From Pseudorhodoferax aquiterrae (lineage in GTDB: Bacteria > Pseudomonadota > Gammaproteobacteria > Burkholderiales > Burkholderiaceae_C), in assembly GCF_014652235.1 (NCBI RefSeq), contig NZ_BMYK01000031.1, positions 1-61,229 of the forward strand: DNA of 61,229 nucleotides. The letters are read 5' to 3'. The translations under genes and the position numbers were made by a program. This document shows positions 1 through 61,229 of the stretch, in pieces (positions within the stretch are counted from its first letter, which is position 1; the number at the start of each line of letters is the position of its first letter). Below the pieces are notes generated by a model that was not told the DNA's origin, made no database searches, and was given only the letters and a program-made list of their open reading frames with translations.

Positions 1-1
1 G

Positions 2-868
2 GCCGCGGCGCCGACCGGTGAAGGCGCGCCGCTGGCCACGGCGCGCCGGGCTTGGGGCGACGCCGCGCTCGCGCTGGGCCGGCTGTCGGCGGTGTCGGTC
101 GGCCCGCTGCTGCAGCGGCGCACGCTGCGCCAGATCGATTTCGCGCCCACGCGGCCCGAGCTGATCCGCCGGGCCATCGCCGCCGCGCCCGCGGATGCCG
201 CCGCGCTGGAGCGCATCGGCACGCCGGCCAAGGGCCTGCCCGCGCTCGAATGGCTGCTCTGGACGCAGCCGCCCGCGCCCGGCACGGCGGCCTGCCGCTA
301 CGCCCAGCTGCTGGCCGAGAACGTGTTGGCCGAGGCGCAGGCGTTGGCCCAGGCCTTCACGGCCCTGGCCAACGCCCAGCCCGATCCCGACGACGAGGAG
401 GCCAACGAAGCCGCTGCCGTCGCCATGTCCGAGCTCGTGAACCAGTGGGTGGGCGGCGTCGAGCGCCTGCGCTGGCCGTTCATGGACAAGCCGCTCAAGA
501 GCGCGCCCAAGGGCAAGCCGCCGGCCTATCCGCGGGCCGCGAGCGGCCTCGCGCGCGAGGCCTGGGCCGCGCAATGGCAGGGGCTGCGCACGCTGGCCGT
601 GGCGCCCGACGACACCGTGCCCGAGCCGGGCAAGGACCTCGTGGCGCTGGAGACCTACATGCGCGGCCGCGGCCTGAACCCGCTGGCCGACCGCTGGGCC
701 GCCACCGTGCGCCGGGTCGACGAGGCCATGGGCGCCGCGCAGCCCGACGCGCCGGCCAGCGTGCAGGCCGCCGCCAGGGCCGTGGCCGGCCTCAAGCAGC
801 TGGCCGAGGCCGAACTGGCGCCGGCGCTCGACATCCGGATCGGTTTCTCCGATGCCGACGGAGACTGA
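2..868 (+). CDS. Imelysin family protein (peptidase M75-like), 3' part
   Basis: The open frame runs in from the left edge, so the N-terminus is missing and the internal ATG at 92 is not the start. The visible 288 residues carry imelysin-family features: an aromatic/basic helix (AWGDAALALGRLSAV), then VGPL, RRTLRQIDFAPTRP and several alanine-rich helices. Imelysin proteins are periplasmic or outer-membrane proteins, often iron-regulated and linked to haem or iron uptake; the catalytic protease activity of many members is doubtful. The next gene encodes a DUF1513 protein and starts 4 nt after this stop codon, matching the imelysin/DUF1513 operons known from pseudomonads. Family assignment is confident; the role in iron handling is inferred from that context. 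Confidence 0.8.
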   Translation, partial: AAAPTGEGAPLATARRAWGDAALALGRLSAVSVGPLLQRRTLRQIDFAPTRPELIRRAIAAAPADAAALERIGTPAKGLPALEWLLWTQPPAPGTAACRYAQLLAENVLAEAQALAQAFTALANAQPDPDDEEANEAAAVAMSELVNQWVGGVERLRWPFMDKPLKSAPKGKPPAYPRAASGLAREAWAAQWQGLRTLAVAPDDTVPEPGKDLVALETYMRGRGLNPLADRWAATVRRVDEAMGAAQPDAPASVQAAARAVAGLKQLAEAELAPALDIRIGFSDADGD

Positions 869-872
869 AGCC

Positions 873-1943
873 ATGCTGACACGCCGCCATTGCCTGGCCC
901 TGGGCGCCGCCGCGCTCGCCGCGCCGGCATGGTCGGCGGCCACGCCGCGGCTGCTCGCCGCCTGGCAGTGCGAACCGCAGGACAACGCCGAGGCCGCGCG
1001 CTACCAGATCGGCCTGCTGGCCGCCCAGGCCGACGCGCTGGTCGTGGCCCGCGCGCTCGACGTGCCCACGCGCGCCCACGGCCTGCTGGCCGAGGCCGGC
1101 GGCACGGTGCTGGCCGTGGCGCGCCGCCCGGGCGACTGGCTGCTGCGCTGGAAGCCCGGGGATGCGGAGCCGCAGATCGCCTGGATCGAGCCCGACCGCG
1201 CCTTCAACGGCCACGTGATCGCCAGCCGCGACGGCCAGCGCCTGTACACCACCGAGACCGACCTGGAAACCGGCGCCGGCCTGGTCGGCGTGCGCGATGC
1301 GGCCACGCTGGAAAAGCAGGAGGAATGGCCCACGCACGGCATGGACCCGCACGAGCTGCTGCTCGATGCCGATGGCAGCCTGCTCGTGGCCAACGGCGGC
1401 ATTCCCACGCTGCCCGAGACCGGCCGGCTCAAGATCGGCCTGGAACGCATGGACGCCTCGCTCGTGCGGCTGGACACGCAGGGCGGCACCGTACTGGGCC
1501 AGTGGCGCCTGGCCGACCCGCGCCTGAGCCTGCGCCACATCGCCTGGGGCGGCCGGGACGGCCGCCTGCTCGGCATCGCGCTGCAGGCCGAGCACAGCGA
1601 CGCGGCCGCCAAGCAGGCTGCGCCGCTGCTGGCCCTGTTCGACGGCAAGACGCTGCGCACGGCCGCGGCGCCGCAGCCGCTGGCCGGCTACGGCGGCGAC
1701 ATCACCTGGGCCAACGGCGGCTTTGCCGTCAGCACGCCCAAGGTCGACGGTTTCGCGCGCTGGGGAGCAGATGGCCGCTGGCAGGGCTTCACGGCGCTGG
1801 CCGAGGCCTGTGCGCTCGCGGCCGAGCCCGGCCGGCTCTGGGCCGGGGGCCGCGAAGAGGCGCTGGTGGCCGACGCCGCCACCGTCGCCGCGCGGCCCGT
1901 GCCGGCGTTGCGGCTCGACAACCACTGGCTGCGGCTGGGCTGA
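873..1943 (+). CDS. DUF1513 domain protein with Tat-like signal peptide
   Basis: This 356-residue exported protein begins MLTRRHCLALGAAALAAPAWSA, a twin-arginine-type leader. The body looks like a beta-propeller of the DUF1513 family (FNGHVIASRDGQRLYTTETD, HGMDPHELLLDADGSLLVANGG). An upstream ATG at 852 overlaps the imelysin gene, but the start at 873 puts the signal peptide at the N-terminus and leaves a normal 4-nt gap, so it is preferred. The function of DUF1513 is not established. Its regular pairing with imelysin and di-haem proteins suggests a periplasmic role in iron or haem acquisition; that is inference. It converges on the MFS gene, whose stop lies 20 nt downstream. Confidence 0.8.
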   Translation: MLTRRHCLALGAAALAAPAWSAATPRLLAAWQCEPQDNAEAARYQIGLLAAQADALVVARALDVPTRAHGLLAEAGGTVLAVARRPGDWLLRWKPGDAEPQIAWIEPDRAFNGHVIASRDGQRLYTTETDLETGAGLVGVRDAATLEKQEEWPTHGMDPHELLLDADGSLLVANGGIPTLPETGRLKIGLERMDASLVRLDTQGGTVLGQWRLADPRLSLRHIAWGGRDGRLLGIALQAEHSDAAAKQAAPLLALFDGKTLRTAAAPQPLAGYGGDITWANGGFAVSTPKVDGFARWGADGRWQGFTALAEACALAAEPGRLWAGGREEALVADAATVAARPVPALRLDNHWLRLG

Positions 1944-1963
1944 AGAAGCACCGCCTGCGGCCG

Positions 1964-3385
1964 TCAAGGGCCAGCGGGCGCCGCGCGCGGCCGCGCCGGC
2001 AGCCAGCCGGCGGCGCCGAAGCCCAGCAGCGCAGCCGCCATGCCACCAGCGAACACCTGCTGCAGGCCGTGCGCGTAGGCTTCGGCCGCGCCGTGCAGCG
2101 CCCGCATCTGGGCCGCCACGTCCTGGCCCAGCAGCAGGGCCAGCAGCGCGACACCGAAGGCCCCGCCCAGGCTGCGCAGCATGACCGGCACGGCCGTCGC
2201 CACGCCGGTGTGCTGGGCCGGCGCCGCGCGCTGCGCGACCATGCTGACGACCGGGAACATCCCACCCAGACCCAGGCCCAGCGGCGCCAGGGCCGCCGAC
2301 AGGGCCAGCGGCTGCTGCGGCCACCAGCGCACCGCCGCCGCCAGCGACGCGAAGGCCAGCAGCATGGCCGCGCTGGCCAGGCGTGCGAGCCGCGCCACAG
2401 GCCACTGGGCGCGCAGCAGCCGGCCGCTCGCGATGGCCGCCGCCGTCAGCCCGGCCATCAGCGGTGCCAGATGCCAGGCCGCGCGCGTAGGCGCCAGCTG
2501 CAGTCCGGCCTGCAGGTACTGCGGCACAAAGGCCACGGCCGCGTAGAGCGCCACGCCTGAGGCCACGGCCAGCAGGCTCGCCGCCGCGTAGGCCTTGCGT
2601 GCGAACAGGGACAGCGGCAGCAGCGGCTGCCGGGCCCGGCGCTGGCGCCACAGGAAACCCAGCGTGCACGCGGCGCCCAGGGCCACGAGCAGGCCGGCCG
2701 TGATCCAGGCCGGCAGGCCCAGGCGCGCATGCTGCGTGGCCAGCAGCGACGCCGCCAGCGCCGCAGCCAGCAGCAGCGCACCGGCGTGGTCGATCGAGGC
2801 CCGCCCGTCGGTGGTCCGGGCCGGCGGCGCCGCGGGCAGGGTGCGCGCCAGCACGACCCAGGCCAGCGCGCCCAGCGGCACGTTGACCAGAAACGCCCAG
2901 TGCCAGGACAGGGCCTGCACCAGCCAGCTGCCCGCCAGCGGGCCGAACATGGTGGCCAGGCCGTAGGCCGCGCCGAGCGAGGCCTTGCGCGCGCCTTGCT
3001 CATCGGCCGGGAACAGGTCGGTGACCGCCAGCATGCTCAGCGTCATGAAGCCGCCGCCACCGGCACCCTGGAGCGCGCGCGCCAGCACGATCTGGCGCAG
3101 GTCGGTGGCCAGTGCGCAGGCCAGCGAGCCGAGCAGGAACAGCCCCAGCGCGAGCAGCAGCACGGGCTTGCGACCGCGCACGTCGGCCAGCCGGCCGTAC
3201 AGCGTGATGACCACGGTGGCGGCCAGCAGGTAGGCCGAGAACACCCAGGCGATCGGCCAGTTGCCGGCCAGCTCGCGCGCCATCACGGGTGCGGCGGTGG
3301 CCAGGATGGTCTGGTCCAGCGCGCCCAGCACGAGCAGCAGCATCAGCATGGCGAAGGGCAGTCGGGGCGAGGCCGGGGCGGTCAT
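1964..3385 (-). CDS. MFS transporter, DHA2 (EmrB/QacA) type
   Basis: This 473-residue inner-membrane protein has the layout of a 14-helix drug:proton antiporter. Helix 1 carries ALDQTILATAAPVMARELAG, the D-x-T-I-V-like DHA2 signature. The loop 2-3 motif GRLADVRGRKPVLL follows, and motif C-like GAAYGLATMFGPLAGSWLV lies in the middle. The gene diverges from a LysR-type regulator over a 68-bp gap that holds a dyad next to the regulator start, so the regulator probably controls this exporter. The substrate cannot be read from sequence. The ATG at 3385 is the first plausible start before hydrophobic helix 1. Confidence 0.85.
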   Translation of the reverse strand: MTAPASPRLPFAMLMLLLVLGALDQTILATAAPVMARELAGNWPIAWVFSAYLLAATVVITLYGRLADVRGRKPVLLLALGLFLLGSLACALATDLRQIVLARALQGAGGGGFMTLSMLAVTDLFPADEQGARKASLGAAYGLATMFGPLAGSWLVQALSWHWAFLVNVPLGALAWVVLARTLPAAPPARTTDGRASIDHAGALLLAAALAASLLATQHARLGLPAWITAGLLVALGAACTLGFLWRQRRARQPLLPLSLFARKAYAAASLLAVASGVALYAAVAFVPQYLQAGLQLAPTRAAWHLAPLMAGLTAAAIASGRLLRAQWPVARLARLASAAMLLAFASLAAAVRWWPQQPLALSAALAPLGLGLGGMFPVVSMVAQRAAPAQHTGVATAVPVMLRSLGGAFGVALLALLLGQDVAAQMRALHGAAEAYAHGLQQVFAGGMAAALLGFGAAGWLPARPRAAPAGP

Positions 3386-3422
3386 GGCGGCGCAGTCTGC
3401 GGCGAGGCCAGTGTTCTGTACA

Positions 3423-3450
3423 GTGCAATCGATTCAAGCGTGGATTGCAC
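3423..3450. promoter_or_regulatory. Inverted repeat, probable LysR-type operator
   Basis: Perfect 8-bp arms GTGCAATC (3423-3430) and GATTGCAC (3443-3450) are separated by 12 nt. They sit in the divergent gap between the MFS exporter and the LysR gene and end 3 nt before the regulator's ATG at 3454. The position suits an autoregulatory LysR site. The wide spacer differs from the compact T-N11-A form, so the exact contact bases are uncertain. Confidence 0.5.
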
Positions 3451-3453
3451 GAA

Positions 3454-4404
3454 ATGAAAACCTACGACCTGAACCTGCTGACCGCGCTCGACGCGCTGCT
3501 GGCCACCGGCAGCGTGACCGCTGCGGCCGGGCGGGTGCACCTGAGCACGCCCGCCATGAGCCATGCGCTGGCCCGCATCCGCGAGGTGTTCGGCGACCCC
3601 ATCCTCGTGCGCGCGGGCCGGGCCATGGTTCCGACGGCGCGCGCCCAGGCGCTGGCCGGGCCGGTGCGTCGCCTGCTGGAAGAAGCCCAGGCGCTGCGCG
3701 CAGGCGCCGACACGGCGCAGTGGGCCGAACGCGCGCGCAGCTTCGTCGTGCGTGCGCCCGAAGGCTACGCCGTGGTGTTCGGCACCGCCTGGCTGCAGGC
3801 CCTGCAGGCGCGCATGCCGCTGGCCAACCTGCAGATCCTGCCCGCCACCTATGTGGACGCCATGGCGCTGCGCGAAGGCCGCATCGACGTGGACATCGGC
3901 ACCGGCCTGGCCGCCGACGGCGAGACCGAGGCGCGCGTGGTGTCGCAGCAGCCCTTGCTGGGCGCCGCGCGCGCCGGCCACCCGCTGCTGGCCGCGCGCC
4001 TCACGACACGGCGCTGGGCCGCCGCCCGGCATGTGGACGTGGTGCTGCGGCCGGGCGAAGCTTCGGTGGCGGACCAGGCCCTGGCCGCGCGCGGCCTGCA
4101 GCGCCGCGTGGAACTGAGCGTGCCCAACAGCTACGCGGCGCTGCTGGCCGCCGCGCAGTCGGAGCTCGTGGCCTGCGTCAGCGAACGCATGGCGCGCAGC
4201 CTGGCCGGTCCGCTGCGACTGCAGACCTTCGCGCTGCCGCTGGCACTGCCGCCGCAGCCCGTGCGCATGCTCTGGCACCGACGCCACGCGAGCGACCCGG
4301 CCCACGCCTGGCTGCGGGCCTGCCTGGGGCAGGTGCTGCGCGCCCCGGTCACGGTGCCTGCCGCATGGCCCGATCTGCCGCGGCCGGACCTGCCCGCGGC
4401 ATGA
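3454..4404 (+). CDS. LysR family transcriptional regulator
   Basis: This 316-residue protein opens with a LysR-type winged HTH: MKTYDLNLLTALDALLATGS, then AAGRVHLSTPAMSHALARIREVFGDPILVR. A type 2 periplasmic-binding-like effector domain follows to the C-terminus. The frame stays open upstream to 3289, but the true start is the ATG at 3454, where the DNA-binding domain begins. It diverges from a DHA2 exporter, and the shared gap contains a perfect 8-bp inverted repeat. By the usual logic of such pairs it is expected to regulate the exporter and itself. Its effector is unknown. Its stop is only 3 nt from that of the convergent HTH regulator. Confidence 0.88.
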   Translation: MKTYDLNLLTALDALLATGSVTAAAGRVHLSTPAMSHALARIREVFGDPILVRAGRAMVPTARAQALAGPVRRLLEEAQALRAGADTAQWAERARSFVVRAPEGYAVVFGTAWLQALQARMPLANLQILPATYVDAMALREGRIDVDIGTGLAADGETEARVVSQQPLLGAARAGHPLLAARLTTRRWAAARHVDVVLRPGEASVADQALAARGLQRRVELSVPNSYAALLAAAQSELVACVSERMARSLAGPLRLQTFALPLALPPQPVRMLWHRRHASDPAHAWLRACLGQVLRAPVTVPAAWPDLPRPDLPAA

Positions 4405-4407
4405 GCG

Positions 4408-5070
4408 TCAGCGCTGCGGCGCGACGCGGTACACGCAGCGCGACGCGCCCGCCAGCACATGCTGCTCGCGCGTGACGCTGGCGCCGGGGCCCGCGATCTC
4501 CTGGAACAGCTGCAGTTCCGAGCGGCAAAAGCCCTGGCAGCTGCGCGCCGCGGCGCAGATCGGGCAGTGGTCCTCGGACAGCAGCCACGCGCCATCGTCC
4601 TGCCGCTCCACGCGCGCCATGTAGCCCTCCGCGCTGCGCACGGCGGCCAGCTGTTCGAGCCGCCTGCCCAAGGTCTTGGCCGTGCAGGCGCGGCGGTAGG
4701 CCGCACGCGCCTCGTCCTCGCGCTGCGCGATGAGCCGGTCGAGCCCGGCCTCGCCGAACAGCTGGCGGATCGACCCGATCAGCTGCACGCTGAGCTGCGC
4801 ATGCGTGTCCGGAAAGCGGCGGTGGCCCGCCTCCGTCAGCACCCAGTTCTGGCGCGGCCGGCCCACGCCCGCGGCCGCCTCCTGCTGGCCCGCGACCAGG
4901 CCGCCGGCCAGCAGCTTGTGCACCTGCTGGCGCGCGGCCTCGGGCGTCATGTCCAGCAGCTGCGCCAGTTGCGCCGTGGAAACCGGCCCGCGCGTCTTGA
5001 CCTGGAACAGCATGCGCTCGGCTGCCGATGCGGCAACGGGGTTATCCAAGTCATTGCTTGTGGAAGTCAT
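4408..5070 (-). CDS. SufR/DeoR-like HTH regulator with cysteine cluster
   Basis: This is a 220-residue regulator. Residues 20-80 form a winged HTH (SAAERMLFQVKTRGPVSTAQ, then DMTPEAARQQVHKLLAGGLV and a GRPRQNWVLTEAG wing). The C-terminal half carries Cys169, 172, 178, 182 and 212 in CPIC, CQGFC and SRCVYRV contexts, with VTREQHVLAG between them. This resembles SufR-type regulators, whose C-terminal cysteines bind an Fe-S cluster. Whether this one binds Fe-S or zinc cannot be told from sequence. The start at 5070 is chosen over longer upstream openings because the HTH follows directly and a dyad operator lies in the gap beyond it. It diverges from an MFS exporter (5141) and probably represses it. 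Confidence 0.8.
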   Translation of the reverse strand: MTSTSNDLDNPVAASAAERMLFQVKTRGPVSTAQLAQLLDMTPEAARQQVHKLLAGGLVAGQQEAAAGVGRPRQNWVLTEAGHRRFPDTHAQLSVQLIGSIRQLFGEAGLDRLIAQREDEARAAYRRACTAKTLGRRLEQLAAVRSAEGYMARVERQDDGAWLLSEDHCPICAAARSCQGFCRSELQLFQEIAGPGASVTREQHVLAGASRCVYRVAPQR

Positions 5071-5084
5071 GGGGTTCGCGCTAA

Positions 5085-5106
5085 TATCCAAACAACTGCT
5101 TGGATA
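5085..5106. promoter_or_regulatory. Dyad TATCCAA-N8-TTGGATA, probable operator
   Basis: Perfect 7-bp arms TATCCAA (5085-5091) and TTGGATA (5100-5106) lie in the 70-bp gap between the divergent SufR-like regulator and the MFS gene. The gap is locally AT-rich against a GC-rich background. A further half site, TTATCCAAG, lies just inside the regulator gene (5042-5050). Placement between both starts fits a repressor site acting on both genes. Confidence 0.55.
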
Positions 5107-5140
5107 ATAAGGCGCGCCCGTCGCGCTGTCGAGAATCCCC

Positions 5141-6565
5141 ATGTCCGCTGTCGCTTCTTCCTCCAGCCCTTCTTCCGTCACCGCCTCCTGGGGCGACCTG
5201 CTGCGCGGCCGCAACGGCCTGCTGGCCGTCGCGCTGACCGGCGGCGTGGCCTTGCACGCCATCAACGTGCACATCGTGACCACCGTGCTGCCCTCGGTCG
5301 TGCAGGACATCGGCGGCCTGGACTGGTACGCCTGGAACACCACGCTGTTCGTCGTCGCCTCCATCGTCGGCGCGGCCGTGTCGGTGCGGCTGCTGGCCGC
5401 GCGCGGGCCGCGCGGTGCCTGCCTGGCGGCGCTGGCATTGTTCGCGCTGGGCTCGGCCGCCTGCGCGGCTGCGCCGTCCATGCCGTGGATGCTGGCCGGT
5501 CGCAGCGTGCAGGGGCTGGGTGGCGGCATGCTGGCCGCGCTGAGCTATGCGCTGATCCGTGTGGTGTTCGCACCGCCGCTGTGGCCGCGCGCCGTGGCGC
5601 TGGTCTCGGGCATGTGGGGCGTGGCCACGCTGTGTGGGCCGGCCGTGGGCGGGCTGTTCGCGCAGGCCGGGCACTGGCGCTGGGCGTTCTGGACGCTGTT
5701 GCCGGTGTCGGCGCTGCAGGCCGCGCTGGTGGCGGTGCAGTTGCGCGGCAAGGGCGTGGCCGAGGACAGGCCGGCCATCGCCCTGCGCCAGATCGCGCTG
5801 CTGGCCGCCTCGGTGTTGGCCGTCGCGGCGGCCAGCCTGTCGCCGCAGCTGGCCTGGCAGGGCGCGGGGGTGCTGCTGGGCCTAGCGCTGGGCGCGGCCG
5901 CCATCGCGCTGGACCGGCGCGCGGCCGTGCGCCTGCTGCCGCGCGGCGCCACGGCGCTGGCCTCGCCGCTGGGCGCGGTCTACGGCTGCGTGGCGCTGCT
6001 GCTGGTCGGAACCACGACCGAGATCTACGTGCCGTACTTCCTGCAGACCCTGCACGGCTACACGCCGCTGGCGGCCGGTTACCTGACGGCGGCGATGGCC
6101 GCCGGCTGGAGCGCGGGCTCGCTGCTGTCCTCGGGACGCGCCGGCACCGCTGCGGCGCGCCTGCTGCGGGGCGGCCCGGTGCTGTGCGCGATCAGCCTGC
6201 TTGCGTTGGCGGTTCTGATCCCGCTGCACGGCGGCTTCGCTGCGGGCGCGCACCTGCTGCTGAGCGGGCTCGCGCTGGCCGGCGTGGGGGCCGGTGTGGG
6301 CGTGGGCTGGCCGCACCTGCTCACACGCGTGCTGCGGCTGGCGCCCAGCGGCGAGGGCGGCCTGGCGTCGGCCGCCATCACCACCGTGCAGCTGTACGGC
6401 ATGGCGATCGGTGCGGCCATCGCTGGCCTGGTGGCGAATGCCGCGGGGCTCACGGCGCCGGGCGGGGTGGTGGGTGCGCAGTCGGCCGCGGTCTGGCTGT
6501 TCGCCAGCTTCGCGCTGGCGCCCGCGGCGGCGGCCTGGCTGGCGCGGCGGGCCAGCCAAGGATAG
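5141..6565 (+). CDS. MFS transporter (multidrug-efflux type)
   Basis: This 474-residue, strongly hydrophobic protein appears to have 14 membrane segments. The N-terminal helix region reads AINVHIVTTVLPSVVQDIGG, which is DHA2-like, and GRSVQGLGGGMLAALSYALI and GMWGVATLCGPAVGGLFAQAG match the central MFS motifs. The serine-rich N-terminus before the first helix is unremarkable. The gene diverges from the SufR-like regulator across a dyad operator, so it is probably the regulated target. If the regulator senses Fe-S status or an electrophile, this exporter may respond to redox-active compounds; that link is inference. The substrate is unknown. Confidence 0.83.
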   Translation: MSAVASSSSPSSVTASWGDLLRGRNGLLAVALTGGVALHAINVHIVTTVLPSVVQDIGGLDWYAWNTTLFVVASIVGAAVSVRLLAARGPRGACLAALALFALGSAACAAAPSMPWMLAGRSVQGLGGGMLAALSYALIRVVFAPPLWPRAVALVSGMWGVATLCGPAVGGLFAQAGHWRWAFWTLLPVSALQAALVAVQLRGKGVAEDRPAIALRQIALLAASVLAVAAASLSPQLAWQGAGVLLGLALGAAAIALDRRAAVRLLPRGATALASPLGAVYGCVALLLVGTTTEIYVPYFLQTLHGYTPLAAGYLTAAMAAGWSAGSLLSSGRAGTAAARLLRGGPVLCAISLLALAVLIPLHGGFAAGAHLLLSGLALAGVGAGVGVGWPHLLTRVLRLAPSGEGGLASAAITTVQLYGMAIGAAIAGLVANAAGLTAPGGVVGAQSAAVWLFASFALAPAAAAWLARRASQG

Positions 6566-6735
6566 GGCAGGGGGCGGAACAAGGAGGGGGCTGCCGGAAT
6601 GCAGTGTGGTCCTTGGGCTGGCCGTAGGTAAAACTGAAGAGAGACGGGCCACGCCGCGCGCCTTCCTAGAATCGTACGCGCCGCATCGCAGGAGCGGCAC
6701 GGACGCACAACACAGAACGGAACAGGGGACACCGC

Positions 6736-8004
6736 GTGAGCAAGGCTGCTTCAACCATGGCGCATCGGCGCCCGGCGACGCCGTACCGCGCGGTCTTGCT
6801 GTTCGGCGTTCCGCTGTTGGTGCTGGCCCTGGGGCACATGCTGTCGAACCTGCTGCGGACCCTGCCCGCGGTGGCGATCGATGTGATCGGCGCGGACATC
6901 GGTGTGACAGCGGCGCGCCTCGCCAGCCTCACCGGCGCCTACCACATCGCGTTCGCGGCAGGCCAGATTCCGGTCGGCGTGGCGCTGGACCGCTACGGCG
7001 TGCGCACCGTGGCGCTGACGCTGCTTTCCATCGTGACGGTCGGCGCCGTGCTGGCCGCGACGGTCGGCGGCGCCAGCGGCTTTCTGCTCGCCCAGGTCGT
7101 GCTGGGCATCGGCTGCTGCGGCATGCTGCTGTGCCCGATGACGCTGGCCGCCAAGCTGCTGACGCCCCAGCAGTTCGGCTTGTGGTCCGGGCTGATCCAG
7201 GGCGTCGGCAACGCGGGCATGCTGCTGTCCGCCAGTCCGCTGGCGTGGCTGATCGAGCACCATGGCTGGCGCGCCGGCTTCTGGGCCGCGGCCATCTTCG
7301 CGGTGGGCATCGCAGTGCTGGTCATGCCCTTCGTCTCCAACGAGGGCCCCGGCCCTGCGGCGACCGGGCGGACCATCCGATCGGAGGCGCGCGAGGTGGT
7401 GCGGATCGGGCTGTCGCCGCAGCTGCGTGGCATCGTCGTGCTGGCGTTCTCGTCCTTTGCGGCAGCCATCGCCGTGCGAGGCCTGTGGGGCGGTCCCTGG
7501 CTCATGGACGTGCGGCACCTCGGGCGCATCGAGGCGGGCAACGCGCTGCTGCCGTTGACCGTCGCCCTGGTGGTCGGGCCGATGCTCTACGGCGTGCTGG
7601 ACCGCCGCAGCGGCAGCCGCCGCCATCTGCTGGTCGTCGGCCACCTGGTCGCCGCACTGGCGCTGCTTGCCGTCGCATCTGCGCGGCCGGGCGGCTGGCT
7701 GTCGCAGTCGCTCGGCGGCGGCGTGTTGCCGGTGGGCTTCGACGTCTCGGCGTTCCTGCTGTTCGGCGCCGCCATCGCCGTGCAGCCGCTGCTGTTCGCG
7801 ATGGGGCGCGCGGTGGTGGCGCCAGAGCATGCCGGCAAGGCCCTGGCCGCCATCAATCTCTCGTTCTTCGCGGGCGCGGCCGTCGTGCAGGCTGCCACCA
7901 GCCCGATCGCTGCCGCATGGGGCCTTTCGGCGGTCATGGTGTTCCTGGGTGCCGTGCTGCTGGCCGCGACCTGGGCTTTCGCGGTGCTCACCAGGCAAGG
8001 ATGA
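6736..8004 (+). CDS. MFS transporter (nitrate/cyanate-permease-like)
   Basis: This is a 422-residue, 12-helix MFS protein. Helix 1 is followed by PAVAIDVIGADIG, then AGQIPVGVALDRYGVRTVAL, a loop 2-3 motif A variant (GxxxDRYGxR). The C-terminal half ends with helices of the same type. The frame opens with GTG at 6736; an ATG at 6757 is an alternative start and is not clearly worse. The 170-bp gap upstream carries no other gene, so the transporter probably has its own promoter. It is not linked to a regulator. The substrate is unknown; the fold resembles organic-anion or cyanate permeases rather than drug antiporters. Confidence 0.8.
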   Translation: MSKAASTMAHRRPATPYRAVLLFGVPLLVLALGHMLSNLLRTLPAVAIDVIGADIGVTAARLASLTGAYHIAFAAGQIPVGVALDRYGVRTVALTLLSIVTVGAVLAATVGGASGFLLAQVVLGIGCCGMLLCPMTLAAKLLTPQQFGLWSGLIQGVGNAGMLLSASPLAWLIEHHGWRAGFWAAAIFAVGIAVLVMPFVSNEGPGPAATGRTIRSEAREVVRIGLSPQLRGIVVLAFSSFAAAIAVRGLWGGPWLMDVRHLGRIEAGNALLPLTVALVVGPMLYGVLDRRSGSRRHLLVVGHLVAALALLAVASARPGGWLSQSLGGGVLPVGFDVSAFLLFGAAIAVQPLLFAMGRAVVAPEHAGKALAAINLSFFAGAAVVQAATSPIAAAWGLSAVMVFLGAVLLAATWAFAVLTRQG

Positions 8005-8147
8005 GGGTGGCGCTGGCGCCCCCTGCCGTCATCCGCCCCATGGCCTGCCGGACGGGCAACCCCCCGGTACAGACACCGCCTCGTCCGCGTATCCTCCTCA
8101 GTCCACCGAAGCCCCGTCGCCCGCGTCCCGCGTTCCTGGAGATCCCC

Positions 8148-9500
8148 ATGACCCATCTGACCCGGCGCCTGGTGCTGACCGCGGCTGCGTTGCTGCTGTC
8201 TTCCTGCGCCACCGGCCCTGTTCCCGACGGCGCCGACGCACGTCCGCCCATCGTCTTCGTGCACGGCAACGGCGACACCGCCGGGTCGTGGTTGACGACG
8301 ATGTGGCGCTTCGAGTCCAACGGCTGGCCGCGCGAGCGGCTGCACGCCATCGACATGCCGCTGCCCACCGCGCGCGACGACGACACGCGCGAACAGCCTG
8401 GTCGTTCGTCGACGGCCGAGCACCGTGACTACTTGCGCGCCGAAGTCGACAAGGTGCTGGCCCGCACCGGCGCGCGCCAGGTCGTGCTGATGGGCAATTC
8501 GCGCGGCGGCAACGCCATCCGCAACTACATCGCCAACGGCGGCGGCGAACAAACGGTGTCGCACGCCATCCTCGGTGGCACGCCCAACCACGGCGTCTGG
8601 GCGGTTCCCATCGAGGGCCTGTCGGACCGCAGCGAGTTCGCGGGCCACGGCCCCTTTCTCAGTGCGCTGAATGCGCCCAAGAATGCCTCTGGCGACGAGG
8701 TCACCGGCCCGGTGCGCTGGATGACGGTGCGCTCCGACGGCAACGACAAGTTCGCCCAAGCGGATGGCCTGTGGGTGGGCAAGCGCGGCGTGGCCACCGG
8801 CGTCACGGCCGCAGGCCCCGAACTCCAGGGCGCCACCAACGTCGTCATCCCGCGCATCGACCACCGGGAGACCTCTTACTCTGCTGCTGCCTTCGAGGCG
8901 GCCTACCGCTTCATCACCGGGAGCAGACCCGCGCGCAGCGACGTCGCCCCCGAGCCGCTGGTGTCCTTGTCTGGCAAGGTGAGTGGCGCTGGCACCAACA
9001 TCGGCTTGGCGGGTGCCCGCATCGAGGCCTTCGCCATCGACCCGCACACGGGCGAGCGCCTGGGCCCCGCTCTCTACACCGCTGTGGTGTCCGCTGCTGG
9101 GGCCTGGGGCCCGCTGGCGACAGACGCGCAGGCTCGCCACGAGTTCGTGGTCAGCGCGTCCGGCTACGCCACCACGCACTTCTACCGCAGCCCGTTTCCG
9201 CGCTCGACGACGGTGCTCAATTTCCGGCCAGAGCGTGTGCCCGAGGCCGACAGGAACGCAGCTGCGCTGGCCTTGATGACGCGGCCACGCGGCTACTTCG
9301 ACCCGGGCCGCGACAAGATGGCCTTCGACGGCCAGTCGCCACCGCCGGGCGCAGTGCTGGGCGCCGGTGTCGCGGTCTCGCGCATCAAGCCCACCGGCCT
9401 GCCGCGCGCCCTCGTGGCCGAATTCAACGGCGAACGTGTCGTGGGGCGGAGCTGGCCGCTGGCCGACAACCACGTGTCGGTCCTGGAACTGAGCTACTGA
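8148..9500 (+). CDS. Secreted alpha/beta hydrolase, lipoprotein
   Basis: This is a 450-residue exported hydrolase. The leader MTHLTRRLVLTAAALLLSSC ends in a lipobox (LSSC, Cys20), so it is probably membrane-anchored. The hydrolase core shows PPIVFVHGNGDTAGSW (oxyanion region) and the nucleophile elbow GNSRG at 116-120 (Ser118), followed by GGTPNHGVW, as in triacylglycerol lipases and polyester depolymerases. About 150 C-terminal residues (from VSLSGKVSGAG) look like a separate beta-sandwich domain; similar accessory domains occur in some bacterial lipases. Substrates could be lipids or polyesters; the sequence does not decide. The gene stands alone between the MFS gene and a small ORF. Confidence 0.78.
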   Translation: MTHLTRRLVLTAAALLLSSCATGPVPDGADARPPIVFVHGNGDTAGSWLTTMWRFESNGWPRERLHAIDMPLPTARDDDTREQPGRSSTAEHRDYLRAEVDKVLARTGARQVVLMGNSRGGNAIRNYIANGGGEQTVSHAILGGTPNHGVWAVPIEGLSDRSEFAGHGPFLSALNAPKNASGDEVTGPVRWMTVRSDGNDKFAQADGLWVGKRGVATGVTAAGPELQGATNVVIPRIDHRETSYSAAAFEAAYRFITGSRPARSDVAPEPLVSLSGKVSGAGTNIGLAGARIEAFAIDPHTGERLGPALYTAVVSAAGAWGPLATDAQARHEFVVSASGYATTHFYRSPFPRSTTVLNFRPERVPEADRNAAALALMTRPRGYFDPGRDKMAFDGQSPPPGAVLGAGVAVSRIKPTGLPRALVAEFNGERVVGRSWPLADNHVSVLELSY

Positions 9501-9613
9501 TGCGCATGGCCACGGCGCCCTGGGTTGCAAGCTGATCGACATTCGGGCTGCCATCCGACACGGGGGCCGCGCGGACGGCCTAATCTGTCAGCACACTTCA
9601 CAGGAGGCGTGCC

Positions 9614-9859
9614 ATGCCCGACAGCAAGAAGCTCGATCCGGACGGTGAACGGGCTGCGGCCACGCAGGCCATGGACAGCACGCCGATCAGCGGCAAAGAG
9701 CATGAGTACCGGGCTGACGGTGATCACCACCCGCGTCAGGATGGCGAAGTGCTGGAGCGGAAGCAGGATGCCGCAGCCCAAGCTGAGCCGCACATCGCCA
9801 AGGGGATTCCGGGTGCGGGCCGACCGCCTGAAACCGATTCAGCGCCGAACACGGACTGA
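9614..9859 (+). CDS. Small hydrophilic protein of unknown function
   Basis: This is an 81-residue, highly charged, probably disordered protein without cysteine, membrane segment or signal peptide. An exact AGGAGG ribosome-binding site (9602-9607) lies 6 nt before the ATG, which is the main support for real translation. Composition (many D, E, K, H and A; tail ETDSAPNTD) resembles small stress-associated hydrophilic proteins, but no family is recognised. It follows the hydrolase by 113 nt on the same strand and may be its own transcription unit. Confidence 0.6.
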   Translation: MPDSKKLDPDGERAAATQAMDSTPISGKEHEYRADGDHHPRQDGEVLERKQDAAAQAEPHIAKGIPGAGRPPETDSAPNTD

Positions 9860-9931
9860 TACCGCTGGTAGCTGGCGCACGCTGGGACCATCCCACCACC
9901 CTCTACCAGGACGGCCGTTCCACCGCATCGC

Positions 9932-10159
9932 TCACGGAGCGCTCTGTCCAAGCAGCTTCTTCAAGGTCGCGAGGTCTTTTTGGACATGCGCGACGTCCGA
10001 CGCGAAGCTTTCCTGGCTGGCGCCGGCCGGTCGCGGCACCACGAAGCTGAGCAGGCAGCCCTGCGCACAAGGCGTGACCCGGAATGCGTTGTGGACGCTG
10101 ACGCCATTGGGCAGCTTGACATCGTGGTCCAGCACACCGAATGGATTGGCGGGCGCCAT
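9932..10159 (-). pseudogene. C-terminal half of an SRPBCC (polyketide cyclase-like) protein
   Basis: The 75-residue product starts MAPANPFGVLDHDVKLPNG and continues through RVTPCAQGCLLSFVVPRP to a final helix DVAHVQKDLATLKKLL. That is the second half of the SRPBCC/START-type fold, in which full-length members are about 140-160 residues. The first half of the domain is absent. The ATG at 10159 shares one base with the TGA stop of the SMP-30 gene upstream (TGATG), so it could still be translated by coupling. It is most likely a remnant left by a deletion that joined it to the lactonase gene; a short functional protein cannot be excluded. Confidence 0.6.
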
Positions 10160-11046
10160 CAATCCCGCCCAAACCGCCGCTCCGCCAGCCCTGGCACCTC
10201 CAGATAGACCGCCAGCAGCGACCCTGCCCAGGGCTGCGCGCGCAACTGCGCCCGCGTGAGGAAGCGCTGCGCGGTCGTGATGTACAGCGTGCGCAGGTCC
10301 GGCCCGCCGAAGCACACGCAGGTCGGGTTGCTGACGGGCAGCGTGAGCACGCGGTCCACCGTACCGTCGGGCGCGTAGCGCACCACGCGGCCGCCCGCGA
10401 AGATGGCGTTCCACAGATAGCCCTGGCTGTCCACGCAGGCACCGTCAGGGCGTCCGCGGCCGCCGTAGTCCACGAAGACCTCGCGCGGCCCCAGCGTGCC
10501 GGCCGCCACGTCGAGCCCGAAGCGCCAGGTGATGTAGCGCCGCGTGTCGGAGAAGTACAGACGGTCTTCGGCCGGCGACAGGGCCACCGTGTTGGAGACG
10601 ATCACGTCGCCGAACTGGCGGTGCACGCGGCCGTCCGGGTCGACGCGGTAGAAGCTGCCGCTGCCGCGCGCGAGCTGGTTGTCCATGGTGCCCACCCACA
10701 GCCGCCCCCGGCTGTCACAGCGCCCGTCGTTGAGCCGGGTGTCCGTGCCCACGGGTTCGACCTGGCACAGCTTCTCGCGCGCGCCGGTGCCCAGATCGAA
10801 GGTCTCCAGCGCGAGATCGATGCCCAGCAACACGCGGCCGGGGCGGCGCAGCAGCGCCAGCGTGCCAAGGTAGCGCTCGTCGAATTGCCACACGTCGTGC
10901 CGCCCGCTGGCGGGGTGAAAGCGCTGCAACCGCGCCTGCTCGATGTCCAGCCACAGCAGGCTCTGGGTCTGTTCGCACCACAGCGGGGTTTCGCCGAGCA
11001 CGTCGCTGCCTGGCACGGCGCAGCGCACGCCTTCGCTGGTCTGCAT
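10159..11046 (-). CDS. SMP-30/gluconolactonase/LRE family protein
   Basis: This is a 295-residue six-bladed beta-propeller lactonase. Recognisable blocks are LGETPLWCEQTQSLLWLDIE (metal-site glutamate in GETP), TRLNDGRCDSRGRLWVGTM (Asn and Asp ligands), SNTVALSPAEDRLYFSDT, and RPDGACVDSQGYLWNA (catalytic-region Asp). Such enzymes hydrolyse sugar lactones to aldonic acids in the cytoplasm. The start at 11046 has AGGAGA upstream; the reading frame extends to 11088 but lacks support. It diverges from a TRAP substrate receptor over a perfect 17-bp palindrome, suggesting a shared sugar-acid catabolic regulon. The specific lactone is unknown. Confidence 0.85.
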   Translation of the reverse strand: MQTSEGVRCAVPGSDVLGETPLWCEQTQSLLWLDIEQARLQRFHPASGRHDVWQFDERYLGTLALLRRPGRVLLGIDLALETFDLGTGAREKLCQVEPVGTDTRLNDGRCDSRGRLWVGTMDNQLARGSGSFYRVDPDGRVHRQFGDVIVSNTVALSPAEDRLYFSDTRRYITWRFGLDVAAGTLGPREVFVDYGGRGRPDGACVDSQGYLWNAIFAGGRVVRYAPDGTVDRVLTLPVSNPTCVCFGGPDLRTLYITTAQRFLTRAQLRAQPWAGSLLAVYLEVPGLAERRFGRD

Positions 11047-11072
11047 GGAATCTCCTGGAAAGTGTTTTCTGG

Positions 11073-11089
11073 ATTGAACGACGTTCAAT
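11073..11089. promoter_or_regulatory. Perfect palindrome ATTGAACGACGTTCAAT, probable operator
   Basis: The 17-bp palindrome has 8-bp arms around a central A and lies midway between the divergent SMP-30 (start 11046) and TRAP receptor genes. A symmetrical site here would serve both promoters. Regulators of the GntR, LacI or IclR families bind sites of this kind, but none is encoded next to it. Confidence 0.6.
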
Positions 11090-11132
11090 TCTGCCGCCTA
11101 GAATCCCCGCCAGACTTTCGGAGGAGACTGTT

Positions 11133-12131
11133 TTGCGCATGAACAAGCACACCGTGGCGCTCGCGCTGCTGGCGGCCTGGACCGCGGCCACGGCCCAGGA
11201 CATCCAGGAACGCGTGATCAAGTTCGGCCATGTGAACCCGCAGGGCCACCATCTGTCCATGGGCGTGCAGAAGTTCGCCGAGCTCGTCGCGGCGCGCAGC
11301 GGCGGCAAGATCACGGTCAAGGAGTTCGCCGCCAGCACGCTGGGCGGCGAGCAGCAGCAGTTCAGCGCCACGCAGGGCGGCGTCCAGGAGATGGTGGTGC
11401 TGTCGGCCACGGTCACGGGCGCCGTGGTCAAGGAGTTCACGTTGCTGGACATCCCGTTCTCGTTCGCGCGCGGCGAACAGGTCGACACGCTGCTGCAGGG
11501 CCCGTTCGGCCAGGCGCTGCTGCAACGCCTGCCCGACAAGGGCCTCATCGGCCTGGGCTTCTGGGAGGCCGGCTTCCGCCAGTTCACGAACAGCCGCCGC
11601 CCGATCCAGACCGTGGAGGACTTGAAGGGCCTGAAGGTCCGCGTGATCCCGAACCCGATGTTCGTCGAGAGCTTCGCTGCGCTGGGCACCAACCCCGTGC
11701 CCATGGCGTTTCCGGAGCTCTACGGCGCGCTCGAATCGCGGGCCATGGACGCGCAGGAGAACCCGTTCGCGATCACGCTCTCCGCCAAGTTCTACGAGGT
11801 GCAGAAGTACCTCAGCGTGACCAACCATGTCTACACCGCGAGCCCGGTGCTGGTCAGCAAGCGCTTCTGGGACAAGCTCAGCGCCGCCGAGCGCAAGCTC
11901 CTGCAGGATGCCGCCACCGAGGCCGGCGCCTACCAGCGCAAGCTGAGCCGCGACACCTCGGTCGCCGCGCGCAAGGAGCTGGAAGGCAAGATGCAGGTCA
12001 ACGACGTGCCCGCGCCCGTGCTGGCGCGCATGCGCGAACTGACCGCCCCTGTGGCCGACAAGTTCGCGGCGAGCTACGACCCGGCGTTGGTCAAGCTCTA
12101 CCGGGAGGAGCTGGACAAAGCCAGGAAGTAG
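11133..12131 (+). CDS. TRAP transporter substrate-binding protein, DctP family
   Basis: This is a roughly 330-residue periplasmic receptor. It has a signal peptide (MNKHTVALALLAAWTAATAQ), an opening VIKFGHVNPQGHHLSMGVQKF, the mid-domain GLGFWEAGFRQFTNSRRPI, and LKGLKVRVIPNPMFVESFAALGTNPVPMAF, where the conserved Arg contacts the substrate carboxylate. A strong GGAGGAG site (11120-11126) lies 6 nt before a TTG at 11133 and 12 nt before the ATG at 11139; spacing favours TTG, but either is possible. The membrane subunits (DctQ, DctM) are not adjacent, so it is an orphan receptor or works with a distant permease. The lactonase neighbour suggests a sugar-acid ligand. Confidence 0.87.
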   Translation: MRMNKHTVALALLAAWTAATAQDIQERVIKFGHVNPQGHHLSMGVQKFAELVAARSGGKITVKEFAASTLGGEQQQFSATQGGVQEMVVLSATVTGAVVKEFTLLDIPFSFARGEQVDTLLQGPFGQALLQRLPDKGLIGLGFWEAGFRQFTNSRRPIQTVEDLKGLKVRVIPNPMFVESFAALGTNPVPMAFPELYGALESRAMDAQENPFAITLSAKFYEVQKYLSVTNHVYTASPVLVSKRFWDKLSAAERKLLQDAATEAGAYQRKLSRDTSVAARKELEGKMQVNDVPAPVLARMRELTAPVADKFAASYDPALVKLYREELDKARK

Positions 12132-12161
12132 GGCGCCACCCGCGCGCTGTGCAACGGGCGG

Positions 12162-13067
12162 TCAGCGCGGCAGGCCGTGCAACGGAATGTCGCGTTCGTG
12201 GCCGAGCTTTTCGAGCTGCTTGCGCGTGCGCGTGGCGAAGAAGGCCGCCACGGCGGCGTGCGTGGAGGCGGCCAGCATGGTCTTGCGCGAGGCGTCGGCC
12301 ACGCCGGCCGCCGCGCACAGCGCCTTGGCGAAGTGCGGCTCCAGCGCGGCCACGGCCACGCGGCCGTCTTTGCAGGGGTAGACACGGTAACCCGCATGCG
12401 CACCGCCGACCGAGCCCTGTGGCGTGGTGAGGCCCCAAGCACGCGGCAGGGCCAAATAGCCCGCCGCGTCGGCCAGCGCGACCTCGAGGAAATGGCCCTT
12501 GCCCTTGGCCGCGCGCAGCAGCTGGGCCTGCAGCACGGCCTCGCTGGCGGCCAGCGAGCCGCCCATGTCGGCGTACAGCGTGGGCGGCAGTTCGAGGCCG
12601 TTGACCAGGCCGTGCTCGGCCACGTAGGTCAGGTCGTGGCCGGGCTCCTCGGCACGCGCGTCGCCGGCGCCGACGATGGCCACCTGCGACAGCTGCGGAT
12701 ACAGCCGGTGCAGCTTGCGCCAGGAGAGTTCGAGCTTGGCCAGCGCCGAGGGGCGGAACGAGGTCAGCAGCACGTCGGTACGGGCCAGTTCGCGGTGCAG
12801 CGCATCCTGGCCCGCATCGGTTTTCAAGTTGGCCTGCAGCACCCGCACCCCTATATGCAACGCCGCATAGGCGCCCTGCGCATAGACGGCCATGGGGTCA
12901 CCCGGGCCGCCGTCGGGCGCGGGCGGTTCCAGCTTGACGCAGGTCGCACCCATGGCGCGGCAGCGCATCAGCGCGGCGGGGCCGGGCAGGTTGAGCGCCA
13001 GGCTCAGGATGCGCACGCCGGCCAGAGGGCGCGGCGCACGGGCGGGTCGGGAGGTCGTGCTGGTCAT
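12162..13067 (-). CDS. CoA transferase, family III (CaiB/BaiF)
   Basis: This is a 301-residue protein with family III features: PLAGVRILSLALNLPGPAALMRCRAMGATCVKLEPP at the N-terminus, ANLKTDAGQDALHREL, GHDLTYVAEHGLVNG, and a later ADMGGSLAASEAVLQAQL whose Asp fits the acyl-accepting aspartate. Members move CoA between carboxylic acids or racemise alpha-methylacyl-CoA. Typical members are 380-400 residues, so this is a short version, closer to AMACR-like forms. It converges with the TRAP receptor gene, 30 nt apart. A 6-bp GC hairpin (13078-13094) sits just upstream of its start. The substrate is unknown. Confidence 0.8.
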   Translation of the reverse strand: MTSTTSRPARAPRPLAGVRILSLALNLPGPAALMRCRAMGATCVKLEPPAPDGGPGDPMAVYAQGAYAALHIGVRVLQANLKTDAGQDALHRELARTDVLLTSFRPSALAKLELSWRKLHRLYPQLSQVAIVGAGDARAEEPGHDLTYVAEHGLVNGLELPPTLYADMGGSLAASEAVLQAQLLRAAKGKGHFLEVALADAAGYLALPRAWGLTTPQGSVGGAHAGYRVYPCKDGRVAVAALEPHFAKALCAAAGVADASRKTMLAASTHAAVAAFFATRTRKQLEKLGHERDIPLHGLPR

Positions 13068-13097
13068 GCGGAGGAGGGCGGCCGAAAGGGCCGCAAT

Positions 13098-14519
13098 CTA
13101 CCGCAGGCCGGGCAGCAGATCCTCGCGCTGGTGTCGCTCACGCGGCTCGCTGTGCGTTTCCACGGCGCGGTGGTTCAGCAGCTTGGCGTAGGTCAGCAGC
13201 TGCCGGTCTGCCCGCTCGGCATCGGCGCGCACGATCCGGCCTTGGACGGTCGCCACCGTGGTCTTGCCACGGCTCTCGTCGTCGATGTCGGTGCGGTGGT
13301 AGTTGCCGCCCTTCAGATCGATCTCGGCCTCGCCGAGCGCGCGCAGGACTTGCGCCTGCAGCACGGCGCTGCGCGTCTGTGTGACCGTGATGTCGCCCGT
13401 CGCACCCGTGCGCTGCACGCTGGTCTGCTGCGCCACGGCGTAGCGGGCCTGGCTGACCTCGGTGAGGTAGCCGTTCTGGTTGGTCTTGCGCGACTCGCCT
13501 TCGATGCGCAGTTCGAAATCGGCCAGCCCGTTCAGCAGCGGCGCCACCTGGTTCTGCACCGCGGAGGGCGTGCCGTCCAGCGGCTGCGCCTGATCGCCGT
13601 TGGCGCCGTGCAACTGCGCGAAGGCCTGGCGCAGCTGCGCCACGAGTTCGGCGCCGATGTGGCCGCGGTCTGCGGCCGCATCGAACTGCGCGAGGTACTG
13701 CGCGATGCTGGCCTGGCGCACATCTTCGGCAGCGGCGGCCAAGGGCGCGGCGGCGTCCAGGCGCAGCGACACATCGCCGGCCGAGCCCTGCACGTCGATG
13801 CGCTTCTCGCGCGCGTTGGCCTGCAGGCTGAAGCTGCGCAGCGGATCGTCCGCCTGCGGGCTGCGCACCGTGAGTTCGAGCGACGACAGCTGCTCGTCGT
13901 CGTAGGCCAGCAGGCCGGAGAGGTCCAGCTGCGGCGCATCCGCGCGGCCCAGGCCGGCCAGGGCCTTGTCGAAGCCCTCGGCCAGCGCGCCCAGGGCCTG
14001 GCGCTCGGCATCGCTCAGCGCGCCGTTGCTGCGCATGTCCACCTGCAGGCCGTTCTGCACGGTCCCCGATCCGCGGTTGACGGCGATGGACAGCTCCACG
14101 GTCGTGCCCGACTGCGTGCGGATGCGCAGCTGCAGCGTCACGGCGCTGTCGCGCGCGCTGGCCAGCGCGTCGCTGGCGGCCACACCGCTGGCGTGCTGCA
14201 CCAGCGTCTGCCGGTAGTCGCCGCCTTGCTCGGCCAGCCGCGTGAGCAGGGCGCCGCCCAGGCCGCGCCATTGCGAGGCGAGGCTGCCCGTGCCGCTGGC
14301 GGCGTTGCGCTGCATCAGGCTGCTGATCGCATCGCCGGGCGCGCTGGCCCAGCTGCGGGTCGGGCCGGTCGGGCGGTCGTAGACCGTGGACGGGGGCTCG
14401 CTGCGCCCGAGTTGCAGCACGGTGGACGGTGGCGTGGCGGTGGCCTCGGCCACGGGCTGGCGCGCCAGGGCCGCGCTGGCGGTCCATGGCGTGCTGCCGA
14501 CGGCGGATACGGTGGTCAT
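13098..14519 (-). CDS. Conserved protein of unknown function, 473 aa
   Basis: The product is not recognised beyond being a full-length protein with normal codon use. It has no signal peptide or membrane segment. The N-terminal 60 residues are rich in Ser, Thr, Pro and Ala and look disordered (MTTVSAVGSTPWTASAALAR). The middle contains beta-strand-like stretches (SAVTLQLRIRTQSGTTVELS; LSGLLAYDDEQLSSLELTVR), and the C-terminus is charged, with PRERHQREDLLPGLR. The layout recalls cytoplasmic or surface structural proteins rather than an enzyme. It lies 48 nt downstream of DUF779 on the same strand and might be the last gene of the ethanol operon, although nothing in its sequence links it to alcohol oxidation. 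Confidence 0.65.
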   Translation of the reverse strand: MTTVSAVGSTPWTASAALARQPVAEATATPPSTVLQLGRSEPPSTVYDRPTGPTRSWASAPGDAISSLMQRNAASGTGSLASQWRGLGGALLTRLAEQGGDYRQTLVQHASGVAASDALASARDSAVTLQLRIRTQSGTTVELSIAVNRGSGTVQNGLQVDMRSNGALSDAERQALGALAEGFDKALAGLGRADAPQLDLSGLLAYDDEQLSSLELTVRSPQADDPLRSFSLQANAREKRIDVQGSAGDVSLRLDAAAPLAAAAEDVRQASIAQYLAQFDAAADRGHIGAELVAQLRQAFAQLHGANGDQAQPLDGTPSAVQNQVAPLLNGLADFELRIEGESRKTNQNGYLTEVSQARYAVAQQTSVQRTGATGDITVTQTRSAVLQAQVLRALGEAEIDLKGGNYHRTDIDDESRGKTTVATVQGRIVRADAERADRQLLTYAKLLNHRAVETHSEPRERHQREDLLPGLR

Positions 14520-14567
14520 GCGGGTCGGGCACCTCGGTCGGGGCGGGGCGCCCGGATGGCGGCCCGT

Positions 14568-14954
14568 TCACGCGGTATCGGCTTTTCCCGTGCTTTCTGT
14601 AGCCTGCAGTGCGGCCCACTCGGCGTCCGTGAACAGCCGCGAGCGCGTGAGGAAGCGCCGGCCCGTCGGCCCCTCCAGCGAGAACATGCCGCCGCGGCCC
14701 GGCACCACGTCGATGATGAGCTGCGTGTGCTGCCAGTATTCGAACTGCGGGCCGCTGATGTAGAAGGGCATGCCGCCGATGCTGCCCAGCAGCCGGTCGT
14801 GGTCGCCCACGATGAACTCGCCCTGGGCATAGCACATGGGCGCGCTGCCGTCGCAGCAGCCGCCCGACTGGTGGAACATCAACGGGCCGTGCCGCGTGCG
14901 CAGCTGCTCGATGAGCACCAGCGCGGCCGGCGTGGCGGTGACGCGGTCGACCAT
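14568..14954 (-). CDS. DUF779 domain protein
   Basis: This 128-residue protein carries the DUF779 hallmark FHQSGGCCDGSAPMCYAQG (Cys-Cys plus Cys, possible metal site) and continues GEFIVGDHDRLLGSIGGMPFYI, then QFEYWQHTQLIIDVVPGRGGMFSLEG. Genes of this family are commonly next to acetaldehyde dehydrogenase genes of the ExaC/AcoD type, and one such gene lies upstream in the same operon here (18588-20108). A role as an accessory or metal-binding partner of that dehydrogenase is suggested by co-occurrence only. It starts 4 nt after the azurin stop codon. Confidence 0.85.
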   Translation of the reverse strand: MVDRVTATPAALVLIEQLRTRHGPLMFHQSGGCCDGSAPMCYAQGEFIVGDHDRLLGSIGGMPFYISGPQFEYWQHTQLIIDVVPGRGGMFSLEGPTGRRFLTRSRLFTDAEWAALQATESTGKADTA

Positions 14955-14958
14955 GGCC

Positions 14959-15408
14959 TCAGCCGAAGACCAGCTTGCCCTTCATCACCGACCAGTGGCC
15001 GGGGAAGGAGCAGAAGAAGCTGTAGTCGCCGCCCTTGGCCAGCTTGGCGGTCGAGAAGCTGATCCTGGTGCTGGCGCCGCCGCCGATGACCGGTGTGGCC
15101 GCGATGACGCGCTCGTCGCCCGGCTTCACGTAGTTCGCCCCGACACCGGCGTTCATGCCGGCCAGCGCCACCGAGCGCATGGCCGATGTCTCGGTCAGCA
15201 CCCAGTTGTGGCCCATGGCCGTGGCCGGCAGCTGGCCCGTGTGCTTGAGCGTGAGCTCGACCGTGGTGCAGTCGGCCGCGACCTTGAGCTCGGACTGGTC
15301 GAACTGCATCTGGTCGGTGGAGGCGATCGTGAGCGCGCAGGTCTTGGCCTGGGCGGCGCCGGCCAGCAGCAGGCCGGCGACGAGAAGAATGTGAGAGCTT
15401 CGATGCAT
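14959..15408 (-). CDS. azu: Azurin, periplasmic blue copper protein
   Basis: This is a 149-residue precursor with a Sec signal peptide ending near AGAAQA and a mature part of about 128 residues, the usual azurin length. All type I copper ligands are present: His67 (MGHNW), Cys133 (FFCSF), His138 (PGHW) and Met142 (MKG). The disulfide cysteines 24 and 47 are kept, as is VKPGDERVIA. Azurin shuttles single electrons in the periplasm. Here it lies in the ethanol-oxidation operon, downstream of a PQQ alcohol dehydrogenase and cytochrome c, so it is a candidate electron acceptor in that chain. Expression may be lowered by the 190-bp gap with a dispersed repeat just upstream. Confidence 0.95.
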   Translation of the reverse strand: MHRSSHILLVAGLLLAGAAQAKTCALTIASTDQMQFDQSELKVAADCTTVELTLKHTGQLPATAMGHNWVLTETSAMRSVALAGMNAGVGANYVKPGDERVIAATPVIGGGASTRISFSTAKLAKGGDYSFFCSFPGHWSVMKGKLVFG

Positions 15409-15475
15409 GTCAGTGATCCATGTTGTTGCGCGCCACCCGTCTCGCACGAGGTGGCTTGCGTGTCGCGGAACGGGT

Positions 15476-15526
15476 GGCCGCGGAGCAGGCCATGCCAGCA
15501 GACGCCGCGGAACGGGCTCTGCCCGG
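15476..15526. repeat. Dispersed GC-rich repeat, copy 1
   Basis: The segment begins GGCCGCGGAGCAGGCCATGC and ends GGAACGGGCTCTGCCCGG; it recurs with few differences at 61180-61229 on the same strand. It lies in the 191-bp gap between the azurin start and the pentapeptide-repeat gene, inside an operon. A 9-bp inverted repeat (GCCACCCGT at 15432-15440, ACGGGTGGC at 15470-15478) abuts it, and a GC-rich stretch ending CCCCCTGGGGGG follows. No protein is encoded. It looks like a REP-type intergenic element of this genome. Confidence 0.65.
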
Positions 15527-15599
15527 CCGCTGGCGGCGCCCCCTGGGGGGTATGGGCGGCCTACACGAAGTGAGGCCGGCCAAACGGGGGAGAGCCTGT

Positions 15600-16160
15600 T
15601 CACCAATCGACGGGGCAGCCCGTGCAGCCCTCGAACTCCACATCGGAGAACACCGCGAAGCGCAGCTTGGTGCCGCGCATCGAGGCATTGCGGAAGGTCG
15701 ACGTGCTGAACTTGGTCTCCTGCACGTCGGCGCTGTCCAGCCGCGCACCCTCGTAGCGCGTGCCGATGGACCAGGCGCCCGAGAGGTTGGCGGCCGTGAG
15801 GTCGGCCTGCGTGAAGTCGGACTTGCTCATGCGCGCCGACTCGAAATCCGCGCCCACGAGGCGGGCGCGCACGAAGCGCGCCTGCGCCAGGTAGGCCTTG
15901 CCGAACTGCGCGGCCAGCGCGCTGGCGTCCGTGAAGTCCGCGCCGACCAGGTTGGCCGCGCGCAGGTCGGCGCGGTCCAGGTTCGCGCCGCGGAAGTTCG
16001 CGCCCTGCAGGTCCTTGCCCACGAGGTTGGCGAAGCGCAGGTCCGCACCGGCGCATTGCGCGCGCGGGCCGGGCGTGCAGGTGGCCGCGGGTGTTTGCGC
16101 GGCAGCACCCAGCGATGCGGCCAGCGCCGCCGCGCCCACGAGGATGCGAAGCGGCCGCAT
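15600..16160 (-). CDS. Pentapeptide-repeat protein, exported
   Basis: This is a 186-residue protein with a Sec signal peptide (MRPLRILVGAAALAASLGAAAQ). It then has a run of A(D/N)LxxA pentapeptides (GADLRFANLVGKDLQGANF, RADLRAANLVGADF), which form a right-handed quadrilateral beta-helix. It ends in CTGCPVDW, a cysteine pair that could bind metal or form a disulfide. The gene follows the PQQ alcohol dehydrogenase by 2 nt, so the two are tightly co-transcribed. Similar proteins accompany PQQ ethanol dehydrogenases in pseudomonads, where their role is not known. A periplasmic scaffold or assembly function is a guess. Confidence 0.87.
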   Translation of the reverse strand: MRPLRILVGAAALAASLGAAAQTPAATCTPGPRAQCAGADLRFANLVGKDLQGANFRGANLDRADLRAANLVGADFTDASALAAQFGKAYLAQARFVRARLVGADFESARMSKSDFTQADLTAANLSGAWSIGTRYEGARLDSADVQETKFSTSTFRNASMRGTKLRFAVFSDVEFEGCTGCPVDW

Positions 16161-16162
16161 GT

Positions 16163-18013
16163 TCAGCTCTTCGGAAGCTTGAACACCCAGAACGAGCCGC
16201 CCTGCGTGACGGTCTTGGTCAGGTCGGCCATGTCGCCGCCCCACAGCGGCACGGCGCCGCCGTAGCCCGAGGCGATGCCGATGTACTGCTCGCCGTCCTG
16301 CTCCCAGGTGGTCGGGATGGCGACGATGCCCGAGCCGGTCTGGAACTTCCAGAGCTCGTCGCCGTTCTTCGCGTCGAAGATCTTCACGTAGCCGTTGGAC
16401 GTTCCCGTCACCACCAGGCCGCCGGCCGTGGCCAGCGTGCCGGCCCACAGCGGGTAGACCTCCTTTTTCTCCCAGGCGATCTTGCCGGTCTGCGGGTCGA
16501 GCGCGCGCAGCGTGCCCACATGGTCCTCGTGCAGGCGCTTGATGCGAAAGCCCATGCCCAGGTAGGCCGAACCCGGCTTGTAGGCCAGGTGCTCGGCCCA
16601 GTAGTCCATGCCCCAGTGGTTGGCGGCGATGTAGAACAGGCCAGTCTCCGGGCTGTAGCTCATCGGGTTCCAGTTCTTGCCACCCAGGAAGGGCGGCGAG
16701 ACGAACACGGCCTCGCCCTTGTCCTGGCCCTCGGCCGGCTGCTTGGGCCGCTGGTTTGGGTTCTCGATCGGCCGGCCGGTCTTGAGGTCGAAGCCCTTGG
16801 CCCAGGTGATGCCGTCCACGAAGGGGTAGGCCGCCAGCAGCGCCGTGGGCTTGTTCGGGTAGCCCGCGCCTGTGGCCAGCTTGTTCACGTCGGTCACGAA
16901 GAAGAAGCCGTTGCGGTCGGCGTGGGCGCCGGCCTTGATGGTCTTGCCGTTCTTGTCCTTGTAGTCGAACAGCACGATCTCGTTGTTGCCCGAGAAGTCC
17001 CAGGTGTCGTTGGGCGTGTGCTGGAAGAAGCCCTTGAGCTCGCCGGTCGTCGCGTCCACATAGGCCTGGCCCGAGGTGAACAGGCTGTCGTACTTGGACG
17101 CGTCGGCGCCGGGCGCGGTGCGCAGGTTGCCGTTCCAGGGCGCGGGGTTGCCCGCGCCGATCACGATGGTGTTGGTCTCCGGGTCGTAGGTGGCGCTCTG
17201 CCAGGGCGCGCCGCCGCCCTGGCTCCAGGGCTGGACCTTGCCCGTGGCGCTCTTGGGATCGCTGGGCCAGGACGGCGCCTTGGGGTCGCCCGTGTGGGTG
17301 CCCGGCTGGCCGTTGAGCCGGCCCTGGTGGCCTTCGACCAGCGGACGGGCCCAGACCTCCTCGCCGGTCTCCGGGTCGCGTGCGAACAGCCAGCCGACCA
17401 CGCCGAACTCGTCGCCCGAGCTGCCGTGGATCAGCAGCACGCGGCCGTTCTTCTCCTTCACGAGCGTGGGCGCGCCGGTCATGGTGTAGCCGACCTTGTG
17501 GTCGCCGAACTTCTTGTTCCAGACCACCTTGCCGGTGTCCTTGTTCAGAGCCACCACGCGTGCGTCCAGCGTGCCGAAGTAGACCTTGTCGCCATAGATC
17601 GCGGCACCGCGGTTGACCACGTCGCAGCAGGGGCGGATGTCGTCGGGCAGGCGGTGCTCGTAGGCCCAGAGCTGTTTGCCGGTCTTGGCGTCGAGCGCGA
17701 ACATGCGCGAGTACGAGGCCGTCACGTAGACCACGCCGGCATGCACCAGGGCTTGCGTCTCCTGGCCGCGCTGCTTCTCGCCGCCGAACGAGAAGCTCCA
17801 GGCCGGCGTGAGCTTGGCCACGTTGCTGCGGTCGATCTGCTTGAGCGGGGAGAAGCGCTGGCCCTTCAGGCCCATGCCGTAGGACAGCACGTCCTTGGTG
17901 CTGGCGTGGTCGTTGGCGATCTCATCCCAGCTGACGGTGGGGCTGTCGGGCTGCGCGTGGGCGCCTGAGGCCAGCAGCAGAGCGGCGGCGATGGCGATGG
18001 TGGTCTTGTGCAT
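16163..18013 (-). CDS. exaA: PQQ-dependent alcohol (ethanol) dehydrogenase
   Basis: This is a 616-residue periplasmic quinoprotein with an eight-bladed propeller. The signal peptide ends near AQ21. The vicinal disulfide cysteines 129-130 (RPCCDVV) sit over the PQQ site. Metal and catalytic residues fit Glu202 (SSGDEFG), Asn289 (GAGNP) and Asp339 (TWDFSGNNE). Position +2 from the catalytic Asp is Ser341, not Asp; an extra Asp there marks lanthanide-dependent enzymes, so this should be the calcium type. It oxidises ethanol and other short alcohols to aldehydes and passes electrons to the cytochrome c encoded 30 nt upstream. A GAGGAGA site supports the start. PQQ biosynthesis genes are not in the window. 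Confidence 0.93.
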   Translation of the reverse strand: MHKTTIAIAAALLLASGAHAQPDSPTVSWDEIANDHASTKDVLSYGMGLKGQRFSPLKQIDRSNVAKLTPAWSFSFGGEKQRGQETQALVHAGVVYVTASYSRMFALDAKTGKQLWAYEHRLPDDIRPCCDVVNRGAAIYGDKVYFGTLDARVVALNKDTGKVVWNKKFGDHKVGYTMTGAPTLVKEKNGRVLLIHGSSGDEFGVVGWLFARDPETGEEVWARPLVEGHQGRLNGQPGTHTGDPKAPSWPSDPKSATGKVQPWSQGGGAPWQSATYDPETNTIVIGAGNPAPWNGNLRTAPGADASKYDSLFTSGQAYVDATTGELKGFFQHTPNDTWDFSGNNEIVLFDYKDKNGKTIKAGAHADRNGFFFVTDVNKLATGAGYPNKPTALLAAYPFVDGITWAKGFDLKTGRPIENPNQRPKQPAEGQDKGEAVFVSPPFLGGKNWNPMSYSPETGLFYIAANHWGMDYWAEHLAYKPGSAYLGMGFRIKRLHEDHVGTLRALDPQTGKIAWEKKEVYPLWAGTLATAGGLVVTGTSNGYVKIFDAKNGDELWKFQTGSGIVAIPTTWEQDGEQYIGIASGYGGAVPLWGGDMADLTKTVTQGGSFWVFKLPKS

Positions 18014-18042
18014 GGAAGGTCTCCTCGGTGGTGGGTGTGTTG

Positions 18043-18513
18043 TCAGTCGGGCTTCTTGGTGTCGACGTAGCTGCGGATGGCCCAGATGGCCTCCTGCGTG
18101 AAGATCTCCTTGAACGGTGGCATGTAGACGCGGCCGTCGCGCGTGCGTCCCTGCATCACGGTGCTGAAGAAGTACTGGTCCATCTCGGCCATGCAGGCCT
18201 TGTCGGGCTTCTTCGCGTCGCCGCAGTCCGCGTTGAGCTTGCGCAGGTCGGGCGCGATGCCGCCGGACTTGGCCTCCAGCCCATGGCAGCGCGCGCAGTT
18301 GGCGTTGTAGGCCGAGCTGCCGATGCGCACGGCCTCGCCATTGGCAGCCGCCTTGCTGCCGGTCGGGCTGTAGGGGTTGTCGTCCAGCGGCTTGTCGCCG
18401 AGCGGGGGCAGGGTGTGGGTGTCCACGGCCTGCGGGGCCATGTCGCCGTGGGCGAATGCGCCGCCGGCGATGGCCAGGGCCAGTGCGGCCAGGAGGGGGC
18501 GTGTGGTCTTCAT
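18043..18513 (-). CDS. Cytochrome c-550 family electron acceptor
   Basis: This is a 156-residue periplasmic cytochrome with a signal peptide (MKTTRPLLAALALAIAGGAF), one haem-binding CARCH (Cys73, Cys76, His77) and a probable axial Met in VYMPPF. Extra cysteines (NADCGDAKKPDKACMAEM) are typical of the PedF/ExaB-type acceptors of quinoprotein ethanol dehydrogenase. Position between aldehyde dehydrogenase and PQQ alcohol dehydrogenase matches the exaA-exaB pairing, so it should take electrons from PQQ. An ATG at 18528 is an alternative start, but the leader at 18513 looks cleaner. Confidence 0.9.
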   Translation of the reverse strand: MKTTRPLLAALALAIAGGAFAHGDMAPQAVDTHTLPPLGDKPLDDNPYSPTGSKAAANGEAVRIGSSAYNANCARCHGLEAKSGGIAPDLRKLNADCGDAKKPDKACMAEMDQYFFSTVMQGRTRDGRVYMPPFKEIFTQEAIWAIRSYVDTKKPD

Positions 18514-18587
18514 CGGTGTCGGTCTCATCGGTCGGGCATGCGGCGGCCCGGCCTGGCGCGCCAGGCCGGCCGGTGTGGCGTCGGGGA

Positions 18588-20108
<1,521 letters not shown>

Positions 20109-20167
20109 TGTTGACTCCGTCCGTCTGGTGTTGGGCCCCGCGACATGCGGTGGCTGGCCTGGAGCAG

Positions 20168-20183
20168 TGCAAAGGCCAGGCCC
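20168..20183 (-). promoter_or_regulatory. Sigma-54-type promoter of the ethanol operon
   Basis: Read on the minus strand, GGGCCTGGCCTTTGCA matches the -24/-12 pattern TGGCACG-N4-TTGCA at the essential GG and GC, 10 nt apart, and at the TTGCA block. Two positions of the -24 box differ. It lies about 60 nt before the aldehyde dehydrogenase start, with the dyads at 20247-20307 upstream at enhancer distance. A sigma-54 activator is encoded at 25674. Confidence 0.5.
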
Positions 20184-20246
20184 GGCGGGACTGGGACAAA
20201 CACCGAGGCGGCGTCCAGAGGGAGGGGTGCGCGGAGCAGGGCGGCG

Positions 20247-20307
20247 TGCCGCGAATTGCGACAGCTGCGGTGCGCAGGCGGCGACGCGGATGTCGCGGCT
20301 TGCGACA
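20247..20307. promoter_or_regulatory. Two 17-bp dyads, TGTCGC-N5-GCGACA, likely activator sites
   Basis: TGTCGC-GGCTT-GCGACA (20291-20307) is a perfect dyad. TGCCGC-GAATT-GCGACA (20247-20263) has one mismatch in the left arm. Centres are 44 bp apart, four helical turns. The same form occurs at 22535-22551 and 25598-25614 near other genes of the island. Location about 90-140 bp upstream of the expected transcription start suits enhancer sites for the AcoR-type activator. Confidence 0.6.
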
Positions 20308-20356
20308 GCCTGCGGGTTTGCCTGGGAGCGTGGGCGGCGGAGATCCCGCCCCGCTC

Positions 20357-22513
20357 CTAGTACAGGCGGATCGCCACGTCGAAGTGCCAGGTGCGTCGGA
20401 TCTCGACCACGTCGAAGTCGCGCGCGAGCCGGGGCGGGAACGCCGGGTAGTTGGCCTGGCCCTGCACGATGCCGCGCACGGCTTCGTCGATGGCTGCCAC
20501 GCCGCTGGAGCGCACGAAGGTGATGGATTCCACCGAGCCGTCGCGGCGTACCGCGACCGTCACGACGGGCGGCTGGTGCGGCTGCTGCAGCAGTGCGCGC
20601 ACTTGCTCGGTGGGCATGTTGAGCTCGATCTTGCGGCTCCAGGCGTCGCCGTACAGGCGCAGGTCCTCGTTCGGATCGCCGCGCGCGAGGTTGCGGCCGC
20701 GCCTGGCGTTGCTCCAGGACGAGGGCAGGTCGGGCGAAGACCGCGCGGCGGCCTCGGCGGCGGCGCGCTGGTCGGCCTCGGCGTTGAGCTGGCGGCCGAT
20801 CGCACGCAGGCGCTCCTCGCGCTGCGCCTCGTAGGCGCGCTCCGCCTCGCGTTTGGCGGCTTCGCGCTGGGCCGCTTCGTTGCCGGCCGAGGCCTGGCGC
20901 TGCGCTTCGGCCTGCTGGCGGGCCACGGCTTCCTGGGCGGCCTGGGCGCGGGCCGCTTCCTGACGCGCCGCTTCCTGGCGTGCGGCTTCCTGCTGCGCGG
21001 CGGCTTGCCGTGCGGTCTCGGCACGTTGGGTCTCTTGGCGCTCGGCCTCCTGTCTGGCCGCTTCGGCGCGTGCGGCCTCCTGCCGCGCGGCTTCGGCCCT
21101 GGCGCGTTCCTGGCGTGCTGCCTCCTGCTGCGCAGCGGCTTGCCGTGCGGCCTCGGCGCGTTGGGCCTCCTGGCGCTCGGCCTCCTGCCGGGCCGCTTCG
21201 GCGCGTGCGGCCTCTTGCCGCGCGGCTTCGGCCCTGGCGCGTTCCTGGCGTGCTGCCTCCTGCTGCGCAGCGGCTTGCCGTGCGGCTTCGGCGCGTTGGG
21301 CCTCCTGGCGCTCGGCCTCCTGCCGGGCCGCTTCGGTCCGCGCCGCCTCCTGGCGCGCGGCTTCAGCCTTGGCGCTTTCCTGGCGTGCGGCTTCTTGCTG
21401 CGCGGCGGCCTGTCGTGCGGCTTCCTGCCGCGAGGCCTCCTGGCGCGCGGTCTCGGCGCGCTCCGCCTCCTGGCGCAAGGCGTCCTGCCGCTCGGCCTCG
21501 GCCCTGGCGCGCTGCTGGCGTGCCGCATCCAGCGCAGCGGCCTGGCGTGCGGCTTCTTCCGCGGCGGCCTCTCGCGCGGCCTGCAGCCGTGCCGCTGCGG
21601 CGGTCCGGGACGCCTGTTCTGCGGCGAGCGACTGTTCGGCCGCCTCGCGTTCGATCGCCAGGCGGTCCGCCTCGGCCTGCGCCGCTTGCTGGCGGGCGGC
21701 TTCCAGCCGTGCCGCCTCGGCCCGGGTTGCTGCCTGGCGTTCGGCTTGCTGGCGCTCTTGCTCCGCCTCCTGTTCCGCCCTGTGCGCGGCCTCCCGTGCG
21801 GCGGCTTCCTGGCGCGCCGCCTCCTGCCGTGCCGCAGCCGCTCGGTCCGCCGCATGGCGCTCCTGTTCCAGGCGTTGCGCTTCGGCCTGTGCGGCCTGTT
21901 GGCGCGCGGCTTCGGCACGCAGGGCCGCCTCGCGGCTGGCTTGCGCCCGCTCGGCCTCGGCCTGCGCGACCTGGGCGCGCGCCGCAGCGAGGCGGGCCTC
22001 GCGCTCGGCTTGCTGGTGCGCCTCGGCGCGCTGCGCGGCTTGCTGCTCCGCGGCGTCCACGGAGGGCATTGCCAGCACGGCGGCACCGGGCGCCGGCGTG
22101 GCGGGCGCGGCAGGTGCAGGGCGGGGCGGCGGGCGGTCCACGGCCGCCGCCGCACCCGTGTCCGAAACGGCCGGCGCCGTCGCGGCCGGGGCCTCCTGGC
22201 GCGGCGCCGCGTCCGGTGCAAGCACCACGCGCAGCGTCGGCACTTCGCCGCGCCGCTCCTGCCAGGGCAGGCCCAGGCCCGGCAGGCCGAACTCGGCGCT
22301 GCCGAAGGTCAGGCTCAGCAGCAGGCCATGGACCAGCAGCGACCCCAGCACGCCACGCACCAGCCCTGCGCCGGGATGGCGCCGGGGCCAGCGCGGCGGC
22401 TGCGGGGCGATGGAGGGGGAATGCGCGGGGACCGGCACGTGCTCTGTGGGCGTCCGTGCCAGGCGCACGGGACTGTGGATCAGGCCGCGACTGTAGTCGC
22501 AGCCGGCCCGCAT
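20357..22513 (-). CDS. TonB/TolA-like protein with long Ala/Gln/Arg/Glu coiled coil
   Basis: This is a 718-residue protein with one transmembrane helix near residues 51-70 ([20 protein letters not shown]). A Pro/Ala segment follows, then about 450 residues of alanine-rich, highly charged helix and a C-terminal TonB-like domain ([40 protein letters not shown]). The architecture is that of TolA or a TonB paralogue spanning the periplasm. The coiled coil contains a 45-residue tandem repeat (see 20974-21425). No ExbB/ExbD genes are adjacent. The start at 22513 abuts a conserved 38-bp element; a GTG at 22438 is possible. Position beside the ethanol genes suggests energised uptake linked to them, but this is inferred. 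Confidence 0.75.
20974..21425 (-). repeat. 135-bp tandem repeat coding for a 45-aa helical unit
   Basis: About three copies with a period of 135 bp lie within the TonB/TolA-like gene; for example the block starting TGCTGCGC recurs at 20991 and 21126. The central copies (21097-21231 and 21232-21366) are almost identical and the outer ones more diverged. The unit encodes Ala-Glu-Ala-Ala-Arg-Gln-type heptad helix. Near-identity of the middle copies suggests recent duplication or gene conversion and likely length variation between strains. Confidence 0.75.
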
Positions 22514-22551
22514 CCCGGGGAAAGCGCCGAGAAGATTCGCGCTTTGCGACA
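22514..22551. promoter_or_regulatory. Conserved 38-bp element with GCGACA dyad, copy 1
   Basis: CCCGGGGAAAGCG (22514-22526) is followed 8 nt later by ATTCGC-GCTTT-GCGACA (22535-22551). The same two blocks, at the same spacing, occur at 25577-25614. It fills the gap between the divergent TonB-like gene and the SoxYZ-like gene. The right part matches the dyads upstream of the aldehyde dehydrogenase, so a common regulator is likely. Confidence 0.6.
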
Positions 22552-22603
22552 CGCCACGCGCGCTGCAGCGCCCTAGCATGCGGCACCCATTGGAAAGGTC
22601 CCG

Positions 22604-23350
22604 ATGCGTCCGCTGTTGTTGCTGCTGTGCCTGCTCCACCCGCTGCTGCCCGTGCGCGCCGCGGGCGATCCGCTGCGCTCGCCCTTGTGGAACGGCGTGC
22701 GTGCGCGCCTGCTGGGCGACGCTGCCGTGGTCTTCGATGCGCGCGTGCGCGTGGCCGTTCCGCCCAGCGCCGAAGACCCGCTGGCCGTGCCCGTGGAGCT
22801 GCGCTTCGACGGTCTCGCCGATGTGGAGCAGGTGCGCGTGTTCGCCGACCTGAACCCGATCCCGCTGGTGCTGGACTACTGGCCGGACCGCGCAGGCGGG
22901 GCGCTGGCCCTGCGCATCAAGGTGGAGCAGTCGACGCCCGTGCGCGCAGCCGTGCGCACGCGTGGCGGCACCTGGCATGTGGGCGGCGCCTGGGTGGCGG
23001 CCGCGGGCGGCGGCTGCACCATGCCCAGCCAGGGCAGCGGCAACGCCGCCTGGCAGGAGCGCCTGGGCGAGGTCTCGGCGCGGCTGTGGCCGCGGCCCGC
23101 GGGCGCGAGCCGGCTGCGGCTGCGCGTCGTGCATCCGATGGACACCGGCCTGGCCGGCGGCATCCCGGTGTTCCATGTGGACCAGCTCACGCTGCGCGAT
23201 GCGGCGGGCCGCGCGCTGGCGCGGCTGCAACTGCACGAGCCCGTGGCCGAGAACCCGGTGCTGAGCCTGGACCTGCAGCACCGCGGCCCGGTGCACATCG
23301 ACGGGCGCGACACCCAGGGCAACCGGATCGCCGCGCGGGTCGTGCCATGA
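22604..23350 (+). CDS. Quinoprotein dehydrogenase-associated SoxYZ-like carrier
   Basis: This is a 248-residue exported protein: signal peptide MRPLLLLLCLLHPLLPVRA, then a SoxY-like half with the Gly-rich carrier motif AAAGGGCTMPSQG (Cys138) and a SoxZ-like C-terminal half (RLRVVHPMDTGLAGGIPVFH). Fused SoxYZ-like proteins of this kind occur next to quinoprotein dehydrogenases rather than in thiosulfate oxidation. Cys138 corresponds to the swinging-arm cysteine of SoxY. GGAAAGG precedes the start. Its stop overlaps the ATG of the metallohydrolase gene by 4 nt (ATGA), so the two are translationally coupled. The exact cargo is unknown. Confidence 0.87.
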   Translation: MRPLLLLLCLLHPLLPVRAAGDPLRSPLWNGVRARLLGDAAVVFDARVRVAVPPSAEDPLAVPVELRFDGLADVEQVRVFADLNPIPLVLDYWPDRAGGALALRIKVEQSTPVRAAVRTRGGTWHVGGAWVAAAGGGCTMPSQGSGNAAWQERLGEVSARLWPRPAGASRLRLRVVHPMDTGLAGGIPVFHVDQLTLRDAAGRALARLQLHEPVAENPVLSLDLQHRGPVHIDGRDTQGNRIAARVVP

Positions 23351-24279
23351 GGCAGGCGAGGCGGGCCGGGCTGCTGCTGTTGCTGCTCGCTGCCGCGGCA
23401 ACGGCGCGCGACTTTCCGCAGCCGCAGCGCGTGGCAGACGGGGTCTACGTGCTGGAAGGCGCGCGCGAGCATTTCAGCCGCGCCAATGCGGGCGACATCG
23501 CCAACACCGGCTTCATCGCCACGCCGGCCGGTGCCGTGGTGATCGACACCGGGGCCTCGCTGCGCTATGGCCAGGCGCAACGCGCAGCCGTGCGCGCCAC
23601 GACGGGCCCGGATGCGGTGCAGGTCTACATCACGCATGCGCACCCGGACCATTTCCTCGGCAACCAGGCCTATGCCGATGTGCCCGTGCAGGCCCTGCCG
23701 GCCGCGGCCGAGCGCATCGCGCAGCGCGGTGACCAACTGGCGCAGAACCTCTACCTGCTCGTGGGCAGCGCCATGGCCGGCACCGCCGTGCAGGCGCCCG
23801 GCGCGCTGCCGGTGCCGATGCCCGACACGGTGGTGTTCGGTGGGCGCCGCCTGCAGCTGATCGCGCTGCAAGGGCACAGCGCGGCCGACCTCGCCGTGTT
23901 CGACGAGGCCACGGGCACCCTGTTCGCGGGCGACCTGGTGTTCTTCGAGCGCGCCCCGACCACGCCCGATGCCGACCTGCCAACCTGGCTGGCGGCACTC
24001 GACCGGCTGGCCCGGCTGCCCGTGCGCGTGCTGGTGCCGGGCCATGGGCCCGTGGTGCGTGGCGCCGAGGCCATCGCGCAGACGCGCGACTACCTGCGCT
24101 GGGTGCAGCGCACGCTGACCGAGGCGGCGGCGCAGGGGCTGGACATGAACGAGGCGATGCGCCTGCAGGCCCCCGAGCGGCTGCGTCGCCTGGCCGTGCT
24201 GCAGGCCGAGTGGCAGCGCACGGTCATGCACCTGTACCCGGCGATCGAAGCCGGCAGCCTGCCGCGGCCGTCTCACTGA
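23347..24279 (+). CDS. Quinoprotein relay system zinc metallohydrolase
   Basis: This is a 310-residue exported metallo-beta-lactamase-fold protein. After a signal peptide (MRQARRAGLLLLLLAAAATA) it shows NTGFIATPAGAVVIDTGAS, the zinc motif THAHPDHFLGN (His97, His99, Asp101, His102), GHSAADLAVF and LFAGDLVFFERAP. The fold resembles SoxH-type hydrolases. With the SoxYZ-like carrier upstream it forms the two-protein quinoprotein relay module that accompanies PQQ dehydrogenases. It probably releases or processes a group carried on the SoxYZ-like cysteine; that mechanism is inferred. The last 7 nt overlap the convergent flavoprotein gene. Confidence 0.87.
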   Translation: MRQARRAGLLLLLLAAAATARDFPQPQRVADGVYVLEGAREHFSRANAGDIANTGFIATPAGAVVIDTGASLRYGQAQRAAVRATTGPDAVQVYITHAHPDHFLGNQAYADVPVQALPAAAERIAQRGDQLAQNLYLLVGSAMAGTAVQAPGALPVPMPDTVVFGGRRLQLIALQGHSAADLAVFDEATGTLFAGDLVFFERAPTTPDADLPTWLAALDRLARLPVRVLVPGHGPVVRGAEAIAQTRDYLRWVQRTLTEAAAQGLDMNEAMRLQAPERLRRLAVLQAEWQRTVMHLYPAIEAGSLPRPSH

Positions 24280-25541
24280 AGCGCGAAGCTGTCGCGCAGC
24301 AGGCGGCCCCACCAAGCCTCGGCCGCGCGCGCCTCGCGCGCCCGCTGCGCGGCATCGGCGTCGGCCGGGCTGCGCAGCTGCCGCAGGGCCGACATGCGGC
24401 CGGCCACGGCGGCGTAGTCGCCGTGCAGCGCGATGGCGGCATCGGGCGCGAGCAGGCTGTAGCACTGGCTTTGCAAGACCGGTGGGGCTGGTGCAGGCCG
24501 GCCGCCGAGCGCGGCGCAGATGGCCGCAGCACAGGCCTGCGCCGCGCCGCGGGCCGCCATGGCCGACTTGGGCAGCGGGTAGGCCGCCGCGGCATCGCCC
24601 AGCACGTGCACGCCGGCGTGGCGCAGCGAGGCGAAGCTGTCGGCCTGCACCGGGCACCAGCCGCTCTCGTCCACGAGGTCGGCCGCATGGCACAGCGCAG
24701 CGGCCTGCTGGTCCGGGATGACGCAGGCCAGGTCAGGCCGCAGGCGTTCGCCGCCGGCCAGGCGCACCTCGCCGCGTGCGGTGTCCACGGCCACCACCTC
24801 GCCGCCCTGGGACCGCGGCCACCATTCCACGCTGCCAGGCAGACCTTCCCAGGCCCGCTGGAACAGCGGACGCAGGCTGAAGTCGTCCTTGGCGTCGGCG
24901 ATCAGCACCTTGGCGCGCCGCCCGCGCAGCGCCCAGGCGAACAGGCTGGCCCGCTCGTAGGGCCCGGGCGGGCAGCGGTAGGGATGGGCCGGCACGCCGA
25001 TCAGCACGGTGGCGCCGTCGCGCAAGGCCGCGAAGCGCCGGCGCAGGCTCTGCATCGAGGCATCGCCGAGCCAGCCATGCGGCATCTGCGCGCTGTTGCC
25101 GGCATCCAGGCCCGCGATGCCGTCCCAGACCAGGTCGATGCCGGGTGCCAGCACGAGCCGGTCGGCCGCATGCCAGCGGCCCGTGCCGTCGCGCACCCGC
25201 AGCCGCACGGGGTCGACCTCTGCCACGGCCTCGGCGCGCCAGTCCACGCCCAGCGCAGCCAGGCCGGCCGGCGTGGCGCAGACCGCGGCCGGGTCGCGCA
25301 GGCCGGCCAGCATGGCGTTGGCCATGGGCCCGGCGATGAAGCGCTGGCGCGGCTCGAACAACAGCACCTGCAGCTGCGGCTGCAGCCGCTTGAGCGCCGC
25401 TGCGCAACTGGCCCCGGCGAAGCCGCCGCCGACCACCACCACGCGTGCGGCGGGGGAGGCGGCCCGGCTCCAGACCGGCGCAGCGCTGCACAGCGCGGCC
25501 GCCTGGAGCAGGGCGCGCCGCCGCTGAAGATCCATGCCCAT
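24273..25541 (-). CDS. FCSD-like FAD-dependent oxidoreductase, exported
   Basis: This is a 422-residue flavoprotein. A Tat-like leader (MDLQRRRALLQAAALCSAAP) precedes the FAD dinucleotide fold VVVVGGGFAGASCAAALKRL. Later come VLAPGIDLVWDG, PYRCPPGPYERA and VHVLGDAAAAYPLPKSAMAA, all as in the flavoprotein subunit of flavocytochrome c sulfide dehydrogenase (FccB/SoxF). The residues AHPYRCPPGPYE hold one redox-type cysteine. In PQQ dehydrogenase islands such flavoproteins accompany the SoxYZ-like carrier and metallohydrolase. Starts at 25541 and 25535 are both possible. It diverges from the AcoR-type activator across a gap with the second 38-bp element. Confidence 0.83.
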   Translation of the reverse strand: MGMDLQRRRALLQAAALCSAAPVWSRAASPAARVVVVGGGFAGASCAAALKRLQPQLQVLLFEPRQRFIAGPMANAMLAGLRDPAAVCATPAGLAALGVDWRAEAVAEVDPVRLRVRDGTGRWHAADRLVLAPGIDLVWDGIAGLDAGNSAQMPHGWLGDASMQSLRRRFAALRDGATVLIGVPAHPYRCPPGPYERASLFAWALRGRRAKVLIADAKDDFSLRPLFQRAWEGLPGSVEWWPRSQGGEVVAVDTARGEVRLAGGERLRPDLACVIPDQQAAALCHAADLVDESGWCPVQADSFASLRHAGVHVLGDAAAAYPLPKSAMAARGAAQACAAAICAALGGRPAPAPPVLQSQCYSLLAPDAAIALHGDYAAVAGRMSALRQLRSPADADAAQRAREARAAEAWWGRLLRDSFALQ

Positions 25542-25576
25542 GGCGCCAGCCTAGCCGCAACGCGCCGGCGCAGCGA

Positions 25577-25614
25577 CCCGGGGAAAGCGACAGGAAAATT
25601 CGCAATTTGCGACA
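25577..25614. promoter_or_regulatory. Conserved 38-bp element with GCGACA dyad, copy 2
   Basis: CCCGGGGAAAGCG (25577-25589) and, 8 nt on, ATTCGC-AATTT-GCGACA (25598-25614), with the inner palindrome TCGCAATTTGCGA. Position and spacing match the copy at 22514-22551. It lies 57 nt from the flavoprotein start and 60 nt from the activator start, so autoregulation by the activator is plausible. Confidence 0.6.
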
Positions 25615-25673
25615 GACCGGCCGGCGGCCGGCCCGCTACGATCCGCGCCGGACCTGCACCACGGAGACAAGCC

Positions 25674-27566
25674 ATGACGGATGCCACTGCACCGGCACAC
25701 CCGCTTGACGGGCACGATCCGATCGCCCTGGCCCGCGAACTGTTCTTCCGCGAGGGCCGCGAGGCCGCCGGCGTGGCCGAGCCCATCGCACGCTCCTGGC
25801 AACGCAGCCGGCACCTCCCCTGGCAGCAGCATCAGCTGGAGCCGATCACGCTGGGCGAACTCGACGAGCGGCGCGAGCAGTCGCTGCGCCTGCTGGCCTG
25901 CGCCCAGCCCGAGCTCGACGGCCTGGCCGAGCATGCGGCCGGCAACGGCTGCGTGGTGATCCTGACCGACCCGAGCGGGCTGATCCTGCACGAGATCGGC
26001 AGCCCGGAGTTCCTGCCCAAGGCCGAGCGCATCGCGCTCAAGCCCGGCGTGGAGTGGTCCGAAGGCCTGCGCGGCACGAACGCCATCGGCACGGCGCTGG
26101 TCGAGCGCCACGCCATCATGGTGCTGGGCGGCGAGCATTACCTGGCCCCTTATGCCCAGCTGGGCTGCGCCGCCGCGCCCATCCTGGACGGCCGCGGCGC
26201 CGTGGCCGGCGTGCTGGACATCTCGGGCGACACGCAGCGCGTGAACCAGCATGCGCTGGGCCTGGTGCGCATGTCGGCCCAGCAGGTCGAGCACCGCATG
26301 CTGCTGGCCGGGGCCGAGGGCCACGTGCTGCGCTTTCACGCCCGGCCCGGCCTGATCGGCACGCCGCGCGAGGCCGTGCTGGTCATCACCGACGGCCGCA
26401 TCGCGGCCGCCAACCGGCTCGCGCTGGAATTCTTCGACAGCGACTGGGCCGGCCTGCTGGACCGCGACATCCGCGGCCTGCTGGGCCGCGACTGGGGCAG
26501 GCTGGAACACCAGCGCGGCCTGCTGACCCTGCCCGGCGGCCGCCAGATCGCCGGCGTGGTCGAGCGTCTGGGCGCACCGCTGCATGCGGCGCCGCGCCCA
26601 CGTGCCGACGCCGCGCAGGAGGCCCAGCCCGAGTCCGACCCCGTGGCACCGCTGCTGGCCCAGGCGCGGCGCGTGCTGGACCAGGGCGTGCCCGTTCTCG
26701 TGACGGGCGAGACCGGCAGCGGCAAGGACGTGTTCGCGCGCCGCCTGCATGCCGCCAGCCGGCGCAGTGCCGGCCCCTTCGTCGCGCTCGACTGCGCCTC
26801 GCTGCCCGAGAACCTGATCGAGGCCGAACTGTTCGGCTACGAGGACGGGGCCTTCACGGGCGCGCGCAAGCGCGGCAGTCCGGGCCGCGTGCGCGAGGCC
26901 GACGGCGGCATCCTGTTTCTGGACGAGATCGGCGAGATGCCGATCGGCCTGCAGAGCCGGCTGCTGCGCGTGCTGGAGAACCGCGTGGTCGTCCCCCTGG
27001 GCGGCGGCAAGCCGGTGCCCGTGGACTTCGACCTGGTGTGTGCCACGCACCAGAGCCTTGCGGCCATGGTGCAGGCCGGCCGCTTCCGTGCCGACCTCAT
27101 GTACCGCCTGGCCGGCTTCACGGCCAGCCTGCCGGCGCTGCGCGAGCGTGCGGATCGGCGCGCGTTGATCGCGCGGCTGTTCGACGACCTCGGCGGCCGC
27201 CAGCGTGGCCTGCACCTGCAGGAGGAGGCACTGGACCGGCTCGCCGCGCACAGCTGGCCCGGCAATGTGCGCGAGCTGCGCAGCGTGTTGAAGTCGCTGG
27301 TGGCGCTGGCCGAAGAGGGCGCTGTGGTCGGCCTGGACGAACTCCCGATGGCCTTGCGGGGTGCGACGCCGGTGCCTGCCATGCCGGCCACGGCCGCTGC
27401 TGCGAGCGATCGGCCGGTCGCGGCGGCCGAGTCGCTGCGCGATGCCACGCGCTCGGCGATCGCGCAGGCACTGCAGGCCACCGGCAACGACGTGGCGCAA
27501 GCCGCCCGTCTGCTGGGCGTGCACCGCAGCACGGTGTACCGGCATCTGGCGCGTCGGCGCTCCTAG
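25674..27566 (+). CDS. Sigma-54-dependent activator, AcoR type
   Basis: This is a 630-residue enhancer-binding protein. An N-terminal GAF sensor (WSEGLRGTNAIGTALVERHA near residues 128-147, the AcoR hallmark) is followed by a PAS-like linker and an AAA+ domain. That domain has Walker A GETGSGKD (345-352), an intact sigma-54 contact loop GAFTGA (392-397) and Walker B ILFLDEIGEM (413-422). A Fis-type HTH at the C-terminus reads NDVAQAARLLGVHRSTVYRH. It should activate the ethanol operon through the promoter at 20168-20183 and the 17-bp dyads; the effector could be ethanol, acetaldehyde or acetoin. It diverges from the flavoprotein gene. Iterons of the replication module begin 13 nt past its stop. 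Confidence 0.9.
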   Translation: MTDATAPAHPLDGHDPIALARELFFREGREAAGVAEPIARSWQRSRHLPWQQHQLEPITLGELDERREQSLRLLACAQPELDGLAEHAAGNGCVVILTDPSGLILHEIGSPEFLPKAERIALKPGVEWSEGLRGTNAIGTALVERHAIMVLGGEHYLAPYAQLGCAAAPILDGRGAVAGVLDISGDTQRVNQHALGLVRMSAQQVEHRMLLAGAEGHVLRFHARPGLIGTPREAVLVITDGRIAAANRLALEFFDSDWAGLLDRDIRGLLGRDWGRLEHQRGLLTLPGGRQIAGVVERLGAPLHAAPRPRADAAQEAQPESDPVAPLLAQARRVLDQGVPVLVTGETGSGKDVFARRLHAASRRSAGPFVALDCASLPENLIEAELFGYEDGAFTGARKRGSPGRVREADGGILFLDEIGEMPIGLQSRLLRVLENRVVVPLGGGKPVPVDFDLVCATHQSLAAMVQAGRFRADLMYRLAGFTASLPALRERADRRALIARLFDDLGGRQRGLHLQEEALDRLAAHSWPGNVRELRSVLKSLVALAEEGAVVGLDELPMALRGATPVPAMPATAAAASDRPVAAAESLRDATRSAIAQALQATGNDVAQAARLLGVHRSTVYRHLARRRS

Positions 27567-27578
27567 CCGCAGCCTGCC

Positions 27579-27658
27579 TCAAACCCCGAGTGCGGTCGCC
27601 GCCGCGAGGCCGGCGCGCGGGGCGCTGCCTCAAACCACGATTGCCGCTCGTGGTTTGA
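27579..27658. repeat. Iterons downstream of trfA, including a head-to-head pair
   Basis: Three copies of the iteron core lie here: TCAAACCCCGA (27579-27589, one mismatch), TCAAACCACGA (27630-27640) and its reverse complement TCGTGGTTTGA (27648-27658). The last two form an inverted repeat with 11-bp arms and a 7-nt spacer. This pair could bind an initiator dimer and might also act as a terminator-like hairpin at the 3' end of trfA. Confidence 0.75.
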
Positions 27659-27673
27659 AGCACATCACCGTAC

Positions 27674-28516
27674 TCAGGCCGCCAGCGGGCCCTCGACCGC
27701 CGGCATGTGCGGGCGGCGCAGCACATGCACGGTCTTGGTCTTGGTGTCGTAGATGAAGTCGGAGATCAGCCGGCGCTCCTTGAGCACGTCCAGCGCCTCC
27801 AGCAGGTTGCGGCGAAAGCCCGACAGGCAGGTGGCCGTCGACCCGCTGAGGCCGAACAGGGTCTCGACCTTGTACGGGAACGGTGTCTCGTGCGTGCTGA
27901 AGAAGCCGTAGATCCACTGCGCGAGCGGCGTCAGGCCCAGGCGCTCTTCGCCGTTGAGCAGCGTGAAGGCATCGGGCTGGAACAGCTCCAGGATGTTGGG
28001 ATCGAGGTAGAGCTTCCACTTCTCGCGCGACTTGGAGCCCGCGTCCGACCACTCCAGCCGCATGATCAGGTTGCCCGAGAAGCCCTTGCCGTTGGGCTTG
28101 TCGACCCAGACCGAGCCTTCGCGCATGCGGGCGATGGAGTCGCGCAGGCGCTTGTAGGTGTCGCCGCTGTTGCCCCAGCCGATGGCCACGCCGAGCGAAC
28201 TGGCCGAGACCTCGACCTGGTCGCCGATGGGCTGCATGCGCGCGAGGTGGACGACCTGCAGCCACACGGTCAGGTCGTCCTGGCGCAGCTCCTTGCCCGT
28301 GTAGCGGATCTCCTGCCCGGCCACCGAGACGATGACCTGGCGGTCGAAGCTGCGGCGTGGCTTGCGCTTGTCGGCGCAGGTGAACAGGGCCGAGCGGGCC
28401 AGGGCGTTGGGCGCGCCGCGCACGCGCTCGCCCCACAGGGGCAGCTGGGTCGGCCCGGCGAGCAGCATGCCGTGGGACTTGCGTTTGGACTTGGGAAGGA
28501 TGGCGAGGTCGGTCAT
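27674..28516 (-). CDS. trfA: TrfA-family plasmid replication initiator
   Basis: This is a 280-residue protein that follows the RK2 TrfA pattern over most of its length: LWGERVRGAPNALARSALF, EIRYTGKELRQDDLTVWLQV with HLARMQPIGDQV, and LTPLAQWIYGFFSTHETPFP with YKVETLFGLSGS. The winged-helix halves of an iteron-binding initiator are therefore present, and length matches the short RK2 form (TrfA-33). The frame extends to 28843, but conserved sequence begins near MTDLAILPKSKRK at 28516. TrfA binds iterons, melts the origin and loads DnaB helicase. Iterons lie on both sides of the gene. No parA/parB or mobilisation genes are visible nearby. Confidence 0.9.
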   Translation of the reverse strand: MTDLAILPKSKRKSHGMLLAGPTQLPLWGERVRGAPNALARSALFTCADKRKPRRSFDRQVIVSVAGQEIRYTGKELRQDDLTVWLQVVHLARMQPIGDQVEVSASSLGVAIGWGNSGDTYKRLRDSIARMREGSVWVDKPNGKGFSGNLIMRLEWSDAGSKSREKWKLYLDPNILELFQPDAFTLLNGEERLGLTPLAQWIYGFFSTHETPFPYKVETLFGLSGSTATCLSGFRRNLLEALDVLKERRLISDFIYDTKTKTVHVLRRPHMPAVEGPLAA

Positions 28517-28542
28517 CGGGCCGCGACGATAGCAGCCGGCTG

Positions 28543-28752
28543 TCGTCGCTTGAATCAGAAGTCTCGTGGTTTGAATCAAGCTGTTCGTGTCTTGACACTG
28601 CGGGCCGTCCCGCTCTGACAGGACTGGGGGACGCCGGCTGTCGTGGTTTGAGACAGGCCATGGTGCGCGGGGCTGGTTTGCATCGTGGTTTGAGGCAGCG
28701 CTCCAGTCGTGGTTTGACACCGGCTCGCGCGCCGGGCGCATTCGTGGTTTGA
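28543..28752 (-). repeat. Iteron array 1, seven copies
   Basis: The core TCGTGGTTTGA occurs exactly at 28564, 28641, 28683, 28707 and 28742 and in degenerate form at 28543 (TCGTCGCTTGA) and 28585 (TCGTGTCTTGA). All seven point the same way. Starts at 28543, 28564 and 28585 are 21 bp apart and 28641/28683 are 42 apart, i.e. two helical turns, as in plasmid iterons. Reading the other strand, the extended consensus is about TGNNTCAAACCACGANNG. The array lies upstream of trfA and may also autoregulate it. Confidence 0.85.
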
Positions 28753-28867
28753 AACAGCATCTTGTGCGCGTGCACGCGGGTCCCCGCGCGCCAGGAAACC
28801 ACCGGGGCCAGCCCCGGACCCCTTCCGCCATCGATTCCGGCAAGCCGGAACCGACGGCGGCTGCGTT

Positions 28868-28924
28868 TGTGGATTAGGAATTTGATTAATGAACAGGATT
28901 AGAGACCGATTAGAGAGTGATTAG
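28868..28924. other. AT-rich origin-unwinding region with GATTAG repeats and DnaA-like box
   Basis: In a GC-rich background this stretch is AT-rich and holds GATTAG at 28872, 28897, 28908 and 28919 and GATTAA at 28884, spaced 11-13 bp, like the 13-mers of a DNA unwinding element. TGTGGATTA (28868-28876) differs by one base from the reverse complement of the DnaA box TTATCCACA. It sits between two inverted iteron arrays. This is the expected layout of a theta-type iteron origin. Confidence 0.7.
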
Positions 28925-29007
28925 GGGGGCGCCGTTTCTTCTTCAAGTCATTGATCGGAAAGCGTTTTTCAGAAAGCCTGCAGACTCATTCCCCGAGTCG
29001 CGGCGCT

Positions 29008-29264
29008 TCAAGCGACGAATGGACCGGTTTCATTCCGCGAGGCGGGCGGTGTCATGCCACGTCAGCGACTGATTCACGCGCCGATGGGCGCTTTCGGCAG
29101 GCATGTGATTCAAGACCCGATACATGGCCTGCACTGCCATGCTTCAAACCACGAACTGACGTTCGGCCCGGCCTGCTTCATGCCACGACAGGCGCGTGGT
29201 GCCACCGTGCGTCAAACCACGACTGCGGCGTGGCTGCCGGCCAAGGCCGCGGATCGTGGTTTGA
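29008..29264 (+). repeat. Iteron array 2, opposite orientation
   Basis: The core TCAAACCACGA is exact at 29144 and 29212. Degenerate copies are at 29008 (TCAAGCGACGA), 29052 (TCATGCCACGT), 29110 (TCAAGACCCGA) and 29178 (TCATGCCACGA). Starts at 29110, 29144, 29178 and 29212 are exactly 34 bp apart. One copy in the other direction, TCGTGGTTTGA, closes the array at 29254-29264. With array 1 it brackets the AT-rich region symmetrically. No protein gene is seen between 28517 and 29342. Confidence 0.8.
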
Positions 29265-29342
29265 GACAGGCGGCCGGGCGCCATGGTCCAGCCCGTACCA
29301 TGCGTGCATGGGCCAGACCATGCAGTTCATGCCGGTGCAGCG

Positions 29343-30542
29343 GTGCCGCCGCTGAGCGCTGGCGCGCCGGCGCAAGGCCGGACCACGACGACCGTGCTGC
29401 TGGGCCTGGCGCAGACCCTGGCCTGGGCCTCGTCGTACTACCTGCCGGCCATCCTGGCGGGCGCCATCGGCCGCGACCTGGGCATGGCGCGCGCCTCCGT
29501 GTTCGCTGCGTTCTCCGTGGCCTTGCTGGTGGCGGCGGCGACGGGGCCATTCGCCGGCCGCTGGATCGACCTGCGCGGTGGCCGGCCCGTGCTGCTGGCC
29601 AGCAACCTCGTGTTCGCGGCGGGTCTGGCGGCGCTGGGCCTGGCGCAGCAGCCGCTGCATGTCTTCATGGCCTGGGCCGTGATGGGGCTGGCGATGGGCA
29701 GCGGCCTCTACGAAGCCGCGTTCGCCACCGCGGTGCGCCTGCACGGCCGGCAGGCCAGGCGCACCATCACGGGCATCACGCTGTTCGCGGGCTTCGCCAG
29801 CACCGTGGGCTGGCCGCTCACGGCCTGGCTGGAAAGCAGCCTGGGCTGGCGTGGTGCCTGCCTGGTGTGGGCCGGCCTGCACCTGCTGGTGGGCCTGCCG
29901 CTCAATGCGCTGCTGCCCGCGGCCGGGCGCGCGCCGGCGGCCCCCGTGGAGCCCGCGGGCCCGCTCGACCCGCAGGCTGCCCCGGCCCCGCGGCAGCAGG
30001 CCATGGCGGCCTGGCTGCTGGCCTTCGTGTTCGCCGTGGCCTGGTTCATCAGCACCGCCATGGCGGCGCACCTGCCACAGCTGCTGCTGGCCGCGGGTGC
30101 CGGCATGGCGGCGGCGGTGGGCACGGCGGCGCTGGTGGGGCCGGCGCAGGTCGCGGGCCGGCTGATCGAGTTCGCGTTCCTGAGCCGGGCGCATCCCTTG
30201 CTGTCGGCACGCCTGGCCACGCTGGCCCATCCGCTGGGCGTGCTGTGCCTCGTGCTGCTCGGCAGCCCGGCCGCGGCGGTGTTCGCGGTGCTGCACGGCC
30301 TGGGCAACGGCATCCTGACCATCGCCATCGGGACGCTGCCGCTGCTGTTCTTCGGCGCCGCGGGCTATGGCGAGCGGCAGGGCTTTCTGATGGTCCCGGC
30401 CCGCATCGTGCAGGCCGGCGCGCCCTTCCTGTTCGGCCTGGCGGTGCAGCGCCTGGGCGTGGGTTCGCTGTGGCTGTCGGCCGGCCTCGCGCTGGCCGCC
30501 TGCCTGGCGCTGGGCCGGCTGGCGCGCGGGCTGCGGCGCTGA
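29343..30542 (+). CDS. MFS transporter
   Basis: This is a roughly 400-residue, 12-helix MFS permease. It opens LLGLAQTLAWASSYYLPAILAGAIGRDLGM and has GPFAGRWIDLRGGRPVLLAS (motif A variant) and a second half with HPLGVLCLVLLGS and GERQGFLMVPARIVQA. The start is uncertain: the frame opens at an ATG at 29283, but the N-terminal 20 residues from there look non-coding, so a GTG at 29343 is proposed; neither has a good ribosome site. It begins right after the last iteron at 29264. No substrate can be assigned. Its stop is 3 nt from that of the convergent hypothetical gene. Confidence 0.78.
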   Translation: MPPLSAGAPAQGRTTTTVLLGLAQTLAWASSYYLPAILAGAIGRDLGMARASVFAAFSVALLVAAATGPFAGRWIDLRGGRPVLLASNLVFAAGLAALGLAQQPLHVFMAWAVMGLAMGSGLYEAAFATAVRLHGRQARRTITGITLFAGFASTVGWPLTAWLESSLGWRGACLVWAGLHLLVGLPLNALLPAAGRAPAAPVEPAGPLDPQAAPAPRQQAMAAWLLAFVFAVAWFISTAMAAHLPQLLLAAGAGMAAAVGTAALVGPAQVAGRLIEFAFLSRAHPLLSARLATLAHPLGVLCLVLLGSPAAAVFAVLHGLGNGILTIAIGTLPLLFFGAAGYGERQGFLMVPARIVQAGAPFLFGLAVQRLGVGSLWLSAGLALAACLALGRLARGLRR

Positions 30543-30545
30543 AGC

Positions 30546-31040
30546 TCAGCGCACGCGCGCGGCGTAGCCGCTGGCGATCCAGGCCTCGGCCTTGTCCAGG
30601 TTGAGCTTGAAGTCGGCGGCCACCCGGGCCTGGCCCAGCGTCTCGCCCGATTCGTCCTGCGCGGTCAGCACCGCATAGGGGTACTCCTCGTCCGGCACGA
30701 TGGTCAGGGCCACGCGGATGCGCTCGGAGCCGGCGCCGACGGCGACCTCCTTGTGCAGGCGCGCATGCAGTTGCTGCTCGTGCCGGCGCAGCACCTCGCT
30801 GGCGGTCTTCACGAGCGTGTGGAAGGCCGGTGCGTCCAGCGGCTTGGGGTTCTTCTTGTCGCGGCCCATGGTCCAGGGCCCGACCAGGGCCGGCTCGGAC
30901 TCGCCGCGCAGCGTCATGGACACGGCCCAGCCGTCGTCGTCTTCGTTCTTGATGATCTCGGCGGTCCAGCGCTCGTCGCGCCACAAGCGGGCTTGCTGGA
31001 CCGGACCGTCCTCGTTCGGGGAAAACTCTTCGTCGTTCAT
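30546..31040 (-). CDS. Conserved hypothetical protein, 164 aa
   Basis: This is a soluble acidic protein with no signal peptide. It begins MNDEEFSPNEDGPVQQARLW, contains DDDGWAVSMTLRGESEPALVG, then FHTLVKTASEVLRRHEQQLHARL and IRVALTIVPDEEYPYAVLTA, and ends AEAWIASGYAARVR. The alternation of strands and one long helix suggests a small alpha/beta domain. No function is recognised. It appears to be a single-gene unit, convergent with the MFS gene. Confidence 0.7.
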   Translation of the reverse strand: MNDEEFSPNEDGPVQQARLWRDERWTAEIIKNEDDDGWAVSMTLRGESEPALVGPWTMGRDKKNPKPLDAPAFHTLVKTASEVLRRHEQQLHARLHKEVAVGAGSERIRVALTIVPDEEYPYAVLTAQDESGETLGQARVAADFKLNLDKAEAWIASGYAARVR

Positions 31041-31267
31041 CGCGGCATTGTCCGGCAGGGCTGGGCCGCATCCGCGCGCCAGGCGCGCGCATGACGCCGA
31101 TCAAGTTTGAGCAGGGTCAAGACATTTGTGTTGATTGCAACGCATGATTTGCAGCGCCGCCCACTGCGCCGCCGTCGCATCGAAGAACGCGGGGCGGCGA
31201 TCCTCGGGGCGCACCGCATTTCGAGGCGTGCCACGCAACGAACGCAGGCCGCTGGGGGGCTGAACAT
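31041..31267. other. Intergenic region, divergent promoters
   Basis: This is 227 bp without a convincing gene, between the divergent hypothetical gene and the GGDEF/EAL gene. The central part (31100-31150) is less GC-rich and includes TTTGAGCAGGGTCAAG and TTGATTGCAACGC, possible promoter elements, but no clear dyad or full sigma-70 pair could be defined. Confidence 0.4.
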
Positions 31268-33037
31268 TTGAACGAGGACTGCACACATGAACAAGCCGCG
31301 CTGGCCGACGCCGTGCGCGAGGTCGGCCGACTCAATGCCGCGCTGGACGCCCACGCCATCGTGGCCGTGACCGACGCGCGCGGCGTGATCCTCCGCGTGA
31401 ACGACAAGTTCTGCGCCGTCTCGCGCTACGCCCGCGAGGAACTGGTCGGCCGCACCCACCGCGTGGTCTGCTCCGGCCGGCATCCCGAGGGCTTCTTCGC
31501 CGACATGTGGCGCTGCATCGCCCGCGGCCAGGTCTGGAACGGCGAGATCTGCAACCGGGCCAAGGACGGTGCGCTGTACTGGGTCTCGACCACCATCGTG
31601 CCGTTCCTGGGGGCCGATGGCCGGCCCGAGCAGTACGTCGCCATCCGCACCGACATCACCCAGCGCAAGCAGGCCGAGGAGGAGGCCCAGCGCATGGCCT
31701 TCTTCGATCCGCTCACCGGCCTGCCCAACCGGCGGCTCATGCAGGACCGGCTGCAGCAGCTGCTGGGCCAGGCGCGCCGCCCCGGCCAGGCCGGCGCGCT
31801 GGTGCTGATCGACCTGGACAACTTCAAGGAAGTCAACGACACGCTGGGCCACGGCCAGGGCGACGCGCTGCTGCGGCTGGTGGCGCAGCGCCTGCTGTCC
31901 TGCGTGCGCCACAGCGACACCGTGGCGCGGCTCGGCGGCGACGAGTTCGTGCTGCTGCTGGGCGACCTCGGGCCCGACCTGCCCGCGGCCACGCTGCGTG
32001 CGGCCGACCTCGGCGAGAAGCTGCGCCGCATCCTGGAGCAGCCCTACTTCCTGGACGGCGGGCGCGTGCATGCCGCGCTGAGCGCCGGCGTGGTGCTGCT
32101 GCAGGGCGGCGAGGAGCGTGCGGACGAAGTGCTCAAGCAGGCCGACATGGCGCTCTACAAGGCCAAGGGCGCGGGCGGCAACCAGGTCTGCTTCTTCGAT
32201 CCGGCGCTGCAGGCCGACGTGAATGCGCGCGCCGGCCTGCTGGCCGACCTGCGCCAGGCCCAGGCGCGCGGTGAACTGCAGCTGTACTTCCAGCCCATCG
32301 TGCAGGCCGAGCGCCAGGTCAGCGGCTTCGAGGCGCTGCTGCGCTGGGTGCATCCGGTGCGCGGCCTGGTGTCGCCGGCCGAATTCATCCCGCTGGCCGA
32401 GCAGTCCGGCCTGATCCTGCCGATCGGGCAGTGGGTGCTGGACCAGGCCTGCGCGCAGCTGGCGCGCTGGGCGCGCGGACCGGCCACGCGGGCCTGGACG
32501 CTGGCCGTCAACGTCAGTGCGCGCCAGTTCCGCGACCAGGGCTTCGTGCCCAGCGTGCAGCGCGCGCTGGCCCGCAGCGGCGCCGACCCGCACCGGCTGC
32601 GCCTGGAGCTGACCGAGAGCATGCTGCACGAGGACCTGGACGCCACCATCGCGCGCGTCGCGGCCCTGCGCCGGCTCGGCGTGCGCTTCGCGCTGGACGA
32701 TTTCGGCACGGGCTACTCCTCGCTGAGCTACCTCAAGCGGCTGCCGCTGGACCAGCTCAAGATCGACAAGTCCTTCGTCGCGGAGATCACCCGCAACCGG
32801 GACGATGCCGCCATCGCGCGCACCATCGTCTCGCTGGCACGCAGCCTGCGCCTGCGCGTGGTGGCCGAGGGCGTGGAGACGGAAGGCCAGTTCGCCTTCC
32901 TGCGCCGGATCGGCTGCCACGGCTACCAGGGTTACCTGTTCGCCGCGCCGCGGCCGCTGCGCGACGCGATGCGCAGCGCGGGCGTGGCGCCCGAGGCGCT
33001 GCAGTGGCTGGACGGCGCGGCCGCGCCGCCCTCGTGA
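31268..33037 (+). CDS. PAS-GGDEF-EAL c-di-GMP turnover protein
   Basis: This is a 589-residue cytoplasmic protein. A PAS domain spans roughly residues 20-130 (DARGVILRVNDKFCAVSRYA, typical of PAS; a PAC-like ITQRKQAEEEAQ follows). Then comes GGDEF with an intact active site RLGGDEF (223-227) and an RxxD inhibitory site (RHSD) five residues before it, and an EAL domain with an intact FEALLRW (355-357), ELTESMLHED and DDFGTGYSS. It can therefore both make and degrade c-di-GMP on sequence grounds. The start is a TTG at 31268; no in-frame ATG gives a complete PAS domain. The PAS ligand is unknown. Confidence 0.88.
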   Translation: MNEDCTHEQAALADAVREVGRLNAALDAHAIVAVTDARGVILRVNDKFCAVSRYAREELVGRTHRVVCSGRHPEGFFADMWRCIARGQVWNGEICNRAKDGALYWVSTTIVPFLGADGRPEQYVAIRTDITQRKQAEEEAQRMAFFDPLTGLPNRRLMQDRLQQLLGQARRPGQAGALVLIDLDNFKEVNDTLGHGQGDALLRLVAQRLLSCVRHSDTVARLGGDEFVLLLGDLGPDLPAATLRAADLGEKLRRILEQPYFLDGGRVHAALSAGVVLLQGGEERADEVLKQADMALYKAKGAGGNQVCFFDPALQADVNARAGLLADLRQAQARGELQLYFQPIVQAERQVSGFEALLRWVHPVRGLVSPAEFIPLAEQSGLILPIGQWVLDQACAQLARWARGPATRAWTLAVNVSARQFRDQGFVPSVQRALARSGADPHRLRLELTESMLHEDLDATIARVAALRRLGVRFALDDFGTGYSSLSYLKRLPLDQLKIDKSFVAEITRNRDDAAIARTIVSLARSLRLRVVAEGVETEGQFAFLRRIGCHGYQGYLFAAPRPLRDAMRSAGVAPEALQWLDGAAAPPS

Positions 33038-33261
33038 TCGGAGCGAGGCCGCCACGCGCCGTGCAGGTACGGGACGTGGCCGTTGACGAAGCGCGGGGCC
33101 TGGCGCTCTGCCGGGTGCCGCCGCGAATCGGCCCGGCGAAGGCCTGCCTCATTCGCCGAGACGGCGGATGCGCCGGCACCGCGCTGCGCACTCTGGAGGG
33201 CCACGGCGGGCGCGCGTTCTGAGCTCTCGTCGAATGAGGCCGGCTGGTCGCCGCGCCATGT
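33038..33261. other. Gap between convergent genes
   Basis: This is 224 bp with no supported gene. A 10-bp inverted repeat, GCCTCATTCG (33146-33155) and CGAATGAGGC (33231-33240), brackets a GC-rich stretch of 75 bp. It may be a transcription-end structure for the flanking convergent genes or a decayed element; there is no T tract. Confidence 0.35.
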
Positions 33262-34449
33262 CTAGACGAGCTGCCAGGTCTTCCCGTTGAAGCGCTGCAG
33301 CTTCATGTACTCGACCACGCGGTAGTCGGTCGGCGAGGTCGTGATCAGGCTGCCGGGCAGCAGCGCGGGGTTGCGCCAGTCCTTGAGGTTGGCGGCCTGG
33401 CGCATGATGTTCTCGCGCGTGAGGTCGTCGCCGCACTGGCGCAGCACCTGCTCCAGGGTCAGCGCGATGGCCCAGCCCATGGTGTAGAGCGCATCGTTGA
33501 GGTCGGCGTCGGGCTGGTACTTCTTCATCGTGGCGACGAAGGGCGCGAGGTCCGGATCGTTGGCCCACTGCGGATCGGTGATGTCCTTGATGAAGCCGGC
33601 CGTGCGCACCTTGGTCGCGTTCTCCAGGCCTGCCGGCGCCAGCGTGGCGCTGACCGAGGCCGAGCCCAGGTGCAGGTAGATGTCGGGCTGCCAGCGCAGG
33701 TCGGCGGCCTTGCGGATGCTCTGGGCCGCGTGGCGCGCATAGGCGAACAGCATCAGCGTGTCCGCGCCTTTCTCCTTGATCGTGATGAGCTGCGAGTCCA
33801 CCGTCGGGTCGGTGGCCTGGAAGCTCTGGGACGCGACGATCTGCCTGGCCTTGTCGCCCAGGCCATCGGTCAGGCCGGCCAGCAGTTCCTTGCCGAAGTC
33901 GTCGTCCTGGTAGAGCACGCCGATCTTCGCGTCCGGGCGTTCGGCCAGGATGCTCTGGGCGTAAAAGCGCGCCTCGGCCCGCAGCGTGGGTTGCCAGCCC
34001 ATGGTCCAGGGGTACTGCGCGGGCTGGGCGAAGGTGTCCGAACCGGCCGAGATGAACAGCTGCGGCACCTTCTTCTGGTTCAGGTAGCGCCGCGTGCCCA
34101 CGTTCACCGAAGTGCCCAGCACGCCGAAGATCAGTGCCACCTCGTCCTGCTCGACGAGCTTGCGCGTGAGTTCCACGGCCTTGGGCGGCGCGTAGCCATC
34201 GTCGAGCGAGAGGAAGGTGATCCGGCGGCCGTTGATGCCGCCGTTGTCGTTGAGGAACTTGAAGTGCGCCGCTTCGGCACGGCCCAGCTGGGCATAGGCC
34301 GAGGCCGGCCCGCTGTAGGGCAGGGTCTGGCCGATGCGGATCTCCGTGTCGCTGGTGCCGGGGCCGTACTTCTTCGCCTGTGCCCGGCCCGCCAGCGGTG
34401 CCGTGGCGAGCGTGAGCACCAGGACGCGGCGCTGGATGGGGTGGTGCAT
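33262..34449 (-). CDS. ABC transporter substrate-binding protein (LivK/HAAT type)
   Basis: This is a 395-residue periplasmic receptor. The leader is MHHPIQRRVLVLTLATAPLAGRAQA, then IRIGQTLPYSGPASAYAQLG, INGRRITFLSLDDGYAPPKAVELTRKL, IFGVLGTSVN, KIGVLYQDDDFGKE and DALYTMGWAIALTLEQVLRQ. This is a type 1 periplasmic-binding fold of the branched-chain amino-acid/aromatic-acid class. Start 34449 is preferred over 34479 because of the leader and a preceding CGGAGA. It follows a tannase-like gene and pobA on the same strand, so the ligand may be an aromatic acid or ester. No permease or ATPase genes are adjacent. Confidence 0.87.
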   Translation of the reverse strand: MHHPIQRRVLVLTLATAPLAGRAQAKKYGPGTSDTEIRIGQTLPYSGPASAYAQLGRAEAAHFKFLNDNGGINGRRITFLSLDDGYAPPKAVELTRKLVEQDEVALIFGVLGTSVNVGTRRYLNQKKVPQLFISAGSDTFAQPAQYPWTMGWQPTLRAEARFYAQSILAERPDAKIGVLYQDDDFGKELLAGLTDGLGDKARQIVASQSFQATDPTVDSQLITIKEKGADTLMLFAYARHAAQSIRKAADLRWQPDIYLHLGSASVSATLAPAGLENATKVRTAGFIKDITDPQWANDPDLAPFVATMKKYQPDADLNDALYTMGWAIALTLEQVLRQCGDDLTRENIMRQAANLKDWRNPALLPGSLITTSPTDYRVVEYMKLQRFNGKTWQLV

Positions 34450-34539
34450 GTCGTCTCCGTTGTCGTTGGGAGCGGCCACGGTAGTGACCGCCGCTCGGAG
34501 ACGGCATCGTCCAAAGCGACTATTTTTCGTCGCTGGCGC

Positions 34540-36297
34540 TCAGTGGGCCACGCAGCTGAAGCTGGCGGCCGCCGCGCCGCTGCCCGTGCCGGTGTAGCGC
34601 GGGTACAGCGGGTACTGGCACATGGGCTTGGACGCGATCTCGGCGAACGGCGCGAGCGCGTTCCTGTTGCTCAGCGTGTACTGCGTGGCCGGCTTGACGC
34701 CTTTCTCCACCCAGTCTTCCACCACGGACAGCAGGTCCACGCGGCCCGGGATGCCGTAGCTGGGCGCGTTGGCCGCACCGGCCGCGACGCCGCCCGACGT
34801 GTGCGGCAGGCCGGTGGCGGCGTAGGCCGCGAAGAACTCGCCGACCTGGCCGGCGCCCATGCGCGCAACCACCGCGTCGAAGTAGTTCAGGCCGGTCAGC
34901 GGGCTTTGCGCCGTGTCGCTCATGTCCTCGCGCAGGATGAGCTTGCCGCCGCGCGCACGGAAGGCCGACAGGTCGGGGTTGGTGGCGTCCATCCACTGCG
35001 AGACCTGCAGCACGCGCTCGCGGAAATTGGCGGGCTCGTAGGTCAGCGGGTCGAAGGCGGCGTTCTGCGCGATGAAGTAGCGCACGTAGCCATTGCCGTA
35101 GCGGTAGACCTGGTTGATGCCGTTGGCCGTGGGCCCGTCGGTCGGCGGCGCCGTGCCCACCAGCCAGTTCGACCAGTTGCCGGCCAGGCCCTCGCCGCCG
35201 AAGGCGAAGCCGGCGTAGGCCTGCATGCCGTTGGCCACCGGGAAGCTGAACTGGTAGCCCGCATGCGCGGACGCGATCACCGCCAGCTGGGCGGTGGAGA
35301 AGCAGCTGGCGCCCTCGTCGGTGCCCGACGCGCAGGCCTTGGCCGCCAGCGCGGCCTCGGCCACGGGCTTGCAGGCCGCATAGTGGCTGACCACGCCGTC
35401 GGCGATGCCGTCCAGGCTGTCGCAGGCGGCCGTGACGGTGTCGTGCACGAGCTGCGTCTTGCCGCCCAGCCAAGCGCCCGGCGCACTCTGGCGGATGCCG
35501 CCGATCCAGTTGCCGAAGGTCTGCAGCCCGGTCCAGTTCATGACCGGGTCGATGGAGACGATGCCGTCGTAGTCGGCGGGGTAGCGCTGCGCCATCACCA
35601 TGGCCTCGCGCCCGCCTTCGGAGCCGCCCATGTAGTAGCTGCGCAGGGGGCGCTTGCCGTAGTAGCGCTGGCCCAGTTCGACGGCCACGTCGTGCGTCTT
35701 CTTGTAGGCCGCGTAGGCGAAGTTGACCAGCGCCTCCTGGTTCAACGCGAAGGCGTAGGCTTCCACGCCGGCCTGGTTCTGGTGGCCCGAGTCCGTGCCC
35801 GTGGTCATGTAGCCGCGCGTGATGGGCCGCGGCACGTCGGGCGGTGCGTTGCGGCTGGCGTCCAGGCCCGTGACCAGCGATCCGTTGTAGCCCGAGCCGC
35901 CGAACTGCAGCTTCTTGCCGTTCCAGCTGCTGGGCAGGTTGAGTTGGGTGTTGATCAGCGGGGCCGCGGGGTCCACGGGCTTGATCTCGATGAGCAGTTC
36001 GCAGTACTCGGGCGTGCCGAGCACGGTGGCGGTGCCGCCAGCGTTGGGCGCATCGGCCACCGCGGCCTTGAGCGTGGCGGACTTGACGGTGGCGCCCGTC
36101 GTCGGCTCGCCGATGCTGCCGGCTTGCACCGACTGGCCGGCCATCGCCGCGCAGGCGCTGGCGGGACTGGCCACCACCAGCGGTGTGGCGAAGCTGTCGT
36201 CGTCGTCGCTGCCGCCGCAGGCGGTGAGGGTCGCCGCGATGGCGAGGGCGGCGAGGGTCTGGCGCTGCGCGGGCAGCGCCGATGGCAATGTCTGCAT
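34540..36297 (-). CDS. Tannase/feruloyl esterase family hydrolase, lipoprotein
   Basis: This is a 585-residue exported esterase with a lipobox at Cys27 (LTACGGS). The fold shows LPSSWNGKKLQFGGSGYNG, the nucleophile GGSEGGRE (Ser226) followed by MAQRYPADYDGIVSIDP, and a C-terminal region with CQYPLYPRY. Many Cys and Asp residues of the calcium-binding lid are kept (CSTAQLAVI-type block near 340). The family hydrolyses aromatic esters such as gallates, feruloyl esters and MHET. AGGAGA precedes the ATG. It sits between pobA and the substrate receptor in one orientation, 96 and 90 nt apart, so it probably supplies an aromatic acid for ring hydroxylation. Its exact ester is unknown. Confidence 0.87.
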   Translation of the reverse strand: MQTLPSALPAQRQTLAALAIAATLTACGGSDDDDSFATPLVVASPASACAAMAGQSVQAGSIGEPTTGATVKSATLKAAVADAPNAGGTATVLGTPEYCELLIEIKPVDPAAPLINTQLNLPSSWNGKKLQFGGSGYNGSLVTGLDASRNAPPDVPRPITRGYMTTGTDSGHQNQAGVEAYAFALNQEALVNFAYAAYKKTHDVAVELGQRYYGKRPLRSYYMGGSEGGREAMVMAQRYPADYDGIVSIDPVMNWTGLQTFGNWIGGIRQSAPGAWLGGKTQLVHDTVTAACDSLDGIADGVVSHYAACKPVAEAALAAKACASGTDEGASCFSTAQLAVIASAHAGYQFSFPVANGMQAYAGFAFGGEGLAGNWSNWLVGTAPPTDGPTANGINQVYRYGNGYVRYFIAQNAAFDPLTYEPANFRERVLQVSQWMDATNPDLSAFRARGGKLILREDMSDTAQSPLTGLNYFDAVVARMGAGQVGEFFAAYAATGLPHTSGGVAAGAANAPSYGIPGRVDLLSVVEDWVEKGVKPATQYTLSNRNALAPFAEIASKPMCQYPLYPRYTGTGSGAAAASFSCVAH

Positions 36298-36393
36298 CTT
36301 GTCTCCTGGTGGGTTGTGCGTTCTGACTCAGACGGTGGCGCGTGGCGTTTCGTGCGTTGGCAGTCCTTTCATCGATGGGTGTTAAGTGGTGCC

Positions 36394-37690
<1,297 letters not shown>

Positions 37691-37716
37691 GTACTGCGGA
37701 ACTTTCCGCCTCCTCC

Positions 37717-38475
37717 ATGAGCATCGCCAAAGCAGACCTCATCGAAGGCATGGCCAAGGGCATGGCCGTGCTGGAGAGCTTCGACACCGAGCGCCAGCGT
37801 CTGAACGCCACGCTGGCCGCGCAGCGTGCCGGCCTCACGCGCGCCGCGGCCAGGCGCCATCTGCTCACGCTGGCCCACCTGGGCTATCTGGAAACGGACG
37901 GCAGCTACTTTTGGCTGGCGCCCAAGGTGCTGCGCTTTTCGGGCAGCTACCTGGCTTCGGCACGGCTGCCGCGCGCGATCCAGCCCACGCTGAACCGGCT
38001 CGCGGCGCAGACCGGCGAATCCTTCTCCGCGGTGGTGCGCGACGGCGACGAGGTCGTCATCGTGGCGCGCAGCGGCACCTTGCGCATGCTGGCCTATGGC
38101 CTGCACCTGGGCGCGCGGCTGCCGCTGCACGCCACCTCCACGGGCCGCGTGCTGCTGGCGGCCGAGACGCGCGCGGCCTTCAGCGCCTGGATGAAGGGCA
38201 GGGCGCTGGCCCGGCTGACCGTGCACACGGTGACCGAGGCCAGGCGCTTTCGCGAACTCATCGACGAGGTGCGCCGCCAGGACTACTGCGTGGCCATCGA
38301 GGAGCACGAACTTGCCGTGCACGCGCTGGCCGTGCCGCTGCGCAACATGCAGGGCCGCACCGTGGCCGCGCTCAACGTGGTGGCCTCGCCCGCGCGCACC
38401 GGGCGCGAGGCCATGGAGCGCGAACTGCTGCCGGCCATGCTGGAGGCGGCGCGGGAGCTGCGCGGGCTGTTGTAG
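37717..38475 (+). CDS. pobR: IclR family regulator, PobR/PcaR type
   Basis: This is a 252-residue IclR protein. Residues 10-65 form the winged HTH (KGMAVLESFDTERQRLNATL, LTRAAARRHLLTLAHLGYL). The effector domain shows ESFSAVVRDGDEVVIVARSG, LPLHATSTGRVLLA and a C-terminal PLRNMQGRTVAALNVVASP. This resembles activators of 4-hydroxybenzoate and protocatechuate catabolism. It diverges from pobA and likely activates it in response to 4-hydroxybenzoate. The name is inferred from family and position; the effector is not proven by sequence. Confidence 0.83.
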   Translation: MSIAKADLIEGMAKGMAVLESFDTERQRLNATLAAQRAGLTRAAARRHLLTLAHLGYLETDGSYFWLAPKVLRFSGSYLASARLPRAIQPTLNRLAAQTGESFSAVVRDGDEVVIVARSGTLRMLAYGLHLGARLPLHATSTGRVLLAAETRAAFSAWMKGRALARLTVHTVTEARRFRELIDEVRRQDYCVAIEEHELAVHALAVPLRNMQGRTVAALNVVASPARTGREAMERELLPAMLEAARELRGLL

Positions 38476-38487
38476 CGCGCTTGTTCG

Positions 38488-38503
38488 CTTGACCGCGGTC
38501 AAG
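38488..38503. promoter_or_regulatory. Perfect 16-bp palindrome before the phospholipase D gene
   Basis: CTTGACCGCGGTCAAG is self-complementary and lies 37 nt before the ATG of the phospholipase D-like gene. It contains TTGAC-N4-GTCAA, close to the FNR/ANR form TTGAT-N4-ATCAA, and TAGGAT (38505-38510) follows at once. It may be a transcription-factor site; identity of the factor is open. Confidence 0.45.
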
Positions 38504-38540
38504 CTAGGATGCTCACCGCCCCCTTCTGCGCAGCCGAACC

Positions 38541-40112
38541 ATGACCACCCCAAGATCGCTGCTGCTGGCCTGCCTGCTCGCCTGGTGCGTGGCCTGGCTC
38601 ACAGGCTGTGCGGTGCTGCCGGCGCGCCAGGCACCGCCGCCGACGCACGCGCTGACCGAGGTGGGCGCCACGCAGCTGGCGCGGGTGGCGGCGGCCAGCA
38701 CACCGGCGCAGGCCATGGGCAAGTCCGGCCTGCGCATGCTGCCGGAAGGCCCGTTCTCGCTCGATGCGCGGCTGGCGCTGGCGGCCAGCGCCGAGAAGTC
38801 GCTGGACCTGCAGTACTACCAGTTGCAGAGCGACAGCGTGGGCTTCCGGTTGCTCCGCGCGCTGCGCGATGCGGCGGCGCGCGGCGTGCGCGTGCGCCTG
38901 CTCGTGGACGACTTCTACACGGCGGGGCAGGACGAACTGTTCGGCACGCTGGCCGCCCACCCCAACGTCGAGGTCCGTCTGTTCAACCCGCTGCCAGAGC
39001 GCAAGGGCAGCTTCGTGGGCCGCTTCATCGGCTCCGCATCGGTCTTCTCGCGCATCAACCACCGCATGCACAACAAGCTGTTCATCGCCGACAACAGCAT
39101 GTCGGTCGCGGGCGGGCGCAATATCGGCGACGAGTACTTCATGCAGAGCGAGACGGCGAACTTCATCGACGCCGACGTGCTGGCCACCGGACCCGTGGTG
39201 CGCGAACAGTCCGCCGCGTTCGACCTGTACTGGAACAGCGCCCATGTCTGGCCGATCGAGCAGGTGGTGCCACCGCTGCTGGCGCCCGAGGAGGCGCGCC
39301 GGCGCTTCGACGCCATCGTCGGGCCCGAGGCGCCGCCGCTCGAAGTGCGTCCGCACGACGTGCTGGGCAAGACACCCGTGCACCGGCAACTCGCCGAGGG
39401 CCGGCTGGACCTGATGTTCGCCAAGGCCAGCGTGCTCGTCGACGACCCCGACAAGATCACGCGCCTCGACGCCGACGCGCGGCTCGCGGGCAGCGTGACG
39501 CAGCATGTGCTGGACCTCATGGACTCGGCGCGCTCGCAGCTGCTCATCATCTCCCCGTACTTCATTCCCGGGCGGCTGGGCATGCAGCGCCTGGGCCGCG
39601 CGGTGGGCAACGGCATCCGCGTGACGATCTACACCAACTCGCTGAGTTCCACCGACGAGCCGCTGGTCTACCTGGGCTATGCGCGCTACCGAGACGACCT
39701 GCTCAAGCTCGGCTTCGAGCTCTACGAGGTGGCGCCGCACCGCGGCAACACCACGCACCTGGGTGCCTTCGGCACCTCGATCTCGCGGCTGCACGCCAAG
39801 ATCTCGGTGGTGGACGACGACCGCATCTTCGTCGGATCGATGAACCTGGACAGCCGTTCGGCCCGCATCAACACCGAGATCGGTTTGGTGGTCGAGAGCG
39901 CGGAGGTCGTGCGCGAATTCCGCCGGCTGATCCCGGCGCGCGGCTTCCAGTCGGCCTACCGGCTGCGGCTGTCCGACAGCGGCCGCGTGGAGTGGCTGGA
40001 GCCGCGCGAGGACGGCGGCTTCACCGTGCACCACGACAACCCGGGGACCAACTGGATCGCCGAGCTCTGGAACTGGTTCAGTTCGCTGTTCGTCGGGGAG
40101 GAGCAGCTCTGA
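38541..40112 (+). CDS. Phospholipase D family protein, cardiolipin synthase C-like
   Basis: This is a 523-residue lipoprotein-type enzyme with a lipobox at Cys23 (LTGCAVL). Two HKD motifs are complete: HRMHNKLFIADNSMSVAGGR and RLHAKISVVDDDRIFVGSMN. Length and the LPERKGSFVGRFIGS and NRSLD-like features resemble ClsC/YmdC. ClsC makes cardiolipin from phosphatidylglycerol and phosphatidylethanolamine, usually with a small YmdB-type partner, which is absent here. The gene follows pobR by 65 nt; a palindrome in that gap suggests independent control. It converges with the diguanylate cyclase gene. Confidence 0.85.
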   Translation: MTTPRSLLLACLLAWCVAWLTGCAVLPARQAPPPTHALTEVGATQLARVAAASTPAQAMGKSGLRMLPEGPFSLDARLALAASAEKSLDLQYYQLQSDSVGFRLLRALRDAAARGVRVRLLVDDFYTAGQDELFGTLAAHPNVEVRLFNPLPERKGSFVGRFIGSASVFSRINHRMHNKLFIADNSMSVAGGRNIGDEYFMQSETANFIDADVLATGPVVREQSAAFDLYWNSAHVWPIEQVVPPLLAPEEARRRFDAIVGPEAPPLEVRPHDVLGKTPVHRQLAEGRLDLMFAKASVLVDDPDKITRLDADARLAGSVTQHVLDLMDSARSQLLIISPYFIPGRLGMQRLGRAVGNGIRVTIYTNSLSSTDEPLVYLGYARYRDDLLKLGFELYEVAPHRGNTTHLGAFGTSISRLHAKISVVDDDRIFVGSMNLDSRSARINTEIGLVVESAEVVREFRRLIPARGFQSAYRLRLSDSGRVEWLEPREDGGFTVHHDNPGTNWIAELWNWFSSLFVGEEQL

Positions 40113-40150
40113 TGCTTCAGCGCTGGTGCAGCGCCGGCGAACAAGACGCA

Positions 40151-42010
40151 TCAGGGCCGTTCCGGTCCCATGCCCGTGGCGGCGAAGGCACAGCGCCGAC
40201 GCCCGGCCTCCTTGGCTTCGTACATGGCGGCGTCGGCCGCGGCCAGGAGTTCCTGTTCGTCCGTGCCGAGCACGGCGCTCAGCGCCACGCCGATGCTGCA
40301 GCCCACCGTGACCGGTGTCCCGTCCTCGAGCGCGATGGGCCGTTCCACGGCTTCCATGCAACGCTGCAGCACCGGACGCACGTCCTGCGCGTCGGTGACG
40401 CCCGAGAGGATCCAGGCGAATTCGTCACCGCCCAGGCGGGCCACGGTGTCGTTGGCGCGCAGTTCGTTGTGCAGGCGCAGGCCCACCGCGCGCAAGACCG
40501 CGTCGCCGGCCTCGTGGCCGTGCCTGTCGTTGACGGGCTTGAAGCCGTCCAGGTCCATGTAGCAGACCGCGAAGGCCTGGCCCGACCGGCGGGCCTGGGC
40601 CGCGCTGCGCCGCAAGTGGTCCTCGAACAGACGCCGGTTGGCCAGGCCGGTCAGTGCATCGTGCAGGGCCAGGTGCTGGGCCTGCTCCTCGCTGTGCTTG
40701 AGCGCGTCGATGTCCACGATCATCCAGATCGATTCGGTGTCGTTGAGGGCCGCGCCGCTCAGATCGACCCACAGTGCGCCGCCGGTGCGGGTCGCGAGCT
40801 TGAGCTGGGTGCGAAAGCGTCCGTCGCGCCGCAGCGCGGGCTCGGCCGCGCGCCAGGTCTCCTCGAAGGCGGCGTCGCTGGGGTACAGGATGCGCGTGGA
40901 CTGGCCGGTCAGGCCGGCGGGCGCATGGCCGAGCAGGCGCTCCACCGCGCGGTTGGCCCACAGGATCCGGCGGTCCTGGGCGCGCACCATGCCGATCATG
41001 TCGTTGTCCAGGATCAGGCTCTGCTGGCGCGCCAGACGCGAGGCGTAGGTGGTGATCGCCGCTTGGCGGCGGTGCTGCAGCAGCATGAAGCCGAACACCG
41101 CGACCACCAGGCCGAAGGTGGCACCGGCGATGCTCCAGTGCCGCCGCGCGCTGCTGGCCCATGGCGCGAGGTAGTTCTCCGTCCCCAGGCCGACCAGCAC
41201 GGTCAGGGGGTAGCCCGCGACCCGGCGGTAGACCGTGATGCGCTCGACCTGGTCGAGCGCGGTGGGCGTGATGTACCAGCCGGCCTCGCGGCGCTGGGCG
41301 AAGGCACGCTGCAGTTCCGCTGACACCTCACGCCCGCCCAGGCCGCGTGTGGAGTGCGGCTCGGCGGCCGAGTAGCGCGCTGCCAGAGCCAGCGTGTCCG
41401 TGCGCAGCGAGATGGCGCCGCTTTCGCCGACCGACATCTGGGCGAACAGGCGCTGGAAATGGCTGGCCAGCAGGACCGCGTAGACCACACCACCGAACTC
41501 CCCGGACCGGGACTGCAGCCGCAATGCCACGACGATGCCCCATTCCTGCGTGAGCCGGCTGAACACCGGCTCGGAGACGATGGCGCCCGGTGCAGCACGC
41601 GCCTGCACGAAGTAGTCGCGGTCGCCCACGAAGACCGGCGCGCTGCCCTGCGGCAGGCCGACCACCACGGCACCTGCCGCATCCGTGGCGCGCAGGGCGC
41701 TCGCGAACGGCACCAGCGCGTGCTGCTCCGCGACGGCGGCACGCAGACGCTCGGCCGCAGGACGGGTGTCGGTCTGGTGCCGGTAGTCCAGGGCGACGCT
41801 GGTCAGCGCGTTCTCCACCAGGCGCAATTCGGAAGCGATCTCGATGCCGAGCGCATGGGCCACGTTGTCGGCGGCATCCCTTGCACGGGCCAGGTCGCTG
41901 CGCCGGGCCGCGTCCAGGCTGGCCCAGGTCGCCGCGAACAGGGCCAGGCCGATCAGCAGCGCGCCCACGGCGGTCCACACCGCGGTCTGCCACAGCGGAC
42001 GCGTGGGCAT
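40151..42010 (-). CDS. Membrane diguanylate cyclase with dCACHE-like sensor and PAS
   Basis: This is a 619-residue protein. An N-terminal TM helix (TAVWTAVGALLIGLALFAAT), a periplasmic sensor of about 250 residues with DYFVQARAAPGAIVSEPVFS (dCACHE-like), a second TM (HWSIAGATFGLVVAVFGFML), and a PAS domain (MIGMVRAQDRRILWANRAVE) precede a GGDEF domain. Its active site is RLGGDEF (GGDEF 527-531), with an RxxD inhibitory site (RAND) in front. It should make c-di-GMP from GTP on a periplasmic cue. The GTG at 42031 is an alternative start. It has no EAL domain, unlike the protein at 31268. Confidence 0.87.
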   Translation of the reverse strand: MPTRPLWQTAVWTAVGALLIGLALFAATWASLDAARRSDLARARDAADNVAHALGIEIASELRLVENALTSVALDYRHQTDTRPAAERLRAAVAEQHALVPFASALRATDAAGAVVVGLPQGSAPVFVGDRDYFVQARAAPGAIVSEPVFSRLTQEWGIVVALRLQSRSGEFGGVVYAVLLASHFQRLFAQMSVGESGAISLRTDTLALAARYSAAEPHSTRGLGGREVSAELQRAFAQRREAGWYITPTALDQVERITVYRRVAGYPLTVLVGLGTENYLAPWASSARRHWSIAGATFGLVVAVFGFMLLQHRRQAAITTYASRLARQQSLILDNDMIGMVRAQDRRILWANRAVERLLGHAPAGLTGQSTRILYPSDAAFEETWRAAEPALRRDGRFRTQLKLATRTGGALWVDLSGAALNDTESIWMIVDIDALKHSEEQAQHLALHDALTGLANRRLFEDHLRRSAAQARRSGQAFAVCYMDLDGFKPVNDRHGHEAGDAVLRAVGLRLHNELRANDTVARLGGDEFAWILSGVTDAQDVRPVLQRCMEAVERPIALEDGTPVTVGCSIGVALSAVLGTDEQELLAAADAAMYEAKEAGRRRCAFAATGMGPERP

Positions 42011-42044
42011 CCGGACCAGCCTGTCTACCACCGTCGGGTTCCTC

Positions 42045-42271
42045 TCAGAACGTGTGAATGAACCGATCGCGCCCACGACGGGGTGCGGCGGGCCGCAGGC
42101 GAAGGCGCGGGCCGCCGCCCGGGCTCGTGCCCGGGCAAGGACCGCAACGCCCGCATGCGGCCTGGCGCGCCCCGGCCCGAAGGGCGAGGCCCCGGGCGCA
42201 ACGATCATGATGGAAACGGCTGCTCATCGGGGGCCTCGCGTGGGTGTGAGCGGTTCGTTCACACGTTCTCA
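42045..42271. repeat. Possible small element with about 30-bp imperfect terminal inverted repeats
   Basis: The left end (from 42045) contains CAGAACGTGTGAATGAACCG; the right end (up to 42271), read in reverse complement, contains GAGAACGTGTGAACGAACCG. The first 21 bp match at 19 positions, and similarity continues weakly for about 12 bp inward. The interior of roughly 160 bp is GC-rich and encodes nothing convincing. No target duplication could be recognised. It lies in the 495-bp divergent gap upstream of the diguanylate cyclase and the helicase. It may be a MITE-like element or a large regulatory hairpin. Confidence 0.5.
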
Positions 42272-42505
42272 GCAGGGCACCGGCTGCGAACGGGTTGACC
42301 CGGTGCAAAACTTGCGGCGCACTTTATCCGCAAAACAGCTGAAATTCCGGCTTGCGAAAAGCGGACTTGCGGACGGGATGCGGTGCGTGCGGCGGCTCGG
42401 CGCCGAGGTCCGTACCGACCGTGGGTCGGGTACCCCCTACACTTGCGACCCGCGCCTGTGGCCGCAGCCCCTGGCGGCGGCGCAGCGCTTGTGCAGTCCC
42501 CGTCC

Positions 42506-44707
42506 GTGCCTCCCCTGACAGATCCTCCCATTCCCGCACCCGCCAGGTTGGCGCAGGACGCGTTGGCGGCGTTCGACCGCGTGCTCGCGCGGGCCACCGG
42601 CCTGCGCGCGCGTGCCGGCCAGCGCCAGATGGCCGAATGCGTGGCCCGCACCTTCGCGGCCGGCGAACTGGGCCAGGTCGAGGAGGGCGAGGAGCCTGAA
42701 CGCGCCATCGCCGTGGTCGAGGCCGGCACGGGCGTGGGCAAGTCGCTGGCCTACGCAGCGCCCGCCATCGCGCTGGCGCTGGCGCGCAAGACCCGCGTGC
42801 TGATTTCCACGGCCACCGTGGCGCTGCAGGAACAGCTGGTGCTCAAGGACCTGCCGGCATTGGCGGCGGCCATGGACGAGCCCTTCCGCTTCGCGCTGGC
42901 CAAGGGCCGCGGCCGCTATGTCTGCAAGCTCAAGCTCGCGCGCCTGGCGGGCGAGGAGGGCGGTGGCGAGGACGACCTGTTCGCCGACGAGGGGGGCGAC
43001 GACGGCAACGGCCTGCCGCCCGGCTCGGATGCCGAGCGGCAGGCGCGCCTGCAGTTCTACGGCGCACTGTCCAAGAGCCTGGGCCGCGACTGGGACGGCG
43101 ACCGCGACAACCTGGCCCAGCCGCCCGCGCCCGAGGCCTGGTGGCCGGTGGCGGCCGAGGCCAGTTCCTGCACCGGCAAGCACTGCCCGGCCTTCAACGG
43201 CTGCACCTACTTCGAAAAGCGCCGCGAGCTGGTCGGCGCCCAGGTCATCGTCGTCAACCACGACCTGCTGCTGGCCTCGCTGGGCGGGCGCAATCTGCCG
43301 GCACTGGACAACAGCCTGCTCGTGCTCGACGAAGCCCACCATCTGCCCGCGGTGGCGCTGGAGCGTTTCGCCTGCAGCATGGATCTGGCGGCCACGGCCT
43401 GGATCGAGACCCTGGGCGCGCGCTGCAAGCGCATCGGCGGCCTGATGCTGGTGCCCGAGGCGGCCGACGCGCCGCGCCAGGCCGCCCAGCTGCAGCAGAG
43501 CCTGCACGACCTGCAGCGCCTGGTGCTGGACGTCTACGCGGCCGAGTTCGCGCAGGCCCGCGAGGGCCCGGACGGCAGCCGCGTGCGCGTGCCTGACAGC
43601 CAGCTGCCGCAGGTGCTGGTCGAGCCCCTGGAACTGGTCAGCGCCATGGCCGACAGCTTTATGGCGGCGCTGTCGGGCGTGGCCAAGGCCTTGCGCGCGC
43701 AGATCCGCGACCTGCCCGACGAGGCGCGCCGCCTGTCCGTGCTCTACGCCCAGTTGGGCATGCTCACGCCGCGGCTGGAGCAGGTGCATGCCACAGCCCA
43801 GCTGCTGCTGCAGGAGCCGGTGGATACCGCCGCTCCGGTCGCCAAGTGGTTCAGCCTGCACGGCGGCGGCGTGCGCGGCCCGCGCGTGCGCGCCCATGCC
43901 AGCCACGTGCTGCCGGGCGGCAGCCTGCGCGCCCAGCTGTGGAGCGGCGCGCGCGCCGTGGTCCTGAGTTCGGCCACGCTGCGCGCGGGCGATGCCTTCG
44001 ACTTCTTCCTGCGCGAGGCCGGCCTGGCCGGCGACGAGGCCGTGGCCACGCTGGCCGTCCCCAGCCCCTTCGACTACCCGCGCCAGGGCCGCTTCATCGT
44101 GGCGGAGACGCGCGCCGACCCCAAGGACGCGGCCCGCTTCACGCCCGAGATGGTGGGTCTGCTGCAGGCCGACCTGGCCGAGGTGCGGCGTGGCGCGCTG
44201 GTGCTGTTCACCTCGCGCGAGCAGATGCGCCAGGCCGTGGCCGCGCTGGCGCCGGCGCTGCGCGCGCTGGTGCTGGTGCAGGGCGAGCTGCCGCGCACCG
44301 TGCTGCTGGAGCGCCACCGCGCGGCCGTGGCGGCGGGCGGGCCGTCCATCGTGTTCGGCCTGCAGTCCTTCGGCGAGGGCATGGACCTGCCCGGCGCGCA
44401 GTGCGAGCAGCTGTTCATCACCAAGCTGCCGTTCGCCTCGCCCGACGATCCGGTCGGCGAGACGCGCGCGGCCTGGCTGCGCGCCAACGGCCGCGACGCC
44501 TTCGTCGAACTCGTGTTGCCGGCCACGGCGATGCGGCTGGCGCAATGGGCCGGCCGTGCCATCCGCACCGAGGACGATCAGTGCAGCATCCACTGCTACG
44601 ACCGGCGCCTCGTGTCCACCGCCTTCGGCCGCCGGCTGCTGGCCGCGCTGCCGCCGTTCGCGCGCTGGCGGCGCGATGCGCAGGGGCGCATGCACGCGCT
44701 GGATTGA
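42506..44707 (+). CDS. dinG: DinG-type ATP-dependent DNA helicase
   Basis: This is a roughly 730-residue XPD-like superfamily 2 helicase. Walker A reads AGTGVGKSLAYAAPAI, the DEAH box VLDEAHHLPAV, and later motifs SSATLRAG, ERHRAAVAAGGPSIVFGLQS and QWAGRAIRTEDDQ. Four cysteines for a 4Fe-4S cluster are present (GRYVCKLK, then SCTGKHCPAFNGC). Family members resolve R-loops and D-loops and are often DNA-damage inducible; no clear LexA box is visible here. The start is uncertain: GTG at 42506 is chosen, and a GTG at 42491 is in frame. The frame opens further upstream without family sequence. Confidence 0.87.
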   Translation: MPPLTDPPIPAPARLAQDALAAFDRVLARATGLRARAGQRQMAECVARTFAAGELGQVEEGEEPERAIAVVEAGTGVGKSLAYAAPAIALALARKTRVLISTATVALQEQLVLKDLPALAAAMDEPFRFALAKGRGRYVCKLKLARLAGEEGGGEDDLFADEGGDDGNGLPPGSDAERQARLQFYGALSKSLGRDWDGDRDNLAQPPAPEAWWPVAAEASSCTGKHCPAFNGCTYFEKRRELVGAQVIVVNHDLLLASLGGRNLPALDNSLLVLDEAHHLPAVALERFACSMDLAATAWIETLGARCKRIGGLMLVPEAADAPRQAAQLQQSLHDLQRLVLDVYAAEFAQAREGPDGSRVRVPDSQLPQVLVEPLELVSAMADSFMAALSGVAKALRAQIRDLPDEARRLSVLYAQLGMLTPRLEQVHATAQLLLQEPVDTAAPVAKWFSLHGGGVRGPRVRAHASHVLPGGSLRAQLWSGARAVVLSSATLRAGDAFDFFLREAGLAGDEAVATLAVPSPFDYPRQGRFIVAETRADPKDAARFTPEMVGLLQADLAEVRRGALVLFTSREQMRQAVAALAPALRALVLVQGELPRTVLLERHRAAVAAGGPSIVFGLQSFGEGMDLPGAQCEQLFITKLPFASPDDPVGETRAAWLRANGRDAFVELVLPATAMRLAQWAGRAIRTEDDQCSIHCYDRRLVSTAFGRRLLAALPPFARWRRDAQGRMHALD

Positions 44708-44786
44708 GCGCCGCGCCGGGCCGCCCCAAGCAAGCTCGCTCCCGCCTGGCGGGACAGGCCGTAGGCCGAAGGGTGCCCCAGTGACT

Positions 44787-45410
44787 TCAGGCGCCGCGCC
44801 GCGCGAACAGCAGCAGACCACCCATCAGCGCGAACAGGCTGCCGCAGACGCGGTTGATCCAGCGCGCCGGGCCGCTGCGCACCAGCCAGGGCGCGAGCCG
44901 GGCCACGCCGAGCGCGCAGGCCGTCAACACGCCGAACTCCAGCGCCATGAAGCTCAGTGCCAGCAGCGCGAACTGCGGCAGCATGGGCGCGGCCGGGTCC
45001 AGGAACTGCGGGAAGAAGGCTGCGAAGAACAGCACGGCCTTGGGATTGCTGGCGCCGACCAGAAAGCCCTGCAGATAGAACGAGCGGCGCGACGGGAGTG
45101 CGGCGGCGTCGACCTGCAGTGCGGGCGCCGGACTGCGCAGCGTCTTGATGCCCAGCCAGACCAGGTAGGCCGCGCCCAACGTCTTGGCGACCGTGAAGGC
45201 CGTCTCCGAGGAGGCCAGCAGCGCGCCCAGGCCCATGGCCGACAGCAGCATCACGCACAGCACGGCCGTCACCGACCCGGCCACGCTGGTCATCGCTGCA
45301 CGCGGACCGTGGTGCAGCGCGCGCGTCATGCACATGAGCATGGTGGGACCAGGCGTCACGACCAGCAGCAGCACGGCGGCCAGGTAGAGCAGGTAGGTGG
45401 AGAGGGTCAT
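44787..45410 (-). CDS. LysE/RhtB family amino-acid exporter
   Basis: This is a 207-residue protein with five to six membrane segments. The N-terminal block LAAVLLLVVTPGPTMLMCMT is the LysE/RhtB signature (TPGP), followed by GHRAGLLASV-like MTSVAGSVTAVLCVMLLSAM, AAYLVWLGIKTLRS and FLVGASNPKAVLFFAAFFPQF. The family exports amino acids such as homoserine, threonine or lysine. It lies on the minus strand, 11 nt downstream of the flavodoxin-like gene, so they may share a transcript. The 79-bp gap to the DinG gene holds a GC-rich repeat-like stretch but no gene. Confidence 0.87.
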   Translation of the reverse strand: MTLSTYLLYLAAVLLLVVTPGPTMLMCMTRALHHGPRAAMTSVAGSVTAVLCVMLLSAMGLGALLASSETAFTVAKTLGAAYLVWLGIKTLRSPAPALQVDAAALPSRRSFYLQGFLVGASNPKAVLFFAAFFPQFLDPAAPMLPQFALLALSFMALEFGVLTACALGVARLAPWLVRSGPARWINRVCGSLFALMGGLLLFARRGA

Positions 45411-45421
45411 GGTTGGGCGTC

Positions 45422-45877
45422 TCAGGACAGAGCTTGCGCCAGCCAGGCGCGGCACCACTGGACGCCGGCGGTCTCGGCATCCTCGGCGCCACTGGCGTCG
45501 TGCGTGAAGACCTCGCCGATGCGCTTGGCACCCAGGTCCTGCAGCGCGGCATCGAACTTCAGCCCGCCTTCGACGAAGGTGGCGGCATGGGCGCCCGCGT
45601 CGCCGAGCGCGATGAGGCCGTAGCGCACCGAACCCAGGTAGCGCGGCTCGTTCAGCAGCGAGGCGTACAGCGCCTGGGCGTTGTCGGGCAGGTCGCCCGC
45701 GCCGGTGGTGGAGGTGCAGACCAGGAACAGCGCGTCCTCGTCGAACACGCCGATGTCCAGCCCGTCCATGGGCAGCACGGCGATGTCGGCCACCAGGTCG
45801 GTACAGGACAGTTCGATGGCCTGGGCCACGGACAAGGCGTTGCCGGTCACGGTGCCGACGAGGATCTTCAATTGCAT
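45422..45877 (-). CDS. Flavodoxin-domain protein
   Basis: This is a 151-residue flavodoxin-like protein. The start MQLKILVGTVTGNALSVAQA is a variant FMN phosphate loop (G-T-V-T-G-N), followed by LFLVCTSTTGAGDLPDNAQA, the second FMN loop, and YGLIALGDAGAHAATFVEG, the third. This is the MioC/short-chain flavodoxin type, and FMN binding is expected. The start at 45877 is chosen because the first beta-strand begins there; the frame continues 7 codons upstream to a GTG. It is between an HPP-CBS membrane gene and LysE. Partner enzymes are unknown. Confidence 0.85.
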   Translation of the reverse strand: MQLKILVGTVTGNALSVAQAIELSCTDLVADIAVLPMDGLDIGVFDEDALFLVCTSTTGAGDLPDNAQALYASLLNEPRYLGSVRYGLIALGDAGAHAATFVEGGLKFDAALQDLGAKRIGEVFTHDASGAEDAETAGVQWCRAWLAQALS

Positions 45878-45904
45878 GCGCGAAGCATAGCCGCGCACAG
45901 CGGC

Positions 45905-47125
45905 TCAGCCGACCCGCACGGTGCGGTGCAGCGCGCGGATCAGGTCCGACTGCGTGATCACGCCTACCACGCGCCGCTCTTCGTCCAGCACCGGAATGTG
46001 GTGGTGGCCGGCCTCGGAGAACAGCGGCAGCAGCTCGCTGATGTAGCGGTCGGCGCTGGCGATGCGCACCTGGCGCGTCATGATCTGGCCCACCACGTGC
46101 GGCTTGTCGTCGTGCGTGAGGCCGCTGGCGCGGATCAGGCTGCGCAGCCGCGCGCCCAGGCCCTCGATGGACGTGAAGTCCGCATGCTTCATGAAGTCGG
46201 CCACGGTCACGATGCCGACGATGCGCTGGGCCCGGTCGACCACGGGCAAGGCCTTGATGCGGCGTTCGCGCATGAGGCGCCAGGCCTCGTCCAGCGTGCA
46301 GCCGAAGGGCACGGTCAGCGGCGGCGTGGACATCACGTCGCGGCAGCGCAGCTCGCCGAACTTGCGCTCGTAAGCCGCGGCCTCGGCGAACTGCAGCAGT
46401 TGCTCCAGGTCCTGCCGGCTGATGTCCAGCACCTGGTCGTAGTGGGCCAGCGCGGCGTCCAGATCGGCCGCCGAGAAGCGGGCCGGCGCAGCCGTGGCGG
46501 CCGCCGGACGCGGGGGCACGGTGTGCGGGTAGGCCCGCCCCGTCAGCCGGTTGTAGGCCACGCCGACCAGCACGATGACCAGCGTGTCCATGAGCACGGG
46601 CGACAGCGCGAAGCCGGGTTCCACGCCCGACAGCGCCGCGAGCAAGGCCGTGGCACCACCGGGCGGATGCAGGCAGCGCAAGGCGAACATGGCGGCGATG
46701 GCCAGGCCCACGGCCAGCGGCGCGGCCAGGCCCAGGTCGCCGGCGTAGCGCGCGCACAGTGCGCCGACCAGGGCCGACACGGTGTTGCCCGCCACGGCCG
46801 ACCAGGGCTGGGCCAGCGGGCTGGCCGGCACCGCGAACACCAGCACGGCCGTGGCGCCCATGGGCGCGATCAGCCCCAGCGCGGGCAGGCCCGGCGCCAG
46901 CGCATGCGCGACCAGCGAGGCGACGAGGATCCCTACGGCGCTGCCGAGCGCGGCGCGGCCGATCTCGCGCGAACTCACGCGGCCGCCAGCCACCAGGCCG
47001 GTGGTCCACAAGCCGTGGGCCAGCGCTTTCAGGCGCGCGAGGAGCGGGGAGGAATTCAAACGCGATGGCGACGCGGGCGGCGCATCCGGAAAACCCGCAA
47101 CTCTATCATGGCGTGATGTTTTCAA
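45905..47125 (-). CDS. HPP family membrane protein with paired CBS domains
   Basis: This is a 406-residue protein. Its first 190 residues are an HPP membrane domain with four helices and the family-naming motif CLHPPGGATALLAAL. Two CBS domains follow (MSTPPLTVPFGCTLDEAWRL; MTRQVRIASADRYISELLPL), which usually bind adenosine nucleotides and gate the attached protein. Some HPP proteins have been linked to nitrite transport; that is not shown here. A TTG at 47125 overlaps the TGA stop of the DUF488 gene (TTGA), and no nearby ATG fits, so a coupled TTG start is inferred. The first 40 residues are charged and cytoplasmic. Confidence 0.82.
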   Translation of the reverse strand: MKTSRHDRVAGFPDAPPASPSRLNSSPLLARLKALAHGLWTTGLVAGGRVSSREIGRAALGSAVGILVASLVAHALAPGLPALGLIAPMGATAVLVFAVPASPLAQPWSAVAGNTVSALVGALCARYAGDLGLAAPLAVGLAIAAMFALRCLHPPGGATALLAALSGVEPGFALSPVLMDTLVIVLVGVAYNRLTGRAYPHTVPPRPAAATAAPARFSAADLDAALAHYDQVLDISRQDLEQLLQFAEAAAYERKFGELRCRDVMSTPPLTVPFGCTLDEAWRLMRERRIKALPVVDRAQRIVGIVTVADFMKHADFTSIEGLGARLRSLIRASGLTHDDKPHVVGQIMTRQVRIASADRYISELLPLFSEAGHHHIPVLDEERRVVGVITQSDLIRALHRTVRVG

Positions 47126-47517
47126 GCGATGGCGGCGCCGCGCGCGGCGAGCAGTTCGCGCAGCAGCGAGCGGTGGCAGCGTTCCTCGTGTTCGCAGTAG
47201 CAGCCCACCGACAGGTTGGCGCCATGCGACAGCGCGGCCAGCAGGTCCAGGTTGCGGCTGGCCTCGGGGGTGTTCATCTCGCGCAGGTACTGCTTGCGAA
47301 AGCCGGCCCAGGCCTTGGCGTCGCCGGATGCCTGGGCCGCCTGGCCCAGGGCCATGGTCTCGGCGCTGGGCGCGAGGTTGGGGTACCAGCAGTCGTACCA
47401 GTTCTGTGTGGCGAACTCGGCCTTGGGCACGCCGCGCGGCGGACGGCGGACCGTGCCGATGCGCAGGCCTTCGTCGGCCGCGCGTGGCGAACCGAGGCGA
47501 ACGATGCGGATGCTCAT
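47122..47517 (-). CDS. DUF488 domain protein
   Basis: This is a 131-residue protein of the DUF488 family. It starts MSIRIVRLGSPRAADEGLRI, contains GTVRRPPRGVPKAEFATQNWYD and WYPNLAPSAETM, and ends with the conserved cysteine motif LSVGCYCEHEERCHRSLLRE. The family may bind nucleic acid or metal and its function is unestablished. It overlaps the start of the HPP-CBS gene by 4 nt and forms an operon with it. It begins about 57 nt before the tRNA-Pro gene on the opposite strand. Confidence 0.85.
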   Translation of the reverse strand: MSIRIVRLGSPRAADEGLRIGTVRRPPRGVPKAEFATQNWYDCWYPNLAPSAETMALGQAAQASGDAKAWAGFRKQYLREMNTPEASRNLDLLAALSHGANLSVGCYCEHEERCHRSLLRELLAARGAAIA

Positions 47518-47573
47518 GTTGTTTGTCTCCTGCGGCAAAAACGGCCCGGTGCCGAGGTTAGAATGCCGCCCTT

Positions 47574-47650
<77 letters not shown>

Positions 47651-47662
47651 TCCAAGACGGCC

Positions 47663-47697
47663 AAGGGCGTCCGGCAGAGCTGCTGGACGCCCTTTGT
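47663..47697 (+). terminator. Rho-independent terminator of tRNA-Pro
   Basis: A 10-bp stem AAGGGCGTCC (47663-47672) and GGACGCCCTT (47685-47694) with a loop that can pair further (GCAG/CTGC) is followed by TTTGT. It lies 12 nt downstream of the tRNA and ends 14 nt before the stop codon of the convergent methyltransferase gene. Confidence 0.8.
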
Positions 47698-47710
47698 CAT
47701 TGGCGCCGCT

Positions 47711-48469
47711 TCAGCCCGGCTTGCGCGCCGTGTACTCGGAGAACACCCCGAGCTCCGTGTGCCGCTGCACCTGCTCGAAGCCGGCCTCGCGCAGCGCGGC
47801 CAGTACCGAGGCCGGCGGGATGCAGGCATCGATGGTGTCCCAGTAGTAGCGCCACAGTTCGGCGGTGTCGCGCCGGCGACCGACAACGCGCGCGACCAGC
47901 GGCACGAAGGCGCGCATGTAGGCCCGCAGCAGCGCACGGCCCACGCGGTGTTCGGGCCGTGTGATCTCCAGCACCAGCAGCCGCCCGCCCGGGCGCAGCA
48001 CGCGGTGGAACTCGGCGAAGGCCGCGTGCACGTCGGCGATGTGGCGCAGCGCATAGCCCATGCTCAGGAAGTCGTGGCTGGCATCGGGCCGGGGCAGGGC
48101 CTCGGCGCGGCCCTGCAGCAGTTCCACCTGGGGCAGGCGCACCTCGCCCATCATGCCGGGGCTGGGGTCCACGCCGACCAGGCGGCCCTCCAGGCCGATC
48201 AAGCGCAGCGCCTCGCGCGCGACCAGGCCGGTACCGATGCCCACGTCCAGCACCTGCGCGCCGCTGCCCAGGCCGGCACGCTGCAAGGCCGTGCGCCGGT
48301 ACCAGGGGCCGGTGCCCAGTGCCAGCAGGCGTTCGATGCGGTCGTAGTCGGACGCGGTGGCGTCGAAGATGCGGCGCAGATAGCGGTCGCGTTCGGACTC
48401 GTCTGCGTAATACGCACGCAAGGGTGCGTGCGGCGCCAACGCGGAAGGCGCCTGTCCTGTGTGATGCAT
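47711..48469 (-). CDS. Class I SAM-dependent methyltransferase (UbiE-like)
   Basis: This is a 252-residue protein with a Rossmann-type SAM site: VLDVGIGTGLVAREALRLIG, GVDPSPGMMGE, a ubiquinone-methylase-like LPRPDASHDFLSMGYALRHI and EFHRVLRPGGRLLVLEITRP. This fits the UbiE/COQ5 family, though it is not obviously the housekeeping ubiE. Start 48469 (MHHTGQAP) is chosen over longer upstream openings, which lack family sequence. It diverges from the first gene of the pigment cluster (48765) and may belong to it, for example for ring or chain methylation; that link is positional only. Confidence 0.83.
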   Translation of the reverse strand: MHHTGQAPSALAPHAPLRAYYADESERDRYLRRIFDATASDYDRIERLLALGTGPWYRRTALQRAGLGSGAQVLDVGIGTGLVAREALRLIGLEGRLVGVDPSPGMMGEVRLPQVELLQGRAEALPRPDASHDFLSMGYALRHIADVHAAFAEFHRVLRPGGRLLVLEITRPEHRVGRALLRAYMRAFVPLVARVVGRRRDTAELWRYYWDTIDACIPPASVLAALREAGFEQVQRHTELGVFSEYTARKPG

Positions 48470-48764
48470 CGCGCCATTATTCCCAGGAGCGGCAGCGCAG
48501 GGGGTGACGTTTGGTAGCAGACCGGCCGCGCCGGGCCCCCGAAGGCACCGCGAAAAACCGTGGAGAATCACGCGCTTCGGGCCGGGAGCCCACCGTCCCT
48601 CCGGAGACTCGCATTGACCCATCCCAACAAACGACGCACCGACGCCATGCCCGGCGTGCGGTGGATCCTGGCCGCCCCATCCGCGTGGGTGGCGGGAAGG
48701 GGCTGAGCTGGCCAGTGTCGAGAATTCTCCGGGCGTCGCTGTGGCCGCAGGCGGGCGGGGCGGC
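48470..48764. other. Divergent promoter region of the polyene cluster
   Basis: This is 295 bp without a supported gene, between the methyltransferase and the acyltransferase. TTGACC (near 48613) could be a -35 element for the plus-strand operon. The stretch 48540-48580 is locally less GC-rich. No operator with clear symmetry was found. Confidence 0.4.
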
Positions 48765-49496
48765 ATGAGCATGCTGCGCCGGCTCTGGCAATGCACGCTG
48801 TTCTACCTGCTGCTCGCGCACCTGGGCGCCATGTCGCTGACATGGAACCTGGTGTGCATGCTGCTCTATCCGCTGCTGCCGCGCGCGCAGGGCACGGTGG
48901 TCGGCCGCGCGGCGATCTCCTCGGTCTACCGCGGCTTCTGGACCTGCGCGCAGTGGCTGGGCCTCATGCGCATCGACTACCGGGCGCTGGACGCGCTGTC
49001 GCGCGACGAGGGTCTGATCATCGCGGCCAACCACCCCTGCATGCTGGACGCGCTGCTGATCGTCGCACGCGTGCCACGCGGCATCTGCATCATGCGCGCC
49101 AGTCTCATGCGCAACCCCTTCCTCGGCGCCGGCGCCCGCATGGCGCGCTACATCCGCAACGATCCGCCGCGCGGCATGATCCGCAGCGCGGTGGAGAACC
49201 TGCGTGCCGGCGGCCAGCTCGTGCTGTTCCCCGAGGGCACGCGCACGGTGGCCCCGCCGATCAACCCGTTCCGCCCCGGCATCACGCTGATGGCGCACAT
49301 GGCGCAGGTGCCGATCCAGACCGTGTTCATCGAGACCGATACCGACTACCTGCGCAAGGGCTGGCCGATCTGGCGTGCGCCGCAGTTCCCGATGGGCTTC
49401 AGGGTGCGGCTCGGCGAGCGCTTCGCACCCGAGGCCGACCATGCCGGGCTGCTCCAGCGGCTGGAACACTACTTCGCCGAAGAACTGCGCCCATGA
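48765..49496 (+). CDS. Lysophospholipid-type acyltransferase (PlsC-like)
   Basis: This is a 243-residue membrane acyltransferase of the 1-acyl-glycerol-phosphate class. A hydrophobic N-terminus (LFYLLLAHLGAMSLTWNLVC) is followed by the catalytic AANHPCMLDALLIVARV (H-x4-D) and FPEGTRT (substrate site), then a IPFRPGITLMAHMAQ-like region (INPFRPGITLMAHMAQVPI). It is the first gene of the plus-strand operon: its stop overlaps the next ATG by 4 nt (ATGA). In aryl polyene clusters such acyltransferases place the polyene on a lipid. Confidence 0.85.
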   Translation: MSMLRRLWQCTLFYLLLAHLGAMSLTWNLVCMLLYPLLPRAQGTVVGRAAISSVYRGFWTCAQWLGLMRIDYRALDALSRDEGLIIAANHPCMLDALLIVARVPRGICIMRASLMRNPFLGAGARMARYIRNDPPRGMIRSAVENLRAGGQLVLFPEGTRTVAPPINPFRPGITLMAHMAQVPIQTVFIETDTDYLRKGWPIWRAPQFPMGFRVRLGERFAPEADHAGLLQRLEHYFAEELRP

Positions 49497-50269
49497 CAAC
49501 GCCATCGCGCACCCATGTGCTGCTGATCCCCAGCTACAACACCGGCCCCAAGGTCTACGAGACCGTGGCCGCCGCGCGCGCGCAGTGGAACCCGGTCTGG
49601 GTCGTGACCGACGGCAGCACGGACGGCACGCCGGCCGGCCTGCAGGCCATGGCCGCGCAGGACCCGGGCCTCGTGGTCATCGCGCTGCCGGCCAACGTGG
49701 GCAAGGGCGCGGCGCTGCTGCACGGGCTGGAGCGCGCGCAGGCGGCCGGCTTCACGCATGCGCTGACCATGGATTCGGACGGCCAGCACCCGGCCGCGCT
49801 GATCCCGGCCTTCATGCAGGCCTCGCTCGCGCGGCCCGAGACCATGGTGCTGGGCCGGCCCGTGTTCGACGCCTCGGCACCGCTGCTGCGCGTGCGCGGC
49901 CGGCGCGTGTCGAACTGGTGGACCAACCTGGAGACGCTGGGCGCCGGCATCGCCGACTCGCTGTACGGCTTTCGCGTCTACCCGATCGCCGAGCTCGTGG
50001 CCCTGATGCGGCGCCAGCCCTGGATGCGCCGTTTCGACTTCGACACCGAGGCCGTCGTGCGCCTGGCCTGGCGTGGCGTCAAGCCCGTCAACCTGGACGC
50101 GCCCGTCAAGTACCTGACGGCCGAGGAGGGCGGCGTCTCGCACTTCCGCTACGGCCGCGACAACGCCTTGCTGAGCTGGATGCACTTTCGGCTCATGCTC
50201 GAGTTCGTGCTGCGCCTGCCGCTCCTGGCCTGGCGCCGTGCCACGCGGCGCCCGCCGTTCCAAGCCTGA
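49493..50269 (+). CDS. Glycosyltransferase family 2
   Basis: This is a 258-residue GT-A fold enzyme. LLIPSYNTGPKVYETVAAAR and VTDGSTDGTPAGLQAMA are the nucleotide-sugar site, and TMDSDGQHP gives the metal-binding DxD. The acceptor part includes SNWWTNLETLGAGIADSLYG and RFDFDTEAVVRLAWRG. Similar enzymes are found in aryl polyene clusters. It overlaps the genes on both sides (ATGA upstream; TGATG downstream), showing strong translational coupling. The product could be a glycosylated polyene lipid or a glycolipid anchor; this is inferred. Confidence 0.85.
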   Translation: MTTPSRTHVLLIPSYNTGPKVYETVAAARAQWNPVWVVTDGSTDGTPAGLQAMAAQDPGLVVIALPANVGKGAALLHGLERAQAAGFTHALTMDSDGQHPAALIPAFMQASLARPETMVLGRPVFDASAPLLRVRGRRVSNWWTNLETLGAGIADSLYGFRVYPIAELVALMRRQPWMRRFDFDTEAVVRLAWRGVKPVNLDAPVKYLTAEEGGVSHFRYGRDNALLSWMHFRLMLEFVLRLPLLAWRRATRRPPFQA

Positions 50270-50946
50270 TGCACGGCCCCACGCGCCCCGGCTGGCGGGC
50301 CGAGCTCTGGTCCCGCGCGCGCGAGCTGTTCTGGCTCAAGCTGCTCGGCACCGCGCTGTGGACCACGGCCTTTTTCGTGGGCTATTTCGCGCTGCTGCGC
50401 AATCCGGTGCACCCGGTCACCGTGATGCCGCTGACCTGGGTCGACGCGCTGGTGCCGTTCCAGCCCCTCATGCTGTGGCCCTACCTGTCGCTGTGGTTCT
50501 ACATCGGCATCGCGCCCGGGCTGCAGCGCGGCTTCGCGCAGCTGCTGGTCTACGGGCTGTGGACCGTGGTGCTCATGGGCGGCGGCCTGCTCATCTTCTA
50601 CTTCTGGCCGACCGCGGTGCCGCCGCTGACGCTGGATCGCAGCGGCCACCCGGGCTTTGCGCTGCTCGAAGGCGTGGACGCCGCCGGCAACGCCAGCCCG
50701 TCCATGCACGTGGCCTCGGCCGTGTTCACGGGCATCCGGCTGCACGCCGTGCTGCGCGAGACCGGTGCGCCGCTTGCGCTGCGACTGGCCAACGGGGTCT
50801 GGGCGCTGCTCATCGCCTGGTCGACCATGGCCGTGCGCCAGCACGTGGCGCTGGACGTGCTGGGCGGCGCAGCCCTGGGGCTGGCGGTCGCGCTGGCCTC
50901 GCTGCGCTGGCGCCCGAGGCCGGGCTATCATGCGCCCCGCCCGTAG
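50269..50946 (+). CDS. PAP2-superfamily membrane phosphatase
   Basis: This is a 225-residue protein with five to six membrane helices. The phosphatase core is GNASPSMHVASAVF (PSxH-type motif 2) and STMAVRQHVALDVLGGAALG (SR/His...H...D motif 3). The ATG lies in TGATG, sharing one base with the glycosyltransferase stop. PAP2 enzymes remove phosphate from lipid phosphates. Their presence inside a polyene cluster is less common and suggests lipid-phosphate processing, for example after the acyltransferase. It ends 13 nt before the ACP start. Confidence 0.83.
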   Translation: MHGPTRPGWRAELWSRARELFWLKLLGTALWTTAFFVGYFALLRNPVHPVTVMPLTWVDALVPFQPLMLWPYLSLWFYIGIAPGLQRGFAQLLVYGLWTVVLMGGGLLIFYFWPTAVPPLTLDRSGHPGFALLEGVDAAGNASPSMHVASAVFTGIRLHAVLRETGAPLALRLANGVWALLIAWSTMAVRQHVALDVLGGAALGLAVALASLRWRPRPGYHAPRP

Positions 50947-50959
50947 AACACCGTCCACC

Positions 50960-51205
50960 ATGAGTTCCCTGCCCGCTCTCCAGGAGCTGATCCACAGCAA
51001 GTTCGGCATCGACGCCGCCACCCTGACGCCCGAAACCTCGATGCGCGAGTCGGGCTTCGATTCGCTGGCCCTGGTCGAGTTCGTGTTCGCGGTGGAGGAC
51101 CAGTTCCACATCTCCGTGCCGGACGACAACACCAGCATCGACACCCTGGCCGAATTCGCGGCCCTGGTCGACCAGCTCGTCGCCGCCAAGCAGGCCGCCG
51201 CGTGA
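50960..51205 (+). CDS. Acyl carrier protein
   Basis: This is an 81-residue acyl carrier protein with the phosphopantetheine serine in GFDSLALVEF (Ser35). Length and the acidic surface (EDQFHISVPDDNTSIDTLAE) are normal. It lies between the PAP2 gene and a ketosynthase, and its stop overlaps the ketosynthase GTG by 4 nt (GTGA). It probably carries the polyene chain during extension; a second ACP, usual in these clusters, is not seen in the window. Confidence 0.92.
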   Translation: MSSLPALQELIHSKFGIDAATLTPETSMRESGFDSLALVEFVFAVEDQFHISVPDDNTSIDTLAEFAALVDQLVAAKQAAA

Positions 51206-52410
51206 GCATGCAGGCGGTCGCCGTCACCGGCCTGGGCGTGGTCTCGCCCCATGGCTCGGACGCCGCCGCCATGTTCGAAGCCCTGCTGCAGGGCCGCTCG
51301 GCCATCGCGCCCGTGTTCCCCGAACTGCCCAAGCCGGCCTGTGCCGCCACCGTCGCCTTCGACCCGCTGCAGTGGTTCACCAAGATGCAGCTGACCGGCG
51401 TGGACCGCGTGAGCCAGCTGGCCGTGGCCGCCGCCGACCTGGCGCTGCGCGACGCCGGCGTGCCGGGCGATGTGGCCCCGGAACGCCTGGGCGTCTATGC
51501 CGGTTGCGGCATGGGCGGCGCCGCCGCGCTGGAGGCCGCCTACCGCGGCGGAGGCCGCGTGCCGCCGCTGACCATCCCGGCCTTCATGCCCAACGCGCCG
51601 GCCGCCCATGTGGCGATGCGCCACAAGGTGTTGGGGCCGGTGCTGACCTATTCCGTGGCCTGCGCCTCGTCCGCCGTGGCCATCGCCGAGGCCGCCGCCG
51701 CCGTGCAGCGCGGCGATCTCGACGTGGCGATCGCCGGTGGCAGCGAGGCCCTGATCGTGCCTGGCGTGGTGCTGGCCTGGCAGGCCATGCACACGCTGGC
51801 CGCCTTCGACGAGGGCATGGCGGCCACCAGCGTGCGGCCCTTCGCGGCCGACCGCAGCGGCTTCGCGCTGGGCGAGGGCGCGGCCTTCGTGGTGCTCGAG
51901 TCGGCCGAACGTGCCCGCGCGCGCGGCGCGCGCATCCACGCCCGGCTGGCCGGCTGGGGCATCAGCAGCGACGCGGCTCACCTCACCAAACCCGACGCGG
52001 CCGGCCAGGCCCGCGCCTTGAATGCCGCACTGCGCCGCGCCGACCTGGCACCGCGCGACGTGGGCTACTGCAACGCGCATGGCACGGCCACCAAGGCCGG
52101 CGATCTCGTCGAATGCGAGGCGCTGGCCCAGGTGTTCGGCGATGCACTCCCCGGTCTGGCCGTCAGTTCCACCAAGGCCTTGCACGGCCACCTGCTGGGC
52201 GCGGCCGGCGCGCTGGAGGCCGTGGTCACGGTGCAGGCGCTGGCGCAGCGCCGGCTGCCGCCCAACGCCCATTGCAGCGCGCCGGATCCGGAATGCCGCG
52301 TGCCGCTGGTGCCTGCCGAGGGCGCGGCAGCGCCGCAGCTGGCGGCCGCGATCAGCAACTCCTTCGCGTTCGGCGGCACCAATGCGGTGCTGCTGTTCAC
52401 GCGGGACTGA
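51202..52410 (+). CDS. Beta-ketoacyl-ACP synthase (polyene KS)
   Basis: This is a 402-residue condensing enzyme with a complete Cys-His-His set: Cys154 (SVACASSAVA), NAHGTATKAGD and KALHGHLLGAAGALEAV. It starts GTG at 51202 within the ACP stop, or at ATG 51208. It resembles FabF/FabB-type KSs of polyketide-like clusters (GGSEALIVPGVVLAWQAM). It is last in the plus operon, and its final 14 nt overlap the convergent halogenase-like gene. With the second KS (55975) and the chain-length-factor-like protein it makes the polyene chain. Confidence 0.88.
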   Translation: MSMQAVAVTGLGVVSPHGSDAAAMFEALLQGRSAIAPVFPELPKPACAATVAFDPLQWFTKMQLTGVDRVSQLAVAAADLALRDAGVPGDVAPERLGVYAGCGMGGAAALEAAYRGGGRVPPLTIPAFMPNAPAAHVAMRHKVLGPVLTYSVACASSAVAIAEAAAAVQRGDLDVAIAGGSEALIVPGVVLAWQAMHTLAAFDEGMAATSVRPFAADRSGFALGEGAAFVVLESAERARARGARIHARLAGWGISSDAAHLTKPDAAGQARALNAALRRADLAPRDVGYCNAHGTATKAGDLVECEALAQVFGDALPGLAVSSTKALHGHLLGAAGALEAVVTVQALAQRRLPPNAHCSAPDPECRVPLVPAEGAAAPQLAAAISNSFAFGGTNAVLLFTRD

Positions 52411-54007
52411 GGTTCGGAAACAGGAGGTTCTGCGCCGCAGGCGCGGCCGGCCGCTGCGCCATCACGGCGCGCAGGGGCTCGGCCGGCAGGCCTGGGTGCT
52501 GGCGCAGCGCGCGGTCTATGAGCTGCTCGGCGAGCTGGTGCAGCAGCTGCAGGTTGGCCTGCAGCCGCGCATCGAAGGCGGCCTGGTCCAGCCGGTCGGC
52601 GAGGCCACGGTTCATTTCGGCGAACCATGCGAGCTTGGCCTGGTCCAGCATGCGGCGCGGCCGTGCACCGCCGTCCACGGCACCCCAGGCCCGCAGGAAG
52701 TGCTGCACGGCCACGTTCAGGCGGTGCGACCAGGCCAGGTCGTCCTGCAACCGCGCCATGGTCTGCACCTCCACCAGCTTGCCCTGGAAGAACAGCTGGC
52801 ACATCACACCCCAGTAGAAGGTGTAGTCCCACAGCACCTTGAGCGGCATCACCTCGGCGCTGGCGAACAGCGGGTACTGGCCCGTGTAGATCGGCAGCAT
52901 GGCCTCGTACAGCGAGAAGTAGATGCGCTCGTACAAGGGGGCCAGCATGCCCACGGGTGCTTTGGCGCGGTCCTGCGCGACGAGCTCGGTCACGAAGCTG
53001 TTGGAGATGGCGATGAAGTCGCCGCCCGGCGAGTAGAAGGGGTCCAGGAACAGCCCGGCCTCGCCCGTCAGCGCCCAGCGGTCGCTGCCGCTCCAGACCT
53101 TCTTGCAACCGTAGGAGAAGCGCTTGAAGAACGCGAAGTCCTGCAGGCCGTCGCGCTTGGTGTCCAGGTCGGCGTGCAGCTGCGGCTGGTGCACGCGCAG
53201 CCAGTCCATGGCCTTGTCGAAGCTGTTCATGCCCTCCAGCGGATGCAGTGCCGGGTCGGCCACGATGCCCACCGAATGCGAGCCCGAGGCCAGCGGGATC
53301 AGCCAGACCCAGTAACCCGCGCCGACCAGGTGGTTGGTGGAGAGCCAGCGGTTCGGCGGATTGCAGCGCGCCAGCCATTCGGCGTCCTGCGTCCAGGCGG
53401 CCACGTCGATGCGCCGGTCGATGCGGAACCAGACGGCGTGGGCCGCGTGGTCGTTGGTCTGGGCCAGATCGAGCCGACGCTTGAGGAGGCCGGCGCGGCC
53501 GCTCGCGTCCACGAGCCAGTCGGCCGTGGCTTCGTGCGCCTGGCCGCCATGGTCGAAGCGCACCGCATGCCGCTCGCCCTTGCGGCCCAGCGTGAAGTCG
53601 CGCACCAGTGCGCCGTCGCGGTGCTGCACGCCGGCGGCCTGCACCATCTGCGCGAGGTCGTTCTCCAGCATGCCGCGGTCGAGCTGGTAGCTCTGCGTGG
53701 GCAGGAAGGTGCTGGCGCCCAGCTCGGTGACTTCGGTGAGGTCGGGCGCGCCATCGCTCCAGAAGAAGCGAAAGCCGAACTTCTTGAGCTGGCGCTCTGC
53801 GAGGTAGTCCTTCAGGCCCAGCACCTGCGACAGGTAGTGGGCCTGGATCTCGACCGAGGATTCGCCGACCTTGTGCGCGGCCTCGGGCAAGGGGTGGGTG
53901 CGGCGCTCCAGCACCAGCACATTGAGGTGCTGCATGCGGCGGCGCAGCTGCAGGGCCAGTGTCAGGCCGGCCAGCCCGCCGCCCAGGATCACGACGTCGT
54001 GGTGCAT
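52397..54007 (-). CDS. Flavin-dependent halogenase-like oxidoreductase
   Basis: This is a 536-residue FAD protein. GGGLAGLTLALQLRRR is the FAD fold; KVGESSVEIQAHYL follows, and YWVWLIPLASGSHSVGIV carries a WxWxIP signature shared by flavin-dependent halogenases. The C-terminal 200 residues (FAFFKRFSYGCKKVW, EAMLPIYTGQYPLFAS) are helical. Whether it halogenates or hydroxylates cannot be told; the catalytic lysine was not located with certainty. In xanthomonadin-type pigments the aromatic ring is brominated, so halogenation of the polyene head group is an attractive reading. It is the last gene of the minus operon. Confidence 0.75.
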   Translation of the reverse strand: MHHDVVILGGGLAGLTLALQLRRRMQHLNVLVLERRTHPLPEAAHKVGESSVEIQAHYLSQVLGLKDYLAERQLKKFGFRFFWSDGAPDLTEVTELGASTFLPTQSYQLDRGMLENDLAQMVQAAGVQHRDGALVRDFTLGRKGERHAVRFDHGGQAHEATADWLVDASGRAGLLKRRLDLAQTNDHAAHAVWFRIDRRIDVAAWTQDAEWLARCNPPNRWLSTNHLVGAGYWVWLIPLASGSHSVGIVADPALHPLEGMNSFDKAMDWLRVHQPQLHADLDTKRDGLQDFAFFKRFSYGCKKVWSGSDRWALTGEAGLFLDPFYSPGGDFIAISNSFVTELVAQDRAKAPVGMLAPLYERIYFSLYEAMLPIYTGQYPLFASAEVMPLKVLWDYTFYWGVMCQLFFQGKLVEVQTMARLQDDLAWSHRLNVAVQHFLRAWGAVDGGARPRRMLDQAKLAWFAEMNRGLADRLDQAAFDARLQANLQLLHQLAEQLIDRALRQHPGLPAEPLRAVMAQRPAAPAAQNLLFPNLSPA

Positions 54008-54009
54008 GT

Positions 54010-54741
54010 TCAGACCATCCCTCCGTTGATGGAAATGACCTGGCCGCTGATGTAGCCGGCCGCGTCCGAGGCCAGGAAACCGACCAGCGCCGCGACTTCC
54101 TCGCCCGTGCCGGCCCGCTTCATGGGCACGATGCGCTCGATGGTGGCCTTGTCGAAGTCCTGCGCCATACCCGTGTCGATGATGCCGGGCGCCACCGCGT
54201 TGACCGTGATGCCGCGGCTGGCCAGCTCCAGCGCCAGCGACTTGGTGGCGCTGTTCAGCGCGCCCTTGGCCGCCGCGTAGTTGACCTGGCCGCGGTTGCC
54301 GGCCACGGCCGACATCGACGAAATGTTGACGATGCGGCCCCAGCGCGTGCGCACCATGGGCATGGTGAGCGGCTGCGTGACGTGGAAGAAGCCGTTCAGC
54401 GAGACGTCGATGACCTGCTGCCACTGTGTGGGCCGCAGCGCCGGGAAGGCCGCGTCGTCGTGCAGGCCGGCGTTGTTGACGAGGATCTGCACCGGCCCGG
54501 CCGCGAGCAGCTGGGAGCAGGCCGCGGCGCTGGCCTGCGCGTCCGTCACGTCGAAGGCCACGGCCTCGGCGCTGCCGCCGGCCGCAACGATCTCCTCGGC
54601 CAGGGCCTGGGCCGCGGCCAGACGCCGGTTGGCGTGGACGATGACGTGGTGGCCATCGCGCGCGAGCTGCAGCGCGATGGCGCGGCCGAGGCCGCCGCTG
54701 GCGCCGGTCACGAGGGCACGTTTTCGGGTGGGAGTGTTCAT
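54010..54741 (-). CDS. 3-oxoacyl-ACP reductase, FabG-like (polyene KR)
   Basis: This is a 243-residue SDR. TGASGGLGRAIALQLARDG is the cofactor motif, VNNAGLHDDA follows, and the triad is Ser142, Tyr155 and Lys159 (NISSMSAVAGNRGQVNYAAAK). It reduces beta-ketoacyl-ACP to beta-hydroxyacyl-ACP. It overlaps the dehydratase stop by 4 nt (ATGA), and its own stop lies 2 nt before the halogenase-like gene. The order KS, CLF, DH, KR is characteristic of aryl polyene clusters. Confidence 0.9.
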   Translation of the reverse strand: MNTPTRKRALVTGASGGLGRAIALQLARDGHHVIVHANRRLAAAQALAEEIVAAGGSAEAVAFDVTDAQASAAACSQLLAAGPVQILVNNAGLHDDAAFPALRPTQWQQVIDVSLNGFFHVTQPLTMPMVRTRWGRIVNISSMSAVAGNRGQVNYAAAKGALNSATKSLALELASRGITVNAVAPGIIDTGMAQDFDKATIERIVPMKRAGTGEEVAALVGFLASDAAGYISGQVISINGGMV

Positions 54742-55187
54742 GCAGCGAGCGGCGTGTTCAGCACGACGGCGGCCCGGCCTTCGGCCACGGGCTGGCCCGC
54801 GTGCTGCACGCGGAAGTGGTAGAGGATCTGCTGCGCGTCGCCGGCCTGGCGCTGCGCTTCGATGGTCAGCGCGCCGGCCAGATCGTCCAGCCGCAGCCGG
54901 TGGAACTGCACGCCGCGCGCGCTGGCGAGGAAGCCCGGGCGGGCCGCGTCTGCCGCGTCGTCGGCCTGCTGGCCGATCAGCGCGCCGTGCAGGGCCATGG
55001 CCTGGGCCGCATACTCGATCGCGCAGGGCGCGAGCAGGCCCGAGGCCGTGCGCAGCGGGTTGTCGGCGTCGCGGTGGCTGCTGGCGCTGCAGACGATGGT
55101 GTGCGCGTCCCAGCGCTCCAGCCGCGCCAGCAGGCACATGCGGCCGCTGTGCGGGATCAGCCGCGCGATGCCGGCCGCATCTAACAC
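54738..55187 (-). CDS. Beta-hydroxyacyl-ACP dehydratase (ApeP-like hotdog)
   Basis: This is a 149-residue hotdog-fold protein. LIPHSGRMCLLARLERWDAH (catalytic His) is followed by IEYAAQAMALHGAL (Glu-helix) and FHRLRLDDLAGALTIEAQRQ; a C-terminal GRAAVVLNTPLAA completes the fold. It dehydrates beta-hydroxyacyl-ACP to give the conjugated double bond of the polyene. A GTG at 55187 is taken as the start: no ATG lies at the N-terminus, and it overlaps the chain-length-factor-like gene by 7 nt. Confidence 0.83.
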   Translation of the reverse strand: MLDAAGIARLIPHSGRMCLLARLERWDAHTIVCSASSHRDADNPLRTASGLLAPCAIEYAAQAMALHGALIGQQADDAADAARPGFLASARGVQFHRLRLDDLAGALTIEAQRQAGDAQQILYHFRVQHAGQPVAEGRAAVVLNTPLAA

Positions 55188-55978
55188 GGCGCCACCTCGA
55201 CCTGCAAGGCCAGATCGTCCAGGTAATGCAGACGCAGCGTGGCCGAGGACTGTCGGGCCAGCGCCTCGAGCAGCGGCAGCGCGGCAGCCGCGGGGATGGC
55301 GCAGCGCAGGCTTTCCAGCGAAGCGTCGGCACACGCGCTCGGGCCGCCGTCCGGCGCGACCGGGCGCACGCGCAGCTGGCCCAGGCTGGCGGCACTGCGC
55401 TCGGGTGCGAGCAGCAGCGCCACACCGAAGTTCTCGGGAATCGGCCGCTTGCTGTTCAGCGGCTCGGGATAGGGCAGGTCGTAGGCCACCAGCAGCAGCG
55501 GCCGGGCCTCGGCCTGCTGCGTGGCCGCGGCCTCGAGCAGGCCGGCGGCGAAGCTGCCGTCGTGGGCGCACAGGCTGGTGGAGCTGGCCCGGCTGGCCAC
55601 GGCGATGTGCCAGTAGCCGGCCGCGGCGTTGTGCACCGAGTTCGTGAAGCGCGTGGGCGAGATCAGTGGGTTGGGCACGGCCAGCGCCTCGCACAGCGAA
55701 TGGCAGTTCGCGCCTTCACCGCCCGAGGAGGTGAACACCGTGGCAAGCGTGGACGGGTCGGAGCCGGCCTGGGCGATGGCGGCATCGGCCACGGCCATGG
55801 CCAGGCGCATCACGGGCCCGGCGCGCCGGCGTTCGGCCGGCGGCAGGCGCGCGGGCGGCACCAGTTGGGTCGGTGCAAAGGCATGGGCGGCCTCACCGCG
55901 CAGCACGGCTTGCGCCGTGGCCCAGTCCGGCAGGCCCGGGCCCAGCAGGCCGATGCCCTCGACGTAGAGCGGGTTCAT
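55181..55978 (-). CDS. Beta-ketoacyl synthase-like chain-length factor
   Basis: This is a 265-residue protein matching only the N-terminal half of a ketosynthase. It opens MNPLYVEGIGLLGPGLPDWA, has VFTSSGGEGANCHSLCEALA and FTNSVHNAAAGYWHIAVASRASSTSL, and lacks the catalytic Cys and His residues of an active enzyme. This fits the KS/CLF-like partner (ApeC-type) of polyene systems. It pairs with the full ketosynthase that starts at 57162, whose stop it overlaps by 4 nt (ATGA). Confidence 0.85.
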   Translation of the reverse strand: MNPLYVEGIGLLGPGLPDWATAQAVLRGEAAHAFAPTQLVPPARLPPAERRRAGPVMRLAMAVADAAIAQAGSDPSTLATVFTSSGGEGANCHSLCEALAVPNPLISPTRFTNSVHNAAAGYWHIAVASRASSTSLCAHDGSFAAGLLEAAATQQAEARPLLLVAYDLPYPEPLNSKRPIPENFGVALLLAPERSAASLGQLRVRPVAPDGGPSACADASLESLRCAIPAAAALPLLEALARQSSATLRLHYLDDLALQVEVAPC

Positions 55979-57162
55979 GCACGGTCCTTTCCAAGCACCA
56001 GGCTGGCGTTGGTGCCGCCGAAGCCGAAGGAGTTGCTCAGCACGCGGCGCAGCGGTGCATTGCGGTTGTGGTCCAGGTAGGGCACGTGCAGTTCCGGGTC
56101 GGGCTGCCGGCGGTTCAGGCCACCGGGCATGAAGCCGTGCTGCAGGGCGAGCAGGCTGATCGCGGCCTCCACGCCGCCGGCCGCGCCCAGTGTGTGCCCG
56201 GTCGCGCCCTTGGTCGAGCTGCACGGCGGCGTCGCGGCGCCGAACACGGCGCGCACGGCGCGGTCCTCCGAGGCGTCGTTGGTCGGCGTGGCCGTGCCGT
56301 GCAGGTTGATGTAGTCAATGTCGGCCGGCGCGAGCGCGGCGGCGTCCAGCGCGGCGCGCATGGCGGCGATCGCGCCGGCGCCCTCGGGGTGTGGCGTGCT
56401 CATGTGGTGGCCGTCGTTGGTCTCGCCCACGCCCAGCACCCAGCCCTCGGGCGCGTCGGCATCGCGCTCGATCAGCGCGAAGGCCGCGGCCTCGCCGATG
56501 GACAGGCCGCGGCGCTGCGCGTCCCAGGGCCGGCAGGCCTCGGGTGCGAGCAGTTCCAGCGCGTTGAAGCCGTACAGCGTGGTCAGGCACAGGCTGTCCA
56601 CGCCGCCGACCACGGCCGCGTCGATCCAGCCGGCCTGCAGCATGCGCTGCGCGTTGCCGAACACCTTGGCGCTGGACGAGCAGGCCGTGGAGACGACGAA
56701 GCGCGGGCCCGCCAGCTGCAGCGCCTCGGCCGTGAACAGGGCCAGCGAGTAGGTGTTCTGGGTCTCCGCGTAGCGGAACGCCTCGGGCAGGCTGCCGTCT
56801 TCCTGGCGGTTGCGGTAGGCCAGCTCGGTCTGCAGCAGGCCCGAGGTGCTGGTACCCAGGAACACGCCCACGCGGCGCGCGCCCCAGCGTTCGCGGGCTC
56901 GCGCGACGGCATCGACGAAGCCGTCCTGCGACAGGCCCAGCCAGGCCAGGCGGTTGTTGCGGCAGTCCAGCGTGGCCAGCGGCGCGGGCAGGCGCACGCC
57001 GTCCACGCCCTCGACCTCGCCGGCCCAGGTGGACAGGGGTAGGTCCATGAAGCGCAGCGGCGCCAGGCCGGAGCGCTGCGCCTGCAAGGCCGCCAGGGTG
57101 GCAGCGCGGCCGGCGCCCAGCGCGGTCGTCAGCGTGAAGGCAGAGATGGCAAGAGGGTTCAT
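55975..57162 (-). CDS. Beta-ketoacyl-ACP synthase (polyene KS)
   Basis: This is a 395-residue ketosynthase with Cys161 (VSTACSSSAKV), NLHGTATPTND and GATGHTLGAAGGVEAA, so all catalytic residues are intact. GGVDSLCLTTLYGFNALELL and GFGGTNASLVLGK are also typical. It is coupled to the methyltransferase upstream (ATGA overlap at 57159-57162) and to the chain-length-factor-like gene downstream. It likely initiates or extends the aryl polyene. Confidence 0.9.
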   Translation of the reverse strand: MNPLAISAFTLTTALGAGRAATLAALQAQRSGLAPLRFMDLPLSTWAGEVEGVDGVRLPAPLATLDCRNNRLAWLGLSQDGFVDAVARARERWGARRVGVFLGTSTSGLLQTELAYRNRQEDGSLPEAFRYAETQNTYSLALFTAEALQLAGPRFVVSTACSSSAKVFGNAQRMLQAGWIDAAVVGGVDSLCLTTLYGFNALELLAPEACRPWDAQRRGLSIGEAAAFALIERDADAPEGWVLGVGETNDGHHMSTPHPEGAGAIAAMRAALDAAALAPADIDYINLHGTATPTNDASEDRAVRAVFGAATPPCSSTKGATGHTLGAAGGVEAAISLLALQHGFMPGGLNRRQPDPELHVPYLDHNRNAPLRRVLSNSFGFGGTNASLVLGKDRA

Positions 57163-57884
57163 TCCTTCACTTTCGCGATCAGCAGGACATTGGCGAAGGG
57201 CGTGCCGGCACTCATGGGCCGGCTGCTCACGGCGAAGCCCAGCCGCGTGAGCTCGGCCGACCACTCGGCCAGCGTGCGCCCGTACTGCGGCAGCACGCGG
57301 TGGCCGCGCACGCGCGTGACCACGGCGTCGACCCACTGGCTGATGGCGAAACCGCGCCGCGCCGCCGCGTCGCCCACACGCAGCAGCAACAGGCCGCCGG
57401 GCGGCAGCGCGGCACGCACGCGGGCCAGCACGGCGTTCTGCTCGGCGATCGTGATGTAGTGCAGCACGTCCAGGATCACCACGGCATCGGCCGGCGGGAA
57501 TGCCGTGTCGCGCATGTCGCCGCAGACGAAGCGGGCCTGCGCGCCGAGCGGCGCGAGCGCGGCGCGGGCGCGTTCCACGTCGCGCGGCATGAGCTCGATG
57601 CCGGTCACCTGGGCCGGCGCCGGTGCCGGCGGCCAGGCGGCCGGCCAGCGGCCCGCGCGGGCCTGGGCGCCGCTGCTGGTGAGCAGGCTGGCCAGGAGCC
57701 CCTGGCCGCAGCCGATGTCCAGCACATGGGCGCCGGGACGGATGTGGCCGGCTTCGATCAGGTGGCGGAACACCGGGTCCATGGACAGCTTGCCGCGCGC
57801 GAAATGCCAGGCGAAGCGGCCGGCCGCCCGGTAGGGCGCGCAGGCCCGCTCGCGCAGGGAAGTCCAGGCTTGAGACGGGTTCAA
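57159..57884 (-). CDS. Class I SAM-dependent methyltransferase
   Basis: This is a 241-residue methyltransferase with a SAM-binding VLDIGCGQGLLASLLTSSGA motif, GIELMPRDVERARAALAPLG, DAVVILDVLHYITIAEQNAV and GGLLLLRVGD. The TTG at 57884 overlaps the deacetylase stop as TTGA and gives a full N-terminal helix region; an internal ATG at 57782 would remove it. In aryl polyene clusters a methyltransferase decorates the aromatic head. The C-terminus (PMSAGTPFANVLLIAKVKE) is normal for the family. Confidence 0.85.
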   Translation of the reverse strand: MNPSQAWTSLRERACAPYRAAGRFAWHFARGKLSMDPVFRHLIEAGHIRPGAHVLDIGCGQGLLASLLTSSGAQARAGRWPAAWPPAPAPAQVTGIELMPRDVERARAALAPLGAQARFVCGDMRDTAFPPADAVVILDVLHYITIAEQNAVLARVRAALPPGGLLLLRVGDAAARRGFAISQWVDAVVTRVRGHRVLPQYGRTLAEWSAELTRLGFAVSSRPMSAGTPFANVLLIAKVKE

Positions 57885-58711
57885 GAGTGCAAGGCCTCGG
57901 GGACGGTGACGGGCGTGAGGCCGGCATGGCGCAGCCGCGCGAGCAGCAGCGGCAGGGCCTGCAGTACCACGGGGCGGCCATCGGCCATGGGCGCGCCATG
58001 GCGGTCGTGAAGCAGCACGATGTCGCCGGCGGCCAGGCCGCGGGTCAGGCGCGCGAGCACGGCCTGCGGATCGGCCTCGCGCGTGTCGAAGCCCCGCCGC
58101 GTCCAGCTCACGAGCCGCAGGCCCAGCGCGTGCAGCACCGGGTCCAGGAACAGGTTGCGCAGGCCGGCCGGTGCGCGAAAGCAGCTGGGCCGCTCGCCCG
58201 TGGCCTGGGCGATGCGGTCCTGCGCCTCGCCGATCTCGCGGCGCAGCGCACGCGGCCCCTGCACCGAGAAGTCGTGGCGGTGGCGCAGGCTGTGGTTCTG
58301 CACGCTGTGGCCGCGCCGCACGATCTCGCGCGCCAATGGCGCGTAGCGCGTGGCCTGCTCGGCGATGCAGAAGAAGGTGGCGCGTGCGCCGTGCGCGTCC
58401 AGGATGTCCAGCACCTGGGGCGTGACGGTGGGGTCGGGGCCGTCGTCCAGCGTCACGGCGATCGCGCCGCGCGCGATGGCCGGGGCGGGCAGGCGCAGCA
58501 GGTTGGGGCCGAGCCAGGTCGAGCGTGGCCACAGGCCGGTGGCCGTCAGCAGCGCGTGGTCCAGCACCACGGCGCCCAGCGCCCAAGGCCACAGCGGCGG
58601 CGCGGCGGCCGCCAGGCCCGCCGCGCCCAGGTGGCAGGCCGCGCTGGCCTTGAGCAGCAGTGGCGCACGCCAGCGCTGCGCGGGGGCGGAGGAGGCGGCG
58701 GCAGCGTGCAT
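57881..58711 (-). CDS. Polysaccharide deacetylase (NodB) family protein
   Basis: This is a 276-residue protein with two N-terminal membrane helices (LLLKASAACHLGAAGLAAAA; PLWPWALGAVVLDHALLTAT), then a NodB domain with the metal motif AVTLDDGPDPTVTPQVLDIL, the histidine motif HSVQNHSLRHRHD and LLHDRHGAPMADG. It probably deacetylates an amino-sugar or acyl group at the periplasmic face. A NodB-type enzyme within an aryl polyene cluster is unusual in the best-known examples. It is translationally coupled to the methyltransferase downstream, so it is part of the operon. Its substrate is unknown. Confidence 0.83.
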   Translation of the reverse strand: MHAAAASSAPAQRWRAPLLLKASAACHLGAAGLAAAAPPLWPWALGAVVLDHALLTATGLWPRSTWLGPNLLRLPAPAIARGAIAVTLDDGPDPTVTPQVLDILDAHGARATFFCIAEQATRYAPLAREIVRRGHSVQNHSLRHRHDFSVQGPRALRREIGEAQDRIAQATGERPSCFRAPAGLRNLFLDPVLHALGLRLVSWTRRGFDTREADPQAVLARLTRGLAAGDIVLLHDRHGAPMADGRPVVLQALPLLLARLRHAGLTPVTVPEALHS

Positions 58712-58722
58712 CGGCCCGGAAT

Positions 58723-61104
58723 TTACTGGACGCGCGCCGCAGCGCGTGTAGGAATGAAGGCCGCGGACAGCAGCAGGCACAGCACGATGCCGGGCGCCAC
58801 GACCTGGCCCAGTGCCGACAGCGTGGGGATGCTGGACAGCGCGAGCAGGAAGAACGAGGTCGCCGCCGTCACGTTGGCCAGTGCCAGCGAGGCCAGCAGG
58901 TCCTCGTCCACCGGCATGGGGCCGGGACCGCGGTGCGCGTCCTGCTCGGCGCGCAGCTGGTCGAAGAACAGCGCGTAGTTGGAGCCGATGGCCACGGTCA
59001 GCAGCAGGCCGACCAGGTGCAGGATGCCGAGCTCGACGCCGGCCAGTGCCAGCGTGGCGATGACGATCAGCGACGCCGCGCCGACCGCCTGGGCGATGCG
59101 CCACAGCCGCGCCCAGGAGCGCAGGTGCACGAGCAGCACCAGGCACAGCGCGAGCGCGCCGAACGCGGCCTGCACGCCGGCCTCGTGCAGGTAGCGCGCG
59201 TACATGCCGCGCAACTCGCCCGCGATGTCCACCACCTGCACCTGGGGCATGTCGGCGAAGGCGGCACGCAGCGCCGCGGTGTCCAGCGGCTGGCTGCCCT
59301 GACTCAGCGTGAGCATGCCACGCCAGGGACGCTCGCCGCCGCCCGGCACCATGAGCGCGTCGAAGGCCGCGGCCAGCGGCGTGCCGTCCAGCGCGGCGCG
59401 GGTGAGCAAAGGCTGGCCGCGCGCGCGCTCCACCTCCTCGACGAAGGGGGCGAGACGGGGCGAGGCGATCGGGCCGTCCTGCGTCGCCTGTTCCAGGCGT
59501 CGGCGCAGCTCGCCGGTGTCCGGCAGCGCATCGCGCCGGGCCTGCTGCAGGGCGGGGCTGGGCAGGATGCGCGCGGGCGAGGCATAGCCGGCCAGCTGGC
59601 CCGCGGCCACGAGCCGGTCCAGCCGCGCACCGGCCGCCTCGGCCGCCTGCAGCACGCCGGCCTCGTCGGCAGCGGCCACGGCCACCACCACGCCGGGATC
59701 GCTCGCCCCGAGGTCGCCGCGCAGCGATGCGTCCAGTTGCAGCTTGTCTTCGCCCACGGGGCTCAGCGCCGCGAGGTCGCCGCGCCAGGGCGAAGGCAGC
59801 CAGGCCAGCGCGACGGCGGCGGCGACGGCCAGCGCGGCGAGCGGCCAGCGCAGCCGCTGCAGCCAGCGCATGGCCACCGCGACACCGCGGCCCAGGTGGC
59901 GGCGCAGGCCCAGGCCGGGCGCGCCGTCCGGCGCCACCGCGGTCAGCACGAGGCGCGTGGTCAGCGCCGCGCCGGCCAGGCCGGCGACCGAGAACAGGCC
60001 CAGCTGGGCCAGGCCCGGAAAGCCCGAGAACAGCAGCGCCGCGAAGCCGCACAGCGAGGTCCACAGACCCAGCCGCACCGTGGGCCAGCCGACCTGCAGC
60101 CAGCGCCGCGCGCCGGCGCCGGTGTGCGGGGCGCCGCGGGCCTGGATCAGGTAGTAGATCGCGTAGTCCACGGCCTCGCCGATCAGCGTGGTGCCGAAGC
60201 CCAGCGTGATGCCATGCACGTTGCCGAACGCCAGGCTCACGGCCGCGATGCCGGCCAGCACGCCGGTGCTGACGGGCAGCAGCGCGGTGAACAGCGTGCG
60301 CAGCGAACCGCCGAAGGACAGCAGCAGCAGACCGACGACGATCACGCCACCGGCCATGGCGAGCTTCTCGACCTCGGTCTTGATCTGCGCGCGCGACGCG
60401 ACCGCGAAGCTGCCGGCGCCCGAGACCAGCAGCGTGAGCGCGGGCGCATCCGCCTGCTGCGCGAAGCGCGCGCGCACCAGGGCCAGGGCCTGCTCCTGGC
60501 CGTCCAGATCGCCGCCGTCGGCATGCGTGGTGGCCAGCAGCACGGCGCGCGCCCCGTCGCGCGAGACCCAGACGCCGCCCTCGCTGCGCGGCGCCTGGGC
60601 CGGCAGCATGTGCTCGGCCATGCGCAGCGTCTCGCCCGTGGGGTCGCGCAGCAGGATGGGTTTGACGAGGCTGCCGGCCGGCGTGCCGAGCAGGCTGGTG
60701 GTCTCGTCGATGGCCTCGCGCAGGCCCTCGGCCGTGAAGCGCTGCGCGTCCACGCCCGGGCTCAGCAGGTAGCGGTGCGCGAACAGGAACTGGCCGGTGT
60801 CGGCGAAGGCGCTGTTGTCGCCGTTGTGCACGGCGTCGAAGGCGCCGCTGGCGCGCAGGGCCCGGCCCAGCTCCAGCGAGGCGCGCGCACGCTGCTCGGC
60901 GTCGCCGCCCTCGAGGCCGATCAGCACGAGGCGCGAGGCCACGCCGCTTTGCAGCTGGTCCAACAACACGGCCTGCTCGGCGCTCGGGTTGCGCGGCAGA
61001 AAGGCCGACAGGTCGGCCACGTAGTGCGTGCGCGCCGTGATGACGGCCGCGACCAGCACGAACAGCAGCCAGAGCAGGACGGCGGTGTGGCGCAGCCTGC
61101 GCAT
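58723..61104 (-). CDS. MMPL/RND family exporter
   Basis: This is a 793-residue membrane protein with RND-type topology. Helix 1 is AVLLWLLFVLVAAVITARTH, then a large periplasmic loop, a helix bundle (GGVIVVGLLLLSFGGSLRTL; FGTTLIGEAVDYAIYYLIQA), a second loop and a second bundle (GILHLVGLLLTVAIGSNYAL). The Asp in GEAVDYAIYY and Asn in GSNYALFF correspond to proton-relay positions of MMPL proteins. It should move polyene lipid across the inner membrane, as in APE clusters. Start 61104 (MRRLRHTAV) is chosen; the frame continues 31 codons upstream to 61197. It is the first minus-strand gene visible. Confidence 0.88.
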   Translation of the reverse strand: MRRLRHTAVLLWLLFVLVAAVITARTHYVADLSAFLPRNPSAEQAVLLDQLQSGVASRLVLIGLEGGDAEQRARASLELGRALRASGAFDAVHNGDNSAFADTGQFLFAHRYLLSPGVDAQRFTAEGLREAIDETTSLLGTPAGSLVKPILLRDPTGETLRMAEHMLPAQAPRSEGGVWVSRDGARAVLLATTHADGGDLDGQEQALALVRARFAQQADAPALTLLVSGAGSFAVASRAQIKTEVEKLAMAGGVIVVGLLLLSFGGSLRTLFTALLPVSTGVLAGIAAVSLAFGNVHGITLGFGTTLIGEAVDYAIYYLIQARGAPHTGAGARRWLQVGWPTVRLGLWTSLCGFAALLFSGFPGLAQLGLFSVAGLAGAALTTRLVLTAVAPDGAPGLGLRRHLGRGVAVAMRWLQRLRWPLAALAVAAAVALAWLPSPWRGDLAALSPVGEDKLQLDASLRGDLGASDPGVVVAVAAADEAGVLQAAEAAGARLDRLVAAGQLAGYASPARILPSPALQQARRDALPDTGELRRRLEQATQDGPIASPRLAPFVEEVERARGQPLLTRAALDGTPLAAAFDALMVPGGGERPWRGMLTLSQGSQPLDTAALRAAFADMPQVQVVDIAGELRGMYARYLHEAGVQAAFGALALCLVLLVHLRSWARLWRIAQAVGAASLIVIATLALAGVELGILHLVGLLLTVAIGSNYALFFDQLRAEQDAHRGPGPMPVDEDLLASLALANVTAATSFFLLALSSIPTLSALGQVVAPGIVLCLLLSAAFIPTRAAARVQ

Positions 61105-61179
61105 CAGAACGGGGCCCGTGCGCTCATTCCAGCGCGCCACTTGAAGCGTACGAACCGGCGCGCATGGCACTGGTCGAGA

Positions 61180-61229
61180 GGCCGCGGAGCAGGCCATGCG
61201 AGTGCAGCCGCGGAACGGGCTCCGCCCGG
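61180..61229. repeat. Dispersed GC-rich repeat, copy 2, cut by window edge
   Basis: The last 50 bases nearly repeat 15476-15526 on the same strand, beginning GGCCGCGGAGCAGGCCATGC and ending GGCTCCGCCCGG. It lies about 75 bp upstream of the MMPL gene in the likely promoter region and continues past the window. No gene is seen between 61105 and 61229. Confidence 0.65.

Follow-up and report, generated by a model that had tools for sequence, protein, structure and literature searches.

In the genome of Pseudorhodoferax aquiterrae we identified what looks like a complete replication origin of plasmid type, consisting of a trfA initiator gene and a cluster of iterons, which has very probably been captured by the main chromosome. 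The analysed DNA, referred to here as the window, is one entire contig of 61,229 bp (G000:C31) from a genome of 7.11 Mb in 94 contigs. Judged from its sequence, the locus is probably an oriV-trfA replicon of the rep_cluster_1449 kind (MOB-suite) which lies in the terminus region, is inherited vertically under strong purifying selection and would still be able to initiate replication. Near-identical trfA genes were found in Pseudorhodoferax sp. Leaf265 (G002) and Leaf274 (G005), P. soli DSM 21634 (G003) and DE0202 (G004), all assigned to the genus of the window by genome search. Thus, five of the six Pseudorhodoferax genomes carry the locus, and one (G001) does not. The comparison covers this one genus; the trfA contigs range from 61 to 673 kb and none of them is a closed replicon. 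The DE0202 record (L030, NZ_VEDO01000007.1) was deposited as Variovorax boronicumulans and clusters with Pseudorhodoferax; the deposited name is probably wrong.

The trfA gene and its iterons

The trfA gene is located at positions 27674 to 28516 on the minus strand and encodes a protein of 280 amino acids. The ATG at 28516 was chosen as start in this analysis, since longer in-frame starts run through the iterons. The assignment to the TrfA family made in the initial annotation was confirmed by a match to PF07042 (E-value 3.8e-30), which spans profile positions 20-270 of 282 and thereby most of the protein. Amino acid identity between the window and the four relatives is 97.5-98.9%. The motif QLPLW (residues 24-28) is invariant in the five species and also occurs in plasmid TrfA proteins; it presumably resembles the clamp-binding motif of RK2 TrfA. 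An AlphaFold model reached a mean pLDDT of 34.6, too low for reading winged-helix domains, and no sequence relative was detected in the PDB up to an E-value of 1.

A TrfA tree with 29 rows places the five Pseudorhodoferax proteins in a single clade on a long stem. This clade groups with rep_cluster_1449 and two further rows with a support of 91/88, which is under the strict mark. Within the family, some TrfA match was found in 47 of 399 genomes, a number that includes the five Pseudorhodoferax genomes, and the distribution is otherwise scattered. DE0202 carries a second TrfA homologue (41% amino acid identity; G004:C33:166847-167494, L027) on its dnaA contig, about 19 kb from dnaA.

Ten exact copies of the iteron TCAAACCACGA are located between 27630 and 29264, within about 1.6 kb around trfA, and no further exact copy was found anywhere in the 7.11 Mb genome. 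With up to two mismatches the iteron occurs at 15 places versus 5.4 expected, a number reached by 0 of 100 shuffles. For the degenerate copies, a matrix was built solely from 23 Burkholderia plasmid iterons and applied with a threshold of 8. At the window locus it recovered the 10 exact sites together with 7 degenerate ones, 17 in total (in simple letter shuffles 0.6 on average and 3 at most), in agreement with the ten exact and about seven degenerate copies counted before. The other four species have 19, 18, 18 and 17 sites (shuffle means below 1, largest count 5). An iteron-pair pattern searched over 399 genomes of the order matched solely the window's own genome, in a draw that held no other Pseudorhodoferax.

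Three iterons are located 3' of trfA (27579..27658), namely 27579-27589 (plus strand, one mismatch), 27630-27640 (plus) and 27648-27658 (minus), and the same trio is present in all five species. Just upstream of trfA follows a block of seven sites on the minus strand (28543..28752), starting at 28543, 28564, 28585, 28641, 28683, 28707 and 28742, of which five are exact and two degenerate. On the other side of the origin core, phased degenerate sites follow each other in 22-bp steps on the plus strand (28986..29084). Those at 28986, 29008 and 29030 exceed the matrix threshold in the window, the site at 29052 is just under it, and the one at 29074 is far under it, with only TCA...CGA kept. The distal iterons (29110..29222, plus strand) comprise two exact sites at 29144 and 29212, a degenerate one at 29178 and a degenerate one at 29110 that is below threshold in the window. 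The last iteron (29254..29264) points in the opposite direction on the minus strand and is kept within one mismatch in five species. The spacings of 21, 42 and 34 bp described earlier are present. The uniform orientation proposed for each side did not hold, as the left-hand sites 27579 and 27630 are on the plus strand, 27648 and those from 28543 to 28752 on the minus strand, and the right-hand site 29254 also on the minus strand. A cluster of repeated putative initiator sites thus adjoins the initiator gene, the arrangement by which an oriV is recognised. Two observations named beforehand as speaking against an origin here were not made: the window's genome has no exact repeat outside the locus, and all four other trfA-bearing genomes of the genus have the repeats.

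The same elements could also form a domesticated regulator, in which TrfA and its iterons act as a transcription circuit on trfA itself and possibly on other genes, with no origin activity. Iterons precede trfA and neighbouring genes, TrfA is highly conserved and, in Pseudomonas aeruginosa, a plasmid TrfA is reported to repress a promoter of the host to which it binds (PMC12691604). We nevertheless regard this explanation as unlikely. No regulon is visible: beyond the lack of exact iterons elsewhere in the window's genome, only zero to two one-mismatch sites were found per trfA contig stretch examined. In addition, a bare regulator would have no need of the unwinding block, the IHF-like site and the phased array, which are conserved with plasmid spacing; this favours an origin.

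The putative origin core

The presumed DNA unwinding element is located at 28872..28924 on the plus strand. It consists of five GATTAG/GATTAA repeats (GATTAR) within 53 bp, starting at 28872, 28884, 28897, 28908 and 28919, so that the AT-rich block with a repeat every 11-13 bp was correctly described before. Its AT content is 63-68% in the five loci, in a window with 72% GC. An IHF-like site, GATCAATGACTTG, follows at 28944..28956 on the minus strand, 25 bp past the start of the last GATTAG. It matches what we take to be the IHF consensus, and it was found at this +25 position in all five chromosomal and both plasmid loci examined, at a background of about 0.001 per 60 bp.

Between iterons and AT block lies a block of 67 bp with two hairpins (28797..28863). 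Folded as DNA on the trfA-sense strand its stability is unexceptional (z -1.4; 18 of 200 shuffles fold as well). The long stem contains G-T wobbles on the trfA-sense strand at places where the plus strand shows mismatches, which hints at a role of this block as RNA or single strand. In two Burkholderia plasmids a GGGGCAAGCCCC hairpin is located close to the origin.

A DnaA-like box had also been assigned to the core. Using a motif which we assume to be that of the DnaA box, a one-mismatch site, TAATCCACA, is indeed present and overlaps a GATTAG repeat. It is missing at the same place in the four other species, and we therefore rejected this window-specific site as a conserved part of the origin. 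Both Burkholderia plasmids have a one-mismatch DnaA box at +10, whereas the chromosomal loci are without a conserved one. DnaA boxes are not required by every iteron origin in every host.

Relationship to Burkholderia plasmids

A TrfA match at an E-value up to 1e-5 was found in 654 plasmid records, each with less than 60% identity. The closest reach 45-46%. For the comparison of iteron geometry, the plasmids pTY921B (NZ_CP155791) and p81s2p (NZ_CP100302), one from B. cenocepacia and one from B. glumae, both belonging to rep_cluster_1449, were used. Both carry the same iteron and a TrfA with 45-46% identical amino acids. Common to plasmids and chromosome is the order of inverted block, GATTAR block, IHF-like site (+25) and phased direct iterons; at the position of the unwinding block the plasmids carry GATTAAAGAAGnATTAAAGAAGATTAG. 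Counted from the start of the last GATTAG, the direct sites are located at +67, +89, +111 and +133 in the chromosomes and at +68, +90 and +112 in both plasmids, with +133 also present in p81s2p. The first three phased sites and the IHF-like site are thus within 1 bp of those of the plasmids, which together with the same iteron points to rep_cluster_1449. The initial annotation had proposed a distinct initiator/iteron system; this had to be given up, as had the idea of a new iteron family, because the Burkholderia plasmids carry an identical iteron in the same core layout.

The phased slots are more degenerate in the chromosomes than in the plasmids. Scores under 8 were obtained for +133 in the window (7.8), for +67 in Leaf265 (7.8), P. 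soli (7.8) and Leaf274 (4.3) and for +89 in P. soli (4.0), and a fifth slot at +155 has a low score in every chromosomal locus. The surroundings of the core differ as well. In the plasmids trfA follows behind the direct block, and a ParA gene is located upstream, to which p81s2p adds a ParB gene. Each plasmid stretch analysed has 8 AAACCACGA copies, and all of them are upstream of trfA. The chromosomal trfA is found on the opposite flank and is read away from the core, no par genes were found among the nearby genes scanned, and only here do the seven-site block and the hairpin block stand between core and trfA and three iterons behind trfA.

Since existing Burkholderia plasmids carry an identical iteron, the locus might also act as a plasmid-exclusion device, with chromosomal iterons and TrfA pairing with or starving incoming plasmids of the same iteron as a built-in incompatibility. 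The number of matrix sites would fit, being 17-19 per chromosomal locus compared with 11 and 12 in the two plasmids. However, TrfA shares only 45-46% of its residues with the plasmid protein, iterons alone would suffice for such a function, and the conserved unwinding block would be unexplained. Furthermore, the six genomes of the genus gave no sign of such a plasmid: beyond the locus they contain just two TrfA matches, with 41% and 31% identity, both in DE0202. We consider exclusion a quite unlikely explanation, somewhat less probable than the regulator.

Location in the chromosome

The initial annotation had offered two readings: either a second replicon has its origin here, or a chromosome has captured the origin of a plasmid. 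The evidence favours capture. A pattern presumed to represent dif occurs once per genome in all six genomes. In four of the five trfA genomes it is located on the trfA contig, at a distance from trfA of 196 kb (G002), 134 kb (G003), 117 kb (G004) and 138 kb (G005). P. aquiterrae has it on a contig other than the window, and G001 on contig C21. The motifs that we take to be KOPS (GGGNAGGG) converge on one point on the trfA contigs of P. soli and Leaf274, where the dif-like 28-mer is found. They converge on the dif-like site in DE0202 too, and the fetched Leaf265 contig starts at this site.

Summed over these four genomes, KOPS pointing toward dif outnumber the opposite ones by 107:10 between trfA and dif, and by 57:9 past trfA on the far side. 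This polarity runs through trfA, which indicates that over evolutionary time the forks came from elsewhere and that the locus is not the main origin. The lack of a skew change, named in the initial annotation as evidence against an origin here, is therefore what we found; it excludes a main origin and does not show that the locus never fires. A captured origin can, in view of the missing polarity flip, be only secondary, rare or conditional. In the window, KOPS are few and less clear (7 toward higher coordinates, 4 opposite), with the majority running in the direction expected from the collinear DE0202 contig. As the dif-like site of P. aquiterrae is on another contig, placement of the window in the terminus region is inferred from the collinear relatives. 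Neither GC skew nor the skew of fourfold sites or 8-mers showed a clear signal, not even in the surroundings of dnaA, and for this reason polarity was read from KOPS alone. In Leaf274 the polarity of the KOPS changes about 50 kb away from dnaA and is mixed past that point (G005:C1:374001-774000, L108-L127), so that in this genus the actual oriC may not be located directly at dnaA.

DnaA (PF08299) is single in all six genomes and never on the trfA contig. Because dif and dnaA are both single, the contigs carrying them presumably belong to one replicon. One ParB_N match each was found in Leaf265 and Leaf274, on other contigs, compared with 5 in G000, 4 in G001, 4 in G003 and 3 in G004. One of those in P. 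soli is weak (E-value 5.7e-7) and shares the contig with trfA, at a distance of 514 kb. These additional matches qualify the argument against a second replicon. On the window contig no ParB_N match was obtained, and no par or transfer genes were detected among the nearby genes scanned. The tRNA-Pro(TGG) gene at 47574..47650 (plus strand), outside the origin, serves as a marker of the surrounding chromosomal block: in all five trfA genomes its best match falls on the contig that carries trfA, in G001 it falls within this same block, and matches elsewhere are weaker (75-88%). At 22604-23350 the window encodes a protein that resembles a SoxYZ fusion, with a SoxY match and, behind it, a SoxZ match under the threshold.

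TrfA and iterons are plasmid hallmarks, no trfA contig is closed and dnaA is on another contig in each genome, all of which would also be compatible with the origin of a second chromosome or megaplasmid. The single dif-like site, the KOPS polarity, the single ParB match in Leaf265 and Leaf274, the tRNA-Pro(TGG) block and its trfA-less counterpart in G001 make this very improbable, and the same findings support capture by the main chromosome.

A location of trfA near dif is no general rule. Elsewhere in the family, where 7 out of 12 genomes examined contained the dif pattern, such a rule fails: trfA is 1.4 Mb from the dif-like site in G083, weak TrfA matches are far from dif in G355 and G356, and TrfA and dif pattern are on different contigs in G177, G225 and G409. 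The G083 gene (G083:C1:1039624-1040274, L011) is accompanied by CATCTGTCA-type repeats in a single-contig genome of 4.5 Mb and represents a chromosomal TrfA of a different lineage. A weak TrfA-like frame (E-value 1.8e-11) was observed in another single-contig genome, 142 kb from its dif-like site (G331:C1:904921-905475).

Conservation and selection

The dN/dS values of trfA against the window are 0.074 (Leaf274), 0.023 (Leaf265), 0.035 (P. soli) and 0.045 (DE0202), and the lowest values of orthologous neighbours are 0.125, 0.103, 0.086 and 0.078. In each of the four comparisons trfA is below every compared orthologue. Including trfA, 15 genes were tried, not all of them present in each genome, and G001 was left out as it has no trfA. 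Non-orthologues (g34540 in P. soli, g18588 in Leaf274) and a short match of 56 residues (g34540 in Leaf265) had been dropped beforehand. The dS values of trfA, between 0.1 and 0.24, are at the low end of those of its neighbours, which fits inheritance with the chromosome.

Noncoding parts of the locus are conserved as well. Across five species 81% of the iteron columns, 74% of the AT block and 91% of the hairpin block are invariant, compared with 28% of the remainder; when the iteron mask was shifted 625 times, the value rose to 76% at most. The lack of par and transfer genes among those scanned nearby would agree with an integrated plasmid of which only a neutral or decaying remainder is left. 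However, dN/dS values of 0.02-0.07 over a dS of 0.1-0.24 and the iteron conservation fit neutral drift poorly, and we give this explanation the least credit of all.

In G001, contig C6 matches the window well over 30546 to 47650 and in a patchier way at 12169-13108 (82%) and, at about 72-74% and in repeat-rich sequence, at 20359-22501. Positions 22501 and 30546, separated by 8.0 kb in the window, have counterparts in G001 at a distance of 1.7 kb from each other, and there is no trfA between these. On 106 kb of G001 no iteron within one mismatch was detected, and there is one two-mismatch site. G001 is the most distant of the six genomes in nearly all genes compared. The locus was either gained by the ancestor of the five species or lost in G001. 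The common block in the relatives and its trfA-less counterpart in G001 are best read as vertical inheritance.

Possible function of the probably captured origin

From this anatomy and from RK2-type plasmids the following mechanism can be drawn. TrfA monomers would bind the iterons, and IHF would bend the DNA between iteron array and AT block. The GATTAR block would then melt and TrfA would bind one of its strands, after which helicase and clamp would be loaded, the latter perhaps through QLPLW. Iterons before and behind trfA might set the dose by autorepression and origin pairing. The terminus region would be the place where an extra pair of forks disturbs least.

Plasmid Rep proteins including TrfA are described to bind one strand of the unwinding block together with the iterons, and the repeats of this block to be required for origin activity (PMC4081077). 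With the preserved register of the Pseudorhodoferax locus, this argues for an intact DNA-opening machine. The absence of a polarity flip and of a conserved DnaA box, the degraded phased sites, the rearrangement of initiator and core and the genome without the locus (one of six) count against an origin. We infer that the origin can probably still initiate; that it really fires, at least under some condition, is less likely than not.

One origin per chromosome is the usual teaching for bacteria. It is possible, if only tentatively proposed, that the Pseudorhodoferax chromosome has two origins by design, oriC with DnaA and the captured TrfA/iteron origin near the opposite pole, the latter firing at least conditionally, e.g., if forks started at oriC do not arrive at the terminus, and being selected across species. 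If several species keep a small plasmid origin functional within the terminus region, this would be a natural test of whether a second origin is tolerated or useful, and of the means by which it is held in check. Should it not fire, the locus would show selection on a plasmid initiator in another role.

Comparison with known systems

With the oriV-TrfA system of RK2 and IncP-1 plasmids the locus shares a PF07042 initiator, iterons and a repeated AT-rich unwinding block. The iteron TCAAACCACGA presumably differs from that of RK2. Two IncP-like loci of the family have CACTTGAGG-type repeats, unlike the iteron described here, and a TrfA with about 31-32% amino acid identity. As chromids are characterised in PMC6090056, the Pseudorhodoferax locus does not fit this class: neither a separate replicon nor an own partition system nor polarity diverging at the origin was found.

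Two origins on one bacterial chromosome are known from fusions. According to PMC6284228, both origins are active in the fused chromosome of Vibrio cholerae NSCV1, and in NSCV2 ori2 is silent in the fused chromosome but functional in isolation. Two Agrobacterium isolates with fused chromosomes, and hence two origins on one chromosome, are described in PMC12153318. As presented there, these are strain-level fusions of whole chromosomes, whereas here several species share a small origin, the polarity does not flip, and two of the genomes lack a second ParB. NSCV2 is a warning that an intact second origin may be silent. In the haloarchaeon Haloferax, the integrated plasmid origin ori-pHV4 is used within the main chromosome, as stated in PMC7174701. 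It likewise is a plasmid origin inside a chromosome, but, as described there, belongs to an archaeon, a laboratory isolate, with three further origins. A description of the Pseudorhodoferax trfA/iteron locus was not found in the literature searched. Compared with the Burkholderia plasmids, on which the iteron system itself already exists, it is the chromosomal setting and the preservation of a plasmid-type origin that are new.
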